Positions 1 to 64,000 of a stretch of 64,000 bases of DNA are shown here, one piece after another (positions within the stretch are counted from its first letter, which is position 1; each line of letters opens with the position of its first letter). The translations under genes were made by a program, and so were the position numbers. This stretch comes from Trichlorobacter thiogenes (GTDB taxonomy: Bacteria; Desulfobacterota; Desulfuromonadia; Geobacterales; Pseudopelobacteraceae), in assembly GCF_900167465.1 (NCBI RefSeq), contig NZ_FUWR01000003.1, positions 62,001-126,000 on the forward strand, given 5' to 3'. The notes beneath the pieces were generated by a model that saw only the letters and a list, made by a program, of their open reading frames with translations, did not search any database and had not been told where the DNA came from.

Positions 1-815
<815 letters not shown>

Positions 816-818
816 ACC

Positions 819-2882
819 ATGACCAGGGAACTGTTACTTGAAATTGGTGCTGAGGAGATCCCGGCCGGATTTGTCCCCAAGGCGCTTGCATCCATTGAAG
901 AGATGATCCGCAAAGAGCTTGAGGCTGCCCGGCTCTGCTTTGATGCCATTACCACCATGGGAACACCGCGTCGCCTGACACTGCATATCAAAGGGCTGCC
1001 CACCATCCAGCCCGATGCCGAGCTGACCGCCATGGGACCGTCAAAGAAGGCGGCCTTTGATGCCGATGGCAAACCGACCAAGGCTGCTGAAGGATTTGCC
1101 CGCGGCCAGGGGGTGGATGTCTCAGCCCTGCAGATTATCAGCACTGACAAAGGCGAGTATCTGGCAGTTACCAAGCAGGAGGTTGGACGCCCGACCCATG
1201 AACTGCTGGCCGAGATCCTGCCCAGACTGGTGTCTGGCATACCGTTCAAAAAATCAATGCGCTGGGCCGATCTGGATGTCCGTTTTGCCCGCCCGATACA
1301 CTGGATTGTGGCCCTGTTTGATGGGGTCGTGGTGCCGTTCTCCTTTGGGCCGATCCAAAGCGGCAATATCTCCCGTGGCCACCGGTTTATGGCCAACACA
1401 ACCTTTCCGGTGCGTGACTTTGCCCACTATTTGGAAGAGTGTGAGCGTCACTTTGTGATTGTTGACCAGGAGCGCCGCAAAGAGATCATCCGCAAAGAGA
1501 CCCACCGGATTGCCAAGACCACCGGCGGTCACCTGCTGCCGGATGAATCTCTGCTGGAAGAGGTTACCTATCTGGTGGAGTACCCCAGTGCCATTATCGG
1601 CAGTATCCCGGCCGAGTTCCTGGTGGTGCCCAAAGAGGTGCTGATCACCTCCATGCGTTCCCACCAGCGTTACTTCTCGGTGGTGGATGAGAGCGGCAAG
1701 CTGCTGCCCTACTTCATTACCATCCCCAACACCCTGGCCGAAGATCCGTCCGTAGTGGTCAAGGGCAATGAGCGGGTGCTGCGGGCCCGTCTCTCCGATG
1801 CCCGCTTCTTCTTTGATGAAGACCACAAGGTTACGCTGGAGAGCCGGGTTGAATCGCTCAAAAGCGTGGTCTACCAGCAGAAGCTGGGCACTTCCTATGA
1901 AAAGATGGAGCGCTTCCGTGCCCTGGCTGAGCAGCTGGCCGAACAGCTCAACCCTGCTGTCAAGCAGCAGGCGGCACGGGCTGCCTTCCTCTGCAAGGCT
2001 GACCTGGTCTCCGGTATGGTCTGCGAGTTCCCTGAAGTGCAGGGGATCATGGGCCGCGAGTATGCCCTGCATGATGGTGAGGATGCTGCCGTAGCCAACG
2101 CCATTGCCGAACATTATCTGCCCATCCAGGCTGGCGGCGACCTGCCTGCCTCGGATATCGGCGCCTTTGTTTCCCTGGCTGACAAGCTGGACACCCTCTG
2201 TGGCTGCTTTAGTGTCGGCCTGATCCCCACCGGCGCTGCTGATCCCTATGCCCTGCGCCGTGCCACGATCGGCATGATCAGCATCATTCTGGACAAGGGC
2301 TATCGCCTGTCGCTGTCAGGGTTGATCGGTTCTTCACTTGATCTGCTGGCTGCCAAACTGACCCGCCCCCGTGACGAGGTACAGCGCGACCTGCTGGAGT
2401 TCTTCCGGGGCCGTTTTGTCAACCTGCTGGGCAATGGCCACCCGACTGATGTGGTTGAGGCCGCTGTGGCAGCCGGTTTTGATGATCTGGCTGACTGCGC
2501 ACAACGGATTCGCGCCCTGGACACCTTCCGCCAGCGGGATGATTTCCAGCCCCTGACCGTGGCGTTCAAGCGGGTCTGCAATATCGTTAAAGAAGGGGTT
2601 GATGCGCCGGTTAACCCGGCCCTGTTTCAGGATGAGGCAGAGCACACCCTCTACCGGGTGCTGCAGGAAACCAAGACAGCAGCCCAGACCAAAATCGACC
2701 AGCACCAGTATTTGGAGGCACTCTCTGACATCGCCGGCCTGAAGTGGGCTGTTGATGCCTTCTTTGATGCGGTGATGGTCATGGCAGATGACGTTGCGGT
2801 GCGTAACAACCGCCTGGCACTCTTAACCACCATTAATCGTCTCTTTAGCAAGATTGCAGATTTCAGCAGACTGACCGGTTAG
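819..2882 (+). CDS. glyS: Glycyl-tRNA synthetase beta subunit
   Basis: Beta chain (687 aa, normal family length) of the heterotetrameric glycyl-tRNA synthetase. It binds tRNA-Gly and is needed for aminoacylation together with GlyQ. The N-terminus RELLLEIGAEEIPAGFVPKA is the family signature, RATIGMISII lies in the HD-like region, and an anticodon-binding DALR-type helical domain fills the C-terminal part. It starts three bases after glyQ and is followed 37 bases later by the chemoreceptor gene, so they may share a transcript. Confidence 0.97.
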   Translation: MTRELLLEIGAEEIPAGFVPKALASIEEMIRKELEAARLCFDAITTMGTPRRLTLHIKGLPTIQPDAELTAMGPSKKAAFDADGKPTKAAEGFARGQGVDVSALQIISTDKGEYLAVTKQEVGRPTHELLAEILPRLVSGIPFKKSMRWADLDVRFARPIHWIVALFDGVVVPFSFGPIQSGNISRGHRFMANTTFPVRDFAHYLEECERHFVIVDQERRKEIIRKETHRIAKTTGGHLLPDESLLEEVTYLVEYPSAIIGSIPAEFLVVPKEVLITSMRSHQRYFSVVDESGKLLPYFITIPNTLAEDPSVVVKGNERVLRARLSDARFFFDEDHKVTLESRVESLKSVVYQQKLGTSYEKMERFRALAEQLAEQLNPAVKQQAARAAFLCKADLVSGMVCEFPEVQGIMGREYALHDGEDAAVANAIAEHYLPIQAGGDLPASDIGAFVSLADKLDTLCGCFSVGLIPTGAADPYALRRATIGMISIILDKGYRLSLSGLIGSSLDLLAAKLTRPRDEVQRDLLEFFRGRFVNLLGNGHPTDVVEAAVAAGFDDLADCAQRIRALDTFRQRDDFQPLTVAFKRVCNIVKEGVDAPVNPALFQDEAEHTLYRVLQETKTAAQTKIDQHQYLEALSDIAGLKWAVDAFFDAVMVMADDVAVRNNRLALLTTINRLFSKIADFSRLTG

Positions 2883-2919
2883 GCATTTTATCCAATCAAG
2901 ATGAACCTGGAGGTTCACC

Positions 2920-4476
2920 ATGTCATTCACTGGCCGCATCATCTTTGGCAATGCTATTGTTGTACTTTCTGCTGTACTGCTCCTGACCCTGCTAAACAAA
3001 ACCGGCAGCATGCTGAATGGACTGCTGCTGGGATTGGTTCTGCTGGTGGGCTCCTCCACGGTGCTGTGGTGGCTCTGTAATCAAGCCTTTAAACCACTGG
3101 GGGGCATCGTAGCCGCCATGGAAAAGGCAGCTGCCGGTGACCTGTCCGTACGTGCAGAGACCAATGCAGCCGGTGAAATCGGCCGTCTGGGCATCGCCTT
3201 TAATGCCATGATGAACGACATGAACCAGGCCATGCGCAAATTTTTCAGCGTGGCAGACCTGGTGCGAGATTCAGTTACCATGGTGCAAAACACCACCAAT
3301 GCCATGGCTGATGCAGCAGAAGAGGTGGCTATGCAGGCCGGCACCATCGCCACGGCCAGCGAAGAGATGTCAGCCACCTCATCGGACATCGCCCGCAACT
3401 GCCTCTATGCAGCTGAAAATTCACAGAAGGCAACTGAGCAGACCACCTCCGGTGCCCAGATTGTCCGCAGCAGCGCCGATGTCATGGAAAATATTGCCAA
3501 GCGGGTCATGCAGTCATCAACCACGGTTGAAGGGCTGGGGCAACGTTCTGACCAGATCGGCGCCATTGTGGGCACCATTGAGGATATTGCTGACCAGACC
3601 AACCTGCTGGCGCTGAATGCAGCCATCGAGGCTGCCCGGGCTGGCGAGATGGGTCGTGGCTTTGCCGTGGTTGCCGATGAAGTACGGGCCTTGGCAGAGC
3701 GGACCACCCGGGCCACCAAAGAGATCGCCGGCATGATCAAGACCATCCAGACCGAGACCCAATCAGCGGTTAAATCCATGTCTGAAGGGGTTGAAGAGGT
3801 TAAACGGGGCACTGAAGGTACTACCCGCTCCGGTGAGGCGCTGGAAGATATCCTGAACATGATCAACGAACTGGCCCTGCAGATCAACCAGGTGGCAACC
3901 GCAGCGGAAGAACAGACCGCCACCACCTGCGAGATCACCAGCAACATCCAGATGATCACTGAAGTGGTCAACCGCAACGTGGACAACGCCCGTGGCACCA
4001 CTGAGGCAACCGTCAAACTGGCCGAGCAGGTGGATGAACTGCATCAGCTGGTAGGACACTTCAAGCTGGCCAGCGCCCTGGTCTGGGATGCCAGCTTTGC
4101 CACCGGCATCCACACCTTTGATGAGCAGCACAAGGTGTTGTTCAACATGGTTAACGAGCTACACGATGCCATGCAACAGAAACGGACCAAAGAGGTGATC
4201 GGCAAGATTCTGCACGGGCTGGCTGACTATACGGTCAACCATTTTGCTGAAGAGGAAAAGGCCTTTGACCAGACCCGATATCCTGACGTAGTTAACCATA
4301 AAAACCTGCACAAGAACCTGGTGGATCAGGTGGTTGCACTGATCGGCAAATTCCAGAGCGGCGAGGCACTGCTGACCCAGGATGTGATCTCCTTCCTGCA
4401 GAAATGGCTGATTGACCATATCAAAGGCCAGGATAGGAACTACGGTCCTCACCTGATTAAGAACGGTATCAAATGA
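2920..4476 (+). CDS. Methyl-accepting chemotaxis protein with C-terminal hemerythrin domain
   Basis: A 518 aa chemoreceptor. Two hydrophobic helices (about residues 5-25 and 31-52) are separated by only a few residues, so there is no periplasmic sensor domain. A HAMP linker follows (to about 105), then the MCP signalling hairpin with the tip sequence [19 protein letters not shown]. The last about 130 residues are a bacteriohemerythrin domain with the expected di-iron ligands: DEQHK, NHFAEEE, a paired NHKNLHKN motif and DHIKGQD. Inference: the input is intracellular O2 or redox sensed by the C-terminal hemerythrin. A GGAGG site precedes the ATG. The stop overlaps the hisH start by four bases. 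Confidence 0.93.
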
Positions 4477-5099
4477 TTGCAATAATTGACTATGGCATGG
4501 GCAACCTGCGCTCGGTCCAGAAAGGGTTTGAGCGGATAGGTTTTGCTGCAGAGGTAACCGCTGATCCGGCACGACTGCTTGAGGCCCAAAAGATAGTACT
4601 GCCCGGCGTGGGTGCCTTCCGTGACTGCATCCACAACCTGCAGCAGGGAGGATTTGTTGAGCCGATCCTGCAGGTGATTGCTGAGGGCCGTCCTTTTCTG
4701 GGTATCTGCCTGGGGCTGCAGTTGCTCTTTACTGAAAGCGAAGAGTTTGGTCTGCACAAAGGACTGGGAGTCATTCCGGGCCGTGTGGTCCGTTTTCCTG
4801 AGGGGATGCAGGAGCAGGGAGAAAAGCTGCCGGTGCCTCACATGGGCTGGAACCAGATTTCTCTCAAGGCCGAAACACCGTTGTTTAACAACATTGCTGA
4901 TGGCAGTAACGTCTACTTTGTCCATTCCTACTATGTGAAGCCGGATGACTCGACAGTCGTAGCTGCCACCTGTAACTACGGGCTGGAGTTCTGTGCCGCT
5001 ATCCGCAAGGACAACGTCATGGCCACCCAATTCCACCCTGAAAAATCGCAAGGGATCGGCCTGCAGATGCTGAAAAACTTTGCCGAGATGAACGGCTAA
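4473..5099 (+). CDS. hisH: Imidazole glycerol phosphate synthase, glutaminase subunit
   Basis: Class I glutamine amidotransferase (208 aa) that releases ammonia from glutamine and channels it to HisF for the fifth step of histidine synthesis. The nucleophile cysteine is in [11 protein letters not shown] and the His/Glu pair in [11 protein letters not shown]. The N-terminus [19 protein letters not shown] is typical. Its ATG overlaps the stop of the upstream chemoreceptor (ATGA), an unusual coupling. A palindromic repeat separates it from hisA. Confidence 0.97.
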
Positions 5100-5106
5100 T
5101 TTTTTT

Positions 5107-5233
5107 GCCACAGAGGTCACAGAGTACACCGAGTAAGACAAAACCGAAACGTTGGTTTTAGACCCAATTCCTACAGATCAGATCTCTTTCGGTTTGATGC
5201 TGTTTCCTCTGAGCCCTCTGTGTTCTCTGTGGC
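5107..5233. repeat. Dispersed inverted repeat, CACAGAG/CTCTGTG family
   Basis: Left arm 5107-5124 (GCCACAGAGGTCACAGAG) pairs with right arm 5216-5233 (CTCTGTGTTCTCTGTGGC) with 16 of 18 positions complementary. About 90 bases of unrelated sequence lie between. It fills the gap between hisH and hisA. A second member with nearly identical arms is at 33693-33817. No ORF is associated with it. Confidence 0.85.
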
Positions 5234-5255
5234 CAGATAGATTTGAAAGGTTTTT

Positions 5256-5993
5256 ATGATCGTTATACCTGCCATAGACCTGAAAGAAGGTAACTGCGTC
5301 CGCCTGGAACAGGGCGAGATGAACCGCGACACCGTATTTTCCGACAATCCTGCCGAGCAGGCCCTGAAGTGGCAGGAGGCTGGTGCAGAACTGCTGCATC
5401 TAGTGGATCTGGATGGCGCCTTTGCCGGTATCCCCAAGAACAAGGCCGCCATTGAATCGATCATCAAGGCGATTAAGATTCCTGCCCAGCTTGGTGGCGG
5501 TATCCGCGACATCGCCACCATTGAGGCCTACCTGTCACTGGGGCTTTCCCGTGTGATCATCGGCACCGCTGCCCAGCGCAACCCGGAACTGGTGATCGAG
5601 GCCTGTCAGAAGTTTCCGGGCCAGATTGTGGTGGGCATTGATGCCAAGAACGGCATGGTGGCGGTACAGGGCTGGGCTGAACTGACCGACATCAGCGCCA
5701 TTGATCTGGCAAAGAAGTTTGAAGACTGTGGTGTTGCTGCCATCATCTACACCGACATCAGCCGGGACGGCATGATGGGCGGCCCCAACCTTGAAGCAAC
5801 CAAGGCGCTGGCAGAGGCGATCTCCATTCCGGTGATCGCTTCCGGCGGCGTCTCTTCACTGAAAGATATCGAAAATCTGATGGCCATTGAGCAGAGCGGC
5901 ATCAGCGGCGCCATTACCGGCAAGGCAATCTACACCGGTGCCATTAACCTGCGTGAGGCGATTGACCTGACCAAGCGGGGCTGCCAATGCTGA
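5256..5993 (+). CDS. hisA: Phosphoribosylformimino-5-aminoimidazole carboxamide ribotide isomerase
   Basis: Fourth enzyme of histidine synthesis, a 245 aa TIM barrel that isomerises ProFAR to PRFAR. The N-terminal [17 protein letters not shown] contains the catalytic Asp of strand 1 and the phosphate loops GGGIRD and ASGGVSS are present. [15 protein letters not shown] carries the second catalytic Asp. The end overlaps hisF by seven bases, which supports translational coupling. Confidence 0.97.
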
Positions 5994-6751
5994 CCCGTCG
6001 TATTATTCCCTGCCTGGACGTAACCGGTGGCCGGGTGGTCAAAGGGGTCCAGTTTCTGGAGCTACGTGATGCCGGTGACCCGGTGGAGATCGCCGAGGCC
6101 TATGACCAGCAAGGGGCTGACGAACTGACCTTTCTGGATATCACCGCATCCAGCGATGGGCGCGACACCATGGTGGATGTGGTACGCCGCACGGCAGAGC
6201 GGGTCTTTATGCCGCTGACCGTTGGTGGCGGTATCCGAGTGGTGGAGGATATCCGCCGCATGCTGAATGCCGGGGCTGACAAGGTTTCGATCAACACAGC
6301 TGCAGTCAGTCGGCCTGAGTTTGTGAATGAGGCAGCCGAACGGTTCGGCTCCCAGTGTACGGTGGTGGCCATTGATGCCCGTCAGGTTCCGGGCGAACAG
6401 CGCTGGGAGGTCTATACCCACGGTGGCCGCAAGCCGACCGGTATTGATGTGGTGGAATGGGCAAACCGGATGGAATCCTTTGGCGCCGGTGAGATCCTGC
6501 TGACCAGCATGGACCGTGACGGCACCAAAGATGGCTATGACCTTGCCCTGACCCGTGCCGTGGTTGATGCGGTTTCAATACCGGTAATCGCCTCCGGCGG
6601 TGTCGGCAACCTTGAGCATCTCTATGACGGCTTCACGACTGCCGGGGCCTCAGCATGCCTGGCTGCCTCCATCTTCCATTTCCGGCAGCATACGGTACAG
6701 GAAGCAAAACAGTATCTCCAGGGACGTGGCGTCCCGATCAGGATGGTCTAA
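5987..6751 (+). CDS. hisF: Imidazole glycerol phosphate synthase, cyclase subunit
   Basis: TIM-barrel cyclase (254 aa) that combines PRFAR with ammonia from HisH to give IGP and [25 protein letters not shown] holds the catalytic Asp11 equivalent and [15 protein letters not shown] the Asp130 equivalent. The phosphate-binding glycine loops VGGGIR and ASGGVGN are intact. hisE follows after one base. Confidence 0.98.
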
Positions 6752-6752
6752 G

Positions 6753-7079
6753 ATGAACAGTAACCAGCATATTCTGGATGAGTTGTATCAGGTAATCCTC
6801 TCCCGCAAAGGTGCCTCGCCAGACAGTTCTTACACCGCCTCCCTGCTGCACAAAGGTCTGGACAAGATCCTCAAGAAGGTCGGAGAAGAGGCCACCGAAG
6901 TGGTGATTGCCGGCAAAGGCGGCACTGATGCCGAGCTGATCTACGAAACCGCTGACCTGCTCTATCACAGCCTGGTACTGCTGGCAGCACGGGATGTTCC
7001 GGCTGATACCGTCTGGACAGAACTGCAACGCCGCTTTGGCACCTCAGGCATCGCTGAAAAGGCTGCCCGTAAGGAATAG
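6753..7079 (+). CDS. hisE: Phosphoribosyl-ATP pyrophosphatase
   Basis: Second step of histidine synthesis, hydrolysing PR-ATP to PR-AMP. The 108 aa product is a stand-alone HisE of the MazG-like fold: [10 protein letters not shown] and [14 protein letters not shown] carry the acidic metal-binding residues. The ATG at 6753 is chosen because it follows the hisF stop directly and gives the usual length; the frame stays open upstream inside hisF. HisI is not fused and is not in the window. Confidence 0.95.
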
Positions 7080-7092
7080 TAAAACCTTAATC

Positions 7093-7220
7093 TCTTGCAA
7101 AATGTCATGAGGAAGGCCGGATACAAGGCGCACGGCGCACAGCGACTGAGACATAACCCCCAGTTAGACAAAGGAGCGAGCACCGCGCAACGCAGTAGAC
7201 AGCCTCCGCAGTAGTTTTGC
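7093..7220. repeat. Dispersed palindromic repeat with AAGGAGCGAG core
   Basis: Non-coding GC-rich element between hisE and the rpsU promoter. It is bounded by TTGCAAAA (7095) and TTTTGCA (about 7215) in inverted order and contains GGCGCACGGCGCACAGCG and GGAGCGAGCACCGCGCAACG. The layout resembles the element at 7644-7767, so both are taken as members of one family. It probably also ends the his transcript, but no classical terminator is visible. Confidence 0.6.
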
Positions 7221-7232
7221 ATATTTATTCAG

Positions 7233-7260
7233 TTGACATCAGGAAATTTGCTGCTAGTAT
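7233..7260 (+). promoter_or_regulatory. Sigma-70-type promoter for rpsU
   Basis: TTGACA at 7233-7238 is a perfect -35 box. TAGTAT at 7255-7260 is a good -10 box, with a 16-base spacer. It lies about 90 bases upstream of rpsU and reads toward it. Confidence 0.6.
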
Positions 7261-7349
7261 ACGAAGCTCACAAAAAAATACACCTAGGCATTGTTAACAG
7301 CGTCAGCTGTTTCCATACACGTATCTTACGACGGAGGGAGGGATTATGG

Positions 7350-7547
7350 ATGCCAGGAGTACGAATTCGGGAAAACGAGCCATTTGATCTCGCTCTGAAG
7401 AAGTTTAAGAAGCAGTGCGAAAAGGCGGGGATCCTCTCTGAGGTCCGCAAGCGTGAGCACTATGAGAAGCCCAGCATCAAGCGCAAGAAGAAGGCGATTG
7501 CAGCTCGCAAACGCGCCCTTAAGAAGCAGCGTAAGATGATGGACTAA
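7350..7547 (+). CDS. rpsU: Small ribosomal subunit protein bS21
   Basis: 65 aa basic protein of the 30S subunit. [18 protein letters not shown] is the conserved N-terminus, followed by the Lys/Arg-rich helix. The ATG at 7350 is preceded by a strong GGAGGGAGG site at 7333-7341, and upstream in-frame sequence is not S21-like. It heads rpsU-cvpA-dnaG-rpoD, a variant of the macromolecular synthesis operon, but a strong terminator follows it directly. Confidence 0.97.
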
Positions 7548-7607
7548 CGGCCATCGAAGCCGGATCTCCCTTCCTCTCCTCCACTTACGATCCGGTATGT
7601 AGTAACG

Positions 7608-7645
7608 AACGGGGCTTTCGCAAGAAAGCCCCGTTTCCGTCTTGT
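7608..7645 (+). terminator. Rho-independent terminator after rpsU
   Basis: Perfect stem AACGGGGCTTTC / GAAAGCCCCGTT with a GCAA tetraloop, followed by the T-rich tail TTCCGTCTT. It likely lowers readthrough from rpsU into cvpA-dnaG-rpoD. Confidence 0.85.
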
Positions 7646-7767
7646 TCCAGTTTCAAATCAAGGATGAGATCAAGGCGGCACGAATATCGGCGACGCAGGC
7701 GTACAAACCGTACGTTGAGGAGCCGAAGACGAGCCAACGAAGATATCGCCTTGAGTTGGAACTGGAA
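7644..7767. repeat. Dispersed palindromic repeat upstream of cvpA
   Basis: The left end (TTCCAGTTTCAAATCAAGG, from 7645) is complementary with gaps to the right end (GCCTTGAGTTGGAACTGGAA, 7748-7767). The centre has CGTACAAACCGTACG and GGAGCCGAAGACGAGCC. It resembles 7093-7220. The element is open in the cvpA frame, so an upstream start would wrongly translate the repeat. Confidence 0.7.
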
Positions 7768-7789
7768 TTGTTCTCTGTGGACACCATCT

Positions 7790-8275
7790 ATGAGCCTGCT
7801 CGACATCACTATCCTGACCGTGCTGGCCCTTGGGGCATTGAGAGGCCTGCTGCGTGGCCTTGTGAAAGAGGTTGCCGCCTTGACCGCGTTACTGCTGGGG
7901 GGTTGGATGGCCTTCCGGTTCCATGAACAGGCAGCCGTACTGCTACAAGGGATGGTTCCACCGGTAGCGGCACGGATGATCGCCTTTGTAACCCTGTTGA
8001 TTCTGGTGGGGCTGGCGGCTCACCTGTTGGGTAATCTGCTGACCAACCTGATTAAACTTGCCCTTTTGGGGTGGGTTAATCGCCTGGGCGGCATGATGAT
8101 CGGTTGTCTTGAAGCAGCGCTTATACTGGGAATGTTCTTTTACGCCGTTCTTTCGATCCCGTTTACCTTTCAGTTCAAGGATACGGTTAAAAAACATTCG
8201 TTTGCACTCCCGTTGGCACAGTTTGGCGGTACAGCAATTGATCGAGCCAAGACCTTTCGGCAACAAACACCATGA
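7790..8275 (+). CDS. cvpA: CvpA family membrane protein
   Basis: 161 aa inner-membrane protein of the CvpA (colicin V production) family. It has about four hydrophobic helices, and the N-terminal SLLDITILTVLALGALRGLLRGLVKE is the family hallmark. The cellular role is poorly defined; E. coli CvpA is linked to purF expression and envelope stress. The ATG at 7790 is preferred because further upstream the frame runs through the palindromic repeat. The stop overlaps the dnaG start (ATGA). Confidence 0.88.
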   Translation: MSLLDITILTVLALGALRGLLRGLVKEVAALTALLLGGWMAFRFHEQAAVLLQGMVPPVAARMIAFVTLLILVGLAAHLLGNLLTNLIKLALLGWVNRLGGMMIGCLEAALILGMFFYAVLSIPFTFQFKDTVKKHSFALPLAQFGGTAIDRAKTFRQQTP

Positions 8276-10044
8276 ACCGTAATGACACGGTCAGAGAGGT
8301 TGCTGAACGGCTTTCCATTGCTGAGGTTATTGGTGAATACGTTTCCCTGAAACGGAGTGGTTCCAACTTTCTGGGGCTCTGCCCGTTTCATGGAGAAAAA
8401 ACACCCTCTTTTAACGTCAATCCAGCCCGTGAAATTTTTCACTGTTTTGGTTGCGGCGCAGGGGGGGATATCTTCTCCTTTGTGATGAAGATTGAGGGGA
8501 TCAGCTTCCCTGAGGCGTTGCGTAAACTGGCTGCACGTGCCGGTGTGGCCATTGAAGATCGCCCTTTGACTGATGCAGAAAAGCAGTTAAAGACCGAACG
8601 CGATCAACAGCGCACAATCATGCTGGTGACAGCAGAACACTATCGCGACACCCTGACCAGAAAACCGGAAGGGGCGGCGGCCCGCAGCTATCTGCAGGAG
8701 CGGGAAGTAGACCCGGAGACATCGGCAGCCTATGGGCTTGGCTTTGCCTCTGAGCGTCGTGACACCCTGATCCAGCTTCTGAAAGCCAAAGAATTACCGC
8801 TTGAGCTGGCAGAACAGCTGGGGATCATCCGCAAGGGTGAGCGTGGCTGGTACGATCTGCTGCACAACCGCCTGATCTTTCCGATCCGGGACAAGCAGGG
8901 ACAGCCGATCGGTTTTGCAGGCCGGGTGCTGGACAGCAGCCTGCCCAAGTATATCAACTCGCCGGAATCGCCGCTGTATCGCAAGAGCAGCGTACTGTTC
9001 GGGGTTGATCTGGCATTACGGGATATCAGACAGAGCGGCACCGCGATTATCGTGGAAGGCTACTTTGACCACCTGGCCCTCTACCGGGCCGGTATCCGCA
9101 ACGCCCTTGCCACCTGCGGCACGGCACTGACTGACGGACATATCGGCCTGCTGAAGAAACATGCCCAGCGGGTCTGCCTGCTGTTTGATGGTGACAATGC
9201 CGGGCGTAAGGCCACGGTACGGGCCATGGAACTCTGCCTTGAACAGGCACTGCCGGTCTATGTCATCAACCTGCCCCAGGGAGAAGATCCTGACAGCCTG
9301 CTGCAGAAGCATGGTGTCGAGGCATTCAACCAGCAGGTTGCAGCGGCAAAACCGGCCTTTGAACAGTTTTTACACTGGCTTCTGGCCAAGACACCGGCTG
9401 ACAGCATTGATCAGCGGGTACGGTTGATGGATGAGATCATCCCCCGCTTTCAACGGATCAAAGATCCGGTAGAGCGGGATCTGTACCTGAAAGAGATCTG
9501 CCGGTTGCTGGGTATTGATCCACCGTCATTCCGGCGACGACTGGCAGGACAACGCAGCGAACAGAAACAGGAACCGCTCCAGACAGCAACAAGGCCAGCG
9601 CAACGGCCTGCTCAACGGGATATTGTCATACAGACCCAGGAAACCTTGCTGAGCCTGCTGGCAACCTATCCTGAAGTCCGCCAGGAACTACAGGCACTTG
9701 ACCTTACGCAGCTGTTTGACCAACAGCACCTGCCGCTGGCCCAGGCGATACTTGACACTGCCAGCAGTGATCAGGAAGGGCCGATCTGGCATGATCTGCT
9801 GGCGCGGCTTGAACAGGAAGAACAGAAAGAGCTGGTGGCACGGCTGCTGGTTCATGACCAACATCTGGCAAATATTGATTGGCGATCCGCCCTACGGCAA
9901 TGCCTGAAGCGACAAAAGGAAAAAGAGACCGGCGGATTAAAACAGATCGCCCTCCGGCTGGCCACCCTGCCTGAAGACAGTGAAGAGTATCAAGAATTAT
10001 TAAAATTGGCCGATCAGTTGCGTAATAAAAAATCGGCGTTATAA
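8272..10044 (+). CDS. dnaG: DNA primase
   Basis: Synthesises RNA primers at the replication fork together with DnaB helicase. The 590 aa protein has the N-terminal CHC2 zinc finger ([11 protein letters not shown], then [14 protein letters not shown]), a TOPRIM core with [16 protein letters not shown] and [13 protein letters not shown], and a C-terminal helicase-binding region that is less conserved. It is coupled to cvpA by a four-base overlap and followed by rpoD after 38 bases. Confidence 0.98.
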
Positions 10045-10082
10045 GTAATCATACTCAGTATTTTACAAAGGTACCCATACCC

Positions 10083-11843
10083 ATGGCTAAGAAAAACATT
10101 GATGATGTTAAGCAGTTGATTGATATAGGCAAAGAGAAGGGCTTTCTGACCTTTGACGAAGTAAACGACATCCTCCCCCCCGATATTGCCACGGAACAGA
10201 TTGATGACGTCATGGGCATGTTCGGCGATATGGATATCGAGATCGTTGACTCTGCCCAGAAGGTCAAGATCCCCAAGATCAAGATCGATCTGGAAGAAGG
10301 GGAAGAAGAAGCCGAAGGCGAGGCAGAAGAGGTCGAGTTTGAGCCAGGAGCCATCGGACGCACCAGTGACCCGGTCAGGATGTACCTGCGGGAAATGGGC
10401 TCGGTATCACTGCTGACCCGTGAGGGCGAGGTGGAGATAGCCAAGCGGATTGAAGACGGCGACCGTGAGGTGGCCGGCATCATCCTGAACACCCCGATTA
10501 CGGTCAAAGAAGTGCTTGTGCTGGGTGACAAACTGCGCAAGTTCCAGATCACCGCTTCTGAAATCAGCAAGGATATTGAAGAAGATCCAGATGTTGATGC
10601 AGAAGAAGGTGAAGAGGATGTCCAGCAGATCCGCCTGCTTGAGACGATTGATGCCATCGCAGCCTGTGACCAGCAGGTCACAGAACTGGCAGCAGCCCTT
10701 GAAGCAGCCAAGGCTGCCGCCAAGAAAAAAGAGTTGGAAAAAGCCCTGAAAGAGTCCAAGGAGCAGTTGGCAGAACTGCTGCGCTCACTGCGGATGAAGG
10801 ATCGCCATATAACCAGGGTCGCTGACCGTCTGAAGGAGCTTTCCTCCAAGGTCAACCGGGTTAAAAATGAACTGGCTGAAGTCCACAACATCATACCGGC
10901 AGACAAAATGGCTGAACTGCTGGAAAAGTTCCGGCTTGACGAAACCAAGGGGATGGCCGCCCTCAAGCCGTTGAAACTGAATGAAGATGACTTTCAGAAG
11001 GTTGAAAAGCGCCTCAAGAATGCTGCCCGCAAGCTGATCAAGGTAGAGCAGGAATCAGGTTTTAAGGCGACCGAACTTTCCAAGGCGATCCGGGCGATCC
11101 GCGAAGGTGAGCACAAGGCTCGCATCGCTAAGTCAGAACTGATCGAAGCCAACCTGCGTCTGGTGGTTTCAATTGCCAAGAAATACACCAACCGCGGTCT
11201 GCAGTTCCTTGACCTGATTCAGGAAGGTAACATCGGCCTGATGAAGGCGGTGGACAAGTTTGAATACCAGCGGGGCTACAAGTTCTCCACCTATGCCACC
11301 TGGTGGATCCGTCAGGCCATCACCCGCGCCATTGCTGATCAGGCCCGTACCATCCGGATTCCGGTCCATATGATCGAGACCATCAACAAGCTGATCCGCA
11401 CCAGCCGTCAGCTGGTACAGGAAAACGGTCGTGAGCCGGCACCGGAAGAGATCGCCGAGCGGATGCAACTGCCGCTGGACAAAGTCCGCAAGGTGCTGAA
11501 GATCGCCAAAGAGCCGATTTCACTGGAGACCCCGATCGGTGAGGAAGAAGATTCCCACCTGGGTGATTTCATTGAAGACAAGGGCGTGGTCAACCCCCTT
11601 GAGGCGGTGATCAAGGCCAACCTGTCTGAACAGACCTCCCGCGTGCTTTCAACCCTGACCCCACGGGAAGAAAAGGTACTGCGGATGCGTTTCGGTATTG
11701 GCGAAAAGAGTGACCACACCCTGGAAGAGGTAGGCCAGGACTTTGAGGTTACCCGTGAACGAATTCGTCAGATCGAAGCCAAGGCACTGCGTAAACTGCG
11801 TCACCCCAGCCGCAGCAAAAAACTTAAAAGCTTTGTAGAGTAA
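10083..11843 (+). CDS. rpoD: RNA polymerase primary sigma factor (sigma-70)
   Basis: Housekeeping sigma factor, 586 aa. Region 1.1 is at the N-terminus and very acidic near residues 60-85. Region 1.2 has [21 protein letters not shown] and a lysine/glutamate-rich non-conserved domain follows. Region 2 has [20 protein letters not shown] and [18 protein letters not shown], and region 4.2 has the helix-turn-helix [20 protein letters not shown]. It sits directly after dnaG. Only a weak AAAGG lies upstream of the ATG. Confidence 0.98.
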
Positions 11844-11847
11844 CCAC

Positions 11848-13146
11848 ATGCACATACTTCTCAGCCACCGTCAGCCAACCCGCTTTATCCTGGTTCTGTG
11901 TCTCCTGATCTGCCTGCTGCAGTTTGCACCAGCCAATGCAGAAACCGATGATTCATCGCTCTTTATGGAGGCATTCACCTCCTTTCAGGGTAAGGATTAC
12001 CTGCACAGCATTGAAAAGCTCAACCATATGGGACAGCTTTTCCCTGATTCTCCCCTGCGGGACGTCTCGTTGCTGATGCTGGCCAGGGCGCAGCACCGCT
12101 CTGGTGATAACGACACCGCTGCACAAACCATCAACCAGTTCAGCAAAGAATTTGGTAATGGCCCCCTTGCCGATTCCATTGAGGCAGACCTTGCAGCGTT
12201 GGCTAAACGCCGCCAGGCTGGCGAAAAACTGGCACCCAACAAACATCTCCGTGCAGCAGCCCAAAAGGTTCGTAACGAGCATCTGGCTCTGGAGCGTGCT
12301 GCAGCCCTGAAGGCAGAACAGGAACGCCTGGCCCAGGAACGGGCTGATCGGGAGCGGATTGCACGGGAGCGGGCCGAAGCTGATCGTAAAGAGCGTGAAC
12401 GGCTGGCTGCCCTCAAGGCTGCCAAGGATGCGGTCAGGTTTGAGATTGAGACACCGGTTGTAGCAGCTCAGGAAGTTGGCTCTGCTGCCAGCGTATTGTT
12501 CCAGCTGGTTAACCATGGCAAGGATGCTGAAGAGTTTAGCCTTGAGGCCATGCTGCCATCGGGCGTGGAAGGGATGATTACCCAGGCTGCTGACCGTACC
12601 CAACCGGTGCAGAAGATCACCCTGCAGCCCCGTCAACATGCAGAGCTGATGATCGCCTTCAAGATGCCTGCTGATCGTGTTGATGGCTCACGGATTACCG
12701 CCACCGCCAAAGCCACCTCAACTAAATTTAATGACATCAGCAAGTCAAAAGAGCTGACTATCACCGCTGCTGCACCGCTGTTACGTGCCGTATCCCGCCT
12801 GCAGCAGGCCGCTGTAGCAGGAGAGGCTGGCAGCTACAAGATCACCCTGCTTAACGTCGGGTCAAAGGCGGCAAAAGAAATTGATCTGCGGATCACCCTG
12901 CCCCAGCAGTTGAAGTTGACTGATGCCGGTGGCAATGGCTGCTGGATTGAAAACGAGCAGTTGGCTGCCTGCCGGATCGACGCCGTAGCGTCAGGCAACC
13001 TGGTTGAACGGAGCCTGAAGGTTAGCGTCAGGACTGATGCAGCAGGCAAGACTGCCAAAGGCGCTGTAGAGGTACTGCAGACCGCACTGCAGGTAAAAGA
13101 GAGTTTCAACGGAGCTGCGTTTACGGTAAAAGCAAAACAGCCTTAG
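11848..13146 (+). CDS. Exported TPR-like and coiled-coil protein of unknown function
   Basis: 432 aa. A hydrophobic N-terminal segment ending ...FAPANAE (about residue 31) looks like a signal peptide. Residues about 35-110 form TPR-like helices (FMEAFTSFQGKDYLHSIEKL, YbgF/BamD style). Residues about 130-195 are a charged Arg/Glu/Ala coiled coil as in TolA. The rest is predicted beta-sandwich, resembling DUF11/NEW3 repeats. It starts five bases after rpoD, so it is likely co-transcribed, and it ends at a strong terminator. The function is not recognised; an envelope role is inferred. Confidence 0.7.
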   Translation: MHILLSHRQPTRFILVLCLLICLLQFAPANAETDDSSLFMEAFTSFQGKDYLHSIEKLNHMGQLFPDSPLRDVSLLMLARAQHRSGDNDTAAQTINQFSKEFGNGPLADSIEADLAALAKRRQAGEKLAPNKHLRAAAQKVRNEHLALERAAALKAEQERLAQERADRERIARERAEADRKERERLAALKAAKDAVRFEIETPVVAAQEVGSAASVLFQLVNHGKDAEEFSLEAMLPSGVEGMITQAADRTQPVQKITLQPRQHAELMIAFKMPADRVDGSRITATAKATSTKFNDISKSKELTITAAAPLLRAVSRLQQAAVAGEAGSYKITLLNVGSKAAKEIDLRITLPQQLKLTDAGGNGCWIENEQLAACRIDAVASGNLVERSLKVSVRTDAAGKTAKGAVEVLQTALQVKESFNGAAFTVKAKQP

Positions 13147-13171
13147 TTCTTCACCGCACAATTTGCATAAC

Positions 13172-13208
13172 AAAAGGCCCCTGACCAGTCATGATCAGGG
13201 GCCTTTCT
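13172..13208 (+). terminator. Rho-independent terminator
   Basis: Stem AAAGGCCCCTGA / TCAGGGGCCTTT with a short interior loop and a T-rich 3' flank (TTTCTTG). It ends the rpsU-to-11848 gene block. Confidence 0.85.
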
Positions 13209-13220
13209 TGTAACCATAAA

Positions 13221-13402
13221 ACGGCAGTTACTCACGCAAAGCCGCAACGCTCGCAACGAAAACAAAACAGTTACAGAAGCATTCAGTTTCACCTGTTTGG
13301 TGAGAGGTTACGTTTATACAAGCTGTTGTTTTATGCGTAGCGTCGTTGCGCCGTTGCGTGAACTGCTTGTTATAGGCTTAAAACAGCAGTTACTCCGCGT
13401 GA
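13221..13402. repeat. Dispersed inverted repeat, CACGCAAAG/CGTTGCGTG type
   Basis: The left arm (TCACGCAAAGCCGCAACG, from 13232) and the right arm (CGTCGTTGCGCCGTTGCGTG, 13341-13360) are largely complementary. Outside them CAGTTACTC occurs twice (13225 and 13386). The gap between convergent gene blocks contains nothing else recognisable. It belongs with the elements at 31428 and 36846, which share the ...CACGCGGAG... / ...CCGCGTG... design. Confidence 0.7.
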
Positions 13403-13419
13403 AACTATTTTTGCCAGCT

Positions 13420-14550
13420 TCAGATACTGTTGATCAACACCAGATTATCCCGGTGTACCACATCATCACCGTAGCGATAGCCCAGCAACTGCTCAATCTC
13501 AGCAGATTTATGGCCTGCTATCAGTTGAATCTCACTATTGGAATAATCAGACAAGCCCCGCGCAATCTCAACGCCGTCCGGGCCGCAGATCCGCACACAC
13601 CTGCCCCGCTCAAAACGGCCTTCCACACCGGTGATGCCGGAGGGCAGCAGGCTGGTTCCCTTGGCAACCAACGCCTTCTGCGCCCCTGCATCCACCAGTA
13701 TTTTGCCTGCCGGACGCAGGGTGTAGGCGATCCAGTGTTTACGACGGTTCAGGCCGTCCCTGGCCGGTAAGAACAGGGTACCAATCTCCTGACCGCTGAC
13801 CGCAGCAGTGATCACCCCCGGTTGTTTGCCCGGCGCCAGGATGGTGGGCACCCCGAAACGGGCCGCCTTTTTGGCTGCCGTCACCTTGGTGGCCATACCG
13901 CCGGTGCCGACGTTTGAGCTGCTGCCACCGGCCATCCGTTCAATCTCGCGGGTAATGCTGCGCACCAGCGGGATCAGCTGTGCATCAGGATCACTGCTTG
14001 GATTGGCACTGTAGAGTCCTTCAATATCAGTCAGGATCAACAGCAGATCAGCCTCGGCCAGACTGGTCACCAGGGCAGAGAGGTTATCATTGTCGCCAAA
14101 CTTGATCTCAGCCACGGCAACGGAATCGTTCTCATTGATCACCGGCAGGGCACCGGCAGTCAGCAGCGACTCAAGGGTGGTACGGGCATTCAGGAAACGG
14201 TTCCGGTTGGCCAGATCTTCGGCAGTCAGCAGGATCTGGGCAGTCACCAATCCATGGCGGGTACAGGCCTGTTGGTAGGCCTGCATCAGAAGCGGTTGCC
14301 CCACTGCAGCAGCAGCCTGTTTCTGCGGTATGGTCAGGGTCGTATCAGCGGAACGCAAGGCATCCCGACCGGCAGCCACGGCACCGGAGGAGACCAGAAT
14401 CACCTCGATCCCCTGTTTGCGCAGACCGGCCATCTCGTCACACAACCGGGTAATGGCGTCATGATCAAGCCCGCCACCCTCAACAGTCAGCACCCGGCTG
14501 CCCACCTTGATCACTACCCTGCGGACCTGTTGCAACAGCTCCCTACGCAT
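13420..14550 (-). CDS. proB: Glutamate 5-kinase
   Basis: First step of proline synthesis, phosphorylating glutamate to gamma-glutamyl phosphate. The 376 aa protein has an amino acid kinase domain ([55 protein letters not shown]) and a C-terminal PUA domain. The ATG at 14550 is chosen because GGAGGAG lies five bases upstream; GTG codons at 14553 and 14556 are alternatives. The start overlaps the obgE stop (TGATG). Confidence 0.96.
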
Positions 14551-15566
14551 CACCACTCCTCCTTGGGAGCAGACCAGAGCCGTTCAGCAATGGCATCCAA
14601 CAGCGCCTCCACGCCCTCACCGGTAATGGATGATATCGGATAGACCGGGATCTTGCGCTCCTGAAACCAGGCCTGTGCCTCGGCCAGATGTTCCTGTGCC
14701 GCAGGCAGATCCATCTTGGTCAGGGCCACAATCTGCCCCTTTTTGTCCAACTCTTCGCTGAACATGGCAAGTTCACGATTGATCGCCTCAAAGGCTGCAT
14801 AGGGATCACTGTCCGGCAGGCCGGAGATATCCACCAGATGCACCAGAATACCGGAGCGCTCCAGGTGTTTCAGGAAGCGGTGTCCCAGACCAGCCCCTTC
14901 ATGGGCCCCCTCAATAATACCGGGGATATCAGCCATCACAAAGGAACGGAAATTCTTGTAGCCCACCACCCCCAACGAAGGGGCCAGGGTGGTAAAGGGA
15001 TAATCGGCAATCTTGGGACGGGCCGCCGAGACCTTGGTGATCAGCGATGACTTACCGGCATTGGGCAACCCCAGCAGGCCAACATCCGCCATCAACTTCA
15101 GTTCCAGCCGCAGCTTGCGCTCCTCCCCCTCTTCACCCGGCTGGGCAAACTTGGGGGCCTTGTTGGTGGCAGTGGCAAAACGGGCATTGCCCTGGCCACC
15201 CCGTCCACCTTTCAGCAGGATAATCCGCTGACCATCCTCGGTCAGGTCCGCCAGCACCTCACCGGTCTCGAAATCCTTGATCAGCGTTCCCACCGGCACC
15301 TTAACGACCAGATCTTCACCGGCTGCACCATGGCGATCCTTACCCATGCCGTGCCTGCCCCGATCTGCCTTCTGGTGCTGCTTATGCCGCAGCTCAAGCA
15401 GGGTTGAAAGTGTCTTGGTGGCCTCAAAGATCAGATCGCCACCCCGGCCGCCGTCACCACCGTTAGGACCGCCAAAGGGGATAAACTTCTCCCGCCGGAA
15501 CGCAACACAGCCTGCCCCGCCATGGCCCGAGGAACACAACAGGGTTACCTCATCAATAAACTTCAT
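14550..15566 (-). CDS. obgE: Obg family GTPase
   Basis: Ribosome-associated GTPase acting in 50S assembly and the stringent response. The 338 aa protein has the glycine-rich Obg fold ([20 protein letters not shown], then [17 protein letters not shown]) and the G domain with G1 [10 protein letters not shown]3 [20 protein letters not shown] and G4 TKMD. It sits between rdgC and proB with overlapping ends, an arrangement common in Geobacter except for the rdgC linkage. Confidence 0.97.
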
Positions 15567-16732
15567 GCCTGCTCCCCTTCCAGCCAGGTTGCAATCTCCT
15601 GTAACCTGGTCTGCCAGCCATCACTCAGACGTTGCTGCAGAAACTGCAGCAGCAGGCTGTCAAACATCTGCAGCCCTGCCTCCAGCAGATACATCCGCTC
15701 GTAAAAGGCAGATTCACGCTCAGACAGATCCTCCACCCCTTCACGCTCCACCTTCACCGGCGGACACTTGAAGGAGCTGAAGGTAAACAGCTCGGCATTC
15801 AGGGCAAAGCGCCACTCCAGCTCATCCTTTTCAAGGTGGATCACCGCACTGCTGATCGCCTTGCCGGTGGTAAGCGCGGAACGGGCCTCCAGATACTTGT
15901 CCTGTGAACCGGACACCGCCACCTTCTGCGGCCCGCCTTCACCGCCCCCCTGCAGCTGGATCTTGTCATCAATCCAGGCAGAAAACGGGGTACCGATATC
16001 AAACTGTCCCTTGGTGCAGACCTTGAAGCCTTCACCCTCCAGACCGCCATGCAACAGCCAGAGCAGGAACTCCTCACCCAGCCAGCAGTTACTCTGAATC
16101 TCATCCAGGGCAGCATCGGAACCAGCCTGATTCAGGGCAGCCAATTTTTCCTGATCAGCCTCATCCAGCAACGCCTTGGCCCGTGCATAGGGGTAGATCA
16201 CCTGCACCCGCAGGTTCTCAAAGCTCTTGCCAAACAGCTCTTCAAACCGCTCCATCACCTTGCCTGATGATGAAAACAGGGTCAGCAGGCCGTTATCCAT
16301 ATGCCAGGAAAGGTCCACGGTAGAGGGGGCTGGCAGGGCGCGAGTTAAAAGCATCAGCTTGGTTCGATCAGCAATCTCCTCCCGCTCACGCTTGGGAGGG
16401 CGCTTCAGCTCAGGGCGCTTGGTAAGATAGTCACGTTCTTCCCGTCCGATGTGGGCCTTGAGCAGGGCTGAGGGAATCCGGCGCTGGTCACGGCGGTAGC
16501 TGAAGAACAGGTAGCGATCACGCCAGAATTCACCCGGCGCCACAAAGGCAGGGTCATCGGTGGCATCGGTACAGGTCCAGCCTTCGGTCTGTTCTTCAGC
16601 AGACTGCTCAATGGATTTAAAGATCCGTCCCTGCAGCGCAGCGGACAGCCATTCAAACCGCTCCTGCTGCTGGGGTAGTTCTCCGTTCACGCGATACTGG
16701 GCAAAACTGACGGTATTTGAATAGACTCCCAT
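15563..16732 (-). CDS. rdgC: RdgC-like recombination-associated protein
   Basis: 389 aa. RdgC is a ring-forming dsDNA-binding protein that restrains RecA-dependent recombination. The N-terminal [20 protein letters not shown], the [16 protein letters not shown] stretch and the [20 protein letters not shown] segment match the longer RdgC-like form found in Geobacter relatives; the E. coli protein is about 303 aa. The ATG at 16732 begins the conserved sequence. The frame is open to 16963 upstream without family similarity. The stop overlaps the obgE start. Confidence 0.8.
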
Positions 16733-17052
16733 GGTAGTAAATCTGTTCCTTTCAGGTAGCAGCGGGTACTGCTTCAGCATATCCGGCCAAGAGACACTGG
16801 CCGTTTTTTTCGGGTCGATATCTATAGCATAATTTGCAGCAGATTGGTATGGCCCAGTATCTTCTGGAGGTATACAGCAGTGGGGACGGGACCGCAGCGC
16901 ATTGATACTTAAAAAACGATTGCAGCGATTGATAAATACAGATGCTGCGCTATACTCTGGCAAATGAGGCTGCGGGGTGCCCGCAAAGCGGCAGCGCTGG
17001 TGGATGAGTACGCGGGAAACCGTAGATTAACGGGTTAGATGAATAAAAGAAA
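16733..17052. other. Gap without a confident gene; left boundary of the cassette region
   Basis: Upstream region of rdgC. A plus-strand stretch at about 16906-17036 reads as a short unbroken peptide ending RGARKAAALVDEYAGNRRLTG but has no clear start or known match. It may be a gene remnant. GGTTAGATG at 17033-17041 contains a GTTRRRY box and marks the proposed left end of the cassette array. No terminator or tRNA is seen. Confidence 0.5.
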
Positions 17053-17145
17053 TCAATGCCGCCCTAGTTGAAATACCGTGACGCAGAAAGCAGCTACGAA
17101 CATTCCTCCAACGAAGGAGAAAGTAATCCATTCACCAAATCCCAT
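17053..17145 (-). CDS. Possible 30-residue single-span membrane peptide
   Basis: ATG at 17145 reads MGFGEWITFSFVGG then MFVAAFCVTVFQLGRH and a TGA. Residues about 7-25 are a plausible transmembrane helix with a charged C-terminus. AAAGGTGGT lies seven bases before the start. It diverges from the 17178 gene with a 32-base gap that holds both ribosome sites but no promoter. It could be a real small protein or a chance ORF. Confidence 0.35.
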   Translation of the reverse strand: MGFGEWITFSFVGGMFVAAFCVTVFQLGRH

Positions 17146-17177
17146 AGCATTCACCACCTTTCACAAAAGGAGTATTT

Positions 17178-17588
17178 ATGGCTGATCCAACTACTGTTCC
17201 CGCATGGGTTCCAATTGTTAGTGCTGTTGCCGGAGGTTTAGTAGTTGGTGCTTTTGGCGCAATCAACAATTTCATAAGCAAAAAAACCGAAGAAAAGAAA
17301 TTAGAATCAGAAGAACGAAGACACCTCAAAGAGCAAGTTGTCAAAGCAGCCATTGAATACTGGTACAAGCACCATGAGCTCGTGAAGTCAGCAAACGGAA
17401 GACTTCCACAAATTACACCGCTGGATACATATCTTGTCCATATCGCAGCAGTTATGGCAGAGATCATGGACACAAAACTAACCCCCGAAAATGTACCTGC
17501 CATGCTTGAACGAGCGCACCAAATTAGTAAGGCAGCATACGATCAAGCTGGGAATAGAGCATCTAACCAGGAAGATACACCGGCCTAA
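17178..17588 (+). CDS. Hypothetical protein with N-terminal membrane anchor
   Basis: 136 aa, not recognised. Residues about 10-32 (VPIVSAVAGGLVVGAFGAI) are a likely transmembrane helix. A strongly charged helix follows (KKTEEKKLESEERRHLKEQ), then a cytoplasmic helical tail. AAAAGGAG lies just upstream of the ATG. It is the gene of proposed cassette 1 and its last codons overlap the R'' box ATCTAAC at 17561. Confidence 0.7.
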   Translation: MADPTTVPAWVPIVSAVAGGLVVGAFGAINNFISKKTEEKKLESEERRHLKEQVVKAAIEYWYKHHELVKSANGRLPQITPLDTYLVHIAAVMAEIMDTKLTPENVPAMLERAHQISKAAYDQAGNRASNQEDTPA

Positions 17589-17635
17589 AACCCTGCCGGT
17601 GATCTCACGGCCCGTTAATAGGATTGAAGTTAAAT
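17561..17635 (+). repeat. Putative attC site 1
   Basis: R'' ATCTAAC at 17561-17567 fits RYYYAAC and R' GTTAAAT at 17629-17635 fits GTTRRRY; their pairing is 6/7. R'' also pairs perfectly with the cassette start GGTTAGATG at 17033-17041. The centre contains the hairpin CACCGGC / GCCGGTG. L''/L' pairing is weak, so the site is less certain than 18560-18691. Confidence 0.45.
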
Positions 17636-18041
17636 GAACCTAGATCGTCCCAAGAAGGTAACCTTTGCTGTAATTATGTTGTATGTTTCCCTTGCTGCAG
17701 GGATGCTCAGGGGTGCATTTATAGGATTTGGTTTGCCAAAAAACGGATCAGTAGTGATGGCATGGGTTTTATTTTTCGCGGCCGCGTATTTTTCCTGGCT
17801 AATCATTTTCAAAATACAAAAGGGGAAAAATTGGGCAAGAATTGTATGCTTAGTGATCTTCTCTGCTAAATTACCGTTTTTTAGGCCAACCTTTCTGAGT
17901 TCATTCAATACACAGCCCATAGCCACTACTATCGTCATAGTTCAGGTGGTAATGCAAATTGTTGCACTTGTCTTTCTCTATCAAAGAAAATCTACAGAAT
18001 GGTATAGGAAAGTGAAACTCTATGCCCACCCAGATCACTAG
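17634..18041 (+). CDS. Hypothetical four-helix membrane protein
   Basis: 135 aa, not assigned to a named family. About four hydrophobic helices are visible: VTFAVIMLYVSLAAGMLRG, VVMAWVLFFAAAYFSWLII, ARIVCLVIFSAKLPFF and TTIVIVQVVMQIVALVFLY. A short basic C-terminal tail follows. The start ATG lies inside the proposed R' box of attC 1, and the stop overlaps a short palindrome with an AGACCTGACCCCA motif. Codon use and AT content resemble the other cassette genes. Confidence 0.7.
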   Translation: MNLDRPKKVTFAVIMLYVSLAAGMLRGAFIGFGLPKNGSVVMAWVLFFAAAYFSWLIIFKIQKGKNWARIVCLVIFSAKLPFFRPTFLSSFNTQPIATTIVIVQVVMQIVALVFLYQRKSTEWYRKVKLYAHPDH

Positions 18042-18084
18042 ACCTGACCCCAAACCCGTCAGGTCAGTTCCCAAACCGTTAGAA
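18040..18084 (+). repeat. Degenerate junction 2: AGACCTGACCCCA palindrome plus R'-like box
   Basis: GACCTGAC (18041-18048) pairs with GTCAGGTC (18058-18065) across a nine-base loop. AGACCTGACCCCA (18040-18052) is identical to part of the inverted repeat at 30697-30714. GTTAGAA (18078-18084) is the R'-like box that starts cassette 3. No convincing R'' is visible, as if a REP-type sequence replaced part of an attC site. Confidence 0.45.
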
Positions 18085-18130
18085 ACTTATATTTACAGCA
18101 AAATGGAATACTAATAGGAGTGGCAACTCA

Positions 18131-18535
18131 ATGGCAAATGATGATGCTAAAAATTTAGACCTGCTGGCTATGTTCCACTACATATTAGGCGGAATCACCG
18201 CATTGTTTTCATGTTTTCCGTTCATACATGTATTCATGGGTATTGCGGTGCTTACCGGAAAATTTGCCGAAACAACAAGCAAATCATCAGGTCCTCCTGA
18301 AGCAATGTTTGGATGGCTGTTCATTATTATGGGTGGCATGTTTATTTTGGTAGGTTGGAGTATAGCTGTATGCATGATTATCGCAGGCAAAAAGCTAAAA
18401 GCCAGAAAAAGCAAAACGTTTTGCATGGTGGTTGCTGGAATTGAATGTATGTTCATGCCGTTTGGTACAGTGCTTGGAGTATTAACCCTGATTGCCTTAA
18501 ACAAAGATTCCGTTAAAGAGCTTTTCAACGAGTAG
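18131..18535 (+). CDS. Hypothetical membrane protein with FHYILGGITALFSCFP motif
   Basis: 134 aa with about three to four transmembrane helices. The pattern FHYILGGITALFSCFPFIHV...GWLFIIMGGMFILVGWSIAV...PFGTVLGVLTLIALNKDSVK resembles a widespread, unnamed family of small bacterial membrane proteins. Its function is unknown. A TAGGAG site precedes the ATG. It is the single gene of proposed cassette 3, whose attC is the clearest in the cluster. Confidence 0.75.
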   Translation: MANDDAKNLDLLAMFHYILGGITALFSCFPFIHVFMGIAVLTGKFAETTSKSSGPPEAMFGWLFIIMGGMFILVGWSIAVCMIIAGKKLKARKSKTFCMVVAGIECMFMPFGTVLGVLTLIALNKDSVKELFNE

Positions 18536-18559
18536 GCTAAAATTTCAATGTATTGCTGT

Positions 18560-18691
18560 CTCTAACGGTTCAATCAACTCGGACTGGCTTACTGTGAGCT
18601 GAATTTCACCAATGCCTCAACCGTCAGTTGGTCGTTTAGTCAGGCAGCACCACTCCGGCATCGCCAGTCGGTTATCTCATGAACGTTAAGC
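18560..18691 (+). repeat. Putative attC site 3 (best supported)
   Basis: R'' CTCTAAC (18560-18566) is six of seven to RYYYAAC and R' GTTAAGC (18685-18691) is a full match to GTTRRRY. GACTGGC (18582-18588) pairs perfectly with GCCAGTC (18663-18669) as the L''/L' stem. The left arm has extra unpaired bases (AACGGTTCAATCAACTCGG), the asymmetry expected of attC. The total length of 132 bp is close to Vibrio-type repeats. Confidence 0.6.
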
Positions 18692-18708
18692 CATATGGAG
18701 CCCAACAG

Positions 18709-19281
18709 ATGATCAACAAGTTCATTTTGATTAGCGTTAGTTTACTTTTAGGCATCGCGTCTATAGCAGGGACATTTTACGTCAGAGAAAATGTTATCAA
18801 GGCGTACAAGATTCCTTCAAAAAGTATGGAACCGACACTGCTTGTTGGTGATCATATCCTCGTTGACCGGAGCCAGCCAGCGCGTACCCCCAAACGTGGA
18901 GACATCATAGTTTTCAAATATCCTGAATCCCCGTCGAAAGAATTTGTAATGCGTGTTGTTGCGTTAAGCGGTGATACGGTTGAAATTAAAGACAAAACCT
19001 TCTACTTAAATGGCAAAATACTGCCAGAATCTTATGCTGTTCATCAAGAAGAGACTCTATTCCCGCCAGACCAAAACCCAAGAGACAACCTTGCACCCAT
19101 TAAAATTCCAAATGATTCATATTTTGTGTTGGGGGACAATCGAGACAGAAGCTATGACAGCCGTTTTTGGGGCACCGTTTCCAAGGACAAGCTAAGTGGA
19201 ACGGTAAAATCAATCTATTGGTCGTGGGACAGTGCCAATGGAGCAGTACGTTGGGACAGATTTGGCAAGACGGTTCAGTAA
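18709..19281 (+). CDS. Signal peptidase I-like protein lacking the catalytic lysine
   Basis: 190 aa S26 family protein: N-terminal membrane helix, then box B IPSKSMEPTLLVGDHILVD with the nucleophile Ser (residue 39). Box C/D follows with PKRGDIIVFKYP and EFVMRVVALSGDTVEI, and box E with VLGDNRDRSYDSRFWG. In box D the general-base lysine (normally K-R-V/A) is methionine (residue 81, codon ATG). The start at 18709 has GGAG eight bases upstream; an upstream in-frame ATG at 18679 lies inside the attC site. It may be inactive or use altered chemistry. Carriage in a cassette-like unit is unusual. Confidence 0.8.
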   Translation: MINKFILISVSLLLGIASIAGTFYVRENVIKAYKIPSKSMEPTLLVGDHILVDRSQPARTPKRGDIIVFKYPESPSKEFVMRVVALSGDTVEIKDKTFYLNGKILPESYAVHQEETLFPPDQNPRDNLAPIKIPNDSYFVLGDNRDRSYDSRFWGTVSKDKLSGTVKSIYWSWDSANGAVRWDRFGKTVQ

Positions 19282-19289
19282 CCGCCTAA

Positions 19290-19342
19290 TGGCTCAACTA
19301 ACCTGAACAGGCACAGCGCCGGTGCCTCAGCCGGTTAGCCAT
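19290..19342 (+). repeat. Putative attC site 4
   Basis: R'' GCTCAAC (19292-19298) matches RYYYAAC fully and R' GTTAGCC (19334-19340) matches six of seven GTTRRRY positions. The inner stem is AGGCAC (19309-19314) with GTGCCT (19322-19327). The outer arms ATGGCTCAAC and GTTAGCCAT pair with one bulged C. The length of about 53 bp is at the short end for attC. Confidence 0.5.
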
Positions 19343-19400
19343 GACCCAAGTTTATATACAAAAAAGATGCGATATTTCAATTTTGCCGGAGGTTTATACA

Positions 19401-22400
19401 ATGCGTCGTTTTGAATTCAGTGATGACAAATCAAACAAATTTTGGGAGATCGAGCAGGAAGGCGACAACCTGAATATTCGCTGGGGCAAGATCGGCACCA
19501 ATGGCCAGAGCCAGACCAAGGGGTTTGATGATGCTGCCAAAGCGGCAATTGCCATGACCAAACTTGTCAGTGAGAAAACCGGCAAGGGTTACAAAGAGGT
19601 GGGCGTTGCGGCAGATGCAGCAATTGGCGCCTCAGCTGAAAAACCGGTAAAACAAGACGCCAAACAGGCAAAGGTGGTGGTTGCCGTATCTGAAACTATT
19701 CCGGCGGAACAGCCGCTGACTGAAGCAGTGTCGGTTGAAAGCCAGGACGCCCAGGCCGATCGCGCGTTTAACGCCATGATTGAAATCCTTGCAGGGGATT
19801 GCAGCCAGATCAAGGAGTGCCTGACCGCACCGCGTCTGAAGCGTGATTATGGCATCAGTGAACCGGCAGCCAAACAGGTTTTGCAGAGACTTTGCACCGC
19901 CGGTCTGGTCTGGGGATATGGCGGTTCATACAATGTGAACCAGCATGGCCAGTCACTGGCAGCCAGGATTGCCGGTATGAGCAGCGCCAGCCCCGCAACA
20001 GCTGAGGAAAATCAACCCACAACAGCCAATCTGCCGCCCTGGCTGGCCAATGGCACACCGTTGCGCATACTGCCGGAACTGCTCTGCAATACGATTCCAA
20101 CCCGCCGCTTTCCGTGCAAGCCAGTAGAAGGGGATGCGCAGAAAATCTGGTTCAAGCTGCGCAATGACCTGGAGCAAAATGTCACCTTCGACATAAATGG
20201 CAGCTCTGCTGATCTGCAACCGGCTGTGGCGGAAATGGAAGAACGGGTAAAGGGGCGTAAAACCGATGGCAGCCTACAGGCAGATTCGATCCTCTTGGCC
20301 AGCATGAAAGACAACTATCGAGACGAAGATTCAGTCAAATGCAGCGTCATCAATTTTCTGGCAGCAAAAGGCGGGGTGTCATACCTGATTGATGTCTATC
20401 TGGAGGCGCAGCAGATTGCAACGGAAACAGAATACAAAGGGTCGGGCAGGAATTGCCAAAGCGTGAAAACGTTTTCCCGCAATGTCGGCAGTATCAGCAC
20501 GTACAGCTATTATTCTCCCTTGACCATGGGAGATCACCTGATCCGGGCCTATCTCTCATCAGCCCCGGAAGACGTCTACAGGGAATGCCTGGACAAGGCG
20601 TTCAAGGTGCTGCCCGGTTTGCATACCTATCGTCAGGCTTTGGTGGCCCTGTTGTTTCCGAGTGAACCGAAACTGGCTGAGCAGGTCGCACTGGAATATA
20701 ACGGTGCTCCCCCCGTTCCATCGGTAATCCACTGGTTGCTGTTGATTGTCCGTTCCGAAAAGGCTGTTGCCGTTGCCCGCAAGGCGCGCCCGGAAGCCTG
20801 GCTATGGGATGACAACTCCGTGGTGGCCACGCTGTTGCAGGAACGCGGGATTGAGGCGTTGGAGATCCTGATTCCAGGGGCCACCCATGATGCTGCCGGT
20901 CAGGCGCTCTCCTGCATCGGCCTGCCGGAATCCCTGGAAGCGCTGGCCCGGGCCGCAAGCAGCTCCAAACCGGCCCTGGCACGCTTTGCCCAGGCGGTGG
21001 AGCGCTGGCCGCACGCCGCCATGACCGCCATGGCAAAGGTTGTTAGTGGCGGTGGCAAGGATGCCGGGCTGATTACGCCCAATCTCCTCTCTTTGCTGAA
21101 AGCATACCCGGATATGCCGCAACAGCTGGCGCCTTGGCTGGATTCGTCCTCGATCAACGTCATTACCAGGCTTCAGGAACAGATCAGTGGACCAAAAGAG
21201 GTGGCTGATTTCAGTGAACTGCCGGAACTGCTGATCACCCCGCCCTGGCTGAAAAAGCGCAAGGCTGCACTGAAACCACTGGCACTTGAGCTACTCCCGC
21301 TGGCAGCGGTGGAGTACTGGGACGAAGGAGAGAAGGAACTTGCTCAGCGCGAAGACAACAAATGGGTACAGCAAAGGATTGAAGAGTGTCGGGATGATCT
21401 GGGCAAGATCCTGAAAGAAATCGGCTTGAAAGATCATAACAAATCAATGGTTTCAGTCATGAAAGCGGCCAAGGATAATGACGGCAAGGCGCTGGCAAAG
21501 ATCTGGATCGACAATCACAATGAAAACAAGGCAACACATCGCTATTACTACAGCAGCCTGAATGGGCTGTTTGTAACTTTGCTCCCCAGAAAACTGGCGA
21601 TTGAATTCTGGAACAGCATCATTCCGGAGGCTCTAAAAATGGGAATCAGTGTATATTCCAGCGACTATGTCAATGCGAGCTATGGCCTGGAGACGCTATC
21701 TAGCCTGAAGGCGCTGGCCACCAGTCGGCCGACGGAATATCTGGCCGAGGCACTGCATTTCGGTGACACAAGTTTTGCCGCCACCGCTGCCAGGGCCTTT
21801 GCCAAGCTAAAATCCATGCGCTCCATTGGGCGAGAATGGCTGCTCCGTTTCCCGGAACATGCAATCTGCGGGCTACTGGCGGCATCTGTCGGCAAGGCAT
21901 GCGAAACACGCGACTGTGCCGCATCATCACTACGTTTGCTGGCCGCCAACGGCCATGCAGGCCTGATCATGGAGAAGGCCGGACTGTACAATCAGCCAGA
22001 GGTGTCGGTTGCCGTGGCCGCCATGCTTGATGAAAACCCACTGGATCGTTTCCCATCCAAGATCCCGACTATGCCGCAGTTCTGGCAGGCGGAAAGCTGG
22101 AGCAGACCAAGGCTGAAAAACGGCAAGGCGCTGCCGGACAGCGCCCTGCAATATCTGGGCAACATGCTGACCTTTCCCACCACGGAAGAGCTCTATCCCG
22201 GCATCAATATTGTCAAAGAGGCCTGTGATGCCCAATCCCTGGCAGACTTCGGCTGGGACTGCTTTGGTTCCTGGCTGAATGCCGGTGCACCGGCCAAGGA
22301 AGGGTGGGCGCTGACCATGCTGGGGTATTTGGGAACGGATGATACAGCCCGCAAGCTGACCCCCTATCTGCGGGCCTGGCCGGGTGAATCGGCCCATGCA

Positions 22401-23537
22401 CGTGCTGTAACAGGGTTGGATGTGCTGGCCAATATCGGCAGCGATGTGGCCCTGATGCTGTTGCATGGCATTGCCCAGAAGCTCAAGTTCAAAGGACTTC
22501 AGGACAAGGCCCGTGAAAAGATCGATGCTATTGCCGAAGCACGCGGCCTCACCAGTGAAGAGCTGGAGGACCGCCTGGCCCCGGACCTGGGGCTGGATGA
22601 ATCCGGTTCTCTTGTCCTCGATTTCGGTCCACGTCAGTTCAAGGTCGGTTTTGATGAGGCGCTCAAGCCGTATGTACGCGAATTTGCAGATGGGCGCGAC
22701 GGTGGACGGCTGGCCGATCTCCCCAAACCGAAAAAAACCGATGATGACGCACTCTCCAAGGAGGCTGTTGAACGGTTCAAGCTGCTCAAAAAGGATGCCC
22801 GCACCATTGCCGGCCAGCAGGTTGTCAGGCTGGAAACAGCCATGTGCAGCAGGCGGCGCTGGTCAGAAACGGTCTTCAGGCAGTTCCTGGCCGGGCACCC
22901 GCTGGTACGCCACCTGGTCCAGCGCCTGATCTGGGGTGTTTACCAGTGCGAACCGGAGAGCAGCTATGGCGGCAAACTGCTGACCTGCTTCCGGGTCAGC
23001 GAGGATGGCAGCTATACCAACAGCGATGACGACGCCATAACACTGCCGGAAGGAGACAATCTGCTGATCGGCCTGCCCCACGCCCTGGAGCTGCCGCAGG
23101 AAGATGCGGCCGCCTTCGGGCAGCTGTTTGCTGACTATGAGCTGCTGCAGCCCTTTGCCCAGATCGGCCGCGACACATACACGATCAGCGAGACGGAACT
23201 GAGCGGAGAGAAACTGGAACGCTGGAAAGGAACGGTCGTCCCCACCGGGCGCGTGCTTGGTCTGGTTAACAAGGGGTGGCGCAGGGGACATGCTCAGGAT
23301 GGCGGCAGCATCTGGTATTTCAACAAGCCGCTGACCGGCGACAAGGTTATCGAACTACTGCTTAATCCGGGCATCATCGTCGGCATGGTCGATGAATATC
23401 CAGAGCAGACATTACAGGAGATCCAGGTCGGGATTCCGTCTTCATGGGGCGAACTGCAAAAACCGGAAAAACTCGATTTGCTCGACCCAATCTCGGCCAG
23501 TGAACTGATCCGCGATATGGAAGCACTGCGGGGATAG
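19401..23537 (+). CDS. WGR and DUF4132 (MolR-like) domain protein
   Basis: 1378 aa. Residues about 1-75 form a WGR domain (FWEIEQEGDNLNIRWGKIGT), a fold that binds DNA ends or nucleic acid in PARPs. A winged-helix-like stretch (about 130-190) and a long HEAT-like helical middle follow. The C-terminus is DUF4132 with WRRGHAQDGGSIWYFNKPL. E. coli MolR/YehF and YehI are relatives; their function is unsettled. The ATG at 19401 has GGAGG eight bases upstream; an earlier in-frame ATG at 19341 overlaps attC 4. It heads the MoxR-vWA-SWIM operon and probably serves as its large scaffold or target-recognition subunit (inference). Confidence 0.85.
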   Translation: MRRFEFSDDKSNKFWEIEQEGDNLNIRWGKIGTNGQSQTKGFDDAAKAAIAMTKLVSEKTGKGYKEVGVAADAAIGASAEKPVKQDAKQAKVVVAVSETIPAEQPLTEAVSVESQDAQADRAFNAMIEILAGDCSQIKECLTAPRLKRDYGISEPAAKQVLQRLCTAGLVWGYGGSYNVNQHGQSLAARIAGMSSASPATAEENQPTTANLPPWLANGTPLRILPELLCNTIPTRRFPCKPVEGDAQKIWFKLRNDLEQNVTFDINGSSADLQPAVAEMEERVKGRKTDGSLQADSILLASMKDNYRDEDSVKCSVINFLAAKGGVSYLIDVYLEAQQIATETEYKGSGRNCQSVKTFSRNVGSISTYSYYSPLTMGDHLIRAYLSSAPEDVYRECLDKAFKVLPGLHTYRQALVALLFPSEPKLAEQVALEYNGAPPVPSVIHWLLLIVRSEKAVAVARKARPEAWLWDDNSVVATLLQERGIEALEILIPGATHDAAGQALSCIGLPESLEALARAASSSKPALARFAQAVERWPHAAMTAMAKVVSGGGKDAGLITPNLLSLLKAYPDMPQQLAPWLDSSSINVITRLQEQISGPKEVADFSELPELLITPPWLKKRKAALKPLALELLPLAAVEYWDEGEKELAQREDNKWVQQRIEECRDDLGKILKEIGLKDHNKSMVSVMKAAKDNDGKALAKIWIDNHNENKATHRYYYSSLNGLFVTLLPRKLAIEFWNSIIPEALKMGISVYSSDYVNASYGLETLSSLKALATSRPTEYLAEALHFGDTSFAATAARAFAKLKSMRSIGREWLLRFPEHAICGLLAASVGKACETRDCAASSLRLLAANGHAGLIMEKAGLYNQPEVSVAVAAMLDENPLDRFPSKIPTMPQFWQAESWSRPRLKNGKALPDSALQYLGNMLTFPTTEELYPGINIVKEACDAQSLADFGWDCFGSWLNAGAPAKEGWALTMLGYLGTDDTARKLTPYLRAWPGESAHARAVTGLDVLANIGSDVALMLLHGIAQKLKFKGLQDKAREKIDAIAEARGLTSEELEDRLAPDLGLDESGSLVLDFGPRQFKVGFDEALKPYVREFADGRDGGRLADLPKPKKTDDDALSKEAVERFKLLKKDARTIAGQQVVRLETAMCSRRRWSETVFRQFLAGHPLVRHLVQRLIWGVYQCEPESSYGGKLLTCFRVSEDGSYTNSDDDAITLPEGDNLLIGLPHALELPQEDAAAFGQLFADYELLQPFAQIGRDTYTISETELSGEKLERWKGTVVPTGRVLGLVNKGWRRGHAQDGGSIWYFNKPLTGDKVIELLLNPGIIVGMVDEYPEQTLQEIQVGIPSSWGELQKPEKLDLLDPISASELIRDMEALRG

Positions 23538-23714
23538 ATTTTCTAAGTCCGACAGACTCCTGGACCGACGCATTAATCCTCGGCCATGAGCTAACTTATT
23601 CTGGTTGCATTTGGCTTACGTTTTTGCAGTCACCATGTTATTTGCCAAGCCCTGTTCAGGTTTGCTGCTGACCTATTTAAAATCAGCACCCAAACGGGTC
23701 GAAGTAAGCATCAC

Positions 23715-23781
23715 CTGCTTCGCCCGCATTACCGGAATCACCCGGAAAGGCAGGCGAAGCACGATAAAGTCGTGCTTCGCC
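23715..23781 (+). promoter_or_regulatory. Competing hairpins in the leader before the MoxR gene
   Basis: GCTTCGCC occurs at 23717-23724 and 23774-23781, with the complement GGCGAAGC at 23753-23760 between them. The downstream pairing is a 12-bp perfect stem (23753-23764 with 23770-23781, loop TAAAG) and the upstream pairing is a weaker alternative. They are mutually exclusive. No T-run follows, so this is not a simple terminator. It may adjust expression of the downstream four genes or be a mobile palindrome. Confidence 0.4.
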
Positions 23782-23823
23782 CTTACGCCCATCTCAACCA
23801 GACATACATTTCAAGAGGTAAAA

Positions 23824-24945
23824 ATGGCCAGAACAACTTATACGCCAGCAGCAGAAAATGATGACTTTCAGCGGCCGCCGGCCGAGATCATGTATGGCGA
23901 GGAACTGGAACGGCTGCGTAAGGCGGACCGGGAGGCGACGCCTCCGGGGTGGCAGATCAGCCTCAAGTCGGCCAGAAGCTTCATTATGGGGGATGCGGCG
24001 GCCGGAATTACTCAGAAGATCGTAGCACCGGTTTCCAGTATTGAGCGGATGCTGGTGACGCTGGCCACCGGGCGCGGACTGATGCTGGTTGGCGAGCCAG
24101 GCACGGCCAAATCCATGCTGTCGGAGCTGCTGTCGGCGGCCGTTTCCGGCACATCCACTCTGACCATTCAGGGGGGCGCCTCCATCACCGAGGACCAGAT
24201 CAAGTATGGCTGGAACTACGCACTGCTGATCAATGAAGGGCCCACGCCGCGCGCGTTGGTGCCTGCCCCGCTCTATCAGGGGATGCGGGACGGCAAGGTG
24301 GTCCGCTTTGAAGAGATCACCCGCTGCCCGCTGGAGGTACAGGACTGCCTGCTGGGGATGCTCTCCGACCGTGTCATGTCGGTACCGGAGCTGCCGGGCA
24401 ATGACAACATGCTCTATGCCCGGGAGGGGTTCAATATCATCGCTACCGCCAATACCCGCGACCGCGGCGTAAATGAGATGAGCGCCGCCCTCAAGCGTCG
24501 TTTTGATTTTGAAACCGTCTTCCCGATCTTTAATTACGCACAGGAGCTGGAGCTGGTCTCCGAGCGTTCCGCCAGACTGCTCAAGCAGAGTGGCATCCCC
24601 CATACCCTGCCGGATCACGTGGTGGAGGTGCTGGTAACCACCTTCCGCGATCTGCGCGGAGCCGGTAATGGCGAGCGGGATGGCGACAAGGGCAGTGACC
24701 GGCTGAATGCGGTCATGTCCACGGCCGAAGCGGTTAATGTGGCCCATGCCGTTGGTGTGCGGGCCTGGTTTCTGGAACAGCGCGCTGCTGACCCGGCGGA
24801 TGTTGTCGACTGCATCAGCGGCACGGTCATCAAGGATAATAATGATGACCGGGCCAAATTACGGCGCTATTTTGAGCAGAAGGTGGCCAAAAAGGCTGGC
24901 AAGCAGTGGAAGGCTTTTTTTGAGGCACGTCACCGGCTGCCATGA
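23824..24945 (+). CDS. MoxR-type AAA+ ATPase (YehL-like)
   Basis: 373 aa. Walker A is GEPGTAKS (residues 90-97), the Walker B-like segment is VVRFEEI and sensor 1 is IIATANTRD. ALKRRFDFE has the MoxR-type arginine finger region, and a helical lid follows. MoxR ATPases remodel or load vWA-domain partners. Here the vWA protein is two genes downstream, as in E. coli yehL-yehM-yehP. The start at 23824 follows an AAGAGG site; the frame is open upstream through a hairpin region. The stop overlaps the next start by four bases. Confidence 0.9.
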   Translation: MARTTYTPAAENDDFQRPPAEIMYGEELERLRKADREATPPGWQISLKSARSFIMGDAAAGITQKIVAPVSSIERMLVTLATGRGLMLVGEPGTAKSMLSELLSAAVSGTSTLTIQGGASITEDQIKYGWNYALLINEGPTPRALVPAPLYQGMRDGKVVRFEEITRCPLEVQDCLLGMLSDRVMSVPELPGNDNMLYAREGFNIIATANTRDRGVNEMSAALKRRFDFETVFPIFNYAQELELVSERSARLLKQSGIPHTLPDHVVEVLVTTFRDLRGAGNGERDGDKGSDRLNAVMSTAEAVNVAHAVGVRAWFLEQRAADPADVVDCISGTVIKDNNDDRAKLRRYFEQKVAKKAGKQWKAFFEARHRLP

Positions 24946-27332
24946 AACCGCATATCCTCGGAGTAAGACATCACAGCCCGGCCTGCGCCCAGCGGGTTGT
25001 CTGGCGCATCAATCAGCTGCAGCCTGCCTTTGTGCTGATTGAAGGACCAGCTGATTTCAATGACAAGCTTGATCAGCTTTATCTGCAGCACCAGCTGCCG
25101 ATTGCCGTCTACAGCTACCTCTCCAGCAGCAAGCAGCATCACGGTTCCTGGTCCCCATTTGCGGAGCATTCGCCCGAATGGCAGGCGCTTGTCCATGGCC
25201 GCCGTGTTGGAGCCGTGGTGCGCTTCATTGATCTGCCCGCCTGGCATGACGCCTTTGAATCACTGGAAAACCGTTACGCCGATGCCGTTGATGCCGAGGC
25301 CGAAGAGTCGCTGCGCAGTTATGACGCGGCCCTGGAGAAGCGGCTGGCAGTTGAGGGGCATGATGCCCTGTGGGACCACCTGTTCGAAGACCTGTTCAGC
25401 AGTGCCGATGACCAGCTGGGGATGGAGCTGCTGGACAGCGCACTTGACACCTATTTTAATAATCTGCGCTCCACGGCTGCCGGTTCACTGGGCAATCAGG
25501 CCAGGGAAAAGACCATGGCCAGCTGGATCGCCTGGGCAATAGCCCAGAAGCGTGGCGAGGTGGTGGTGGTCTGTGGCGGCTACCATGCCGCAGCACTGGA
25601 GCGCCTCTGGCCGCAGATGCCGACAGGGCTGCCGGATACGCCACTGCCGGAAGTAGACAATGTGGGTGGTGAGCTACGCTACGGTTCTTTTCTGGTCCCC
25701 TACACCTTCAAACGTCTGGATTCCTTTACCGGATACGCCTCGGGCATGCCATCGCCTGCCTATTACCAATGGCTCTGGGAGGGGGGAGCGGAGCATGCCG
25801 GGCATGAGCTGTTGCGGCAGATCATTGAACGACTCCGCAGCCGCAAGCTGACCGCCTCAACGGCCGATATGATTTTTCTGCACTCACGGGCCAGCGGCTT
25901 GTCCCGTCTGCGCGGTCATCGCCAGATACTGCGCATTGACTGGCTGGATGCTATTGCCGGAGCGCTGGTAAAGGATGCCCTTTCCGTTGCGCTCCCCTGG
26001 AGTTATCGCGGCCGGCTGCAGCCCGGTACTGATCCGGTACTGGTGGAGTCCATGGATGTGATCGCCGGCAATCTTATCGGCAAACTGGCCCCGGAGACCC
26101 CGCAACCGCCACTTGTTCATTCCGTGGCGGCAGAGCTGGAAAAAGCCGCCATTCCCCACATCGGCACCCTCAAACTTGATCTATTCAGCGATGCCGGGCG
26201 CGCAAAGAGCAGGCTGCTGCACAAGCTGTCGATTCTGGCCATCCCTGGTTTTACACGCAGCAAAGGGCCAGCAGAAGCCATGGACGGTGAGTCCACAGAA
26301 ATCTGGCAGATCACTCAGCCGATCACCCGGGCCGCCGCCCTGATCGAGGCGGGGGCCTGGGGGGCAACGGTGGAAACCGCCGCCACCGCCTGCCTGGAAT
26401 CACTATTGCGGGAAGCGGAAAACGATATCGGCAAACTGGCCTCCATTCTCAACAGGGCCGCTTTTGCAGGTCTCAGGCAGATCAGCTCCGGCTGTATTGC
26501 CCAGCTTGCTAACGCAGTGACGGCAACGACACGCTTTGAACCATTGGGTGGGGCGTTGTCCACACTATACAACCTGTTCTGCCATGGCCGGATGCTGGAG
26601 ATGGATGGCGCCCCAATGCTGGCTGCGGTGGTAGAAGCAGCATTTGACCGGGCCTTGTGGCTGTTCGAACTCCCCGGTGCCATAGCTGTGGCTGAACAGG
26701 AAGCGCATATCCATGCCGTCAAGGGGATTAGTCAGATCTGTCTGGATCTGTGGGGCGAGCGGAATGCCGATCCTGACAGTACGTTTCTCTCCGGCATACT
26801 GCCGGAGCGGGCCAAGGCCGTATTCAAGCGCAAGTCAACCGCCTGCAATTCTGCCCCGGTCAGTCGTGGTGCCTCGGTTGGCGTACTGTTGGCCCTATCA
26901 GTTCAGGATGAAGCGGAACAGGAGCTGCTGGCAGAACAGGCGCTGGAACTGGTCCTCTCACTTCAGCCGCAGGAGATGGGGGACGGCCTGGCCGGCATGA
27001 TTGCTTTAGGTCGCGAGCAGTTGGCCCACAACCATCATTTCTTGACCGGCCTCAATCAGGCTGTAACAGAGCTTGATGACCACGATTTTGTAGTGGCCCT
27101 GCCGGCCATGCGCGGCGCCTTTACCTGGCTACCGCCACAGGAAAGAGGCGCACTGGCGGAGGCGGTCCTGCTGCTACACAATGCCAGCCACCTTTCGGCC
27201 CGGCAGCTGACAGCCCCGCTGCTGGAAAACGACCCCATTGCACAGGCCAACGCCGGACTGGCAGAAAAAGAGGTCATCCGCCTGCTGGCGGCATGGGGAA
27301 TTGTGGTTGACGACAACCGGGGTACGGCATGA
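24942..27332 (+). CDS. DUF5682 family protein (YehM-like)
   Basis: 796 aa. The N-terminal motif HILGVRHHSPACAQRVVWRI followed by FVLIEGPADF is diagnostic of DUF5682. WAIAQKRGEVVVVCGGYHAAAL and a long helical remainder follow. The biochemical activity is unknown. The conserved HH and EGP motifs suggest an active site related to ChaN/TraB-like folds (inference). It overlaps both neighbours by four bases, so it is made together with the ATPase and vWA protein and probably works in one complex with them. Confidence 0.85.
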   Translation: MKPHILGVRHHSPACAQRVVWRINQLQPAFVLIEGPADFNDKLDQLYLQHQLPIAVYSYLSSSKQHHGSWSPFAEHSPEWQALVHGRRVGAVVRFIDLPAWHDAFESLENRYADAVDAEAEESLRSYDAALEKRLAVEGHDALWDHLFEDLFSSADDQLGMELLDSALDTYFNNLRSTAAGSLGNQAREKTMASWIAWAIAQKRGEVVVVCGGYHAAALERLWPQMPTGLPDTPLPEVDNVGGELRYGSFLVPYTFKRLDSFTGYASGMPSPAYYQWLWEGGAEHAGHELLRQIIERLRSRKLTASTADMIFLHSRASGLSRLRGHRQILRIDWLDAIAGALVKDALSVALPWSYRGRLQPGTDPVLVESMDVIAGNLIGKLAPETPQPPLVHSVAAELEKAAIPHIGTLKLDLFSDAGRAKSRLLHKLSILAIPGFTRSKGPAEAMDGESTEIWQITQPITRAAALIEAGAWGATVETAATACLESLLREAENDIGKLASILNRAAFAGLRQISSGCIAQLANAVTATTRFEPLGGALSTLYNLFCHGRMLEMDGAPMLAAVVEAAFDRALWLFELPGAIAVAEQEAHIHAVKGISQICLDLWGERNADPDSTFLSGILPERAKAVFKRKSTACNSAPVSRGASVGVLLALSVQDEAEQELLAEQALELVLSLQPQEMGDGLAGMIALGREQLAHNHHFLTGLNQAVTELDDHDFVVALPAMRGAFTWLPPQERGALAEAVLLLHNASHLSARQLTAPLLENDPIAQANAGLAEKEVIRLLAAWGIVVDDNRGTA

Positions 27333-28465
27333 ATCTACAGATTAGCGAACCATTACAGAGGTGGCGACTGCTGCTGGGAGAGTCCGCCGAAGCGGCCCTT
27401 TCCGGGCACGGCGGCGGACTGGATGCGGCTGCAGCCGGTGCCGATGCGGCCCTGGAGTGGCTTTACGGCAGAGATCCTGGCCGGGCTGAGCGTGGAGAAC
27501 GCAAGGCCGGACTGGACGGATCACAGTTGACCACCCCGGACTGGATCAACTCCCTTCACAAACTGTTTCCCAAAGAGGTGATCGAACGGCTGGAACAGGA
27601 TGCCGTTGAGCGATTCGGCATTGACGAGGTGGTCACCAACCTGGAGGTGCTTGAACGGCTGGAGCCCTCGGAATCACTATTGCGAGCGGTGCTACACACC
27701 AAGCATCTGATGAATCCGGATGTACTCTTCGCCGCCCGCCGCCTGGTGGCCGAGGTTGTGCGCCGGATTATGGAAAAGCTGCAGAGCGAGGTAAAGCAGG
27801 CATTCAACGGCACCCGTGATCGCCGTCGCCGGTCTAATATGCGGATAGCCCGCAATTTCGATTTCAAGAGAACACTGTCGGAAAACCTGCACCGCTGGCA
27901 TCCGGAAAAGAAAAACCTTTATCTGGAAAAACCGGTTTTTATCAGCCGTACCCGCTGCCAGGTGGAGCGTTGGGACATCATCCTGCTGATCGACCAGAGC
28001 GGTTCCATGGTTGATTCAGTTATCCATAGCGCAGTCATGGCGGCCTGCCTCTGGAATCTGCCCGGCATGAATACCAGGCTGGTAGCCTTTGATACGTCCA
28101 TTGTTGATCTGACCGCAGATGTGACTGATCCGGTGGAACTGCTGATGAAGGTGCAGTTGGGGGGCGGAACCAATATTGCCAAGGCGGTGGCCTATGCCCA
28201 GCAGCTCGTCTCCAACCCGTCAAAAAGCATTGTTGTGCTGGTATCGGATTTCTACGAAGGGGGAAGCAGCACAGAACTGGTGCGACGGGTCAAGACCATG
28301 GTGGAGAACGGTGTGAAGTTTCTAGGACTGGCGGCGCTGGATGAATCGGCCACACCGGTTTATGACCGGGAGATGGCCTCCCGTCTGGTCAATGTTGGTG
28401 CAATGGTCGGCGCCATGACACCGGGGCAGCTGGCAGCTTGGCTGGCGGAAAAGGTGCGGGGATGA
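27329..28465 (+). CDS. vWA domain protein partner of MoxR (YehP-like)
   Basis: 378 aa. A helical N-terminal part (about 1-205) includes an Arg-rich stretch TRDRRRRSNMRIARNF. A von Willebrand A domain begins at about 215 with the MIDAS motif DQSGS (D222, S224, S226). The threonine (LGGGTNIAKAVAYA) and aspartate (VVLVSDFYEGG) that complete metal binding are also present. Such proteins are clients or adaptors of MoxR ATPases. Its length equals that recalled for E. coli YehP. The start and stop both overlap neighbouring genes as ATGA. Confidence 0.9.
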   Translation: MNLQISEPLQRWRLLLGESAEAALSGHGGGLDAAAAGADAALEWLYGRDPGRAERGERKAGLDGSQLTTPDWINSLHKLFPKEVIERLEQDAVERFGIDEVVTNLEVLERLEPSESLLRAVLHTKHLMNPDVLFAARRLVAEVVRRIMEKLQSEVKQAFNGTRDRRRRSNMRIARNFDFKRTLSENLHRWHPEKKNLYLEKPVFISRTRCQVERWDIILLIDQSGSMVDSVIHSAVMAACLWNLPGMNTRLVAFDTSIVDLTADVTDPVELLMKVQLGGGTNIAKAVAYAQQLVSNPSKSIVVLVSDFYEGGSSTELVRRVKTMVENGVKFLGLAALDESATPVYDREMASRLVNVGAMVGAMTPGQLAAWLAEKVRG

Positions 28466-30561
28466 GATACGGACGCACGGATCTGCTGGAGTTGTCAACT
28501 GAGGCACTGATCGCACTCTCCAACGTCGGCTTTGTCAAAAAGGGGATCAAGGATCTGGAGGCCGGTCTGCTGCCCCGTCTGGAAGAGGATCAGGACGGAA
28601 ACCTGCATGGCTATTACGATGACAGCAGCCACGTCACTCTTCCGCCGGGGAGGACATTGCGCGAGGCCCAATGCAGCTGCCCGGCCAGTGGCATCTGCCG
28701 CCACCGCGTCACCCTGATACTGGCCTATCAGGCCGCTGCCGCAGCAAGGGAGAATAGCGCTGAAAATAATAGCGATCAACCCGCCGAGGCCGAAGAACCC
28801 GGCTGGAATCCGGGCCGGTTTGACGATGGCATGCTGCTGGAGGTGTTGACCAAATCACGTCTGCAGCAGGCGCAGAAACTGGCGGCAGCAGGGATGGTGG
28901 CAACGGTCCAGGGGGGGCATGACGTTCCGACGGTCCGCTTTGCCATGTGCACGGTCCGTTTTTTCTCGCGATCATCGCTGGCTCACGCCCGCTGCGACTG
29001 CAAGGAAGGCAGCGGCTGCTGCCATGTGGCCCTGGCTGTCTGGGCCTTTCGTCAGGCGGCACAGGAACATCCGGATCAGGCAGAGGCGGTGATTGAACTT
29101 AGGCTGCCTGAAGGAGTTGACGGTGCAGACCGGGCAGACCGGGCAGGCCGTGCCGGATTGCTGGCAGGGGATGGGGCGGCCGCGACGCTGATGGACGAGA
29201 TTGAAAACTGGCTGAACAGGATCTGGAGCGGCGGTGCCGCCCAGCCGCTTTCTGCAACCGAGGCGCAGGTCCGGCTAATCCTGGCACAGTGTGACCAGTT
29301 GGGATGGCGCTGGGTCGGGGAAGGGGTCAGGGAAATCCGGGATATGATCATCTGGCTTCATGGCCGTTCCAGCAGGTTTGACCAACAACGTCTGCTCCGC
29401 TCCGTTGCCGCTCTCCCTGCCAGACTGCAGGCCGCCGGCTTCATGGAGGCGTCATCGTCGCCACGGCTGCCGGCCCGGCAGATTCTGGGGATCGGTGAAA
29501 AGGGTGAGATGGCGCTCGACCATCTGAACCTGACCTCTCTTGGCCTGGAAATCTGGGGCGATGACACCGGTCAGGGGGCTGATCTGGTCTTCATGGATCA
29601 TGACACCCAGACCCTGATGCTGCTGGAGCGTTACTGGCCGCAGCAGGAGGGGCAGACAAAACCGCTCTCTTGGCAGGATCTGATGGGCAAGCGGGTCTCG
29701 GGCAAGCCACTGCGTCAGATGGCCAACGGCCAGATCATTACCAAAACCGCCACCAGACGAGCCAACGGCAGTGTGGATATCAGCAGCACCAACCGCCTGA
29801 CCAACGTTTTCCCGCTCTCGCCCAAGTCTTGGGACAACATCAAAGAGCCGGTGCGCCAGCATGGCCCTTGCGCCCTTGCCCGACACTTGCAACAACAGCT
29901 GCCGGCGTTTGTACGGCCGGTGCAGAATCTGGGGCATTTCCATGTCGTCAGCCTTGAGGCCGCGCAAGTGGCTGATTACGGCTGGGATGCAGCTCTACAG
30001 AAGCTCCACGCCGTTATTATTTCCGGCAGTGCGGAGGATGCTCCGCTGCAGCTGTCACTCCCCAACAACCCGCTGGCTCCCCATGCCATTGATGCCGCCC
30101 TGCAGATTTTGTCCGGCGAACTGGGGCCGATCGCTGACGTTGCCGGTATGGCCTGGCTTGAAAACGGTCAGCCATTTCTGCATCCGCTGGCAATCCTGAC
30201 CAGGGATCGGTCCGTGGTGCTGCAGGCAGCAGATGCTCCCACCACCACCGCACCCCATGGCAGGCAGCTGGGCGACAGCACCCCGCTTGGCGATGCCGTC
30301 CACTCTGCTCGTGAAATACTGGCCCATTGGCTCAGACGCGGGGTCAAACAGATGGGAAAAGGCGAGTATGACAAGGCGCTTGAACTGGAAAAGGTACTCG
30401 CCGGCTGCGGCCTGCGAAGCACAGCCGCAGCCTTTGCCGGTCTGCACAAAACCCTTACTGCGGCGGATTTTCAGCAGCTCTCCCGCCAGCTCTCTACAAT
30501 CATTCTGCTGCTGGATCAAGTCACGCAAAAAGGGATAGGAGAGATAGGGATAAGAATTTAA
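28462..30561 (+). CDS. SWIM zinc-finger protein (YehQ-like)
   Basis: 699 aa. A first SWIM zinc finger (CxC...CxH) is at Cys71, Cys73, Cys79 and His81 (CSCPASGICRH). A second SWIM-like set is at Cys178, Cys180, Cys186 and His188 (CDCKEGSGCCH). SWIM fingers bind DNA or proteins. The rest is helical with no recognised domain. The ATG at 28462 is chosen because it overlaps the vWA stop; an in-frame start 24 bases upstream is less likely. It is the last gene of the five-gene operon. Confidence 0.88.
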   Translation: MRYGRTDLLELSTEALIALSNVGFVKKGIKDLEAGLLPRLEEDQDGNLHGYYDDSSHVTLPPGRTLREAQCSCPASGICRHRVTLILAYQAAAAARENSAENNSDQPAEAEEPGWNPGRFDDGMLLEVLTKSRLQQAQKLAAAGMVATVQGGHDVPTVRFAMCTVRFFSRSSLAHARCDCKEGSGCCHVALAVWAFRQAAQEHPDQAEAVIELRLPEGVDGADRADRAGRAGLLAGDGAAATLMDEIENWLNRIWSGGAAQPLSATEAQVRLILAQCDQLGWRWVGEGVREIRDMIIWLHGRSSRFDQQRLLRSVAALPARLQAAGFMEASSSPRLPARQILGIGEKGEMALDHLNLTSLGLEIWGDDTGQGADLVFMDHDTQTLMLLERYWPQQEGQTKPLSWQDLMGKRVSGKPLRQMANGQIITKTATRRANGSVDISSTNRLTNVFPLSPKSWDNIKEPVRQHGPCALARHLQQQLPAFVRPVQNLGHFHVVSLEAAQVADYGWDAALQKLHAVIISGSAEDAPLQLSLPNNPLAPHAIDAALQILSGELGPIADVAGMAWLENGQPFLHPLAILTRDRSVVLQAADAPTTTAPHGRQLGDSTPLGDAVHSAREILAHWLRRGVKQMGKGEYDKALELEKVLAGCGLRSTAAAFAGLHKTLTAADFQQLSRQLSTIILLLDQVTQKGIGEIGIRI

Positions 30562-30663
30562 AAGAAGACCTGATTAGCGTCAATCTTCCGCTTTACCCTT
30601 CTCTCTTGGTGGAAAAGGTGCAAACAATATTAGTCTGTTTCCCCCTCACCCGAGTCACACCTT

Positions 30664-30714
30664 TGGGGTCAGGTCTTGAAATACAAGAAACTGATTTTTC
30701 AAGACCTGACCCCA
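30664..30714. repeat. 18-bp perfect inverted repeat, GGGGTCAGGTCTTG type
   Basis: TGGGGTCAGGTCTTGAAA at 30664-30681 is the exact complement of 30697-30714, with a 15-base loop. It lies 100 bases after the SWIM gene. AGACCTGACCCCA recurs at 18040-18052. It resembles REP/BIME palindromes moved by IS200-like REP transposases, and it could also act as a terminator although no T-run follows. Confidence 0.75.
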
Positions 30715-30746
30715 GAGTTATCGCCCGTTGAACAAAAACTAAAATG

Positions 30747-30779
30747 ATGACAAAAGGCACACAGTTAAGTATGATATCA
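30747..30779 (+). promoter_or_regulatory. Promoter and possible operator of the toxin-antitoxin pair
   Basis: ATGACA (30747-30752), a 17-base spacer and TATGAT (30770-30775) form a sigma-70-type promoter. The -10 box ends six bases before the ATG at 30782, so transcription would begin at or next to the start codon. TGATATCA (30772-30779) is a palindrome overlapping the -10 box, a plausible site for the ribbon-helix-helix antitoxin. Confidence 0.5.
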
Positions 30780-30781
30780 CT

Positions 30782-31066
30782 ATGAAACCAATCAACTGGA
30801 ACTCTGACAAAAACTTAGCGCTCAAAGCCGAGAGAGGGATTTCCTTCGAGGAAGTACTGGTAGCTGTTTCGCAGGGAGCGCTCCTTGATGTGGTCGAACA
30901 CCCAAATAAGGAGAAGTATCCAAACCAACGTATTTTTATCGTCCGAATTCGCGGCTACGCCTTCTTGGTTCCTTTTGTTGAAACGGATGAAGAAATCTTT
31001 CTGAAGACAATCATTCCGAGTCGAATCGCCACCAAGAGGTACATTGCAAAGGGAGAAGAACGATGA
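30782..31066 (+). CDS. BrnT-like toxin
   Basis: 94 aa. The pattern INWNSDKNLALKAERGISFEEV...RIFIVRIRGYAFLVPFVE...IFLKTIIPSRIATKRY matches the BrnT/RelE-superfamily layout, probably a ribosome-dependent or free ribonuclease. No Shine-Dalgarno is visible and the promoter suggests a leaderless mRNA. The stop overlaps the next start by four bases. Toxin-first order is typical of brnTA. The exact family is moderately certain. Confidence 0.75.
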   Translation: MKPINWNSDKNLALKAERGISFEEVLVAVSQGALLDVVEHPNKEKYPNQRIFIVRIRGYAFLVPFVETDEEIFLKTIIPSRIATKRYIAKGEER

Positions 31067-31401
31067 GTAGAAAATTAAAAGCTGAAGAGAAAGAATACGA
31101 AGAGGAGATCCTGGAATCATATGAGAGCGGAGAATGGAAGTCAGTGTCTAATCTTGACAAAGAGATTGCCCGCTATGCTTTAAGTGCTGCAGCTACCCTC
31201 ACTAAAGATAAACGAATAAACATTCGGCTTTCTTCTCGGGACCTCGAAGATATCCAAATGAAGGCTGCAGAGGAAGGTATGCCCTACCAGACTCTGATTG
31301 CCAGTATCGTTCATAAATATGCCAGCGGCCGGCTTATTGAGACCGTATCACGTCCACCTACATGCTCGACCGGTCGCACGAAAAAGCTGCGCGCCGGTTA
31401 G
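31063..31401 (+). CDS. BrnA/CopG-like ribbon-helix-helix antitoxin
   Basis: 112 aa. An acidic N-terminal region (KAEEKEYEEEILESYESGEW) likely wraps the toxin. INIRLSSRDLEDIQMKAAEEGMPYQTLIASIVHKYASGRL is a ribbon-helix-helix DNA-binding domain. The last about 20 residues (TVSRPPTCSTGRTKKLRAG) are atypical and may reflect extension toward the neighbouring repeat. It is expected to neutralise the toxin and autorepress the promoter at 30747-30779. Confidence 0.78.
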   Translation: MSRKLKAEEKEYEEEILESYESGEWKSVSNLDKEIARYALSAAATLTKDKRINIRLSSRDLEDIQMKAAEEGMPYQTLIASIVHKYASGRLIETVSRPPTCSTGRTKKLRAG

Positions 31402-31427
31402 CTCTCCTCCGCCAGGAAAAGCTGTTG

Positions 31428-31557
31428 CACGCGGAGCCGCCGAGACGCGAAGAGTAAAATCATATACTTACTGCATTTTATTGTTTCACCTGTAGGATCG
31501 ATCCTTGGTTTCAGGTAACTACTTAGATTTTCTCCGCGAGCTTCGCGGCACCGCGTG
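31428..31557. repeat. Dispersed inverted repeat, CACGCGGAG/CCGCGTG family
   Basis: The left arm 31428-31454 (CACGCGGAGCCGCCGAGACG...) is complementary with gaps to 31532-31557 (CTCCGCGAGCTTCGCGGCAC...). Inner segments TTTCACCTGTAGGAT and ATCCTTGGTTTCAGGT can also pair. Flanking AGTAACTGCCGTTTT (31558-31572) also appears, inverted, near 13215-13230. It fills the gap between the antitoxin and the hydrolase. Confidence 0.8.
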
Positions 31558-31652
31558 AGTAACTGCCGTTTTAAGAATAATTGATCATCCAACAACAGGT
31601 CCGCGCAGATGACCGCACCACCGCTACAAAGCACCAAGCCAGGAGTCCCCCT

Positions 31653-32495
31653 ATGATTGCAAAAAATGCGTTTATAAACGGCAGCATGATCGCCTATGAC
31701 GATGTCGGGACAGGGCCGGCTGTTCTGTTGATCCACGGATTTCCCCTGAACCGCAGCATGTGGCGCCCGCAACTGGGAGATCTGGTGGCAGCCGGGTATC
31801 GGGTCATAACGCCGGATCTGCGGGGATTTGGCGAAAGTGATGCGCCTGATGGGACCTACAGCTTGGATCTGTTCGGTGATGACCTGATCAGCCTGCTGGA
31901 TCATCTGGAAATTGAGCAGGCACTGGTGGCCGGGATGTCCATGGGCGGCTATGTGCTATTTAACCTGCTGGCCCGCTTTCCTGAACGGATCAGCGGCGCT
32001 GTCTTTGTGGTGACCCGCAGCGTTGCTGATGATGAGGCAGGCCGCGCACGACGCTTACAGCTTGCAACGGATCTGCTTAAATTTGGCCCGCAGGTGGTTG
32101 CCGACAGCTTCCATCCCCTGATGTTTGCAGATGGTACAGTGGAGGCACGCCCCAAGCTTGCTGAAGAGGTCTATGGCTGGATGGTGGGTAATGCAAGCCG
32201 GGGGCTGGCAGGCGGGCTGCTTGCCATGCGTGATCGCCCGGATGTGACTCAGTTACTCCCATCAATCACCAAACCTTCACTGGTGATAGCTGCTGAACAG
32301 GACAAGGCCTGCCCGATTGAGCATCCCCGCATGATCGCCAACGGGATCAGCGACAGTCAGCTTGAAGTCATTGCCGATGCTGGCCATCTGGTTAACCTTG
32401 AGCAGCCAAACGGGTTTAATCACTGCCTGCTGGAGTTCCTGCGGCAGGTTGCTCCCACAGCGCTCAATGACGGCACTATCGGATGCCATTGCTAA
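31653..32495 (+). CDS. Alpha/beta hydrolase
   Basis: 280 aa. Oxyanion motif HGFPLN, nucleophile elbow GMSMGG with Ser, a catalytic Asp after [11 protein letters not shown], and His in [11 protein letters not shown]. This is the complete alpha/beta hydrolase fold triad, close to 3-oxoadipate enol-lactonase/esterase-type proteins. The substrate cannot be assigned. The ATG at 31653 has AGGAG eight bases upstream; the frame is open further upstream. The adenine deaminase gene follows after 19 bases. Confidence 0.88.
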
Positions 32496-32514
32496 CCGAA
32501 AAGGGGACATCACC

Positions 32515-33558
32515 ATGAATCTGGCCAGTATTCCACGCCACGCCCTGCCTGAGCTGCTCTGCCGGATGCCCAAGGCAGAGCTGCATATCCATATTGAAGG
32601 ATCGCTGGAGCCGGAGCTGATCTTTAGCCTGGCAGAGCGGAACCGTCTGCAGCTGCCCTACCCCACCATTGAGGCGCTGCGGGCAGCCTATGCCTTTACT
32701 GACCTGCAAAGTTTTCTGGATATCTACTATGCCGGGGCCAGTGTGCTGCAGACGGAAGAGGATTTCTTTGACATGGCCTGGGCCTACCTGCTGCGGGCCA
32801 AGGCAGATAATGTTGTCCATGCCGAGATCTTCTTTGATCCCCAGACCCATACCGCCCGGGGGATTCCGTTTGTGACCATCATTAACGGGCTGGACCGGGC
32901 GATCCAGCAGGCCAGAAAAGAGCTGGGAATCAGTGCTGCCCTGATACTCTGCTTTCTGCGCCACCTGACTGAAGATGATGCCTTTACGGTGTTGGAAGAG
33001 GCCTTACCGTTCCGGGACAAATTCATCGGAATCGGGCTTGATAGCGGAGAAAAAGGCAACCCGCCGGAAAAGTTCAGCAAGGTCTTTGCCCGCTGCAGAG
33101 AACTGGAGCTGCGGCTGGTGGCCCATGCCGGTGAAGAGGGAACTGCCGAGTATATCTGGCATGCCCTTGATCTGCTGCAGGCAGAACGGATCGACCACGG
33201 TGTACACTGTCTGGATGACCCGCAGCTGGTGACCCGGCTGGTACAGCAGCAGATACCGCTGACGGTCTGCCCGCTTTCCAACGTGAAGCTGTGCGTGTTC
33301 CCGACCCTTGCGGCCCACAACATTGCCAGGCTGCTGGCCTGCGGCATCAGGGCCACCATCAACTCTGATGATCCAGCCTATTTTGGCGGCTACCTGAACC
33401 AGAACTACCTGGAGACCTTTGTGGCCCTGCCGGAGCTTGGGGCAGCAGAGGCGTACCGGTTGGCCCGCAACAGCTTTGAGGCAAGCTTTGTGGATGTAGA
33501 GGTTAAGGCTGGCTGGATCAGCCAGCTTGATGCCTTCTTCCAGCAGCAGCACGCCTAA
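32515..33558 (+). CDS. Adenine deaminase-type (adenosine deaminase family) amidohydrolase
   Basis: 347 aa. Zinc ligands are in HIHIEGS, the His of VAHAGEEG and the Asp pair of [12 protein letters not shown]. The proton shuttle Glu (HAGEEG) and the conserved His of [11 protein letters not shown] are present. The motifs [14 protein letters not shown] and [10 protein letters not shown] are typical of the subgroup shown in other organisms to deaminate adenine rather than adenosine, so adenine to hypoxanthine is the likely reaction. AAAGGGG precedes the ATG at 32515. It probably shares a transcript with the hydrolase. Confidence 0.9.
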
Positions 33559-33640
33559 ACCACACAGCTACACCGCACGAGCACACGGATGACGCGGATT
33601 GAGCGGATCTACGCAGATGAGAACCTCATCAAAACTTTAG

Positions 33641-33875
33641 GCCACGAAAGAACACAAGGATCACAAAGAATTGAACCATACAACGGCTGTTAGCCACAGA
33701 GAAACACAGAGAAACACAGAGAACTGCAAAAAGCCTGTTTTTACCGCCTCATCAAAAGAAATCAGGTGTTTGGTGTACGTTCCTGTTTTCCTCTGAGACC
33801 TCTGTGATCTCTGTGGCACAGTTTTCATAGGCTAAATCACCTGTTTTCTTTTATTTCTTTGCGTTCTTTTGCGGC
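33641..33875. repeat. Nested inverted repeats, CACAGAG/CTCTGTG family
   Basis: The inner pair is GCCACAGAGAAACACAGAG (33693-33711) with CTCTGTGATCTCTGTGGC (33800-33817). The outer pair is GCCACGAAAGAACACAAGG (33641-33659) with TTTCTTTGCGTTCTTTTGCGGC (33854-33875). It is closely related to 5107-5233. The whole gap 33559-33918 is repeat-like, including an ACACGGATGACGCGGATTG segment at 33582, with no gene visible. Confidence 0.8.
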
Positions 33876-33918
33876 AAACAACCATTTCCAGGGTACATCC
33901 AATTATAAGAGGTCTTCC

Positions 33919-36066
33919 ATGTTTTCAAAAAAACTGATCCTGCTGCTGGCTGCGATACTGTGCAGCCAGTGCGCCTGGGCTAGCTCAGACAACTACTGTT
34001 CGCCAACCTGGACCCTTACCCTGCGGAACTACGACCGCTGCAGCAACCTGCCGTTGCTGACGCCGGGCAATGATACACGGGTAAACCTGAAGTTACTGAT
34101 GGCTGATGGCGGACTGGGGACCCTGCGGGCAAAAAGGCCCGGCAAGGAGGATGTCGAGTTTGGCTATGGCATGGTGCCGTTTAGCGTGGATACCTTTGAA
34201 AGCTCCCTTTTTGCGTCACAGAGCAAGGCCGACAGCCCTGAACCGGAACAGAATACGGTCAGCTATGGCGCCGGAGACCGCTGTGGAAGCAATGAAGGGG
34301 GCAAAGAAGACTTTATCGAGGCGGTCAAACAGAGCAAAGAGTTATCCGCTGCCGAACAGCAGTTGCTGACAGCAGCACGGAAGCAGTTCACCCCGGTCTG
34401 CGGCAAGGTACCAGCCACAGCTGCTACCCCGGCAACAGAGCAGGAAGCAGGCAATGAGAACGGGCCGCCATCAGCAACCTACAAGCAGTTTATGGAGTAC
34501 CTTGCGGCAGCCGCAGCCTTTTATGAAGAACGCTATGATGCGGCATCATCCGGCTTCGGTGCGCTGGTTGGCAGTGATCAGCCCTGGTTAAAGGAGGCCG
34601 CACGTTATATGGCCGGACGTACCGAGCTGAACCGTGCCCAGTTGCAGGCGTTTGACAACTACGGCTACCCGCAGCTGGACAAGGCGGACAAAAAGGCACT
34701 GCTGGCCGCGGAAGCGCTGTTTAAAGGCTATCTGAAAGAGTATCCAAAGGGTCAGTATGCCGCATCGGCCAGGGGCCTGCTGCGGCGGGTCTACTGGCTG
34801 GCAAACAATCAGCAGAAACTTGCCGAAGAGTATGCCTGGCAGCTGCACAACCAGCATGCTCCCCAAAACAACGCATCTGCACACGAGCTGGCCCAGGAGG
34901 CAGACAACAAACTGCTGGTCGGCGCAACCCCGGACCAGCTGCAGGACCCGCTGCTGCTGGCAACCGTTGATCTCTTGCTGATGCGGGACAACGGCGCGGC
35001 AGGTGCAAAGAAGTTCGGTTTTGCCGACCTGAAAAAGCAGCAGCCGCTCTTTGCCAAGCACAAGGCGTTGTACGAGTACCTGCTTGCGACCCATCAGCTG
35101 TATCTGCAGAAGGATGCAAAGGCTGCCTTACAGAGTCTGCCGCCAGGGATTCCGGCAAAGATGACCTATCTGGATTTCAGTCGGCTGGTCCTGCGTGGCC
35201 AGGCCCTTGAGGCAGGCAACGACTATTCTGCTGCCCGCAAGCTGTGGCTGAGCCTTTTGCCGGTGGCCAGGCAGCCGTTCCAGAATGAAACCCTGCAGCT
35301 TGCGCTGGCACTGAACTACGAATACAGCAATCAGCTTGCAGCGGTGTTTGCCCCAGGATCACCTGTTACCGAGCCGCTGATCCGCAGCATCCTGCTGCGG
35401 CAGGATGCATCTGCAGAGCTGCTTCGCCAGAGGATCAGCGCCAAGGACAGCCCGCTACAGGAACGTCACATTGCGCTCTACACCCTGCTCTACAAAGACC
35501 TGTTGCAGGGCCGGTATCAGGACTATCTGAAAGATCATCGCCTGCTACCTGCTGATGCTGCCACATACAAACGGGATTCCGACAGCAGGCCACATCTGGC
35601 GCTTTTTACCTGGAGCGGCAAAAAGAGCGGTGACAGCTACGCCTGCCCCTCCACTGTGGAGATTGCCCAAAAGCTGGCGCAAAACCCCCAAGATCCCCAC
35701 GGCCTGATCTGTCTGGGAGACTTTGCCAATGCCAACGACCTTGAATCGGGACCGGATACAAGCAGACCTGCAGCACCACAGCCTGCCGGAACGCGGACAG
35801 CAGTACTGGGAGCAGCACCTTCGCAATTCCCCGGCAGCCTCTTTTCCAGAGGTGAGGGCTATAAAACCGTTGTTGCCGACGCAAACGCCACACCTGATCA
35901 GAAGGCCTATGCGCTCTACCGCCTGATTCAGTGTTACGCCACCTCGGGCTACAACCATTGTGGCGGCAAGAGTGTTGAGCTGCCCGAGAGGAAGGCCTGG
36001 TTCAGAACCCTGAAAAGCCGGTACGGAAAATCGGCCTGGGCGCAAGCGCTGAAATATTACTGGTGA
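33919..36066 (+). CDS. Large exported TPR-like protein of unknown function
   Basis: 715 aa. Signal peptide MFSKKLILLLAAILCSQCAWA, then a cysteine-containing N-terminal domain (YCSPTWTLTLRNYDRCSNLP). Repeated helical pairs follow from about 150 on, with TPR-like hits such as AAFYEERYDAASSGFGALV and KGYLKEYPKGQYAASARGLL. The layout resembles proteins annotated as outer membrane assembly lipoprotein YfiO-like, but no lipobox is seen. The ATG at 33919 follows AAGAGG. It overlaps the DUF3142 gene by four bases, a pairing seen elsewhere, so the two likely act together in the envelope. Confidence 0.75.
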   Translation: MFSKKLILLLAAILCSQCAWASSDNYCSPTWTLTLRNYDRCSNLPLLTPGNDTRVNLKLLMADGGLGTLRAKRPGKEDVEFGYGMVPFSVDTFESSLFASQSKADSPEPEQNTVSYGAGDRCGSNEGGKEDFIEAVKQSKELSAAEQQLLTAARKQFTPVCGKVPATAATPATEQEAGNENGPPSATYKQFMEYLAAAAAFYEERYDAASSGFGALVGSDQPWLKEAARYMAGRTELNRAQLQAFDNYGYPQLDKADKKALLAAEALFKGYLKEYPKGQYAASARGLLRRVYWLANNQQKLAEEYAWQLHNQHAPQNNASAHELAQEADNKLLVGATPDQLQDPLLLATVDLLLMRDNGAAGAKKFGFADLKKQQPLFAKHKALYEYLLATHQLYLQKDAKAALQSLPPGIPAKMTYLDFSRLVLRGQALEAGNDYSAARKLWLSLLPVARQPFQNETLQLALALNYEYSNQLAAVFAPGSPVTEPLIRSILLRQDASAELLRQRISAKDSPLQERHIALYTLLYKDLLQGRYQDYLKDHRLLPADAATYKRDSDSRPHLALFTWSGKKSGDSYACPSTVEIAQKLAQNPQDPHGLICLGDFANANDLESGPDTSRPAAPQPAGTRTAVLGAAPSQFPGSLFSRGEGYKTVVADANATPDQKAYALYRLIQCYATSGYNHCGGKSVELPERKAWFRTLKSRYGKSAWAQALKYYW

Positions 36067-36809
36067 TGCTGCGACAACCGTGCATTGCGGTGCTGCTAGC
36101 CGTACTGGCCCTGGCACTGATCCCACCCCGTCCTGTTGCTGCCGGTGTTGTCAAGGCAGAGCAGTACAGCTCGTTCTGGCTCTGGGGTGGGGTACAGACG
36201 CAGCCGGTCCTTGGACAGGCTCAGGAGCTGTACATCCTGCAGGGGCAGGTGGTTGAGAAAAAGCAACAAGACAGGACCCAGGTGGCGGTTGTTGCTCAGG
36301 GGATGTCAGTGGCCCGTTTGAAAAAGGGGAAGGTCTGGCTGGTGTACCGGGCAGACACCCTGAACTGGACACCAGCAACCGTTCAGGCCCTGGTTGGACG
36401 GCTCCAGCAGTGGCAGCAGGCTGGTAATCCGGTGGTTGGGCTGCAGGTTGATTTTGATGTAAGGACGCGGCACCTGCCTGAGTACGTGGCATTTCTAAAG
36501 CAAGTGCGGGTAGCATTGCCGAAAACCTATCAACTGAGCATTACCGGTCTGTTGGACTGGAGCAGCAATGGTGATACTGAAGCGATCAATCAGTTACAGC
36601 AGGTTGTTGATGAAGTGGTTGTACAGACCTATCAGGGCAGAAAAACCATTGCCACCTACAAGCGCTACCTTCCGGCGCTAAAGCGGTTAAACCTGCCGTT
36701 TAAAATCGGACTGATCCAACAGGGTGAATGGGTGCCTGATCCAACCCTGGAGGCAAGCCCCTGGTTTCGAGGCTATGTTGTGTTTCTGCAGAATCAGGGA
36801 CGATACTAG
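36063..36809 (+). CDS. DUF3142 domain protein
   Basis: 248 aa exported protein with an N-terminal hydrophobic signal (IAVLLAVLALALIPPRPVAA). The core FWLWGGVQT...VGLQVDFDVRTRHLPEYVAFL...LPKTYQLSITGLLDW...VVVQTYQGR looks like a TIM-barrel glycoside hydrolase fold and matches DUF3142. The acidic D-F-D segment at the end of a strand could be catalytic (inference). No activity is known. It is translationally coupled to the 715 aa protein. Confidence 0.8.
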   Translation: MMLRQPCIAVLLAVLALALIPPRPVAAGVVKAEQYSSFWLWGGVQTQPVLGQAQELYILQGQVVEKKQQDRTQVAVVAQGMSVARLKKGKVWLVYRADTLNWTPATVQALVGRLQQWQQAGNPVVGLQVDFDVRTRHLPEYVAFLKQVRVALPKTYQLSITGLLDWSSNGDTEAINQLQQVVDEVVVQTYQGRKTIATYKRYLPALKRLNLPFKIGLIQQGEWVPDPTLEASPWFRGYVVFLQNQGRY

Positions 36810-36845
36810 CGGCTTGGAATCGTTACCCTAAAAAACACAATTTCT

Positions 36846-36973
36846 CACGCGGAGCCGCGGAGTTCGCGGAGAAAATCTGTTCGTTACCTAAAACAAGGAG
36901 TAACTCGGCAGCTGAAACAGCAACCTGCTGTAACAGCATGATTTCATTCTTCGCATCTCCGCGACTCCGCGTG
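36846..36973. repeat. Dispersed inverted repeat, CACGCGGAG/CCGCGTG family
   Basis: The left arm 36846-36871 (CACGCGGAGCCGCGGAGTTC...) pairs with the right arm 36957-36973 (CTCCGCGACTCCGCGTG). AACAAGGAGTAACT and inner CAGCAACCTGCTG palindromes lie between. Same family as 31428-31557. It separates the DUF3142 gene from a convergent minus-strand block. Confidence 0.8.
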
Positions 36974-37056
36974 CTACTGCTTTTACAGGGTTATTGTTTT
37001 GCACCATCCCTGACAAAAGCTGATTAAGGAGGGCTGCTTTTAGCGGCTACACTGTA

Positions 37057-38022
37057 CTACCGCGCCATCAGCTCCCGATAATCCGCCGGTGTCACGACCG
37101 AATCCCAGTGACCGGTGGCCTTGCCAAGCCGAGTACCGCCCCAGAATAGCAGCACGACCAACAGCACAAACAGAATCCCCGGCACGGCCAGCCTGCCAAA
37201 GGCCCGCATGCTAAGGGCGGTGTTGACCCGGCAGTGGCTGATACAACGCCAGCAGCCCAGGCATTCCGGGTTATTGACTCTGGTGGCATGCATGACATCA
37301 ATCCGTGAGGGGCAGACTTGACTGCAGACCCCGCAGGAGACACACTTTTTCAGATCACGCTGCACCGCCAGTGGTGATGCCAGCGAGACCAGACTCAGCA
37401 GCGCACCGTAGGGGCAGACAAAGCGACAGAAAGGATTACGCAGCGAAATGGAGAGGGCCAGCAGTAGCCCAACCACCGCCAGGGTGGTGATGGAGGGAGA
37501 GCGGAACAGTTGCAGCAGTTTCACGTCTGATATGGCGTGGTACCCACTAGCCAGAAACCCCTGCAGCGCCGACAGGGACCAGGAAACAGCGCTGAACAGA
37601 AAGAAAGCCAGTAGCAGATATTTGATGCCCCGCAGCCCCAGATCAAGCCAGCGGGGAGGCAGCCAGTTACGTCGCAGCTTGTTGAAACCCAGCTTCCAGA
37701 GCCATTCCGAGAGCGTACCCACCGGACAGATCCAGGAGCAGAAGGCCCGCCTGAGCAGCAGCGACACAACAATGATGGTGACAAAGATCACCACCGCTGC
37801 CGGGTGGACCGGGTTGATGCCGCCCCCCTTCAGCCAGGCTGCCGTGCCAAACAGACCGGAGATCGGCAGGAAGGCGTCAACAGCAGCAGGACGCCCCACC
37901 GTATCCAGCCCCTGCTGGACCGCCTGGATAAATCGGAAGAACCTGAAACCGATCAGCAGCGAGAGCCCCAGAAAGACCAGCTGCACCAGCATCCGTAATG
38001 GTTGGACATAACGATCTGACAT
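37057..38022 (-). CDS. NapH/MauN-like polytopic 4Fe-4S ferredoxin
   Basis: 321 aa inner-membrane electron-transfer protein. About six transmembrane helices alternate with two CxxxCP motifs (CSWICP, CRFVCP) characteristic of the NapH/CcoG group. Two 4Fe-4S motifs follow: CVSCGVCSQVCP and CLGCWRCISHC. It probably passes electrons between the quinone pool and a periplasmic or cytoplasmic oxidoreductase. No partner reductase is adjacent, so the physiological role is open. A terminator of the upstream htrA gene precedes it. Confidence 0.85.
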   Translation of the reverse strand: MSDRYVQPLRMLVQLVFLGLSLLIGFRFFRFIQAVQQGLDTVGRPAAVDAFLPISGLFGTAAWLKGGGINPVHPAAVVIFVTIIVVSLLLRRAFCSWICPVGTLSEWLWKLGFNKLRRNWLPPRWLDLGLRGIKYLLLAFFLFSAVSWSLSALQGFLASGYHAISDVKLLQLFRSPSITTLAVVGLLLALSISLRNPFCRFVCPYGALLSLVSLASPLAVQRDLKKCVSCGVCSQVCPSRIDVMHATRVNNPECLGCWRCISHCRVNTALSMRAFGRLAVPGILFVLLVVLLFWGGTRLGKATGHWDSVVTPADYRELMAR

Positions 38023-38035
38023 GGATCACCCCATT

Positions 38036-38069
38036 ATAAAACAGGGGCGACGCAATCACGCCGCCCCTG
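38036..38069 (-). terminator. Rho-independent terminator after htrA
   Basis: On the minus strand the stem CAGGGGCG / CGCCCCTG (38042-38049 with 38062-38069) is followed by a T-run (complement of AAAA at 38037-38040). It separates the protease gene from the downstream ferredoxin gene. Confidence 0.8.
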
Positions 38070-38097
38070 CATACCACTCATGTAGCATCGTTCTCAG

Positions 38098-39483
38098 TTA
38101 CTCAGCTGTTACGGCAACATACCCAAAGCTGCCATCAGGGCGGCGCAGCAACAGACGCACCACCTCACCTTTGGCAACCTTTGTTGCCAGTGCGGCAAAG
38201 CCTTCCAGATTTTCAACCGGCTGACCGTTAAACTCAATAATCAGGTCACCCCGCACCATACCGGCCTCTTCAGCAGAAGAACCGGGCTTTATTTCAGACA
38301 CCACAACCCCCTTGGCATCCTTCAGGCCAAGCTGACGGGCCAGCTCTGGGGTCAGTTCACGGGCACTGATACCGATGCTGGCGGTGGCCGGTTCGCCAAG
38401 CGGGCCACGCCCGGCCTGCTGACCAACCACCACGGTCAGTTCAAGCCGTTTGGTTTTACGATAAACCACGACCTTAACCGACTTGCCCACCGGTATAGAG
38501 GCGATAATCTTGGGCAGATCGGTTTCAGCGTCAATCGCCTTGCCATCAAACTGCACGATCACGTCTTCAACCTTGAGACCGCCTTTTTCTGCAGGGGAGT
38601 CCTTAAGGATATTGGTAACAATCGCCCCCTTGGCAGAAGGTAGTCCCAGTGACTTGGCAAGTTTGGGATTCAACTTATCAAAATTAACCCCCAGATAGCC
38701 CCGCACCACCTTGCCGGTGGCCTTGAGCTGATCTGCAACGGTCTTGGCCATGTTGATTGGAATGGCAAAGCCGATCCCCTGACCATTGGCAATAATGGCG
38801 GTGTTGATGCCGATCACCCGGCCTTCACTGCTGAAGAGCGGGCCACCGGAGTTGCCGGGGTTGATGGAGGCATCGGTCTGGATATAGTCATCATAGGGGC
38901 CGCTGCCGATCACCCGCCCCTTGGCACTGACAATACCGGCAGTTACGGTATGGGCCAGACCGAACGGGTTGCCGATGGCCATAACCCACTCACCCACCTC
39001 CAGGGCATCACTGTTCCCCAGTTCTGCAAACGGCAGGGCCGCCTTGTCACTGATCTTGAGCAGGGCCACATCAAGTTTGTCATCCAGGCCTTTCAGTTCT
39101 GCCTTGATCTCACGGCCATCGGACAGCTTGACCATGATTTCATCAGCACCATTGACCACATGGTTGTTGGTCAGGATAAAACCATCGGCGCTAATGATAA
39201 AGCCGGTTCCCATCCCCTGTTGTTTACGGGGTTGTTGCGGTGCCTGCTGGCCAAAGAACTGCCCGAACAGATCAGCAAAAGGATCATTGCCAGCATAGGG
39301 ATTAACACCGGCCCGCGCCTTGATTGTCTTGGTTGTACGGATGTTAACCACCGTAGGCTTCAGACGTTTGGACAGCTCAACAAAATCAGGGCTGACCGGT
39401 TTTGCCTCAGCCTGGCCGGTGGTCAGGACAAACAGGCTTGCAACCGCCAGCATACAGATCATTACCAGATGTCTTACTTTCAT
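38098..39483 (-). CDS. degP: Periplasmic serine protease/chaperone, HtrA (DegP) family
   Basis: 461 aa with a signal peptide (ending TGQAEA). The trypsin-like domain has the full triad His108 (TNNHVV), Asp138 (KLDVALLKI) and Ser212 (PGNSGGPL). Two PDZ domains follow (about 270-360 and 370-460). It degrades or refolds misfolded envelope proteins. The response regulator gene lies 30 bases upstream on the same strand, so it is probably co-transcribed with it, a stress-response arrangement. Confidence 0.95.
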   Translation of the reverse strand: MKVRHLVMICMLAVASLFVLTTGQAEAKPVSPDFVELSKRLKPTVVNIRTTKTIKARAGVNPYAGNDPFADLFGQFFGQQAPQQPRKQQGMGTGFIISADGFILTNNHVVNGADEIMVKLSDGREIKAELKGLDDKLDVALLKISDKAALPFAELGNSDALEVGEWVMAIGNPFGLAHTVTAGIVSAKGRVIGSGPYDDYIQTDASINPGNSGGPLFSSEGRVIGINTAIIANGQGIGFAIPINMAKTVADQLKATGKVVRGYLGVNFDKLNPKLAKSLGLPSAKGAIVTNILKDSPAEKGGLKVEDVIVQFDGKAIDAETDLPKIIASIPVGKSVKVVVYRKTKRLELTVVVGQQAGRGPLGEPATASIGISARELTPELARQLGLKDAKGVVVSEIKPGSSAEEAGMVRGDLIIEFNGQPVENLEGFAALATKVAKGEVVRLLLRRPDGSFGYVAVTAE

Positions 39484-39513
39484 TCTGTAACCTCCATCAT
39501 TGGTGCAAGACAG

Positions 39514-40185
39514 CTACTCTGCCTTGAGGGTATAGCCCTGACCGCGAACCGTATGAATCAGTTTCCGGTCAAAGCCTTTATCCACCTTTTTTCGCACATA
39601 ATTGACGTATACATCGATAATATTTGTAAAGGATTCAAAAGAATGGTCCCAGACTTTTTCTGCAATCATGTTACGGGTCACCACTGAACCGGTATTACGC
39701 ACCAGAAACTCCAGCAGGCCGTACTCCTTGATGGTCAGTTCAATCTCTTTGTCGCCACGCCAGACCTTACGGCTAATCGGATCTATCCGCAGATCCGCCA
39801 CGTTCAGCTCTGCCCCACGATCACGACCACCGCGCCGACCAAGCGCCCGTACCCGTGCCGACAGTTCGGCAAAGGCAAACGGCTTGGTCAGGTAGTCATC
39901 AGAACCGGCATCCAGGCCAGCCACGATATCATCGGTGGTATCCCGGGCGGTCAGCATCAGCACCGGCGCCAGCATGCCGGACTGCCGCAGTTCACGCACC
40001 ACACTGAAACCATCCTTGCTGGGCAGCATGACATCCAGAATCAACAGGTCATAGGATTCTGCCTGGGCCTGCTGAACCGCCTCTTCACCATCATGCACAG
40101 CATCAACCTGATACCCTTCTTCTTCAAGGCCGCGCTTAATGAAGGCTGCCACCTTCTTTTCATCTTCAACCACCAGAACCCGCAT
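39514..40185 (-). CDS. OmpR/PhoB-type response regulator without adjacent kinase
   Basis: 223 aa. The receiver domain has the acidic pair in VVEDEKK, phospho-acceptor Asp in LLILDVMLPSKDG, Thr in MLTARD and Lys in LTKPF. The C-terminal winged helix has NIIDVYVNYVRKKVDKGF and THTVRGQGYTLK-type ends. It is CusR/CopR-like. No histidine kinase gene is next to it: htrA follows and ppsR precedes. The cognate kinase must be elsewhere. Confidence 0.93.
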   Translation of the reverse strand: MRVLVVEDEKKVAAFIKRGLEEEGYQVDAVHDGEEAVQQAQAESYDLLILDVMLPSKDGFSVVRELRQSGMLAPVLMLTARDTTDDIVAGLDAGSDDYLTKPFAFAELSARVRALGRRGGRDRGAELNVADLRIDPISRKVWRGDKEIELTIKEYGLLEFLVRNTGSVVTRNMIAEKVWDHSFESFTNIIDVYVNYVRKKVDKGFDRKLIHTVRGQGYTLKAE

Positions 40186-40218
40186 AGCTCCCCCTTCCCA
40201 GAAAACCTCAATGGATGT

Positions 40219-41028
40219 TTATTCCGAAAACTGCCCCACCAGACGCCGCAGAATCTCTGAGGCAGACTCCTCAACTGACTTGCAGGTCACATCGATAATC
40301 AGCCAGCCCGGATGTCTGCGATAGTACTGACGGCAAAAGGCGATTTCATCTTCCACCTTTTCATAGTCCGCATAGCTGTTTTTCATGCTCTGGCCCATGT
40401 TTACCAGGCGGGAGGTACGGATCTCCACCAACCGTTTGGGGCTGATCAACAGCCCGACCACCTTGGCCGGATCAATCGCCTCCAGCTCTTCTGGCGGATC
40501 AATCCCCTTTACCAGCGGCACGTTGGCCACCTTGTAGCCCTTGTTGGCCAGGTACATGGAAAGCGGCGTCTTGGATGAACGGGAAACCCCCACCAGCACC
40601 AGATCAGCCTTGACCAGACCACGGTTTTCCTGACCATCATCATGCTTGACCGTAAAGTTGACCGCCTCCATCCGGCGGAAATAATCGGTATCAATCTGGT
40701 GGAGCAGGCCGGGGGTGGACTGGGCCACGGTGCCCAGAAAAATGGAGAGGCTGTGCAACAGGGGGGAGAGCAGGTCAAAGGCCATCAGGCCATGCTCTTC
40801 GGCAATGGTATGCACTGCAACTGCCAGGGATGAGTCCACCAGGGTGTAGACCAGCAGACCTTCATCAGCGGTTACCGTAGCCACCGCCTGCTGCACCTCC
40901 TGCTGATTACAGACCTTTGCCAGACGGACAATCCGTACATCACTGCCACCAAACTGGGACAGGGCGGCACGAACGACCCGTTCAGCTGTTTCACCGGTGG
41001 AGTCGGACAACACATAGATTTTTTTCAT
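40219..41028 (-). CDS. ppsR: Pyruvate phosphate dikinase regulatory protein
   Basis: 269 aa DUF299 protein. It is a bifunctional ADP-dependent kinase and Pi-dependent phosphorylase that switches PEP synthase or pyruvate phosphate dikinase off and on. YVLSDSTGETAERVVRAAL is the family N-terminus and VLVGVSRSSKTPLSMYLA is the P-loop-like site. Which of the two targets applies cannot be read from this window. Confidence 0.93.
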   Translation of the reverse strand: MKKIYVLSDSTGETAERVVRAALSQFGGSDVRIVRLAKVCNQQEVQQAVATVTADEGLLVYTLVDSSLAVAVHTIAEEHGLMAFDLLSPLLHSLSIFLGTVAQSTPGLLHQIDTDYFRRMEAVNFTVKHDDGQENRGLVKADLVLVGVSRSSKTPLSMYLANKGYKVANVPLVKGIDPPEELEAIDPAKVVGLLISPKRLVEIRTSRLVNMGQSMKNSYADYEKVEDEIAFCRQYYRRHPGWLIIDVTCKSVEESASEILRRLVGQFSE

Positions 41029-41202
41029 GGTCAGGACCCCTGTTACAACCGATTATTACTTAATGGCTAATTTCTAATGAAAGCTAGTGACCCCCCACTG
41101 ATTTGTCAAGGTTTTTTGTTGCCTGCATCCCTCTGTTCTGCTACGTTCTGGCCACTTTAACGGGCTGTTCCGCCAATCAATCGCCTCTAAGGAAATCCAT
41201 TC

Positions 41203-42120
41203 ATGGCTGCATCATGGTACCAAGTCACCTGCGACGTTCCAGCCCCCCTTTCGGAAACGGTGGCTGACTTTCTGTCTGAACTGTCCGGCTGTGGTGTCTG
41301 CACTGAGAACCGGGATGTTGACAGTTTTTCACCGGACGATATTCCTGAACTGGCAACCGCCAGTATCACCTGCTACTTTACCCTGCCCTGCCAGATTGAA
41401 CAGCAGCTGGCACAGATCACCGGCTTTCTTGCCACGCTGCCCGGTTATACACCAGTGATACCACCCCAGGTTTCCCTGCTGGGTGAAGAAGACTGGGCCA
41501 CCTCCTGGAAGGCACACTTTAAACCGCTGGCCATCGGCCATCGGCTGCTGATTACCCCTTCGTGGGAAACAGACGGTCAGGACGAAGGACGGGCCGTTAT
41601 CGTACTTGACCCCGGCATGGCCTTTGGCACCGGTGGCCATGAAACCACCCGGCTCTGCCTGGAATGTCTGGAAAGCCTGCTGGTGCCTGCCCCCGCCGAC
41701 ATCACGACGATGAAGATCCTTGATCTGGGAACCGGTTCCGGCATCCTGGCCATTGCAGCTGCCAAACTGGGAGCGCTGCAGATTGATGCCGTTGATATTG
41801 ATCCCCAGGCGGTCATCGTTGCAGAGGAAAACTGCACCCTGAACAAGGTGGCAGAACAGATCAGCTGCAGCACCACCCCCCTTGAACAGCTGGGAGACGG
41901 CTACCAAATTATCCTGGCCAATATCCTGGCAGAGGAGCTGGTCAGAATGGCTCCCGGCATTGTCAGCCGGATGGCGCCAGGCGGCAGCCTGATCCTCTCC
42001 GGCATTCTGGCAGAACGGGAAGAACTGGTCCGCAACGGCTTTGATCCATTCCCGCTTCATTTTGAGGCCTCGCTGGCAGCAGGAGAATGGCGCTGCCTGC
42101 ATTACCGGAGGCTGCCATGA
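41203..42120 (+). CDS. prmA: Ribosomal protein L11 methyltransferase
   Basis: 305 aa SAM-dependent methyltransferase that trimethylates L11. The SAM site has DPGMAFGTGGHETTRLCLE and ILDLGTGSGILAIAAAKLGA, and VILANILAEELVRMAP-like sequence holds the catalytic N/D region. AAGGA lies upstream of the ATG. Its TGA overlaps the rsmE ATG, the common prmA-rsmE pairing. Confidence 0.95.
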   Translation: MAASWYQVTCDVPAPLSETVADFLSELSGCGVCTENRDVDSFSPDDIPELATASITCYFTLPCQIEQQLAQITGFLATLPGYTPVIPPQVSLLGEEDWATSWKAHFKPLAIGHRLLITPSWETDGQDEGRAVIVLDPGMAFGTGGHETTRLCLECLESLLVPAPADITTMKILDLGTGSGILAIAAAKLGALQIDAVDIDPQAVIVAEENCTLNKVAEQISCSTTPLEQLGDGYQIILANILAEELVRMAPGIVSRMAPGGSLILSGILAEREELVRNGFDPFPLHFEASLAAGEWRCLHYRRLP

Positions 42121-42866
42121 GTGGACGCCGCCGGTTTATCGTCAGCTCCCGCAGCATCCGCGATGGCTACGCCTCCTATGATGGCCCGCAACATCACCAC
42201 ATGGCACGGGTGCTACGCCTCAGGTCCGGCGATGAGGTGATGCTGATTGACGAACAGGGCAGACGCCATCTGGGGACCATCGATCAGGTTACCCAGGAAT
42301 GGACGGCGGTGCGGTTGACCGAGACCCTTGAGGCATCTCAATTCCCCGATGCCCCGGCCATCACGGTGATTCAAGGGCTCCCCAAGGGGGAAAAGATAGA
42401 ACTGGTACTGCAGAAGGGGACCGAGCTGGGGATCAGTGAATTTTCCATCTTCAGGGCGGATCGCTCCGTACCCAAGCTGGCCGGTGATAAACTACAGGCA
42501 CGACAGGAGCGCTGGAATCGGATTGTGGCTGAGGCAGCACGGCAATCAGAGCGGTTTGATCAGCCAACGGTTGCTTGGCATCCCTCAGCTGCCGCTGCCG
42601 CTGCCGGGGCTGCCAATGCAGAACTGAAGCTGCTGCTCTGGGAGCGTGGTGTACCAACACCACTGCGTGAGGTTCTGGAAGGGATGCCCCGCCCGGCACG
42701 GATCGCCATCGCCATCGGCCCGGAAGGCGGCTTTGAACCGGGGGAGGCTGAGGCCTTTTCGTTCTGGGGCTTTACACCGGTTACCCTGGGTGAGCGGATT
42801 CTGCGCACTGAAACAGCTGCCCTTGCCATGACCGCCATTGTGCAGTATAAGTGGGGAGATATTTAG
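42117..42866 (+). CDS. rsmE: 16S rRNA m3U1498 methyltransferase
   Basis: 249 aa SPOUT-type methyltransferase. An N-terminal PUA-like part (HHMARVLRLRSGDEVMLID) is followed by the knot domain with QKGTELGISEF, RIAIAIGPEGGFEPGEAEAF and LGERILRTETAALAM. The ATG at 42117 overlaps the prmA stop. It modifies the 30S decoding centre. Confidence 0.95.
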   Translation: MSGRRRFIVSSRSIRDGYASYDGPQHHHMARVLRLRSGDEVMLIDEQGRRHLGTIDQVTQEWTAVRLTETLEASQFPDAPAITVIQGLPKGEKIELVLQKGTELGISEFSIFRADRSVPKLAGDKLQARQERWNRIVAEAARQSERFDQPTVAWHPSAAAAAAGAANAELKLLLWERGVPTPLREVLEGMPRPARIAIAIGPEGGFEPGEAEAFSFWGFTPVTLGERILRTETAALAMTAIVQYKWGDI

Positions 42867-42891
42867 AGCTGCTCCAAGGAGGGTACACCAG

Positions 42892-43413
42892 ATGAGATGT
42901 CCGAAATGCGGTTACACCAGCTTTGAAAGTTATGATTCCTGCCGCAAATGTTCTGCAGACCTGACGGAGTTCAAACAGAGCCATGGTATAGCCCCCATGA
43001 TTCTCCCCCCTTCGCTGCGGGCGGAAATGGCTGCCGGACTGGGGATTGAAGCATCCAAACAGGACGCCTCCCCTGATACCAGCAATGACATGTTCAGCTT
43101 TGATCTGCCCACAGAACAACAGCCCGCAGCAGCCCAGGCTGTAAGCTCATCGCCGTTTTCCTTTGACGACACTCCGGCAGCACCAGCAGCAAGCGCACCG
43201 GATCCTTTTGCCTCCCTGATGACCAGTTCACCCCAGCCAGCAGCTGCACCACCACAAGCGCCCCCGCAAGGTTTTGAGTTGAACAGCTTTTCATGGGATG
43301 ACACCCCTACCCCCGGCGAAGCGGGCAGCACTGCAGCTGAAGGTGGGAAAAAGACTGCAGATGACGATTTCAACAGCCTCTTTGGTGATCTGGGCGATTC
43401 AGATAAAAAATAG
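42892..43413 (+). CDS. Zinc-ribbon protein with Pro/Ala-rich tail and FxWDD-type repeats
   Basis: 173 aa, function unknown. The N-terminus is a four-cysteine zinc ribbon (CPKCGYTSF...CRKCSADL). The remainder is low-complexity, Pro/Ala/Gln-rich and probably disordered. It carries short acidic-aromatic motifs: MFSFDLP, PFSFDDTP, SFSWDDTP and a DDFNSLFGDLGD end. AAGGAGGG precedes the ATG at 42892. It lies 25 bases after rsmE and ends before a strong terminator. Confidence 0.75.
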   Translation: MRCPKCGYTSFESYDSCRKCSADLTEFKQSHGIAPMILPPSLRAEMAAGLGIEASKQDASPDTSNDMFSFDLPTEQQPAAAQAVSSSPFSFDDTPAAPAASAPDPFASLMTSSPQPAAAPPQAPPQGFELNSFSWDDTPTPGEAGSTAAEGGKKTADDDFNSLFGDLGDSDKK

Positions 43414-43444
43414 TAGTAGCTGCCGACATCATCGTTACTTTTCC

Positions 43445-43470
43445 GAGCGGGGGCTTCCCCGCTCTTTTTT
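43445..43470 (+). terminator. Rho-independent terminator
   Basis: Perfect stem GAGCGGGG / CCCCGCTC with GCTT loop followed by TTTTTT. It ends the prmA-rsmE-zinc ribbon unit, 25 bases before mutL. Confidence 0.93.
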
Positions 43471-43495
43471 GCTGTTGTGATGGAGTGGCATTCCT

Positions 43496-45277
43496 GTGGC
43501 ACCGCGCGTACGAATCCTTTCAGAATCCCTTGCCAACAAAATAGCCGCCGGTGAGGTGGTTGAGCGACCTGCCTCTGTGGTGAAAGAGCTGCTGGAGAAC
43601 GCTCTGGATGCCGGGGCCACTGATATCCGACTGGAGATCAACGCCGGTGGCCGCCGTATGATCCGGCTCATTGACAACGGCCACGGCATGTCCCGCGAGG
43701 ATGCCCTGCTGGCCCTGGAGCGTCACGCCACCAGCAAGATCACCTCTGACCGTGACCTTGAGGCGATTGCCACCCTGGGCTTCCGGGGTGAGGCACTACC
43801 TTCCATCGCCTCAGTTTCCCGTCTACGTCTAAAGAGCCGCACCAGCGACAGTATCGAGGGGACCGAAATCGCCCTTGAAGGGGGCATTGTCCGCTCCGTC
43901 ACTGCCTGCGGTATGGCGGTGGGGACCGATCTGACCGTTGAACAACTCTTCTTCAACACCCCTGCCCGGCTCAAGTTCCTGCGCAGTGCCGAGACCGAGG
44001 CAGCCCATGTGGGCGACCTGATGGTCCGCATGGCAATCTCCCGCCCTGATGTCTCCTTCAGCTACCTTAATGACGGACGGGAGGCATTGCGGGTCAGCCC
44101 TTCCAGCCTGCAACAACGCCTGCAAAAGCTGGTGGCCCGGGATGCGCTCCTGTTCCCGGTGGCTGGCGAGACCGCAGCAGCGCGGATCAGCGGCTTTCTG
44201 GCTGCCCCCTCGGCAGCCCGTTCAACCACGGCAGCCATGTTTACCTACATCAACGGCAGGTTTGTCAGGGACAAGGTCATCCAGCATGCCATCATGCAGG
44301 CCTTTCGACCAATCCTTGAAAAAGGGCGTTACCCGCTGGTGGCACTGTTTATCGAACTGGCCCCGGACGAGGTGGATGTCAACGTCCATCCCACCAAGCA
44401 TGAGGTCCGTTTCCGGCGTCAAAGTCAGGTCCACGACACCATTGCCGGGGTGCTGGAAGAGGTGCTGCGCGAATCACCCTGGCTGCAACGCCGTGAACCA
44501 GCTTCTACAGCCCCTCAGCAACAGCCTGCCACAGTTCAACCAAAGCCGAACACCCCTTATCAAACCGGTGTCCAGCAGGCTCTGGATCGTTTTATGGCAG
44601 CACCGCCTTCAGCAGCGCCACGGGTCTACGAACCGGCTACTGCATACCAGCCGCCGCCGGAACAGCCAGCAGCAGCAACAACAACAGCCTGCGGCTATTT
44701 TTCCAGCCTGAGCATCATTGGCCAGTTCCGGGCAGCCTACATCCTCTGTCAGGCCGATGACCGGCTGGTGATTATTGACCAGCATGCCGCCTATGAACGG
44801 GTCCGTTTTGAGCAGTTGAAGGCCGGATTTGCAACGGGTGGCATTGAATCCCAACGCCTGCTGCTGCCGGATACCCTGGAGCTTTCCTTTAGCGAAGCAG
44901 ACACCGTCCGTCGCTACCTGAACATCCTGGAACCGCTGGGGTTTGAACTGGAGGAGTTTGGCGGCCAGACCTGGCGGATTAATGCGGTGCCCCGGATTGT
45001 GGCAGAACAGGATCATTGCCGCCTGCTACGGGACCTGCTGGCTGAACTGGCCGAACAGGGCAGCAGCTCAAGCTTTGGCCTGATCAGGGATGATCTGTTG
45101 GCCAGGGTTGCCTGCCACAGTGTGGTGCGCGGCACACATCCCCTGGACCGCCGTCAGATGGAAGAGCTGCTGAAGGCGATGGATGCGACCGACTTCTCAG
45201 CCCACTGCCCCCACGGACGACCGGTCTCCCATGAGATCCCGCTGCGGGAGCTGGAAAAATTTTTCAACCGGACATGA
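43496..45277 (+). CDS. mutL: DNA mismatch repair protein MutL
   Basis: 593 aa. GHKL ATPase with N-box ELLENALDAGAT, DNGHGMSREDALLALERHATSKI and GFRGEALPSIASVS. A Gln/Pro-rich linker (about 330-395) joins the C-terminal dimerisation domain with DQHAAYERVRFEQL. Near the end are the CHSVVRG and CPHGRPVSHEI segments. The start is GTG at 43496. The stop overlaps miaA by four bases. Confidence 0.97.
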   Translation: MAPRVRILSESLANKIAAGEVVERPASVVKELLENALDAGATDIRLEINAGGRRMIRLIDNGHGMSREDALLALERHATSKITSDRDLEAIATLGFRGEALPSIASVSRLRLKSRTSDSIEGTEIALEGGIVRSVTACGMAVGTDLTVEQLFFNTPARLKFLRSAETEAAHVGDLMVRMAISRPDVSFSYLNDGREALRVSPSSLQQRLQKLVARDALLFPVAGETAAARISGFLAAPSAARSTTAAMFTYINGRFVRDKVIQHAIMQAFRPILEKGRYPLVALFIELAPDEVDVNVHPTKHEVRFRRQSQVHDTIAGVLEEVLRESPWLQRREPASTAPQQQPATVQPKPNTPYQTGVQQALDRFMAAPPSAAPRVYEPATAYQPPPEQPAAATTTACGYFSSLSIIGQFRAAYILCQADDRLVIIDQHAAYERVRFEQLKAGFATGGIESQRLLLPDTLELSFSEADTVRRYLNILEPLGFELEEFGGQTWRINAVPRIVAEQDHCRLLRDLLAELAEQGSSSSFGLIRDDLLARVACHSVVRGTHPLDRRQMEELLKAMDATDFSAHCPHGRPVSHEIPLRELEKFFNRT

Positions 45278-46191
45278 AACCCCGCCTGCTCGTCATCGCA
45301 GGGCCTACCGCATCCGGTAAATCTGCCCTGGCCCTTGATCTGGCTGAGACACTGAACGGAGAGATCATCTGTGTTGATTCCCTGACCGTCTATCGCGGTT
45401 TCGAGATCGGCAGCGCCAAGCCAACGCCGGAACAGCGTCAACGAGTCCCCCACCATCTGCTGGATATCTGCGAACCGACTGATCCGTTCACCGCGTCTGA
45501 TTTCAGAGGTGCTGCCGCTAGCGCAATACAGGAGATTACCGGGCGTGGCAAGCGCCCGATACTGGCTGGCGGCACCGGCCTGTATCTGCGGTCGCTGCTG
45601 CGGGGATTAAACAAGGCCCCTGGGGAAGACCCAGTGCTGCGCGAACTGCTCCAGACGCGGATGGAACGTGAAGGGGGAGAGGCACTGCTGGCGGAGCTGG
45701 CCACGGTAGATCCAGACACGGCACAGCGGCTGCACCCGAACAACCGTAACCGGATCATCCGTGCCCTGGAGGTCTTTCAGACCACCGGCATCACGCTGTC
45801 ACAGTTCCAGGCAGAGCACGGTTTTTCCGACAGTCCCTACAACAGCCTGCAGTTCTGTCTTGATCTGCCACGGCCAGAGCTGTACCAGCGGATTGATGAC
45901 CGGGTTGATGCCATGCTTACGGCCGGCCTGGTGGCTGAAGTACAGGGTTTACTGCAATCAGGAGTACCGTCAGACTGTAAACCGCTGCAGGCCATCGGCT
46001 ACAAAGAGGTGGTGGCGCATCTGCAGGGCGAGCATGATCAAACCGAGATGACACGGCTGATCAAGCGCAACACCCGCCACTTTGCCAAACGCCAATTAAC
46101 CTGGTTCAGGGCAGAGCCGGAGATGCAGTGGGTTGCATATCCGGAAAACTCTGCTACTATCCATTCTGCTGCAGCCACGTTCTTCGCCTAA
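45274..46191 (+). CDS. miaA: tRNA dimethylallyltransferase
   Basis: 305 aa. Adds a dimethylallyl group to A37 of tRNAs that read UNN codons. P-loop GPTASGKSALALDLAE, substrate motifs DSLTVYRGFEIGSAKP and GGTGLYLRSLLRGL, and the C-terminal KRNTRHFAKRQLTWFR are all present. Order mutL-miaA-hfq is conserved in many Gram-negatives. Confidence 0.97.
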   Translation: MKPRLLVIAGPTASGKSALALDLAETLNGEIICVDSLTVYRGFEIGSAKPTPEQRQRVPHHLLDICEPTDPFTASDFRGAAASAIQEITGRGKRPILAGGTGLYLRSLLRGLNKAPGEDPVLRELLQTRMEREGGEALLAELATVDPDTAQRLHPNNRNRIIRALEVFQTTGITLSQFQAEHGFSDSPYNSLQFCLDLPRPELYQRIDDRVDAMLTAGLVAEVQGLLQSGVPSDCKPLQAIGYKEVVAHLQGEHDQTEMTRLIKRNTRHFAKRQLTWFRAEPEMQWVAYPENSATIHSAAATFFA

Positions 46192-46205
46192 AGGAGAGAA
46201 ATACC

Positions 46206-46436
46206 ATGTCCAAAGCCCCCTTTAACATCCAGGACCAGTATCTGAACCAATCCCGTAAAGAGCGGGTAAAAGTGGCTGTCAGAATGATGTCCGGTGAGTC
46301 GCTGGAAGGCCACATCAAGTCATTCGACAATTTTTCGCTGCTACTGGATGCCGGTGGCGATATCCTGATCTATAAACATGCCATAGCCACCATTACCTCG
46401 GTAGATGGCACCTTCCGCCTGCACCATCACCCTTAA
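46206..46436 (+). CDS. hfq: RNA chaperone Hfq
   Basis: 76 aa Sm-like hexamer subunit that pairs small RNAs with mRNAs. Sm1 is IQDQYLNQSRKERVKVAVRMMSG in outline, with the unusual start of NIQDQYLN. Sm2 has ILIYKHAIATI, where the family usually has YKHAISTI. The C-terminal tail is short. The ATG at 46206 is preceded by AAAGGAG; upstream in-frame sequence belongs to miaA in another frame. Confidence 0.96.
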   Translation: MSKAPFNIQDQYLNQSRKERVKVAVRMMSGESLEGHIKSFDNFSLLLDAGGDILIYKHAIATITSVDGTFRLHHHP

Positions 46437-46443
46437 CCCCCAT

Positions 46444-46466
46444 GATGGCCGGTTTTCCCGGCCATC
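46444..46466 (+). terminator. Hairpin after hfq, possible weak terminator
   Basis: GATGGCCGG (46444-46452) pairs with CCGGCCATC (46458-46466) around a TTTTC loop. There is no T-run after it, so it may instead be a 3' end stabiliser or pause site between hfq and the DUF512 gene. Confidence 0.45.
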
Positions 46467-46491
46467 TGCATACCAGCAAAGAAACCGTTCA

Positions 46492-47829
46492 ATGCAAGGA
46501 CTTTTGATAGAAACAGTGGAGCCCGGTTCTCCGGCAGACCGTGCCGGACTGCAACCGGGCCAGCACCTGCTGGAGATTGACGGCACCCGCCTGCGTGATC
46601 TGATCGATTACAGCTGGCTGGCCAGTGACGATGAGGCCGAGCTTACCGTGGCAGCAGAAGATGGCACTATTCAGACCGTGCTGCTGGAGCCTGAACCTGG
46701 TGAACCGCCCGGCCTGGCCTTTGCCCCACCGGAACCGAAGCGCTGCGGCAACAACTGCATCTTCTGCTTTGTGCATCAGCTGCCCAAAGGGTTACGACGC
46801 CCCCTCTACGTCAAGGACGAGGACTACCGGCTCTCGTTCCTGCAGGGCACCTATGTCACCCTCAGCAACCTGAAACCGGCTGAGCTGCGCCGGATCATCA
46901 AACAACGCCTCTCGCCGCTCTATATCTCAGTCCATGCTGTTGATCCGGCGGTACGAGAGAAACTGCTGGGCAGAACCAACATCCCCCCGATTCTTGAGCA
47001 GCTGAAAGAGCTGGCCAAGGCGCGGATAGAACTGCACACCCAGGTGGTACTCTGCCCCGGTATCAATGACGGGGCGATTCTGGAGCAGACCGTCACTGAG
47101 CTGGCAAACCTCTATCCGTCGGTGCGTTCCCTGGCAGTGGTGCCGGTGGGCCTGACCGAGCATCGGCAACGGCTGCCTGAATTGGCTCCGGTTGATCGTG
47201 GCTACGCAGCCGCGTTTCTGGACCGTTGGCTGCCCCGCATGCGGGCCGTTAACAAACAGCTGGGTGAGGCCTTTCTGCAACTGGCGGATGAGTTCTTCCT
47301 GAAGGCCGATTATCCCTTCCCGGCACTCAAAGAATACGGGGACCTGCCCCAATGGGAAAACGGGGTTGGCATGGTGGCCTGGTTTTTAAAGGATGCAGCC
47401 GCGGTGCTGAAGCGGGCGAAACCGCTGCCACCACTTACGGCAACCGTGGTTACCGGTCAATCATCCGTTGGTTTTGTCACCAGCTTTTTAGCAGACCTGG
47501 GTAAAAGAACAGGCTGTTCCCTGACGGCAGCAGCTATTCCCAACCAGCTGTTTGGCACCAGCGTCACCGTCACCGGCCTGGTTAGCGGTAAAGACATTAT
47601 ACGCGAACTGCAGGGCAAACCGTTGGGTCAGATCCTGCTCATCCCGGAGGTTATGCTGAAAGAGGGGGAAGGTTGTTTTCTTGACAACCTGACACCAGCA
47701 GACCTCAGCCGCGAGCTCGGGGTAGCGGTCCTTCCCTTTGAGCCGACCCCTGCGGGCCTGTACAAGACCCTGAAGAGCCTGACCACCAGAAAGCTTAAGC
47801 TGATGCAGGTTACCGGCACGCACCACTGA
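46492..47829 (+). CDS. DUF512 radical SAM-like protein with N-terminal PDZ
   Basis: 445 aa. The N-terminus is a short PDZ-like domain (VEPGSPADRAGLQPGQHLLEIDG). A radical SAM-type cluster motif CGNNCIFC (CX3CX2C) is followed by VHQLPKGLRRPLYVKDEDYRLSFL-type sequence. The C-terminal half is DUF512 with TGQSSVGFV and MLKEGEG-containing strands. These proteins are widespread in anaerobes; the reaction is unknown. The ATG at 46492 begins conserved sequence but has only a weak ribosome site. Confidence 0.87.
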   Translation: MQGLLIETVEPGSPADRAGLQPGQHLLEIDGTRLRDLIDYSWLASDDEAELTVAAEDGTIQTVLLEPEPGEPPGLAFAPPEPKRCGNNCIFCFVHQLPKGLRRPLYVKDEDYRLSFLQGTYVTLSNLKPAELRRIIKQRLSPLYISVHAVDPAVREKLLGRTNIPPILEQLKELAKARIELHTQVVLCPGINDGAILEQTVTELANLYPSVRSLAVVPVGLTEHRQRLPELAPVDRGYAAAFLDRWLPRMRAVNKQLGEAFLQLADEFFLKADYPFPALKEYGDLPQWENGVGMVAWFLKDAAAVLKRAKPLPPLTATVVTGQSSVGFVTSFLADLGKRTGCSLTAAAIPNQLFGTSVTVTGLVSGKDIIRELQGKPLGQILLIPEVMLKEGEGCFLDNLTPADLSRELGVAVLPFEPTPAGLYKTLKSLTTRKLKLMQVTGTHH

Positions 47830-47872
47830 TTTTTACCGTTCACGCACCAAACAAAGAAAAGGATGCCCTGGC

Positions 47873-48871
47873 ATGATAAAAACTATCATCTGTCTGCTCT
47901 GTCTGGCCACCCTCCTGGCAGGCTGTTCACACACGGTTGAGGTGGCAAAGTACCGGGAGGCCGCCATGGATCAAGCGGTGGCCGAGATACTTCCGCCCCA
48001 ACACGTTATTGAGAAAAAGCAGCCCAAGGTGGCAATCCTGCCCCTTGGAGAACCGTTTGAATACAGCGGCCGCCTCAGCCCTGGTGCCCAGGAAGGGCTG
48101 ACCCAGATTGTATCAAAAGGCTGTGGCATGGAGGTGGTTGAACGGAGCCAGGCCCAGAAACTTTTTGATGAGAAAAAATTTGTCTGGTCACTGGATATGG
48201 CCGCTGATTTTTCAGAAATAACCAGCATGGTCCAGGGGATTGATTATGTTGTGCTGGGTTCCATAACCAACCCGGTGGCGCGAGCCGAATTTACACCCAG
48301 CCAGACCACCTGCGACAACAAAGGGAAATGCACGACCACCAAACCATCCTGCACAATCAAGGGGGCTGCCACCGTCAACATCCGGGTCATAAACGCCTCA
48401 ACAGGTTCCATTGCCCAGGCATTTGAACCGTTCAAAGGCAGTGTCAGCACGACGACCACTGCAGAGGCACGACATGAATGCCGGGTTCGCAATGCCACAG
48501 CGGTTATTAATCAGGCAGTGGCCAACGCGATAAGCAAGGCGAAGCGACCTTTTATTGAGGCATTCCCCCGTTACGGCTATCTGTACAAGACCATGACCGG
48601 CCCAGACGGGACCCGCATCGCCTATGTCAACATCGGCAGACGGGACGGGGTGAAGGGGGGCGATGACGTTGAACTGCTCCGCTATATCAAAGAGGTTGAC
48701 CGGGTACGCAAGACCGAACGGCTGACCACGCAGAAAATTGCCGATGTCACCATTGCCGACACCGACCTGCAGGAAGACCGGAGTATTATCATCATACCAG
48801 AGGAATACTCCAGCCTGATCATGCCCGGCCTGGCGGTTAAAACAAAATACAACAGCAGCTTTTTCTGGTGA
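47873..48871 (+). CDS. CsgG/LpoB-like lipoprotein
   Basis: 332 aa. A lipoprotein signal with lipobox LLAGC (Cys18) anchors it to the outer membrane or inner membrane. The domain VAILPLGEPFEYSGRLSPGAQEGLTQIVSKG, then VVERSQAQKLFDEKKF and GIDYVVLGSITN resembles the CsgG/LpoB fold. A central cysteine-containing insertion (CDNKGKCTTTKPSC) is unusual. The role is unknown; outer-membrane assembly or peptidoglycan synthase activation are family options. Confidence 0.8.
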   Translation: MIKTIICLLCLATLLAGCSHTVEVAKYREAAMDQAVAEILPPQHVIEKKQPKVAILPLGEPFEYSGRLSPGAQEGLTQIVSKGCGMEVVERSQAQKLFDEKKFVWSLDMAADFSEITSMVQGIDYVVLGSITNPVARAEFTPSQTTCDNKGKCTTTKPSCTIKGAATVNIRVINASTGSIAQAFEPFKGSVSTTTTAEARHECRVRNATAVINQAVANAISKAKRPFIEAFPRYGYLYKTMTGPDGTRIAYVNIGRRDGVKGGDDVELLRYIKEVDRVRKTERLTTQKIADVTIADTDLQEDRSIIIIPEEYSSLIMPGLAVKTKYNSSFFW

Positions 48872-48909
48872 TCACGTTAAGCATAACCGTGCTTCATAAC
48901 AACAAACAA

Positions 48910-48939
48910 AAAGGGCCGGTGATCTCTCACCGGCCCTTT
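48910..48939. terminator. Bidirectional terminator between convergent genes
   Basis: AAAGGGCCGGTGA (48910-48922) pairs with TCACCGGCCCTTT (48927-48939), with A- and T-rich flanks on either side. It serves the lipoprotein gene (plus) and the cyclophilin gene (minus). Confidence 0.9.
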
Positions 48940-48962
48940 CTTCGTCCTCTGTCTACCCAGTA

Positions 48963-49478
48963 CTACTCAACCAGTTTGGCGGAGATGATGGTGATCGGCT
49001 CCAGCGGTACATCGCCATGACCGTTTTTGTTGCCGGTCTTGACCTGACGCATCTCATCCACCACGTCCATCCCTTCAATCACCTGGCCAAATACGCAGTA
49101 GCCAAAATCATCCTGACGCTTGCCTTTGTTGTCCAGAAAAGCGTTATCCACGGTATTGATGAAGAACTGTGAGGTGGCGGAATCAACCAGTGCCGTACGG
49201 GCCATGGCCACGCTGCCACGAACGTTTTTAAGCCCGTTCTGAGCCTCGTTCTTAATGGCAAACTTGGTCTTTTTCTGCTGCATGTCGGCATCCATACCGC
49301 CACCCTGGATCATAAAATCCTTAATCACACGGTGGAAGATCAGACCGTCATAGTAGCCGTCCTTCACATAGCCCAGAAAGTTTTTAACGGTGATTGGTGC
49401 CTTTTCCTTATTCAGCTCAAGGGTAATGTTTCCCTTACTGGTTTCAAGCAACACTTTGGGATTGGTTTCTTCTGACAT
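48963..49478 (-). CDS. ppiB: Cyclophilin-type peptidyl-prolyl cis-trans isomerase
   Basis: 171 aa, cytoplasmic (no signal). Catalytic core [14 protein letters not shown], then [19 protein letters not shown] and the [14 protein letters not shown] region. The usual tryptophan of the cyclosporin site is not present ([10 protein letters not shown]), as in many bacterial forms. AGGAGG lies seven bases before the ATG. Confidence 0.94.
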
Positions 49479-49610
49479 CTCTCGCCTCCTGCCACCGACA
49501 CTGCGGTAGGTATGAAATTTAGGTTATTTTGTATAGCATACCGTTCCACACCAGAAAAGGTAATTTGAACTCTTTGACAGGACCGTCACCTTTCGCTACC
49601 CTGTCTCACC

Positions 49611-50783
49611 ATGCGCAGCCTTGAGAACAGCATCATCCGCCTCCTGAAACAGAAACCGTTCTACGGACACCTGCTGCTGCAACTGCGGCGTGTCCCCCTG
49701 CAAGGCGGTGATCGGTCCGTTGCCATCACCGTCCGGGACGGCATACCGATCCTGTCGGTTAATGACGCCTCCTTCAGCAGTTTTACCCCGCCGGAACAGG
49801 AAGCGTTGCTGGAGCACCTGCTGAAACATCTGCTCCACCTGCATCCGCTGCGGCGCCGTGAGCGTACTCCCCATGACTGGGATGTTGCCTGCGATCTGGC
49901 CATCAACCCAGGTATTGACGGCCTGCCCGGTGGGGCTCTGTACCCCCAAAATTTTAGGATGGAAACAGGCCTGTCTGCTGAAGAATACTACGACCTGATC
50001 GTACCACCCTTTGACCTGGGCAACCAGGAAGGCAGCGGTGCAGGCAGGGCTGAACAATCAAGCAGCGGGATTGATGGCGCTGGGGCTGGGCAGCAACTGC
50101 ACGATGCAGAGACCATTGATGACCATCAGGCCTGGCAGGATAGCGACAGCACCCCGCTGACCCTTGCCGAAGAGATGCTGCGCAGTATGGTGCAGGATGC
50201 CCTGCGGGGCAGTGATGGTGAAACCCCGGCAGATATCCGGGCAGTGGTGGATAGCCTGCTGCACCCGGCGCCGATCCCCTGGCGACAGGTCCTGCGCCAG
50301 TTCATTGCAACTGCTGGCAGAACCGGCCATAGCAGCACCTGGATGCGGGAACATCGCCGTTTTTCCCACCAGACCCCAGGTGTCCGCAAACGTCGTAAAC
50401 TGAACCTGCTGGTGGGGATCGATGTCAGCGATTCCACTAACATCGTGGCACTACGGGAAGCATTTGCAGCAGAACTGGTCAATCTGGCCCGAGGGCGGGA
50501 CTGCAGCATCACGGTGCTGTACGCCAACAGCCGGATTCAGCAGGTCGAGACATTCAGGGGTGCCTCATTTGTGGCCCAACGGTATGATGGCGGTGGCTTT
50601 ACTGACCTGCGTCCGGTCTTTGAGTATGCCCAAACCATGCATCCCCTGCCTGCCGCGGTAATCTACCTGACCGACGGCATCGGCCCGGTACCGGAGCAGA
50701 TGACCTTCCCTACCCTGTGGGTGCTGACACAGGATGGAGAAAAACCGGCACCATGGGGGGTGGAACTCAGGTTGACGGTATGA
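49611..50783 (+). CDS. DUF2201 vWA-like metallopeptidase-type protein
   Basis: 390 aa. The N-terminal region is DUF2201 (putative metallopeptidase) with ALLEHLLKHLLHLHPLR in place of a classical HExxH, then DVACDLAINPGID. The C-terminal vWA-like domain has DVSDS as MIDAS and FTDLRPVFEYA. These proteins usually pair with a MoxR-type ATPase, but none is adjacent. No clear ribosome site precedes the ATG. It converges on the MutY-like gene with a 17-base overlap at the 3' ends. Confidence 0.82.
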   Translation: MRSLENSIIRLLKQKPFYGHLLLQLRRVPLQGGDRSVAITVRDGIPILSVNDASFSSFTPPEQEALLEHLLKHLLHLHPLRRRERTPHDWDVACDLAINPGIDGLPGGALYPQNFRMETGLSAEEYYDLIVPPFDLGNQEGSGAGRAEQSSSGIDGAGAGQQLHDAETIDDHQAWQDSDSTPLTLAEEMLRSMVQDALRGSDGETPADIRAVVDSLLHPAPIPWRQVLRQFIATAGRTGHSSTWMREHRRFSHQTPGVRKRRKLNLLVGIDVSDSTNIVALREAFAAELVNLARGRDCSITVLYANSRIQQVETFRGASFVAQRYDGGGFTDLRPVFEYAQTMHPLPAAVIYLTDGIGPVPEQMTFPTLWVLTQDGEKPAPWGVELRLTV

Positions 50784-51726
50784 TGAATTTTCCTCCCGTC
50801 TTCTGAATAAACCCATCCTGCACCATTCCCCCCAGAATCCGCTCAAACCTTTCTGTCTCAACATCCAGCTGTTTTTGCATGGCACGGGCAGTCATCTCGT
50901 TAGAACCAAGCAACAATCGCAGCACCGCCCCACGGATCTGTCGATCAGAACCTTCAAACCTGCTCTGGACAGTGTGATGACGGCTCCTGCGGCTGGGATT
51001 GGGAAAGCGGCGCTTCAGGTCACTGCCGTAATCCATCAGGGCGTTGTACCAGATGCGGGGATTTTCACGATCCAGCACCGCCTCTGCAACCGGTAACAGC
51101 TGTTTATCGGTAATCCCTTCCTGATCAGCAAAGAAAAAATGCAGCAGTACGGCCCGGATATTGGTTTCAAGAAAGACCTGGGGCCGGTTGAAAGCAAAGG
51201 AGGCGATCGCCCCGGCGGTGTAGGGACCGATGCCGGGCAATTGCTGTAACAGGACAGGATCATCCGGTATGCTGCCGCCCCATTGTTCCACCATCATCCG
51301 TGCTGCCCGCTGCAGGTTCAGGGCGCGACGGTTGTAGCCCAACCCCTGCCAGGCTGCCAGTAGATCAGAGACCGGGGCTTCAGCAAGAGTTTGCGGATCA
51401 GGAAAGCGTTGCATAAAGACAGTAAATTTGGGAATCACCCGATCTACCTGGGTTTGCTGCAGCATGACCTCAGAGACCAGTACCCGATAGTGATCAATGC
51501 CATCTCGCCAGGGCAGGTCACGACGATATGCAGCATAATAGCTGTACACAAGCTGCTGTAACAACTTCACAGGACCATCTGTCACCCCTTGTTCACCGGC
51601 AGATCGTTTAAGTTCTGATTCTGCAGATGTATCTTCGCCAACCGGCCAGAGCTGCATCTCATGCTTGCAGTCAGGCACAGCTTTCAGGTAGGCTGCTTGC
51701 AACTGTTCTGTTTGAGAGGATGACAT
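50767..51726 (-). CDS. MutY-like HhH-GPD DNA glycosylase lacking the Fe-S cluster
   Basis: 319 aa. HhH-GPD core with VSEVMLQQTQVDRV, helix-hairpin-helix LPGIGPYTAGAIASFAF and MDYGSDLKRRF. The catalytic Asp expected at VLDTN/ILDGN reads FLETN, so Asp is replaced by Glu (codon GAA). The C-terminal CX6CX2CX5C cluster of MutY/EndoIII is absent and a winged-helix-like tail follows. Residues 1-50 are poorly conserved. It probably excises a mispaired base, but specificity is uncertain. AAAGGTG lies six bases before the ATG at 51726. Confidence 0.8.
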   Translation of the reverse strand: MSSSQTEQLQAAYLKAVPDCKHEMQLWPVGEDTSAESELKRSAGEQGVTDGPVKLLQQLVYSYYAAYRRDLPWRDGIDHYRVLVSEVMLQQTQVDRVIPKFTVFMQRFPDPQTLAEAPVSDLLAAWQGLGYNRRALNLQRAARMMVEQWGGSIPDDPVLLQQLPGIGPYTAGAIASFAFNRPQVFLETNIRAVLLHFFFADQEGITDKQLLPVAEAVLDRENPRIWYNALMDYGSDLKRRFPNPSRRSRHHTVQSRFEGSDRQIRGAVLRLLLGSNEMTARAMQKQLDVETERFERILGGMVQDGFIQKTGGKFIIPST

Positions 51727-52135
51727 GGAGACACCTTTACAACCAATGACTGATGATTCTGTCCGTGAACTGCTGGAGGCTGCCGGGGCGCAGGTAATGG
51801 CCCGTTCCGGCCGTTCTGAAAGCTACAGCGCCCCCCGTGAATTTTCCTTTGAAGCCAAGGCGATCTTTCCCAACGGCATGGGGCTGCATATTGTTGCCCG
51901 TCAGTTCAACTACCGCGACCCCTGGGAGGCAACCGGCCGGGTTAATGATCTGGTGGATGTGATGCTGCTGCGAGACGGAGCGCTCACCCCACTGCCCAAA
52001 GGCTACCCCTTCTTTCAGGGGATTGAGGAAGAATGCGGAGTGGATGAAACCGTCCTCAAAGAGATCATCGCCTGTGTCAGCGGGGTCAATGTTAAACTGT
52101 ATGAGCTGCAGCGGATCACCGGTGATCTGGACTAA
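51725..52135 (+). CDS. Conserved hypothetical protein
   Basis: 136 aa soluble alpha/beta protein, not assigned to a family with a known role. Visible segments include AKAIFPNGMGLHIVARQFNY and VDVMLLRDGALTPLPKGYPF. AGAGGA lies four bases before the ATG at 51725; a second ATG is at 51746. Its start codon overlaps that of the divergent MutY-like gene in a CATG palindrome. A bidirectional terminator follows it. Confidence 0.7.
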   Translation: METPLQPMTDDSVRELLEAAGAQVMARSGRSESYSAPREFSFEAKAIFPNGMGLHIVARQFNYRDPWEATGRVNDLVDVMLLRDGALTPLPKGYPFFQGIEEECGVDETVLKEIIACVSGVNVKLYELQRITGDLD

Positions 52136-52144
52136 CCTGAACAA

Positions 52145-52177
52145 GCAAGGGGCACCTGAAAATCAGGTGCCCCTTGC
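52145..52177. terminator. Bidirectional terminator
   Basis: GCAAGGGGCACCTGA pairs with TCAGGTGCCCCTTGC around an AAA loop (stem about 15 bp). It lies between the 51725 gene and the convergent small membrane protein gene. Confidence 0.85.
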
Positions 52178-52206
52178 CAACGCTATGGTCCAGGTTACAG
52201 AGCCTG

Positions 52207-52419
52207 TTATGAACGATGTTTTTCGCTGAACCCTTTGAAACCACCCTGGGGCTGAGGTATCGGCTTCCGCTTGGGGGCGGTCATATCCCAGACCATCTTG
52301 GAAAGTGATTTTTCCACCGGAAACAGTGCCAGGGCAAACAGAAACAGGAGCAGAAAGACTCCGAAGAAGCATGCCAGCATAATTACCACAACCATAATTG
52401 CTTCTACAAACAACGGCAT
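52207..52419 (-). CDS. Small single-span membrane protein
   Basis: 70 aa, not recognised. MPLFVEAIMVVVIMLACFFG continues into a long hydrophobic stretch (to about residue 34), one or two helices. A basic, Pro/Gln-rich cytoplasmic tail follows (KRKPIPQPQGGFKGFSEKHRS). The ATG at 52419 has AGGAGG seven bases upstream, so it is preferred to the in-frame ATG at 52443. Confidence 0.75.
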   Translation of the reverse strand: MPLFVEAIMVVVIMLACFFGVFLLLFLFALALFPVEKSLSKMVWDMTAPKRKPIPQPQGGFKGFSEKHRS

Positions 52420-52512
52420 GGGCTTCCTCCTGTTTTGATGCAAACTGTGTTTATACTAACACACAATCACGCCAGTTTCCAATCAGGCTTTTAAAACAGA
52501 CAAACCATCCGG

Positions 52513-53004
52513 CTAGTTATCAGCAGCAACCTGTTGCCGCCGTTCTTCCTTAAGCATATCCAGAGCGACCAGAGCAACCCCGACACAGATCAGGGAATCA
52601 GCCACGTTAAAGGCTGGCCAGTGGTGGCTCTTCCAGTAGACATCCAGAAAATCGATTACCTCACCCAATCGTACCCGGTCAATCAGATTACCGATGGCCC
52701 CGGAAAAGATCATGGCCAGGCTGACCTGGGCCAGCTTCTGATCGTCACGCATCTTCTTCAGCGCAACCACAATCACCACAGCAGCGATCAGCGTAATACC
52801 AATAAAAAATGGCAGCCTCCAGGAGGCATCAGAGAGGAAACTAAAGGCCGCCCCCCGGTTACGCAGGTAGGTAAAGCTGAATAGCCCATCAATCACCGGG
52901 ATGGACTGATGCAGAGCCATGACCCGGTCTACATACAGCTTGGTGGCCTGATCAACCACAAGCCCGACAATCGTAATAATGGAAAAGATCCCCCAACGGT
53001 TCAT
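52513..53004 (-). CDS. lspA: Lipoprotein signal peptidase (signal peptidase II)
   Basis: 163 aa inner-membrane aspartyl protease that cuts prolipoproteins before the lipidated Cys. Four transmembrane helices are visible. The catalytic aspartates are in GNLIDRVRLGEVIDFLDV and FNVADSLICVG. VDQATKLYV near the N-terminus is also conserved. It starts one base after the ileS stop, the usual ileS-lspA order. Confidence 0.96.
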   Translation of the reverse strand: MNRWGIFSIITIVGLVVDQATKLYVDRVMALHQSIPVIDGLFSFTYLRNRGAAFSFLSDASWRLPFFIGITLIAAVVIVVALKKMRDDQKLAQVSLAMIFSGAIGNLIDRVRLGEVIDFLDVYWKSHHWPAFNVADSLICVGVALVALDMLKEERRQQVAADN

Positions 53005-53005
53005 G

Positions 53006-55780
53006 CTATATCACCGCTGCAATACATTTCTGGCAGATGGTGGGATGTTCAGCATTGCTGCCCAGCTCTTCACTGTAGCACCAGCAACGTTCACACTTCT
53101 CACCCGGCGCCTTTTCAATCAGCACCTTCAGGCCTTCAACGACCGTACCGTCGTAGGCTTCTGATGAAAGTTCCTCCACCAGATCAAGGCTGGTAACAAT
53201 ACAGATTGCCCGCAGCTTTTCCAGATAATCGTTCATAAAGGCGATGGTTTCCGGTGGGGCAGAAAGCTTGACTGCAGCATCCAGTGGATGGCCAATTACC
53301 TTCTCAACCCGCTTCAGTTCCAGCGCCTTGAGCACATCGGCCCGGACATCAAACAGACGCCCCCAGCGTTCTGCCAATGTTTCGTCCTTGTTGCCAGGCA
53401 CCAGCTGTGGGAAGGCTGCCAGGTGTACACTGGCCTCACGCTCACCCGGCAGGTACTGCCAGATCTCATCGGCGGTAAAGGAGATCAGCGGCGCCAGCAG
53501 ACGGGTCAGGGTATCGGTAATCAGATACATGGCGGTCTGGCTGCTGCGACGTTCATGGGCATCTTTGCGGCTGGTATAGAGACGATCCTTGAGAATATCC
53601 AAATACTGGGCGCTCAGCTCAACCGTGCAGAAACCATTAACCGCCTGATAGATTACATGGAATTCAAAATCCGTATAGGCAGCCAGCACCCGTTCTTTCA
53701 GCAGTTCCAGGTGGTGCAGGGCCAGGCGGTCGATCGGCATCAGATCGCTAAAGGCGACGCTGTTCGTTGCCGGATCAAAATCATACAGGTTGCCCAGCAT
53801 AAAGCGGCAGGTATTACGGATCCTGCGATAGGCCTCTGCCACCCGATTCAGGATCTCTTCCGAGATCCGGTTATCATCACGGTAGTCCTGGGCTGAACAC
53901 CAGAGCCGCAAGACATCGCCCCCGAACTTCTTGATCACATCCTCTGGCGCAACCACGTTACCCATGGACTTGCTCATCTTGCGCCCCTGCCCATCCAGCA
54001 CAAAACCATGGGTCAACACTGACTTATAGGGGGCAACGCCACGGGTGCCCACGCTTTCCAACAACGACGAGTGGAACCAGCCGCGATGCTGATCGCTCCC
54101 CTCAAGGTAGAGGTCAGCCGGTGATGAGAGTTTGGGGTTGGGCTCCAGCACTGCAGCGTGGGAGACGCCGGAATCAAACCAGACATCCAGGATATCATTC
54201 TCTTTTTCAAAGGCAGTTGAGCCACACTTGGGGCATTTGGTTTCCGCAGGCAGCAGCTGTGCAGCCTCCCACTCAAACCAGACATCAGAGCTGTGCTGCT
54301 TGAACAGCCCGGCCACATGATCCATGGTGGGACCGTCGGCCAGAAACTCACCGCAATCGGTGCAGGAGAAAGCGGTAATCGGCACACCCCAGGAACGCTG
54401 GCGGGAGATACACCAGTCAGGCCTGTTTTCCACCATGCCGTAGATCCGGTCGCGGCCCCACTTGGGAATCCACTGTACCTTGTCAATCGCTTCCAACGAC
54501 TTTTGGCGAAGTTGGTTGGCATCCATAGAGATAAACCACTGCTCGGTGGCCCGGAAGATGATCGGCTTTTTACACCTCCAGCAATGGGGATAGGAGTGGG
54601 AAATAGAGCTGACACCCACCAACGCTCCCACTTCCTGCAGCTTCTCAATCACCTTGGGGTTGGCCTCAAAGACCTTTTCTCCGCCAAACAGCTCAAGGTT
54701 ACCGATATACTTACCGTGGTTATCCACCGGATTGTAGATATCAAGCCCTTCCTTCAGGCCAAGCACGTAGTCATCCTGGCCATGACCGGGAGCGGTATGA
54801 ACGCAACCGGTACCTGCCTCTAACGTGACATGCTCCCCCAGCAGAATGATGGAATCACGGTCATAGAAGGGATGCTTGCAACGTTTGCGCTCCAGCAGAG
54901 TAGCTTTGAAGGTGGCAACAGTCTCACCGGACAGGCTGTTGGCTGCCAGGAACTGATCCTTCAGTCCTTCAGCCACGATCAGCAGTTGACCATCAACCTC
55001 AACGGCGCAGTAATCATATTCAGGGTGCATGGCTATGGCCAGGTTGGCGGGGATCGTCCAGGGGGTGGTGGTCCAGATCACCACAAAAACCGGCTTGCCA
55101 GCCAGGGCCGGTATAGCGGCAGAAACATCATCCTGCAGGGCAAATTTGACAAAGATGGAAGGTGAGGTGTGATCCGCATACTCAACCTCTGCCTCGGCCA
55201 GGGCGGTCACACAGGAAGAGCACCAATGTACCGGTTTCTTACCCCGGTACAGCCCGCCGTTGTGGGCAAACTTGGCCAGCTCGGCAGCGGTCAGACCTTC
55301 ATACTCATTGGTCATGGTCATGTACGGGTTGTCCCAATCACCCAACACCCCCAGACGTTTGAACTCTTCCTTCTGGATATCGATAAATTTCTTGGCATAG
55401 ACACGGCATTCCTTGCGCATCTCAGCCTTGGTCATCTGGTGTTTCTTGGAACCCAGGTTTTTCTCCACCTGCAGCTCAATCGGCAGGCCGTGACAGTCCC
55501 AGCCCGGCACATAGGGGGCGTGGAACCCTTCCATCCGCTTGACCTTCAGCACAATATCCTTCAGGGTCTTGTTCAGGGCGTGACCGATATGGGTGTGGCC
55601 GTTGGCATAGGGAGGGCCATCATGCAGCATATAGACCGGCTTGTCCTTGCCGGCCTCCTCAATCATTCCGTACAGATCCAGTTCCTGCCAGCGTTTAAGC
55701 AGCTCCGGCTCACGCTGGTACAGGTTGGCCTTCATCGGAAAGTCGGTTTGGGGCAGGTTCAGGGTTGCTTTGTAGTCCAT
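53006..55780 (-). CDS. ileS: Isoleucyl-tRNA synthetase
   Basis: 924 aa class I synthetase. The HIGH motif is in ANGHTHIGHALNKT and KMSKS in GRKMSKSMGNV. The CP1 editing domain has WTTTPWTIPANLA and TAPGHGQDDY. The C-terminal zinc-binding region has CERCWCYSEELG and CQKC. The ATG at 55780 is preferred because GGAG lies nine bases upstream; a GTG at 55795 is in frame. Confidence 0.97.
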   Translation of the reverse strand: MDYKATLNLPQTDFPMKANLYQREPELLKRWQELDLYGMIEEAGKDKPVYMLHDGPPYANGHTHIGHALNKTLKDIVLKVKRMEGFHAPYVPGWDCHGLPIELQVEKNLGSKKHQMTKAEMRKECRVYAKKFIDIQKEEFKRLGVLGDWDNPYMTMTNEYEGLTAAELAKFAHNGGLYRGKKPVHWCSSCVTALAEAEVEYADHTSPSIFVKFALQDDVSAAIPALAGKPVFVVIWTTTPWTIPANLAIAMHPEYDYCAVEVDGQLLIVAEGLKDQFLAANSLSGETVATFKATLLERKRCKHPFYDRDSIILLGEHVTLEAGTGCVHTAPGHGQDDYVLGLKEGLDIYNPVDNHGKYIGNLELFGGEKVFEANPKVIEKLQEVGALVGVSSISHSYPHCWRCKKPIIFRATEQWFISMDANQLRQKSLEAIDKVQWIPKWGRDRIYGMVENRPDWCISRQRSWGVPITAFSCTDCGEFLADGPTMDHVAGLFKQHSSDVWFEWEAAQLLPAETKCPKCGSTAFEKENDILDVWFDSGVSHAAVLEPNPKLSSPADLYLEGSDQHRGWFHSSLLESVGTRGVAPYKSVLTHGFVLDGQGRKMSKSMGNVVAPEDVIKKFGGDVLRLWCSAQDYRDDNRISEEILNRVAEAYRRIRNTCRFMLGNLYDFDPATNSVAFSDLMPIDRLALHHLELLKERVLAAYTDFEFHVIYQAVNGFCTVELSAQYLDILKDRLYTSRKDAHERRSSQTAMYLITDTLTRLLAPLISFTADEIWQYLPGEREASVHLAAFPQLVPGNKDETLAERWGRLFDVRADVLKALELKRVEKVIGHPLDAAVKLSAPPETIAFMNDYLEKLRAICIVTSLDLVEELSSEAYDGTVVEGLKVLIEKAPGEKCERCWCYSEELGSNAEHPTICQKCIAAVI

Positions 55781-55864
55781 TGTCACGTTCTCCACAGTAA
55801 GCTGCTAAATTTGTCTAAACTACCGACATCTCAACGCCAAGTCAAGGGGATAGCGACTATCTGA

Positions 55865-56995
<1,131 letters not shown>

Positions 56996-57042
56996 GATCA
57001 CCCGTTATCGCGTCAGTACATTTTTCAACATCTACTCAAAAT

Positions 57043-57064
57043 GGGTGGGCGATGCCCACCCTTT
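57043..57064 (+). terminator. Rho-independent terminator after mreB
   Basis: GGGTGGGC / GCCCACCC perfect stem with a GAT loop, followed by TTTCTGTT. It isolates mreB from the glycosyltransferase gene. Confidence 0.85.
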
Positions 57065-57077
57065 CTGTTAGACCCCT

Positions 57078-58103
57078 ATGACCGCTCCCACGCTCGACAT
57101 CATAGTTCCGGTCTGGAACCACCCGACTGAAGCACGGGCCTGCCTTGTCTCGATTCTGGACTGTGCTGAAACCGCGCGCCTGATTATCATCAACAATGGC
57201 TGTGACCGCGCCACTGAATTGATGTTGGAAGAATTTTCCGACCATCTGGGTGACCGTGCGATCTATATGACCATGGAACGCAATATCGGTTTTGTTCCTG
57301 CGGTCAACCGTGCCCTGAACCGCTCCGATGCGGACTGGGCAATAATCGTACGCCCCACCGGAACGCTTACCGCTGAATGTTACCAACAGATTCTGGAGGC
57401 AACAGCAAAAGAGCAGGCTGGCATCATTACACCCCATTGTCCTTCAGAGCATCCACTTCCGGCCCGACTCCTTAAAAGCGACTGCAGCTGTCTTGAAACC
57501 TGCGAAATCAGCTTTGCCCTGCTTGCCCTCTCCCACGCAATGCGTACCAGCATCGGGCTTTTTGATGAAGATATGGATGGGGGCACCTGGTGCCTGCAGG
57601 ACTATCGCCACCGGGCAGATGCCCATGGCTTCCGCACCTACCTGCTCCCTAAAGTTGCTGCACTGGGCGAGCCGATCACCATCTTTGGCTCCCGCGAACG
57701 TCGGCGCATGATGGATGAGGCCGCCATCAGCACCTTCAGACAACGCTGGGGAACCCAGCAGCAGGTTGCACTGTATCTCCCCAAAGAGACCGATGACCAC
57801 AAACTGCAGGAGACACTGGAACTACTGCATGCTGCGGCACGCCATGGCCACCGGCTGGATCTTTTTCTGCATCGCCGCCAGTATATGCAGGCGCTCCAAA
57901 ACGGCGCGGCCTGCCTGCACAGTGGCATAACCCTCCACAGGTTGCCGCTGCTCACCCCCCTTAAAAACCTGGCACGCAGCATGGAAAAGTTGAAGCTTCA
58001 AAATCCACAGCTGCAACCTGTCTGCGGCCTGGACGGCATTCCGTTTCCCGGTTATGATAACGCACTACCCACTACCCTTTTGCAGCAACTTGCAAAGCCG
58101 TAA
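57078..58103 (+). CDS. GT2-like glycosyltransferase family protein
   Basis: 341 aa. The N-terminal [21 protein letters not shown] and [23 protein letters not shown] match the nucleotide-binding half of family 2 glycosyltransferases. The position of the metal-binding DxD reads VRPTGTL, so the usual acidic motif is missing. The C-terminal third is unassigned. Position just before gmhA and hldE suggests a role in LPS or glycan synthesis (inference). Confidence 0.72.
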
Positions 58104-58114
58104 GGAGGTTTCCC

Positions 58115-58705
58115 ATGCAGCAGTTCGTCACCAAACAACTTCAGGACCATCAGGCACTGTTCCAGAAAATTGAAACAGAACTGGCCAGACCGATTGCACA
58201 CCTGGCTGAACGCCTGATTGAGACCCTTAAAATAGGCAACAAGCTCATGATCATGGGTAACGGTGGTTCAGCTGCCGATGCCCAACACTTTGCCGGAGAG
58301 ATTGTCAGCCGCTTCAGGATGGAGCGTCCTGGCCTGCCTGCCATCTCCCTTTCCACCGACACCTCTATCATTACCGCAATCGGCAATGACTATGGCTTTG
58401 ATCGAATCTTCTCCCGCCAGGTAGAAGCGCTGGCTGCACCCGGTGATGCGGTCATCGGCATCTCCACCAGTGGCAATTCTCCCAACGTACTTAAGGCACT
58501 GGAAGTGGCCCGCCAGGCCGGCTGTACCACCATCGGCCTGTTGGGCAAAGATGGTGGCAGCATCAAGGCGGTCTGCGACATACCGCTGATCATCCCCTCC
58601 CATGACACGCCACGGGTACAGGAAGGCCACATCACTGTGATCCACATCCTCTGCGACCTGATCGAGCAGGGCCTGTTCGGTATTTTTGCCCGGGAAGGAC
58701 TGTAG
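58115..58705 (+). CDS. gmhA: Sedoheptulose 7-phosphate isomerase
   Basis: 196 aa SIS-domain enzyme that makes D-glycero-D-manno-heptose 7-phosphate, the first step to LPS core heptose. [38 protein letters not shown] and [15 protein letters not shown] are the family motifs. AAGGAGG precedes the ATG. It is followed after three bases by hldE. Confidence 0.96.
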
Positions 58706-58708
58706 GCC

Positions 58709-60184
58709 ATGGACCGCAAGACCGTTGAATCACTGTTTCAACGCGCCACCAATCTGAAATGCCTGGTGGTGGGCGACCTGATGCTGGATGAATACCTGTG
58801 GGGCAAGACCGACCGCATTTCACCGGAAGCCCCGGTACAGGTGGTGGATATTCTGCGGGAAGACCTGCGTCTGGGCGGCGCCGGCAACGTGGCCAATAAC
58901 CTGCTTGCCCTGGGCTGTCAGGTCACGGTGGCCTCGGTAATCGGTGAAGATGAAAATGGCTGGGCACTGCTCAAATCGTTCAGCCGACAAGGGGTCGACA
59001 CAACCCCGATCTTTCAGGAACCGGGCCGCCGCACCGGGCGCAAGACCAGGGTGATCGCCTCCAATCAACAGATTGTACGGATTGACCGTGAATCCCGCGA
59101 ACCACTTTCCGGGCAGCTAGAACAGCAACTGGTTACCTGGCTGCAGGAACATATAACCGGTTTTGATGTACTACTGGTATCGGACTACCTCAAAGGGGTA
59201 CTGACACCTGCGGTACTGACAGCAATCACCGCCACCGCTACAGAACGAAAGATTCCGGTACTGGTTGATCCCAAGGGGACCGACTACCGCAAATACCGTG
59301 GCGCCACCTGCCTGACCCCTAACCGCAAAGAGGCTGAGGCCGCATCAGGCATACCGATTCGTGACCAGGAAAGCCTGAACAGGGCTGCTGAAACCCTGAT
59401 GTCACAGCTGGAACTGGATAATCTGCTGATCACCCGCAGCGAAGAGGGGATGTCTCTTTTCTGCGGTAATGGCGAAACCGTCCATATCCCCACCGTAGCC
59501 CGCGAAGTCTTTGACGTAACCGGCGCCGGGGATACCGTGCTGGCGTTGCTGGCCTGCGGTCTGGCGGGCGGATTACCGCTGGCCGAGGCAGCACGGCTGG
59601 CCAATGTTGCCGCCGGAATCGCGGTGGCCAAGCTGGGCACCTCCACCGTCACCCCCGCCGAGATTATTGCTGCCGTCTCCCTTGAACATCGCGACAGTGA
59701 CAGCAAGATCAAAAACCGCGAGGTCCTGGCCGAAATCATTGCCGGAGAGCGGGCTAAAGGAAAACAGGTAGTCTTTACCAACGGCTGTTTTGACCTGCTG
59801 CATGCCGGGCATGTCAAATACCTGCAGGCCGCCCGCCGTCTGGGTGATCTGCTGATTCTGGGCCTGAACAGTGATGCCTCGGTACGACGTCTGAAAGGAC
59901 CTAAACGCCCGCTGATTGATGAAGAAGAACGGGGTCACCTGATGGCTGCCCTGGACTGCATCGACTATGTCTGCCTGTTTGAAGAGGATACACCGCTGGA
60001 GCTGATTACCGCCCTGAGGCCGCAGATTCTGGTCAAGGGTGGTGACTACACGCCGGAGGGGGTGGTGGGTAAAGCGGTGGTGGAGTCATACGGTGGCAGG
60101 GTGGAGCTAATTCCGTTTGTAGACGGCAAATCAACAACCAACATCATTGAAAAGGTACTGGAACGGTACACAAACGAACAATAA
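58709..60184 (+). CDS. hldE: Bifunctional heptose 7-phosphate kinase / heptose 1-phosphate adenylyltransferase
   Basis: 491 aa fusion. Residues about 1-325 form a ribokinase-like kinase (GDLMLDEYLWG, LGGAGNVANNLLALG, VFDVTGAGDTVLALLACGL with the catalytic Asp). Residues about 345-491 form the nucleotidyltransferase (FTNGCFDLLHAGHVKYL, LILGLNSDASVRRLKG). It supplies ADP-heptose together with GmhA. HldD and GmhB are not in the window. A terminator follows. Confidence 0.97.
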   Translation: MDRKTVESLFQRATNLKCLVVGDLMLDEYLWGKTDRISPEAPVQVVDILREDLRLGGAGNVANNLLALGCQVTVASVIGEDENGWALLKSFSRQGVDTTPIFQEPGRRTGRKTRVIASNQQIVRIDRESREPLSGQLEQQLVTWLQEHITGFDVLLVSDYLKGVLTPAVLTAITATATERKIPVLVDPKGTDYRKYRGATCLTPNRKEAEAASGIPIRDQESLNRAAETLMSQLELDNLLITRSEEGMSLFCGNGETVHIPTVAREVFDVTGAGDTVLALLACGLAGGLPLAEAARLANVAAGIAVAKLGTSTVTPAEIIAAVSLEHRDSDSKIKNREVLAEIIAGERAKGKQVVFTNGCFDLLHAGHVKYLQAARRLGDLLILGLNSDASVRRLKGPKRPLIDEEERGHLMAALDCIDYVCLFEEDTPLELITALRPQILVKGGDYTPEGVVGKAVVESYGGRVELIPFVDGKSTTNIIEKVLERYTNEQ

Positions 60185-60186
60185 GC

Positions 60187-60218
60187 AAAAAGGGCGACCA
60201 TCCAGGCCGCCCTTTTTT
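60187..60218 (+). terminator. Rho-independent terminator after hldE
   Basis: AAAAAGGGCG pairs with CGCCCTTTTTT around an imperfect inner loop, ending in a T-run. It lies just after the hldE stop and before the convergent regulator gene. Confidence 0.85.
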
Positions 60219-60245
60219 CATATCCATCTCCGCATTAACAGGCTG

Positions 60246-61100
60246 TTAACGAACCAGACGTCGTACCACCCTCCCTACCACAATCGGATAGGTCATGTTA
60301 TTATTGGGATCAATAATATCCGGCGGGCAGCACTCGTTATCACACTTGGCCAGAAAAGTGCCGTCAGGATTACGGAACACGCGGCGCACCATCATCATGC
60401 CATCAGCATACCGCAGCATCAGACAACCGCCATTGATGGTGGTCTTGATACCGGCGTCAACCATCACTAGATCGCCATCCTGCAGCCAGGGAGCCATATT
60501 ATCTCCCAACACCTTGATCAACAGAAAGTTTTCCGGTGCAACCCCCAGAGAATGATTAAGCCAGTTAAGGCCGGGGGCAAGCACATCAACAATCTGCGGC
60601 GACACAAAAGAGGTCTGCACTTCACCATTGTCCGAGCGTTGGGTGTAGGCCTTATAGGGTGGATGAATCAATGGGTGGCCAGATGTAGACAGGGTAAAAC
60701 TATCCCGCGTCTTGTTCGCCGTATCATGATCAAAGAAGGTCCCCATCAGCCCTTCCTGAACCTGCCGCATCTCACCCTGGCCATCTGACCTTCCCAGACC
60801 GATCTTCTGTCCGGTCAATACATACTGCAGGTCAAGGCCTTCCTTGCCACAGATACCAACAATTTCCTCGGTTGGCACCGTGTTACGGTGCTTCCAGTTA
60901 TGAATACGCCGGATACCAACCCCCATAACCTCTGCCAGCTCCAGGTCCGTATCAAGCCCCAGCTCATCCTTGATCCTGCTCAGAACATCTCTGGTACTTA
61001 ACAGCGCATCATCTGCAGACACAGCCCCCCTGGTTGAGGACGTAGAGCCATCTGCAATACTGCCACCTTCATGAAGTTCGATCACTTTACCATTTTTCAC
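60246..61100 (-). CDS. CI/LexA-like regulator with inactive peptidase domain
   Basis: 284 aa. The N-terminal part (RDVLSRIKDELGLDTDLELAEVMGVGIRRIHNWKHR) is a phage CI-type helix-turn-helix. The C-terminal part is S24 peptidase-like (FLLIKVLGDNMAPWLQDGDLVMVD...MMMVRRVFRNPDGTF). The nucleophile Ser of GDSM is Asn (codon AAT) and the Lys of VKR is Arg, so self-cleavage is not expected. The GTG at 61100 has AGGGGA upstream; a TTG at 61133 would extend it. It faces divergent genes across a region with repeated ATTACTCA motifs. Confidence 0.85.
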   Translation of the reverse strand: MKNGKVIELHEGGSIADGSTSSTRGAVSADDALLSTRDVLSRIKDELGLDTDLELAEVMGVGIRRIHNWKHRNTVPTEEIVGICGKEGLDLQYVLTGQKIGLGRSDGQGEMRQVQEGLMGTFFDHDTANKTRDSFTLSTSGHPLIHPPYKAYTQRSDNGEVQTSFVSPQIVDVLAPGLNWLNHSLGVAPENFLLIKVLGDNMAPWLQDGDLVMVDAGIKTTINGGCLMLRYADGMMMVRRVFRNPDGTFLAKCDNECCPPDIIDPNNNMTYPIVVGRVVRRLVR

Positions 61101-61124
61101 AACGAGTCCCCTGCCCAGCCTAAA

Positions 61125-61250
61125 ATTACTCAAACAACCTTAACGATTACTCACCATAGACAGCTTATACTTGACACCTTCACCACATACGGATATACAT
61201 TGGCAATCAATTACCGATTTTGATGAACAAAGAAAAACAAATTACTCAAA
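61125..61250 (+). promoter_or_regulatory. Divergent control region with promoter and repeated ATTACTCA half-sites
   Basis: TTGACA (61171-61176), a 17-base spacer and TATACA (61194-61199) give a strong promoter reading toward the 61322 gene. ATTACTCAAA occurs at 61125-61134 and 61241-61250, ATTACTCACC at 61146-61155, and related ATTACCGAT at about 61210. ATTACTCAAATACGGTAACG contains the inverted pair TTAC...GTAA. These are candidate operators for the adjacent CI-like regulator (inference). Confidence 0.5.
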
Positions 61251-61321
61251 TACGGTAACGCCAGCGAGAACAGTTATACCAATTTTCGACACGGTTTACA
61301 ATCAGCGATAAGGATTCAGGC

Positions 61322-61591
61322 ATGACCACACCAGACCACCACAAAACAAATAGCACCAGTCAATCTGATCACAGCTATTGCCGCACCCTGCAGCCGCTTC
61401 AGCACCATACTAGACACCAGGATTCAAATGCACTGCTTGCGCTCGCCCTGCTTCTGGATTTCCTCCCCCACGAGCGAGCTCACCAACTCCATCAGCGTTT
61501 TGCATCTGAAGTTCTCTACGAGCTGCCCCAAGGCAGATCACCACTTTTTCTTTCCCGGCATGACATTATGAGTTGGGTCAATGCAATTTAA
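61322..61591 (+). CDS. Small hypothetical protein
   Basis: 89 aa, His- and Gln-rich N-terminal part, then a hydrophobic-amphipathic helix (NALLALALLLDFLPHERAHQ). Not recognised. AAGGA precedes the ATG and the promoter at 61171-61199 lies 120 bases upstream. The REC-GGDEF gene follows after 15 bases, so it is probably in the same operon. Confidence 0.6.
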   Translation: MTTPDHHKTNSTSQSDHSYCRTLQPLQHHTRHQDSNALLALALLLDFLPHERAHQLHQRFASEVLYELPQGRSPLFLSRHDIMSWVNAI

Positions 61592-61606
61592 AAGCGTAGC
61601 ACAGCC

Positions 61607-62530
61607 ATGAATCTGCAAGACTCTCCAACAACAGCCCTTGTGCTTGATGACAACGGAGGCACACGGCGTCAAATCGTGTCCGACCTGGAGCAAAGCGGCC
61701 TTTTCAACCAGATTTTTGAGGCCGCTGATGGTCTGGACGGGCTACATAAAGTTGCACTAACACTTCCCGATATAATCCTCTGTGACGTTGAAATGCCCCG
61801 ACTTGATGGGCTTAAATTCCTGGCTGCCATCCGCTCAAAACCTGAAACTGAACATATCCCGGTTCTGATGCTCACCAGCAGCCTGGACCGCGGAGTAAAA
61901 CTAAAAGGACTAACAGACGGGGCGCGTGACTTTATTCTTATCCCCTACGACCCGCAGGAACTTGCAGCCAGAGCCAGGCTGCACCTAAACGCCAAACGCC
62001 GTGAAGAAGAACTTCGCAAACAGAATCAGGAACTTGAACTGCTTTCAAACAAAGACACTCTAACGGGTGCATTCAATAGACGCTACCTTAACCATATTTT
62101 AACTGTTGAACTTTTGCGAGCAGCCCGAACAGACAGCCTGGTCTCTGTACTCATGATTGATATTGATCATTTCAAACAAATTAATGACACCTTTGGTCAC
62201 CAGTCAGGCGATCATGTGCTCAAACGAATGACCGCAGAAATAGCCGCCTGCCTGAGAGACTATGACCTCCTCTTCCGCTACGGTGGTGAGGAATTTGTAG
62301 TGTTGCTACCTGACACCAGTCTCCTCGAGGCCAGAAACGTGGCACAACGACTCTGTCAAAAGGTGCATTCGATCAGGTTTTCAGATGCACTTGTCAATCT
62401 GCATCTAACCGTCAGTATCGGCGTTGCTGAATTTCCAGGAATGAATATCGGTACAGCAGAAGAACTACTCGAACATGCAGATCAAGCTCTCTACCAGGCC
62501 AAAGAAAACGGCAGAAACCAAGTCATTTAA
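61607..62530 (+). CDS. Response regulator with GGDEF diguanylate cyclase domain
   Basis: 307 aa. The receiver domain has Asp14/Asp15, phospho-acceptor Asp60 (ILCDVEMP) and Thr90 (LMLTS). The conserved Lys before Pro is isoleucine (DFILIPYDP, Ile112). A short coiled linker leads to a GGDEF domain with active-site GGEEF (227-231), metal-binding DIDHFKQIND and an allosteric I-site RDYD (218-221) at the correct distance. It should make cyclic di-GMP with product inhibition. How phosphorylation controls it without the Lys is unclear. Confidence 0.93.
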   Translation: MNLQDSPTTALVLDDNGGTRRQIVSDLEQSGLFNQIFEAADGLDGLHKVALTLPDIILCDVEMPRLDGLKFLAAIRSKPETEHIPVLMLTSSLDRGVKLKGLTDGARDFILIPYDPQELAARARLHLNAKRREEELRKQNQELELLSNKDTLTGAFNRRYLNHILTVELLRAARTDSLVSVLMIDIDHFKQINDTFGHQSGDHVLKRMTAEIAACLRDYDLLFRYGGEEFVVLLPDTSLLEARNVAQRLCQKVHSIRFSDALVNLHLTVSIGVAEFPGMNIGTAEELLEHADQALYQAKENGRNQVI

Positions 62531-62619
62531 CAACCTAATTTCTCACGCTTCTGGCAGATAAACCGCCTGAAAACAACCTGGGGTAAATTGCCCCTATCTC
62601 GAAAGGAGTAATCCAGATC

Positions 62620-62919
62620 ATGAAGAAGCTTGTATCCATTACTGCAGCCGTCACAATCCTCGCCGTTGCCTCCCTGGCATCTGCAGCAAGTATCAAAGGT
62701 CCCGTCACCAAGATCACCCCAAATGCAGATGGCAGCTACACAACCGTTATCAAGGATGAAGCCACCAAGAAAGACGTTGTGGTTGAAGTCGCTGACGACC
62801 TGACAAAAGACAAACTGAGTGGGAAAAAGATCGTTGTTGACGATGAAGTAAAAGTTAAATTTGATGAAAAGAATGGCAAGAACATCAGCGCCAAATTCCT
62901 TAAGGCTGCCGGCTGCTAA
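62620..62919 (+). CDS. Small secreted protein of unknown function
   Basis: 99 aa. Signal peptide MKKLVSITAAVTILAVASLASA, then a mostly beta, Lys/Asp-rich mature domain of about 76 residues (GPVTKITPNADGSYTTVIKD...), ending in a lone Cys. It looks like an OB- or SH3-like small barrel; no family assigned. GAAAGGAG precedes the ATG. A strong terminator follows. Confidence 0.72.
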   Translation: MKKLVSITAAVTILAVASLASAASIKGPVTKITPNADGSYTTVIKDEATKKDVVVEVADDLTKDKLSGKKIVVDDEVKVKFDEKNGKNISAKFLKAAGC

Positions 62920-62968
62920 AGCTGCAAACACGGAAATAGTTTGGCCTCCTCCCCAAACGACTCCGTAA

Positions 62969-63006
62969 CAAAGCCCCCTCTGCACAATTCTGCAGAGGGG
63001 GCTTTG
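62969..63006. terminator. Bidirectional terminator
   Basis: CAAAGCCCCCTCTGCA pairs with TGCAGAGGGGGCTTTG around CAATTC, a 16-bp stem. It lies between the 62620 gene and the convergent chemoreceptor gene. Confidence 0.92.
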
Positions 63007-63022
63007 ATTTGTTGCGCATTAG

Positions 63023-64000
63023 CTACAGCTTAAATTTACTCACCAGATTCTGCAGATCCTGGGCCTGACCAGCCAACTGGGCAGCAGCGGCAGCGGTCTC
63101 TTCAGCACCACTGGCGGTCTGTTGCACCACTTCGGTGATCTGCTGGATATTGGTGGTCACCTCACTGGTGGTAGCGGTCTGTTGCTCAGCTGCCGTAGCT
63201 ATCTGACTGACCTGCATGGTAACATCGTTCACCTGTTCAAGGATCTGCTGTAGTGAGGTCTCAAGCTGAGCGGCCTCGGCAGCTCCTTTTTCCGTACCCT
63301 TCACCCCTTCCTCCATGGAGGTAATGGCCACCCTGGTTTCCTGCTGAATACTGCGGATCATATCGCTGATCTCTTTAGTGGCCTTGGTGGTACGCTCTGC
63401 CAGGGCACGCACCTCATCAGCAACCACCGCAAAACCACGTCCCATTTCACCGGCCCGGGCTGCCTCAATGGCTGCATTTAGAGCCAGCAGGTTGGTCTGA
63501 TCAGCAATATCCTCAATGGTACCCACAATAGCGCCGATCTGTTCGGACCGCTCACCAAGGCTTGAAACAATCTTGGCGTTTTCTTTGGTATGCTCACCAC
63601 GGGTACGGATACCATCCACCGTATGCTTGACAATGGCAAAGCCACTTTCGGTAGCAGTGGCAGCCATCCCTGCACTGTCGGCAGCGGCATGACAGTTACG
63701 GGCGATATCACTACTGGTGGCAGCCATCTCTTCGCTAGCAGTGGCAACGGTACCGGTCTGGGCAGCAACCTCTTCAGCGCCAGTGGCGATCTGTTCAGAG
63801 GTGCTGTGCAGCTGGGTGGAAGCAGAGGCGATACCGGCTGATATCTGGACCGTCTGGGACACCAATGTGCGCAGGCTTTGCACCATATGCTCCATGGCTG
63901 ACTGTAATTGTCCAACCTCATCACGGGAGGTAACGGTTACTTCAGCAGTCAGATCGCCATCAGCAAGACGACGGGCCACAGCAACAGATGCAGCCAAGGG
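63023..64000 (-). CDS. Methyl-accepting chemotaxis protein, 5' end outside the window
   Basis: C-terminal 325 residues. The end of a HAMP domain ([28 protein letters not shown]) is followed by the full signalling hairpin with tip [38 protein letters not shown]. The reading frame is open to the window edge. The sensor domain and membrane helices are not visible. No hemerythrin domain, unlike the receptor at 2920. Confidence 0.95.

What the first reader, a model, noticed from the sequence alone, without database searches (positions are those of the whole stretch)
19401..30561. Five-gene WGR/DUF4132 - MoxR - DUF5682 - vWA - SWIM operon
Five large genes lie in one direction; the last four overlap each other by ATGA, which implies fixed stoichiometry and a complex. 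The set combines a nucleic-acid-end-binding type domain (WGR), an AAA+ ATPase with intact Walker A, an uncharacterised DUF5682 protein with HH and EGP motifs, a vWA protein with complete MIDAS (DQSGS), and a protein with two SWIM zinc fingers. The same order is recalled for E. coli yehI-yehL-yehM-yehP-yehQ, whose function is unknown. MoxR-vWA pairs with extra modules have been proposed as conflict or defence systems. Its position next to a cassette cluster and a toxin-antitoxin pair fits an accessory defence or stress role, but that is inference.
Basis: partly seen in the sequence, partly recalled or inferred. Interest (0 to 1): 0.85.

Follow-up and report, generated by a model that had tools for sequence, protein, structure and literature searches.

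The report
Bacterial MoxR-vWA machine with TIKI-fold enzyme
Five genes of unknown function that E. coli also carries (yehI, yehL, yehM, yehP, yehQ) encode an ATP-driven protein-remodelling pair together with a protein whose front domain is predicted to have the fold of the TIKI enzymes, so a mystery operon of a model bacterium becomes testable by changing a few named amino acids.

Summary
Five same-strand genes (19401-30561) encode WGR+DUF4132, MoxR-type AAA+, DUF5682, CoxE-type vWA and two-SWIM proteins; the last three junctions are ATGA overlaps. All five occur together in 37 of 43 related GTDB loci, 33 in the window's order, matching E. coli K-12 yehI-yehL-yehM-yehP-yehQ.

New here: the N-terminal domain of DUF5682 is predicted to have the TIKI-superfamily fold (TraB, ChaN, HopBA1, RRSP, erythromycin esterases): the 12 best-ranked structural matches are all TIKI members, and H10, E34 and H215 line up with TraB. 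A distant TIKI-like family also sits beside its own AAA+ gene (5 of 5 loci).

Best reading: a MoxR/vWA remodelling motor coupled to a TIKI-type hydrolase, with the WGR and SWIM proteins as targeting parts. Fold and gene linkage rest on prediction and comparison; catalysis, substrate and complex are inferred.

The defence reading is not supported: no PADLOC system matches and yehM is near-core in E. coli (5284 of 5426 genomes). In this host the operon is a recent gain: a sister genome has 755 bp where the window has 12.3 kb.

The parts
19401..23537 (+). gene 1: WGR + long helical middle + DUF4132 (YehI/MolR type), 1378 aa from the ATG at 19401 (open frame from 19341)
   Evidence: Pfam; GGAGG upstream of 19401; only DUF4132 gene in this genome
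23824..24945 (+). gene 2: MoxR-type AAA+ ATPase (YehL type), 373 aa from the ATG at 23824 (open frame from 23605)
   Evidence: AAA_5 1.3e-33; motifs
24942..27332 (+). gene 3: DUF5682 (YehM type), 796 aa
   Evidence: PF18934 1.3e-101; 23 of 23 and 40 of 40 aligned relatives keep H10, E34, R188, E189, H215
24942..25628 (+). TIKI-superfamily domain of gene 3 (residues 1-229), GVRH at 7-10, E34, GGYH at 212-215
   Evidence: AlphaFold2 model and structural matches; TraB profile match
27329..28465 (+). gene 4: CoxE-type vWA protein (YehP type), 378 aa, MIDAS-like D222/S224/S226, T281, D307
   Evidence: PF05762 1e-61
28462..30561 (+). gene 5: protein with two SWIM zinc-finger motifs (YehQ type), 699 aa from the ATG at 28462 (open frame from 28438)
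   Evidence: PF04434 1.9e-5; motifs at residues 71 and 178
19289..31611 (.). stretch without a BLASTN match in the sister genome G011, where 755 bp lie instead: the gained DNA that holds the operon

Best explanation
The five genes are a yeh-type module. Gene 2 (MoxR AAA+) and gene 4 (CoxE-type vWA) form an ATP-driven remodelling motor of the kind shown for NorQ/NorD: a ring that pulls or twists on the vWA partner while the vWA MIDAS metal grips an acidic patch of the client. Gene 3 (DUF5682) is the enzyme or immediate client of that motor: its first ~229 residues are a TIKI-superfamily domain with the two GX2H motifs and the central glutamate, followed by a helical-repeat scaffold. Gene 1 (WGR, DUF4132) and gene 5 (two SWIM fingers) bring the machine to its target, probably a nucleic-acid-bound protein or a nucleic-acid end. 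Shown: the domains, conserved linkage, predicted TIKI fold, conserved residues, recent gain in this host. Inferred: that the TIKI site cuts a peptide or ester bond, that the motor acts on gene 3 or feeds it, that genes 1 and 5 target it, and the substrate.
For: Fold: the model of residues 1-282 (pLDDT 81.9, pTM 0.85) has as its 12 best matches only TIKI members: TraB family chains 8b6h_DQ, 7w5z_E and 8bqs_DQ (named TraB), ChaN 2g5g, HopBA1 5t09, RRSP 6a7h and 6a8j (codes in PMC6254334), Ere-family 2qgm, 6xcq, 3b55, 6xcs and 2rad; five of them have Z 8.0-8.8. The full-length model gives 8b6h_DQ first with Z 10.4. Sequence: TraB proteins of other genomes hit the DUF5682 profile at 2.8e-5, 9.4e-4 and 3.7e-4 (identified), and profile comparison aligns H10/E34/H215 with the TraB H/E/H. 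Conservation: H10, E34, R188, E189 and H215 in 23 of 23 and 40 of 40 relatives and, over types I, II and TIKI-like, E34, R188, E189, H215 in 10 of 10 and H10 in 9 of 9 covered, the tenth having RHH in its full frame. Linkage: 37 of 43 loci keep all five; in the DUF5691 variant the MoxR-DUF5682-vWA trio stays; in 5 of 5 genomes with a distant TIKI-like protein the gene directly upstream is an AAA+ ATPase. MoxR-vWA mechanism: PMC13036017 (abstract) and PMC9976466 (passages).
Against: Single-method fold evidence is modest: Foldseek alone gives one match under 1e-3 (7w5z_E 9.2e-4, TM 0.36) for the domain and none for the full model; by the tool's own note Z under 8 can be a common arrangement, and row 12 (5.6) and the first unrelated row (FtsY 4.7) differ by less than 1. 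Profile comparison is weak (P 0.0023 and 0.011, probability 12 and 4). The 2His/2Glu motif of RRSP is incomplete: the position of its Glu-3900, two before the first His, is V8 here (sequence; motif). TIKI members can be inactive: PMT lacks the motif. The distant AAA+/TIKI-like pairs show no vWA related to gene 4. L029 keeps only genes 2 and 3. Nothing shows that the five proteins meet.
Confidence: 0.45

Rival explanations
1. Cofactor or metal-insertion chaperone: MoxR and vWA act as CoxD/CoxE and NorQ/NorD do and load a metal into a client, possibly the metal-binding TIKI domain itself or a molybdenum enzyme; WGR-DUF4132 (MolR type) and SWIM proteins are regulators or adaptors.
For: vWA is CoxE-type at 1e-61; CoxD is needed for a Cu-Mo cluster and MoxR proteins mature protein complexes (PMC3893208 passages); NorQD drives metal insertion (PMC13036017 abstract); molR was named for molybdate use (cited in PMC8533742 and PMC4245954); metal is structural in some Ere enzymes (PMC6254334 passage).
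Against: No metalloenzyme gene recurs beside the operon in the flanks clustered (coarse: high-GC shadow frames spoil part of it). In D. radiodurans moeA and moeB did not change when WGR and DUF4132 genes rose (PMC8533742).
Confidence: 0.22
2. Anti-phage or conflict system in which the TIKI domain is the effector, released by the MoxR/vWA switch when the WGR or SWIM part senses foreign nucleic acid.
For: MoxR-vWA pairs form the core of several proposed conflict systems that are said to stem from CoxD-CoxE (PMC7159879 passages). In this host the operon is newly gained at a variable spot and absent from 37 relatives; DUF5682 occurs on 32 plasmid records; one copy lies beside a type I restriction system. 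HopBA1, a TIKI relative, is an effector by its entry title.
Against: No PADLOC match; bpMoxR below cut-off; the paper on MoxR-vWA conflict systems holds no WGR, DUF4132 or SWIM; yehM in 5284 of 5426 E. coli genomes, 5166 of them over at least 80% of its length, which is unlike most defence genes (recalled); no viral contigs match.
Confidence: 0.15
3. DNA-damage response module: WGR and SWIM proteins find broken or blocked DNA and the motor clears proteins from it.
For: D. radiodurans WGR protein DR2173 and DUF4132 operon drA0165-drA0166 rise strongly when the DNA-damage repressor DdrO is depleted, and that paper says MolR was described as LexA-regulated (PMC8533742 passage). WGR is known from PARP1 (recalled).
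Against: No exact CTGT-N8-ACAG site in the window or in K-12 2188000-2216000, and none upstream of the operon in the related loci (3 stray sites elsewhere: L005, L022, L033); best 20-base match in the window has 6 mismatches. LexA consensus recalled.
Confidence: 0.1
4. The TIKI domain is a dead fold used as a binding platform, and the module is a plain MoxR/vWA chaperone.
For: Incomplete 2His/2Glu motif (V8 at the Glu-3900 position); PMT shows that TIKI members can lack activity.
Against: H10, E34 and H215 never vary in 40 aligned relatives, more than a scaffold should need; the RRSP residues whose loss abolishes activity, Glu-3930 and His-4030, correspond to E34 and H215 by motif order (inference).
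Confidence: 0.08

Closest known systems
E. coli K-12 yehI-yehL-yehM-yehP-yehQ (with yehF and pseudogene yehH)
   Same: Same five families in the same order and strand; Escherichia DUF5682 is about 42% identical
   Different: K-12 has WGR and DUF4132 spread over yehF, yehH and yehI and a small yehK between; here one fused WGR-DUF4132 gene and a 286-bp gap
NorQ/NorD and CoxD/CoxE, MoxR AAA+ with vWA partner
   Same: AAA+ of MoxR type next to a CoxE-type vWA with a complete MIDAS motif
   Different: No known metalloenzyme client here; instead a TIKI-type protein between the two genes
TIKI superfamily (TraB/PrgY, Tiki, ChaN, Ere, RRSP, HopBA1)
   Same: Predicted fold of DUF5682 residues 1-229, GX2H...E...GX2H pattern
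   Different: Fused to a ~500-residue helical scaffold and tied by operon to a MoxR-vWA pair; lacks one Glu of the RRSP 2His/2Glu motif
MoxR-vWA ternary conflict systems (PMC7159879, passages)
   Same: MoxR plus vWA with extra modules
   Different: bpMoxR model below cut-off; no WGR, DUF4132 or SWIM named there; near-core in E. coli
DUF5691 variant (Rhizobium sophoriradicis plasmid L067; genome G162, L060)
   Same: MoxR-DUF5682-vWA core kept; SWIM gene present in L067
   Different: DUF5691 stands where DUF4132 stands here; DUF5682 only about 24-26% identical

Membership tests
yeh operon (YehI/L/M/P/Q type) | WGR/DUF4132, MoxR, DUF5682, vWA and SWIM genes adjacent on one strand | tested here: met
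MoxR AAA+ ATPase | AAA_5 domain with Walker A, Walker B, sensor 1 and arginine finger | tested here: met
   and motif search (motif names recalled)
CoxE-type vWA partner | PF05762 over its cut-off and MIDAS DxSxS-T-D | tested here: met
   (208.6 bits, cut-off 26.4); MIDAS definition in PMC9976466
TIKI superfamily | TIKI alpha/beta core | tested here: met
   prediction only: 12 of 12 best rows are TIKI, full-length model 8b6h_DQ Z 10.4; Foldseek alone weak
TIKI superfamily | two GX2H motifs with a glutamate between (TraB/Tiki subtype; pattern partly recalled) | tested here: met
   G7-H10, E34, G212-H215 in 40 of 40 relatives; the first G is P in 3 of 9 covered distant members
TIKI superfamily | complete 2His/2Glu motif as in RRSP | tested here: inconclusive
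   three positions fit; the position of Glu-3900 holds V8, and whether E189 replaces it needs coordinates that were not at hand
TIKI superfamily | hydrolase activity | not testable with these tools
   needs purified protein
MoxR-vWA-beta-propeller conflict systems | bpMoxR model PF20030 over its cut-off | tested here: not met
   17.9 bits, cut-off 27
known or candidate anti-phage systems of PADLOC-DB 2.0.0 | match of the five proteins to a PADLOC model | tested here: not met
   no family for genes 2-5, WGR_XIII at 0.021 for gene 1 (local WGR region)
metal-insertion MoxR-vWA chaperones | a dedicated metalloenzyme client encoded nearby | tested here: inconclusive
   none seen among clustered flanking genes, but that clustering was coarse

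The most novel reading that the evidence does not exclude
The module is an energy-dependent hydrolase of a kind not yet described: a MoxR ring and its vWA adaptor deliver or open substrates for a TIKI-type active site in DUF5682, while WGR-DUF4132 (or DUF5691 in the other variant) and SWIM proteins choose the substrate, perhaps proteins stuck on nucleic acid. It would be the first AAA+ machine built on the TIKI fold, present in nearly every E. coli.
Probability: 0.22. Interest if true: 0.85.

Novelty: new variant of a known kind. Interest (0 to 1): 0.62.

Why it matters
yehI and yehL-yehQ are unexplained genes of the best-studied bacterium and yehM is nearly core to the species. A predicted enzyme fold with named residues, and a second, DUF5691-bearing form of the same module, turn 'five conserved unknowns' into a set of point-mutant tests. 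If the motor does feed a TIKI site, it adds a new fold to ATP-dependent hydrolase machines.

Tried and rejected
Defence membership: PADLOC scans of the five proteins and of ten others gave no system; one neighbour (17178-17588) hits PD-Lambda-6 at 0.0025, taken as weak. LexA boxes: no exact CTGT-N8-ACAG near the operon. Viral carriage: no match in viral contigs; the single 'phage' hit (MT835988) carries MgsA and DUF5717 genes and looks bacterial. Solved structures by sequence: no useful relative for DUF5682, vWA or SWIM proteins; gene 1 WGR matches 2ra8 and gene 2 matches midasin. Structure search with the full-length DUF5682 model was swamped by helical-repeat proteins, so the first 282 residues were modelled alone. 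A single TraB query against the PDB found nothing; another found the Tetrahymena TraB chains. Recurrent sixth gene: none convincing, whose frame picking is poor in high-GC loci, so presence counts come from tblastn. TIKI families absent from the list are not excluded by it. Papers: searches for DUF5682, DUF5691, yeh names, MoxR with vWA/WGR/SWIM/DUF4132, MoxR/YehL/RavA, TIKI names and molR showed no description of this module or of a TIKI domain in DUF5682 among the rows listed; the library is partial and several lists were capped, so this is not proof that none is in print. The Pfam clan of DUF5682 was not looked up.

Rows left out: alignment A1 took the window and 22 of 43 loci; A5 the window and 39 of 43 (without L025, L033, L039, L044: broken, cut or partial frames); A4 ten chosen sequences, with L060 cut after its first motif.
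Full report
What is there. Five open frames lie on the + strand. Likely starts put gene 1 at 19401-23537, gene 2 at 23824-24945, gene 3 at 24942-27332, gene 4 at 27329-28465 and gene 5 at 28462-30561. Junctions 2/3, 3/4 and 4/5 are ATGA overlaps; genes 1 and 2 are 286 bp apart. Pfam finds WGR and DUF4132, AAA_5, DUF5682, VWA_CoxE and SWIM.

Conservation. A scan of GTDB contigs with gene 3 gave 43 loci, mostly Burkholderiales at 50-56% identity and Enterobacterales at 41-44%. All five genes occur in 37 of 43, on one strand; 33 have the window's order and four Burkholderia loci have gene 1 last. Of the six others, four are cut by contig ends, L014 is partly cut and L029 truly keeps only genes 2 and 3. 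E. coli K-12 has the same order as yehI-yehL-yehM-yehP-yehQ. A megablast search with an Escherichia yehM finds a match in 5284 of 5426 complete E. coli genomes, in 5166 over at least 80% of the query; 5289 of the 5291 places are on chromosomes. In Rhizobiaceae plasmids the order is MoxR-DUF5682-DUF4132-vWA-SWIM.

A second form. In Rhizobium sophoriradicis the annotation reads SWIM - DUF5691 - AAA - DUF5682 - VWA. Genome G162, of the host's own class, has DUF5691 (4.2e-61) before MoxR (39%), DUF5682 (24%) and vWA (33% identity); whether it has a SWIM gene was not settled. The constant trio is therefore MoxR, DUF5682 and vWA, while DUF4132 and DUF5691 alternate.

Recent gain in this host. DUF5682 is absent from 37 relatives searched with the host, 14 of them congeners, and above cut-off in 2 of 277 genomes of the class, the host included. 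In the sister genome G011, BLASTN matches cover window 18684-19288 (a signal peptidase gene) and 31612-36798 and leave 755 bp between them, against 12,323 bp in the window. A second congener, G005, has about 4.6 kb of other DNA at that place. So the operon arrived by horizontal transfer at a variable spot; the mechanism was not resolved.

DUF5682 starts with a TIKI-type domain. Four lines point the same way. (1) Structure: an AlphaFold2 model of residues 1-282 from 40 sequences (pLDDT 81.9, pTM 0.85) was compared with the PDB. In VIA-align the first 12 rows are all TIKI members: TraB-family chains 8b6h_DQ, 7w5z_E, 8bqs_DQ (Z 8.8, 8.7, 8.6; 182-185 residues; about 4.8 A), ChaN 2g5g (8.8), HopBA1 5t09 (8.0), RRSP 6a7h and 6a8j (6.6, 5.7) and five Ere-family entries (5.6-6.1); the first other row is FtsY at 4.7. 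The chains' identity as TraB comes, ChaN, HopBA1 and Bcr135 as TIKI from PMC6254334 (passages), the RRSP codes from the same paper; placing the remaining Ere entries in TIKI rests on their titles. The full-length model also has 8b6h_DQ first (Z 10.4, residues 1-229). Limits: Foldseek gives one match below 1e-3, Z gaps under 1 count as ties, and Z below 8 may be a common arrangement by the tool's note. (2) Profile cross-hits: TraB proteins of G040, G077 and G480 hit the DUF5682 profile at 2.8e-5, 9.4e-4 and 3.7e-4 (proteins), and the N-terminal domain hits ChaN PF04187 at 0.054, not significant alone. (3) Profile-profile comparison with three TraB proteins aligns GVRHHS with GTAHIS, IEGP with VELD and CGGYH with IGAAH (P 0.0023, probability 12%); with five TraB-type proteins only the first motif aligns (P 0.011). 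(4) Residues: H10, E34, R188, E189 and H215 are unchanged in 23 of 23 (A1) and 40 of 40 (A5) sequences; in ten sequences spanning the distant forms E34, R188, E189 and H215 stay in 10 of 10 and H10 in the 9 covered. The glutamate at the RRSP Glu-3900 position is missing (V8), so an active site is likely but not proven.

AAA+ and TIKI travel together more widely. Five genomes of the host's phylum have only a distant TIKI-like protein (N-terminal DUF5682 match). In all five the gene directly upstream, same strand, is an AAA+ ATPase of one family (62-92% identical to that of L061; Pfam AAA_5 1.6e-17 for L061). No vWA related to gene 4 was found there.

How it most likely works. MoxR ATPases with vWA partners remodel a client: in NorQ/NorD a finger of the vWA domain enters the ring pore, and the MIDAS site, needed for function but not for ring binding, is thought to hold the client (PMC9976466 passages; PMC13036017 abstract). 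Genes 2 and 4 have the matching parts. I propose that they act on or with gene 3, whose TIKI domain is the catalytic part and whose C-terminal helices are the scaffold, and that WGR-DUF4132 and SWIM proteins bring the machine to nucleic-acid-associated targets. The domain content is shown; the coupling, the chemistry and the target are inference. Confidence 0.45 for the whole statement; I would put the TIKI fold alone near 0.9.

Rivals. A metal-insertion chaperone (0.22) fits the CoxE-type vWA and the old molR molybdate story, but no client gene was seen. Defence (0.15) fits horizontal gain and plasmid copies, but no PADLOC family matches, bpMoxR is below cut-off, and E. coli keeps yehM almost everywhere. 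A DNA-damage role (0.1) draws on Deinococcus, where WGR and DUF4132 genes rise on DdrO depletion (PMC8533742 passage), but no LexA-type box lies by the operon. A dead TIKI platform is given 0.08.

Novelty. The gene set is known as annotation in E. coli; I found no description of it as a system, nor of a TIKI domain in DUF5682, in the searches listed under Tried and rejected. I rate it a new variant of a known kind, a MoxR-vWA system with a TIKI-type partner.

Noticed in passing
window 17010-31612: Variable spot between obg/rdgC-like genes and an alpha/beta hydrolase gene: congeners G011 and G005 keep the signal peptidase gene but carry other genes around it.
   Followed up: partly
window 19289-19341: Hairpin-like, attC-like stretch right after the signal peptidase gene at the edge of the gained DNA; the genome holds an integron integrase on another contig (C13, 3.0e-143). 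Not tested as an attC site.
   Followed up: partly
window 30661-30717: Inverted repeat with 21-nt arms, 95% complementary, just after the operon; may be a terminator or a REP-type element.
   Followed up: no
window 31063-31401: CopG-type antitoxin (PF12441 1.9e-6) downstream of the operon; the neighbouring frame 30815-31120 on the other strand has no Pfam match.
   Followed up: no
L061, L062, L063, L064, L065: Separate two-gene set: AAA+ ATPase followed by a ~610-720-aa TIKI-like protein, in five genomes of the phylum, gene pair conserved down to about 40% identity.
   Followed up: partly
L029 and L014: Two betaproteobacterial contigs keep only MoxR and DUF5682 of the five genes; L029 has full 10-kb flanks.
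   Followed up: no
L070 (MT835988): Record labelled bacteriophage holds MoxR, DUF5682, CoxE-type vWA, MgsA and DUF5717 genes and looks like a bacterial contig.
   Followed up: partly
L044: Contig filed under Mycobacterium talmoniae carries a piece of the operon 60% identical to the window's DUF5682, possibly a contaminating contig or a transfer.
   Followed up: no
L033:10001-12262: DUF5682 gene of Escherichia sp. MOD1-EC7003 has one in-frame stop at codon 508.
   Followed up: no
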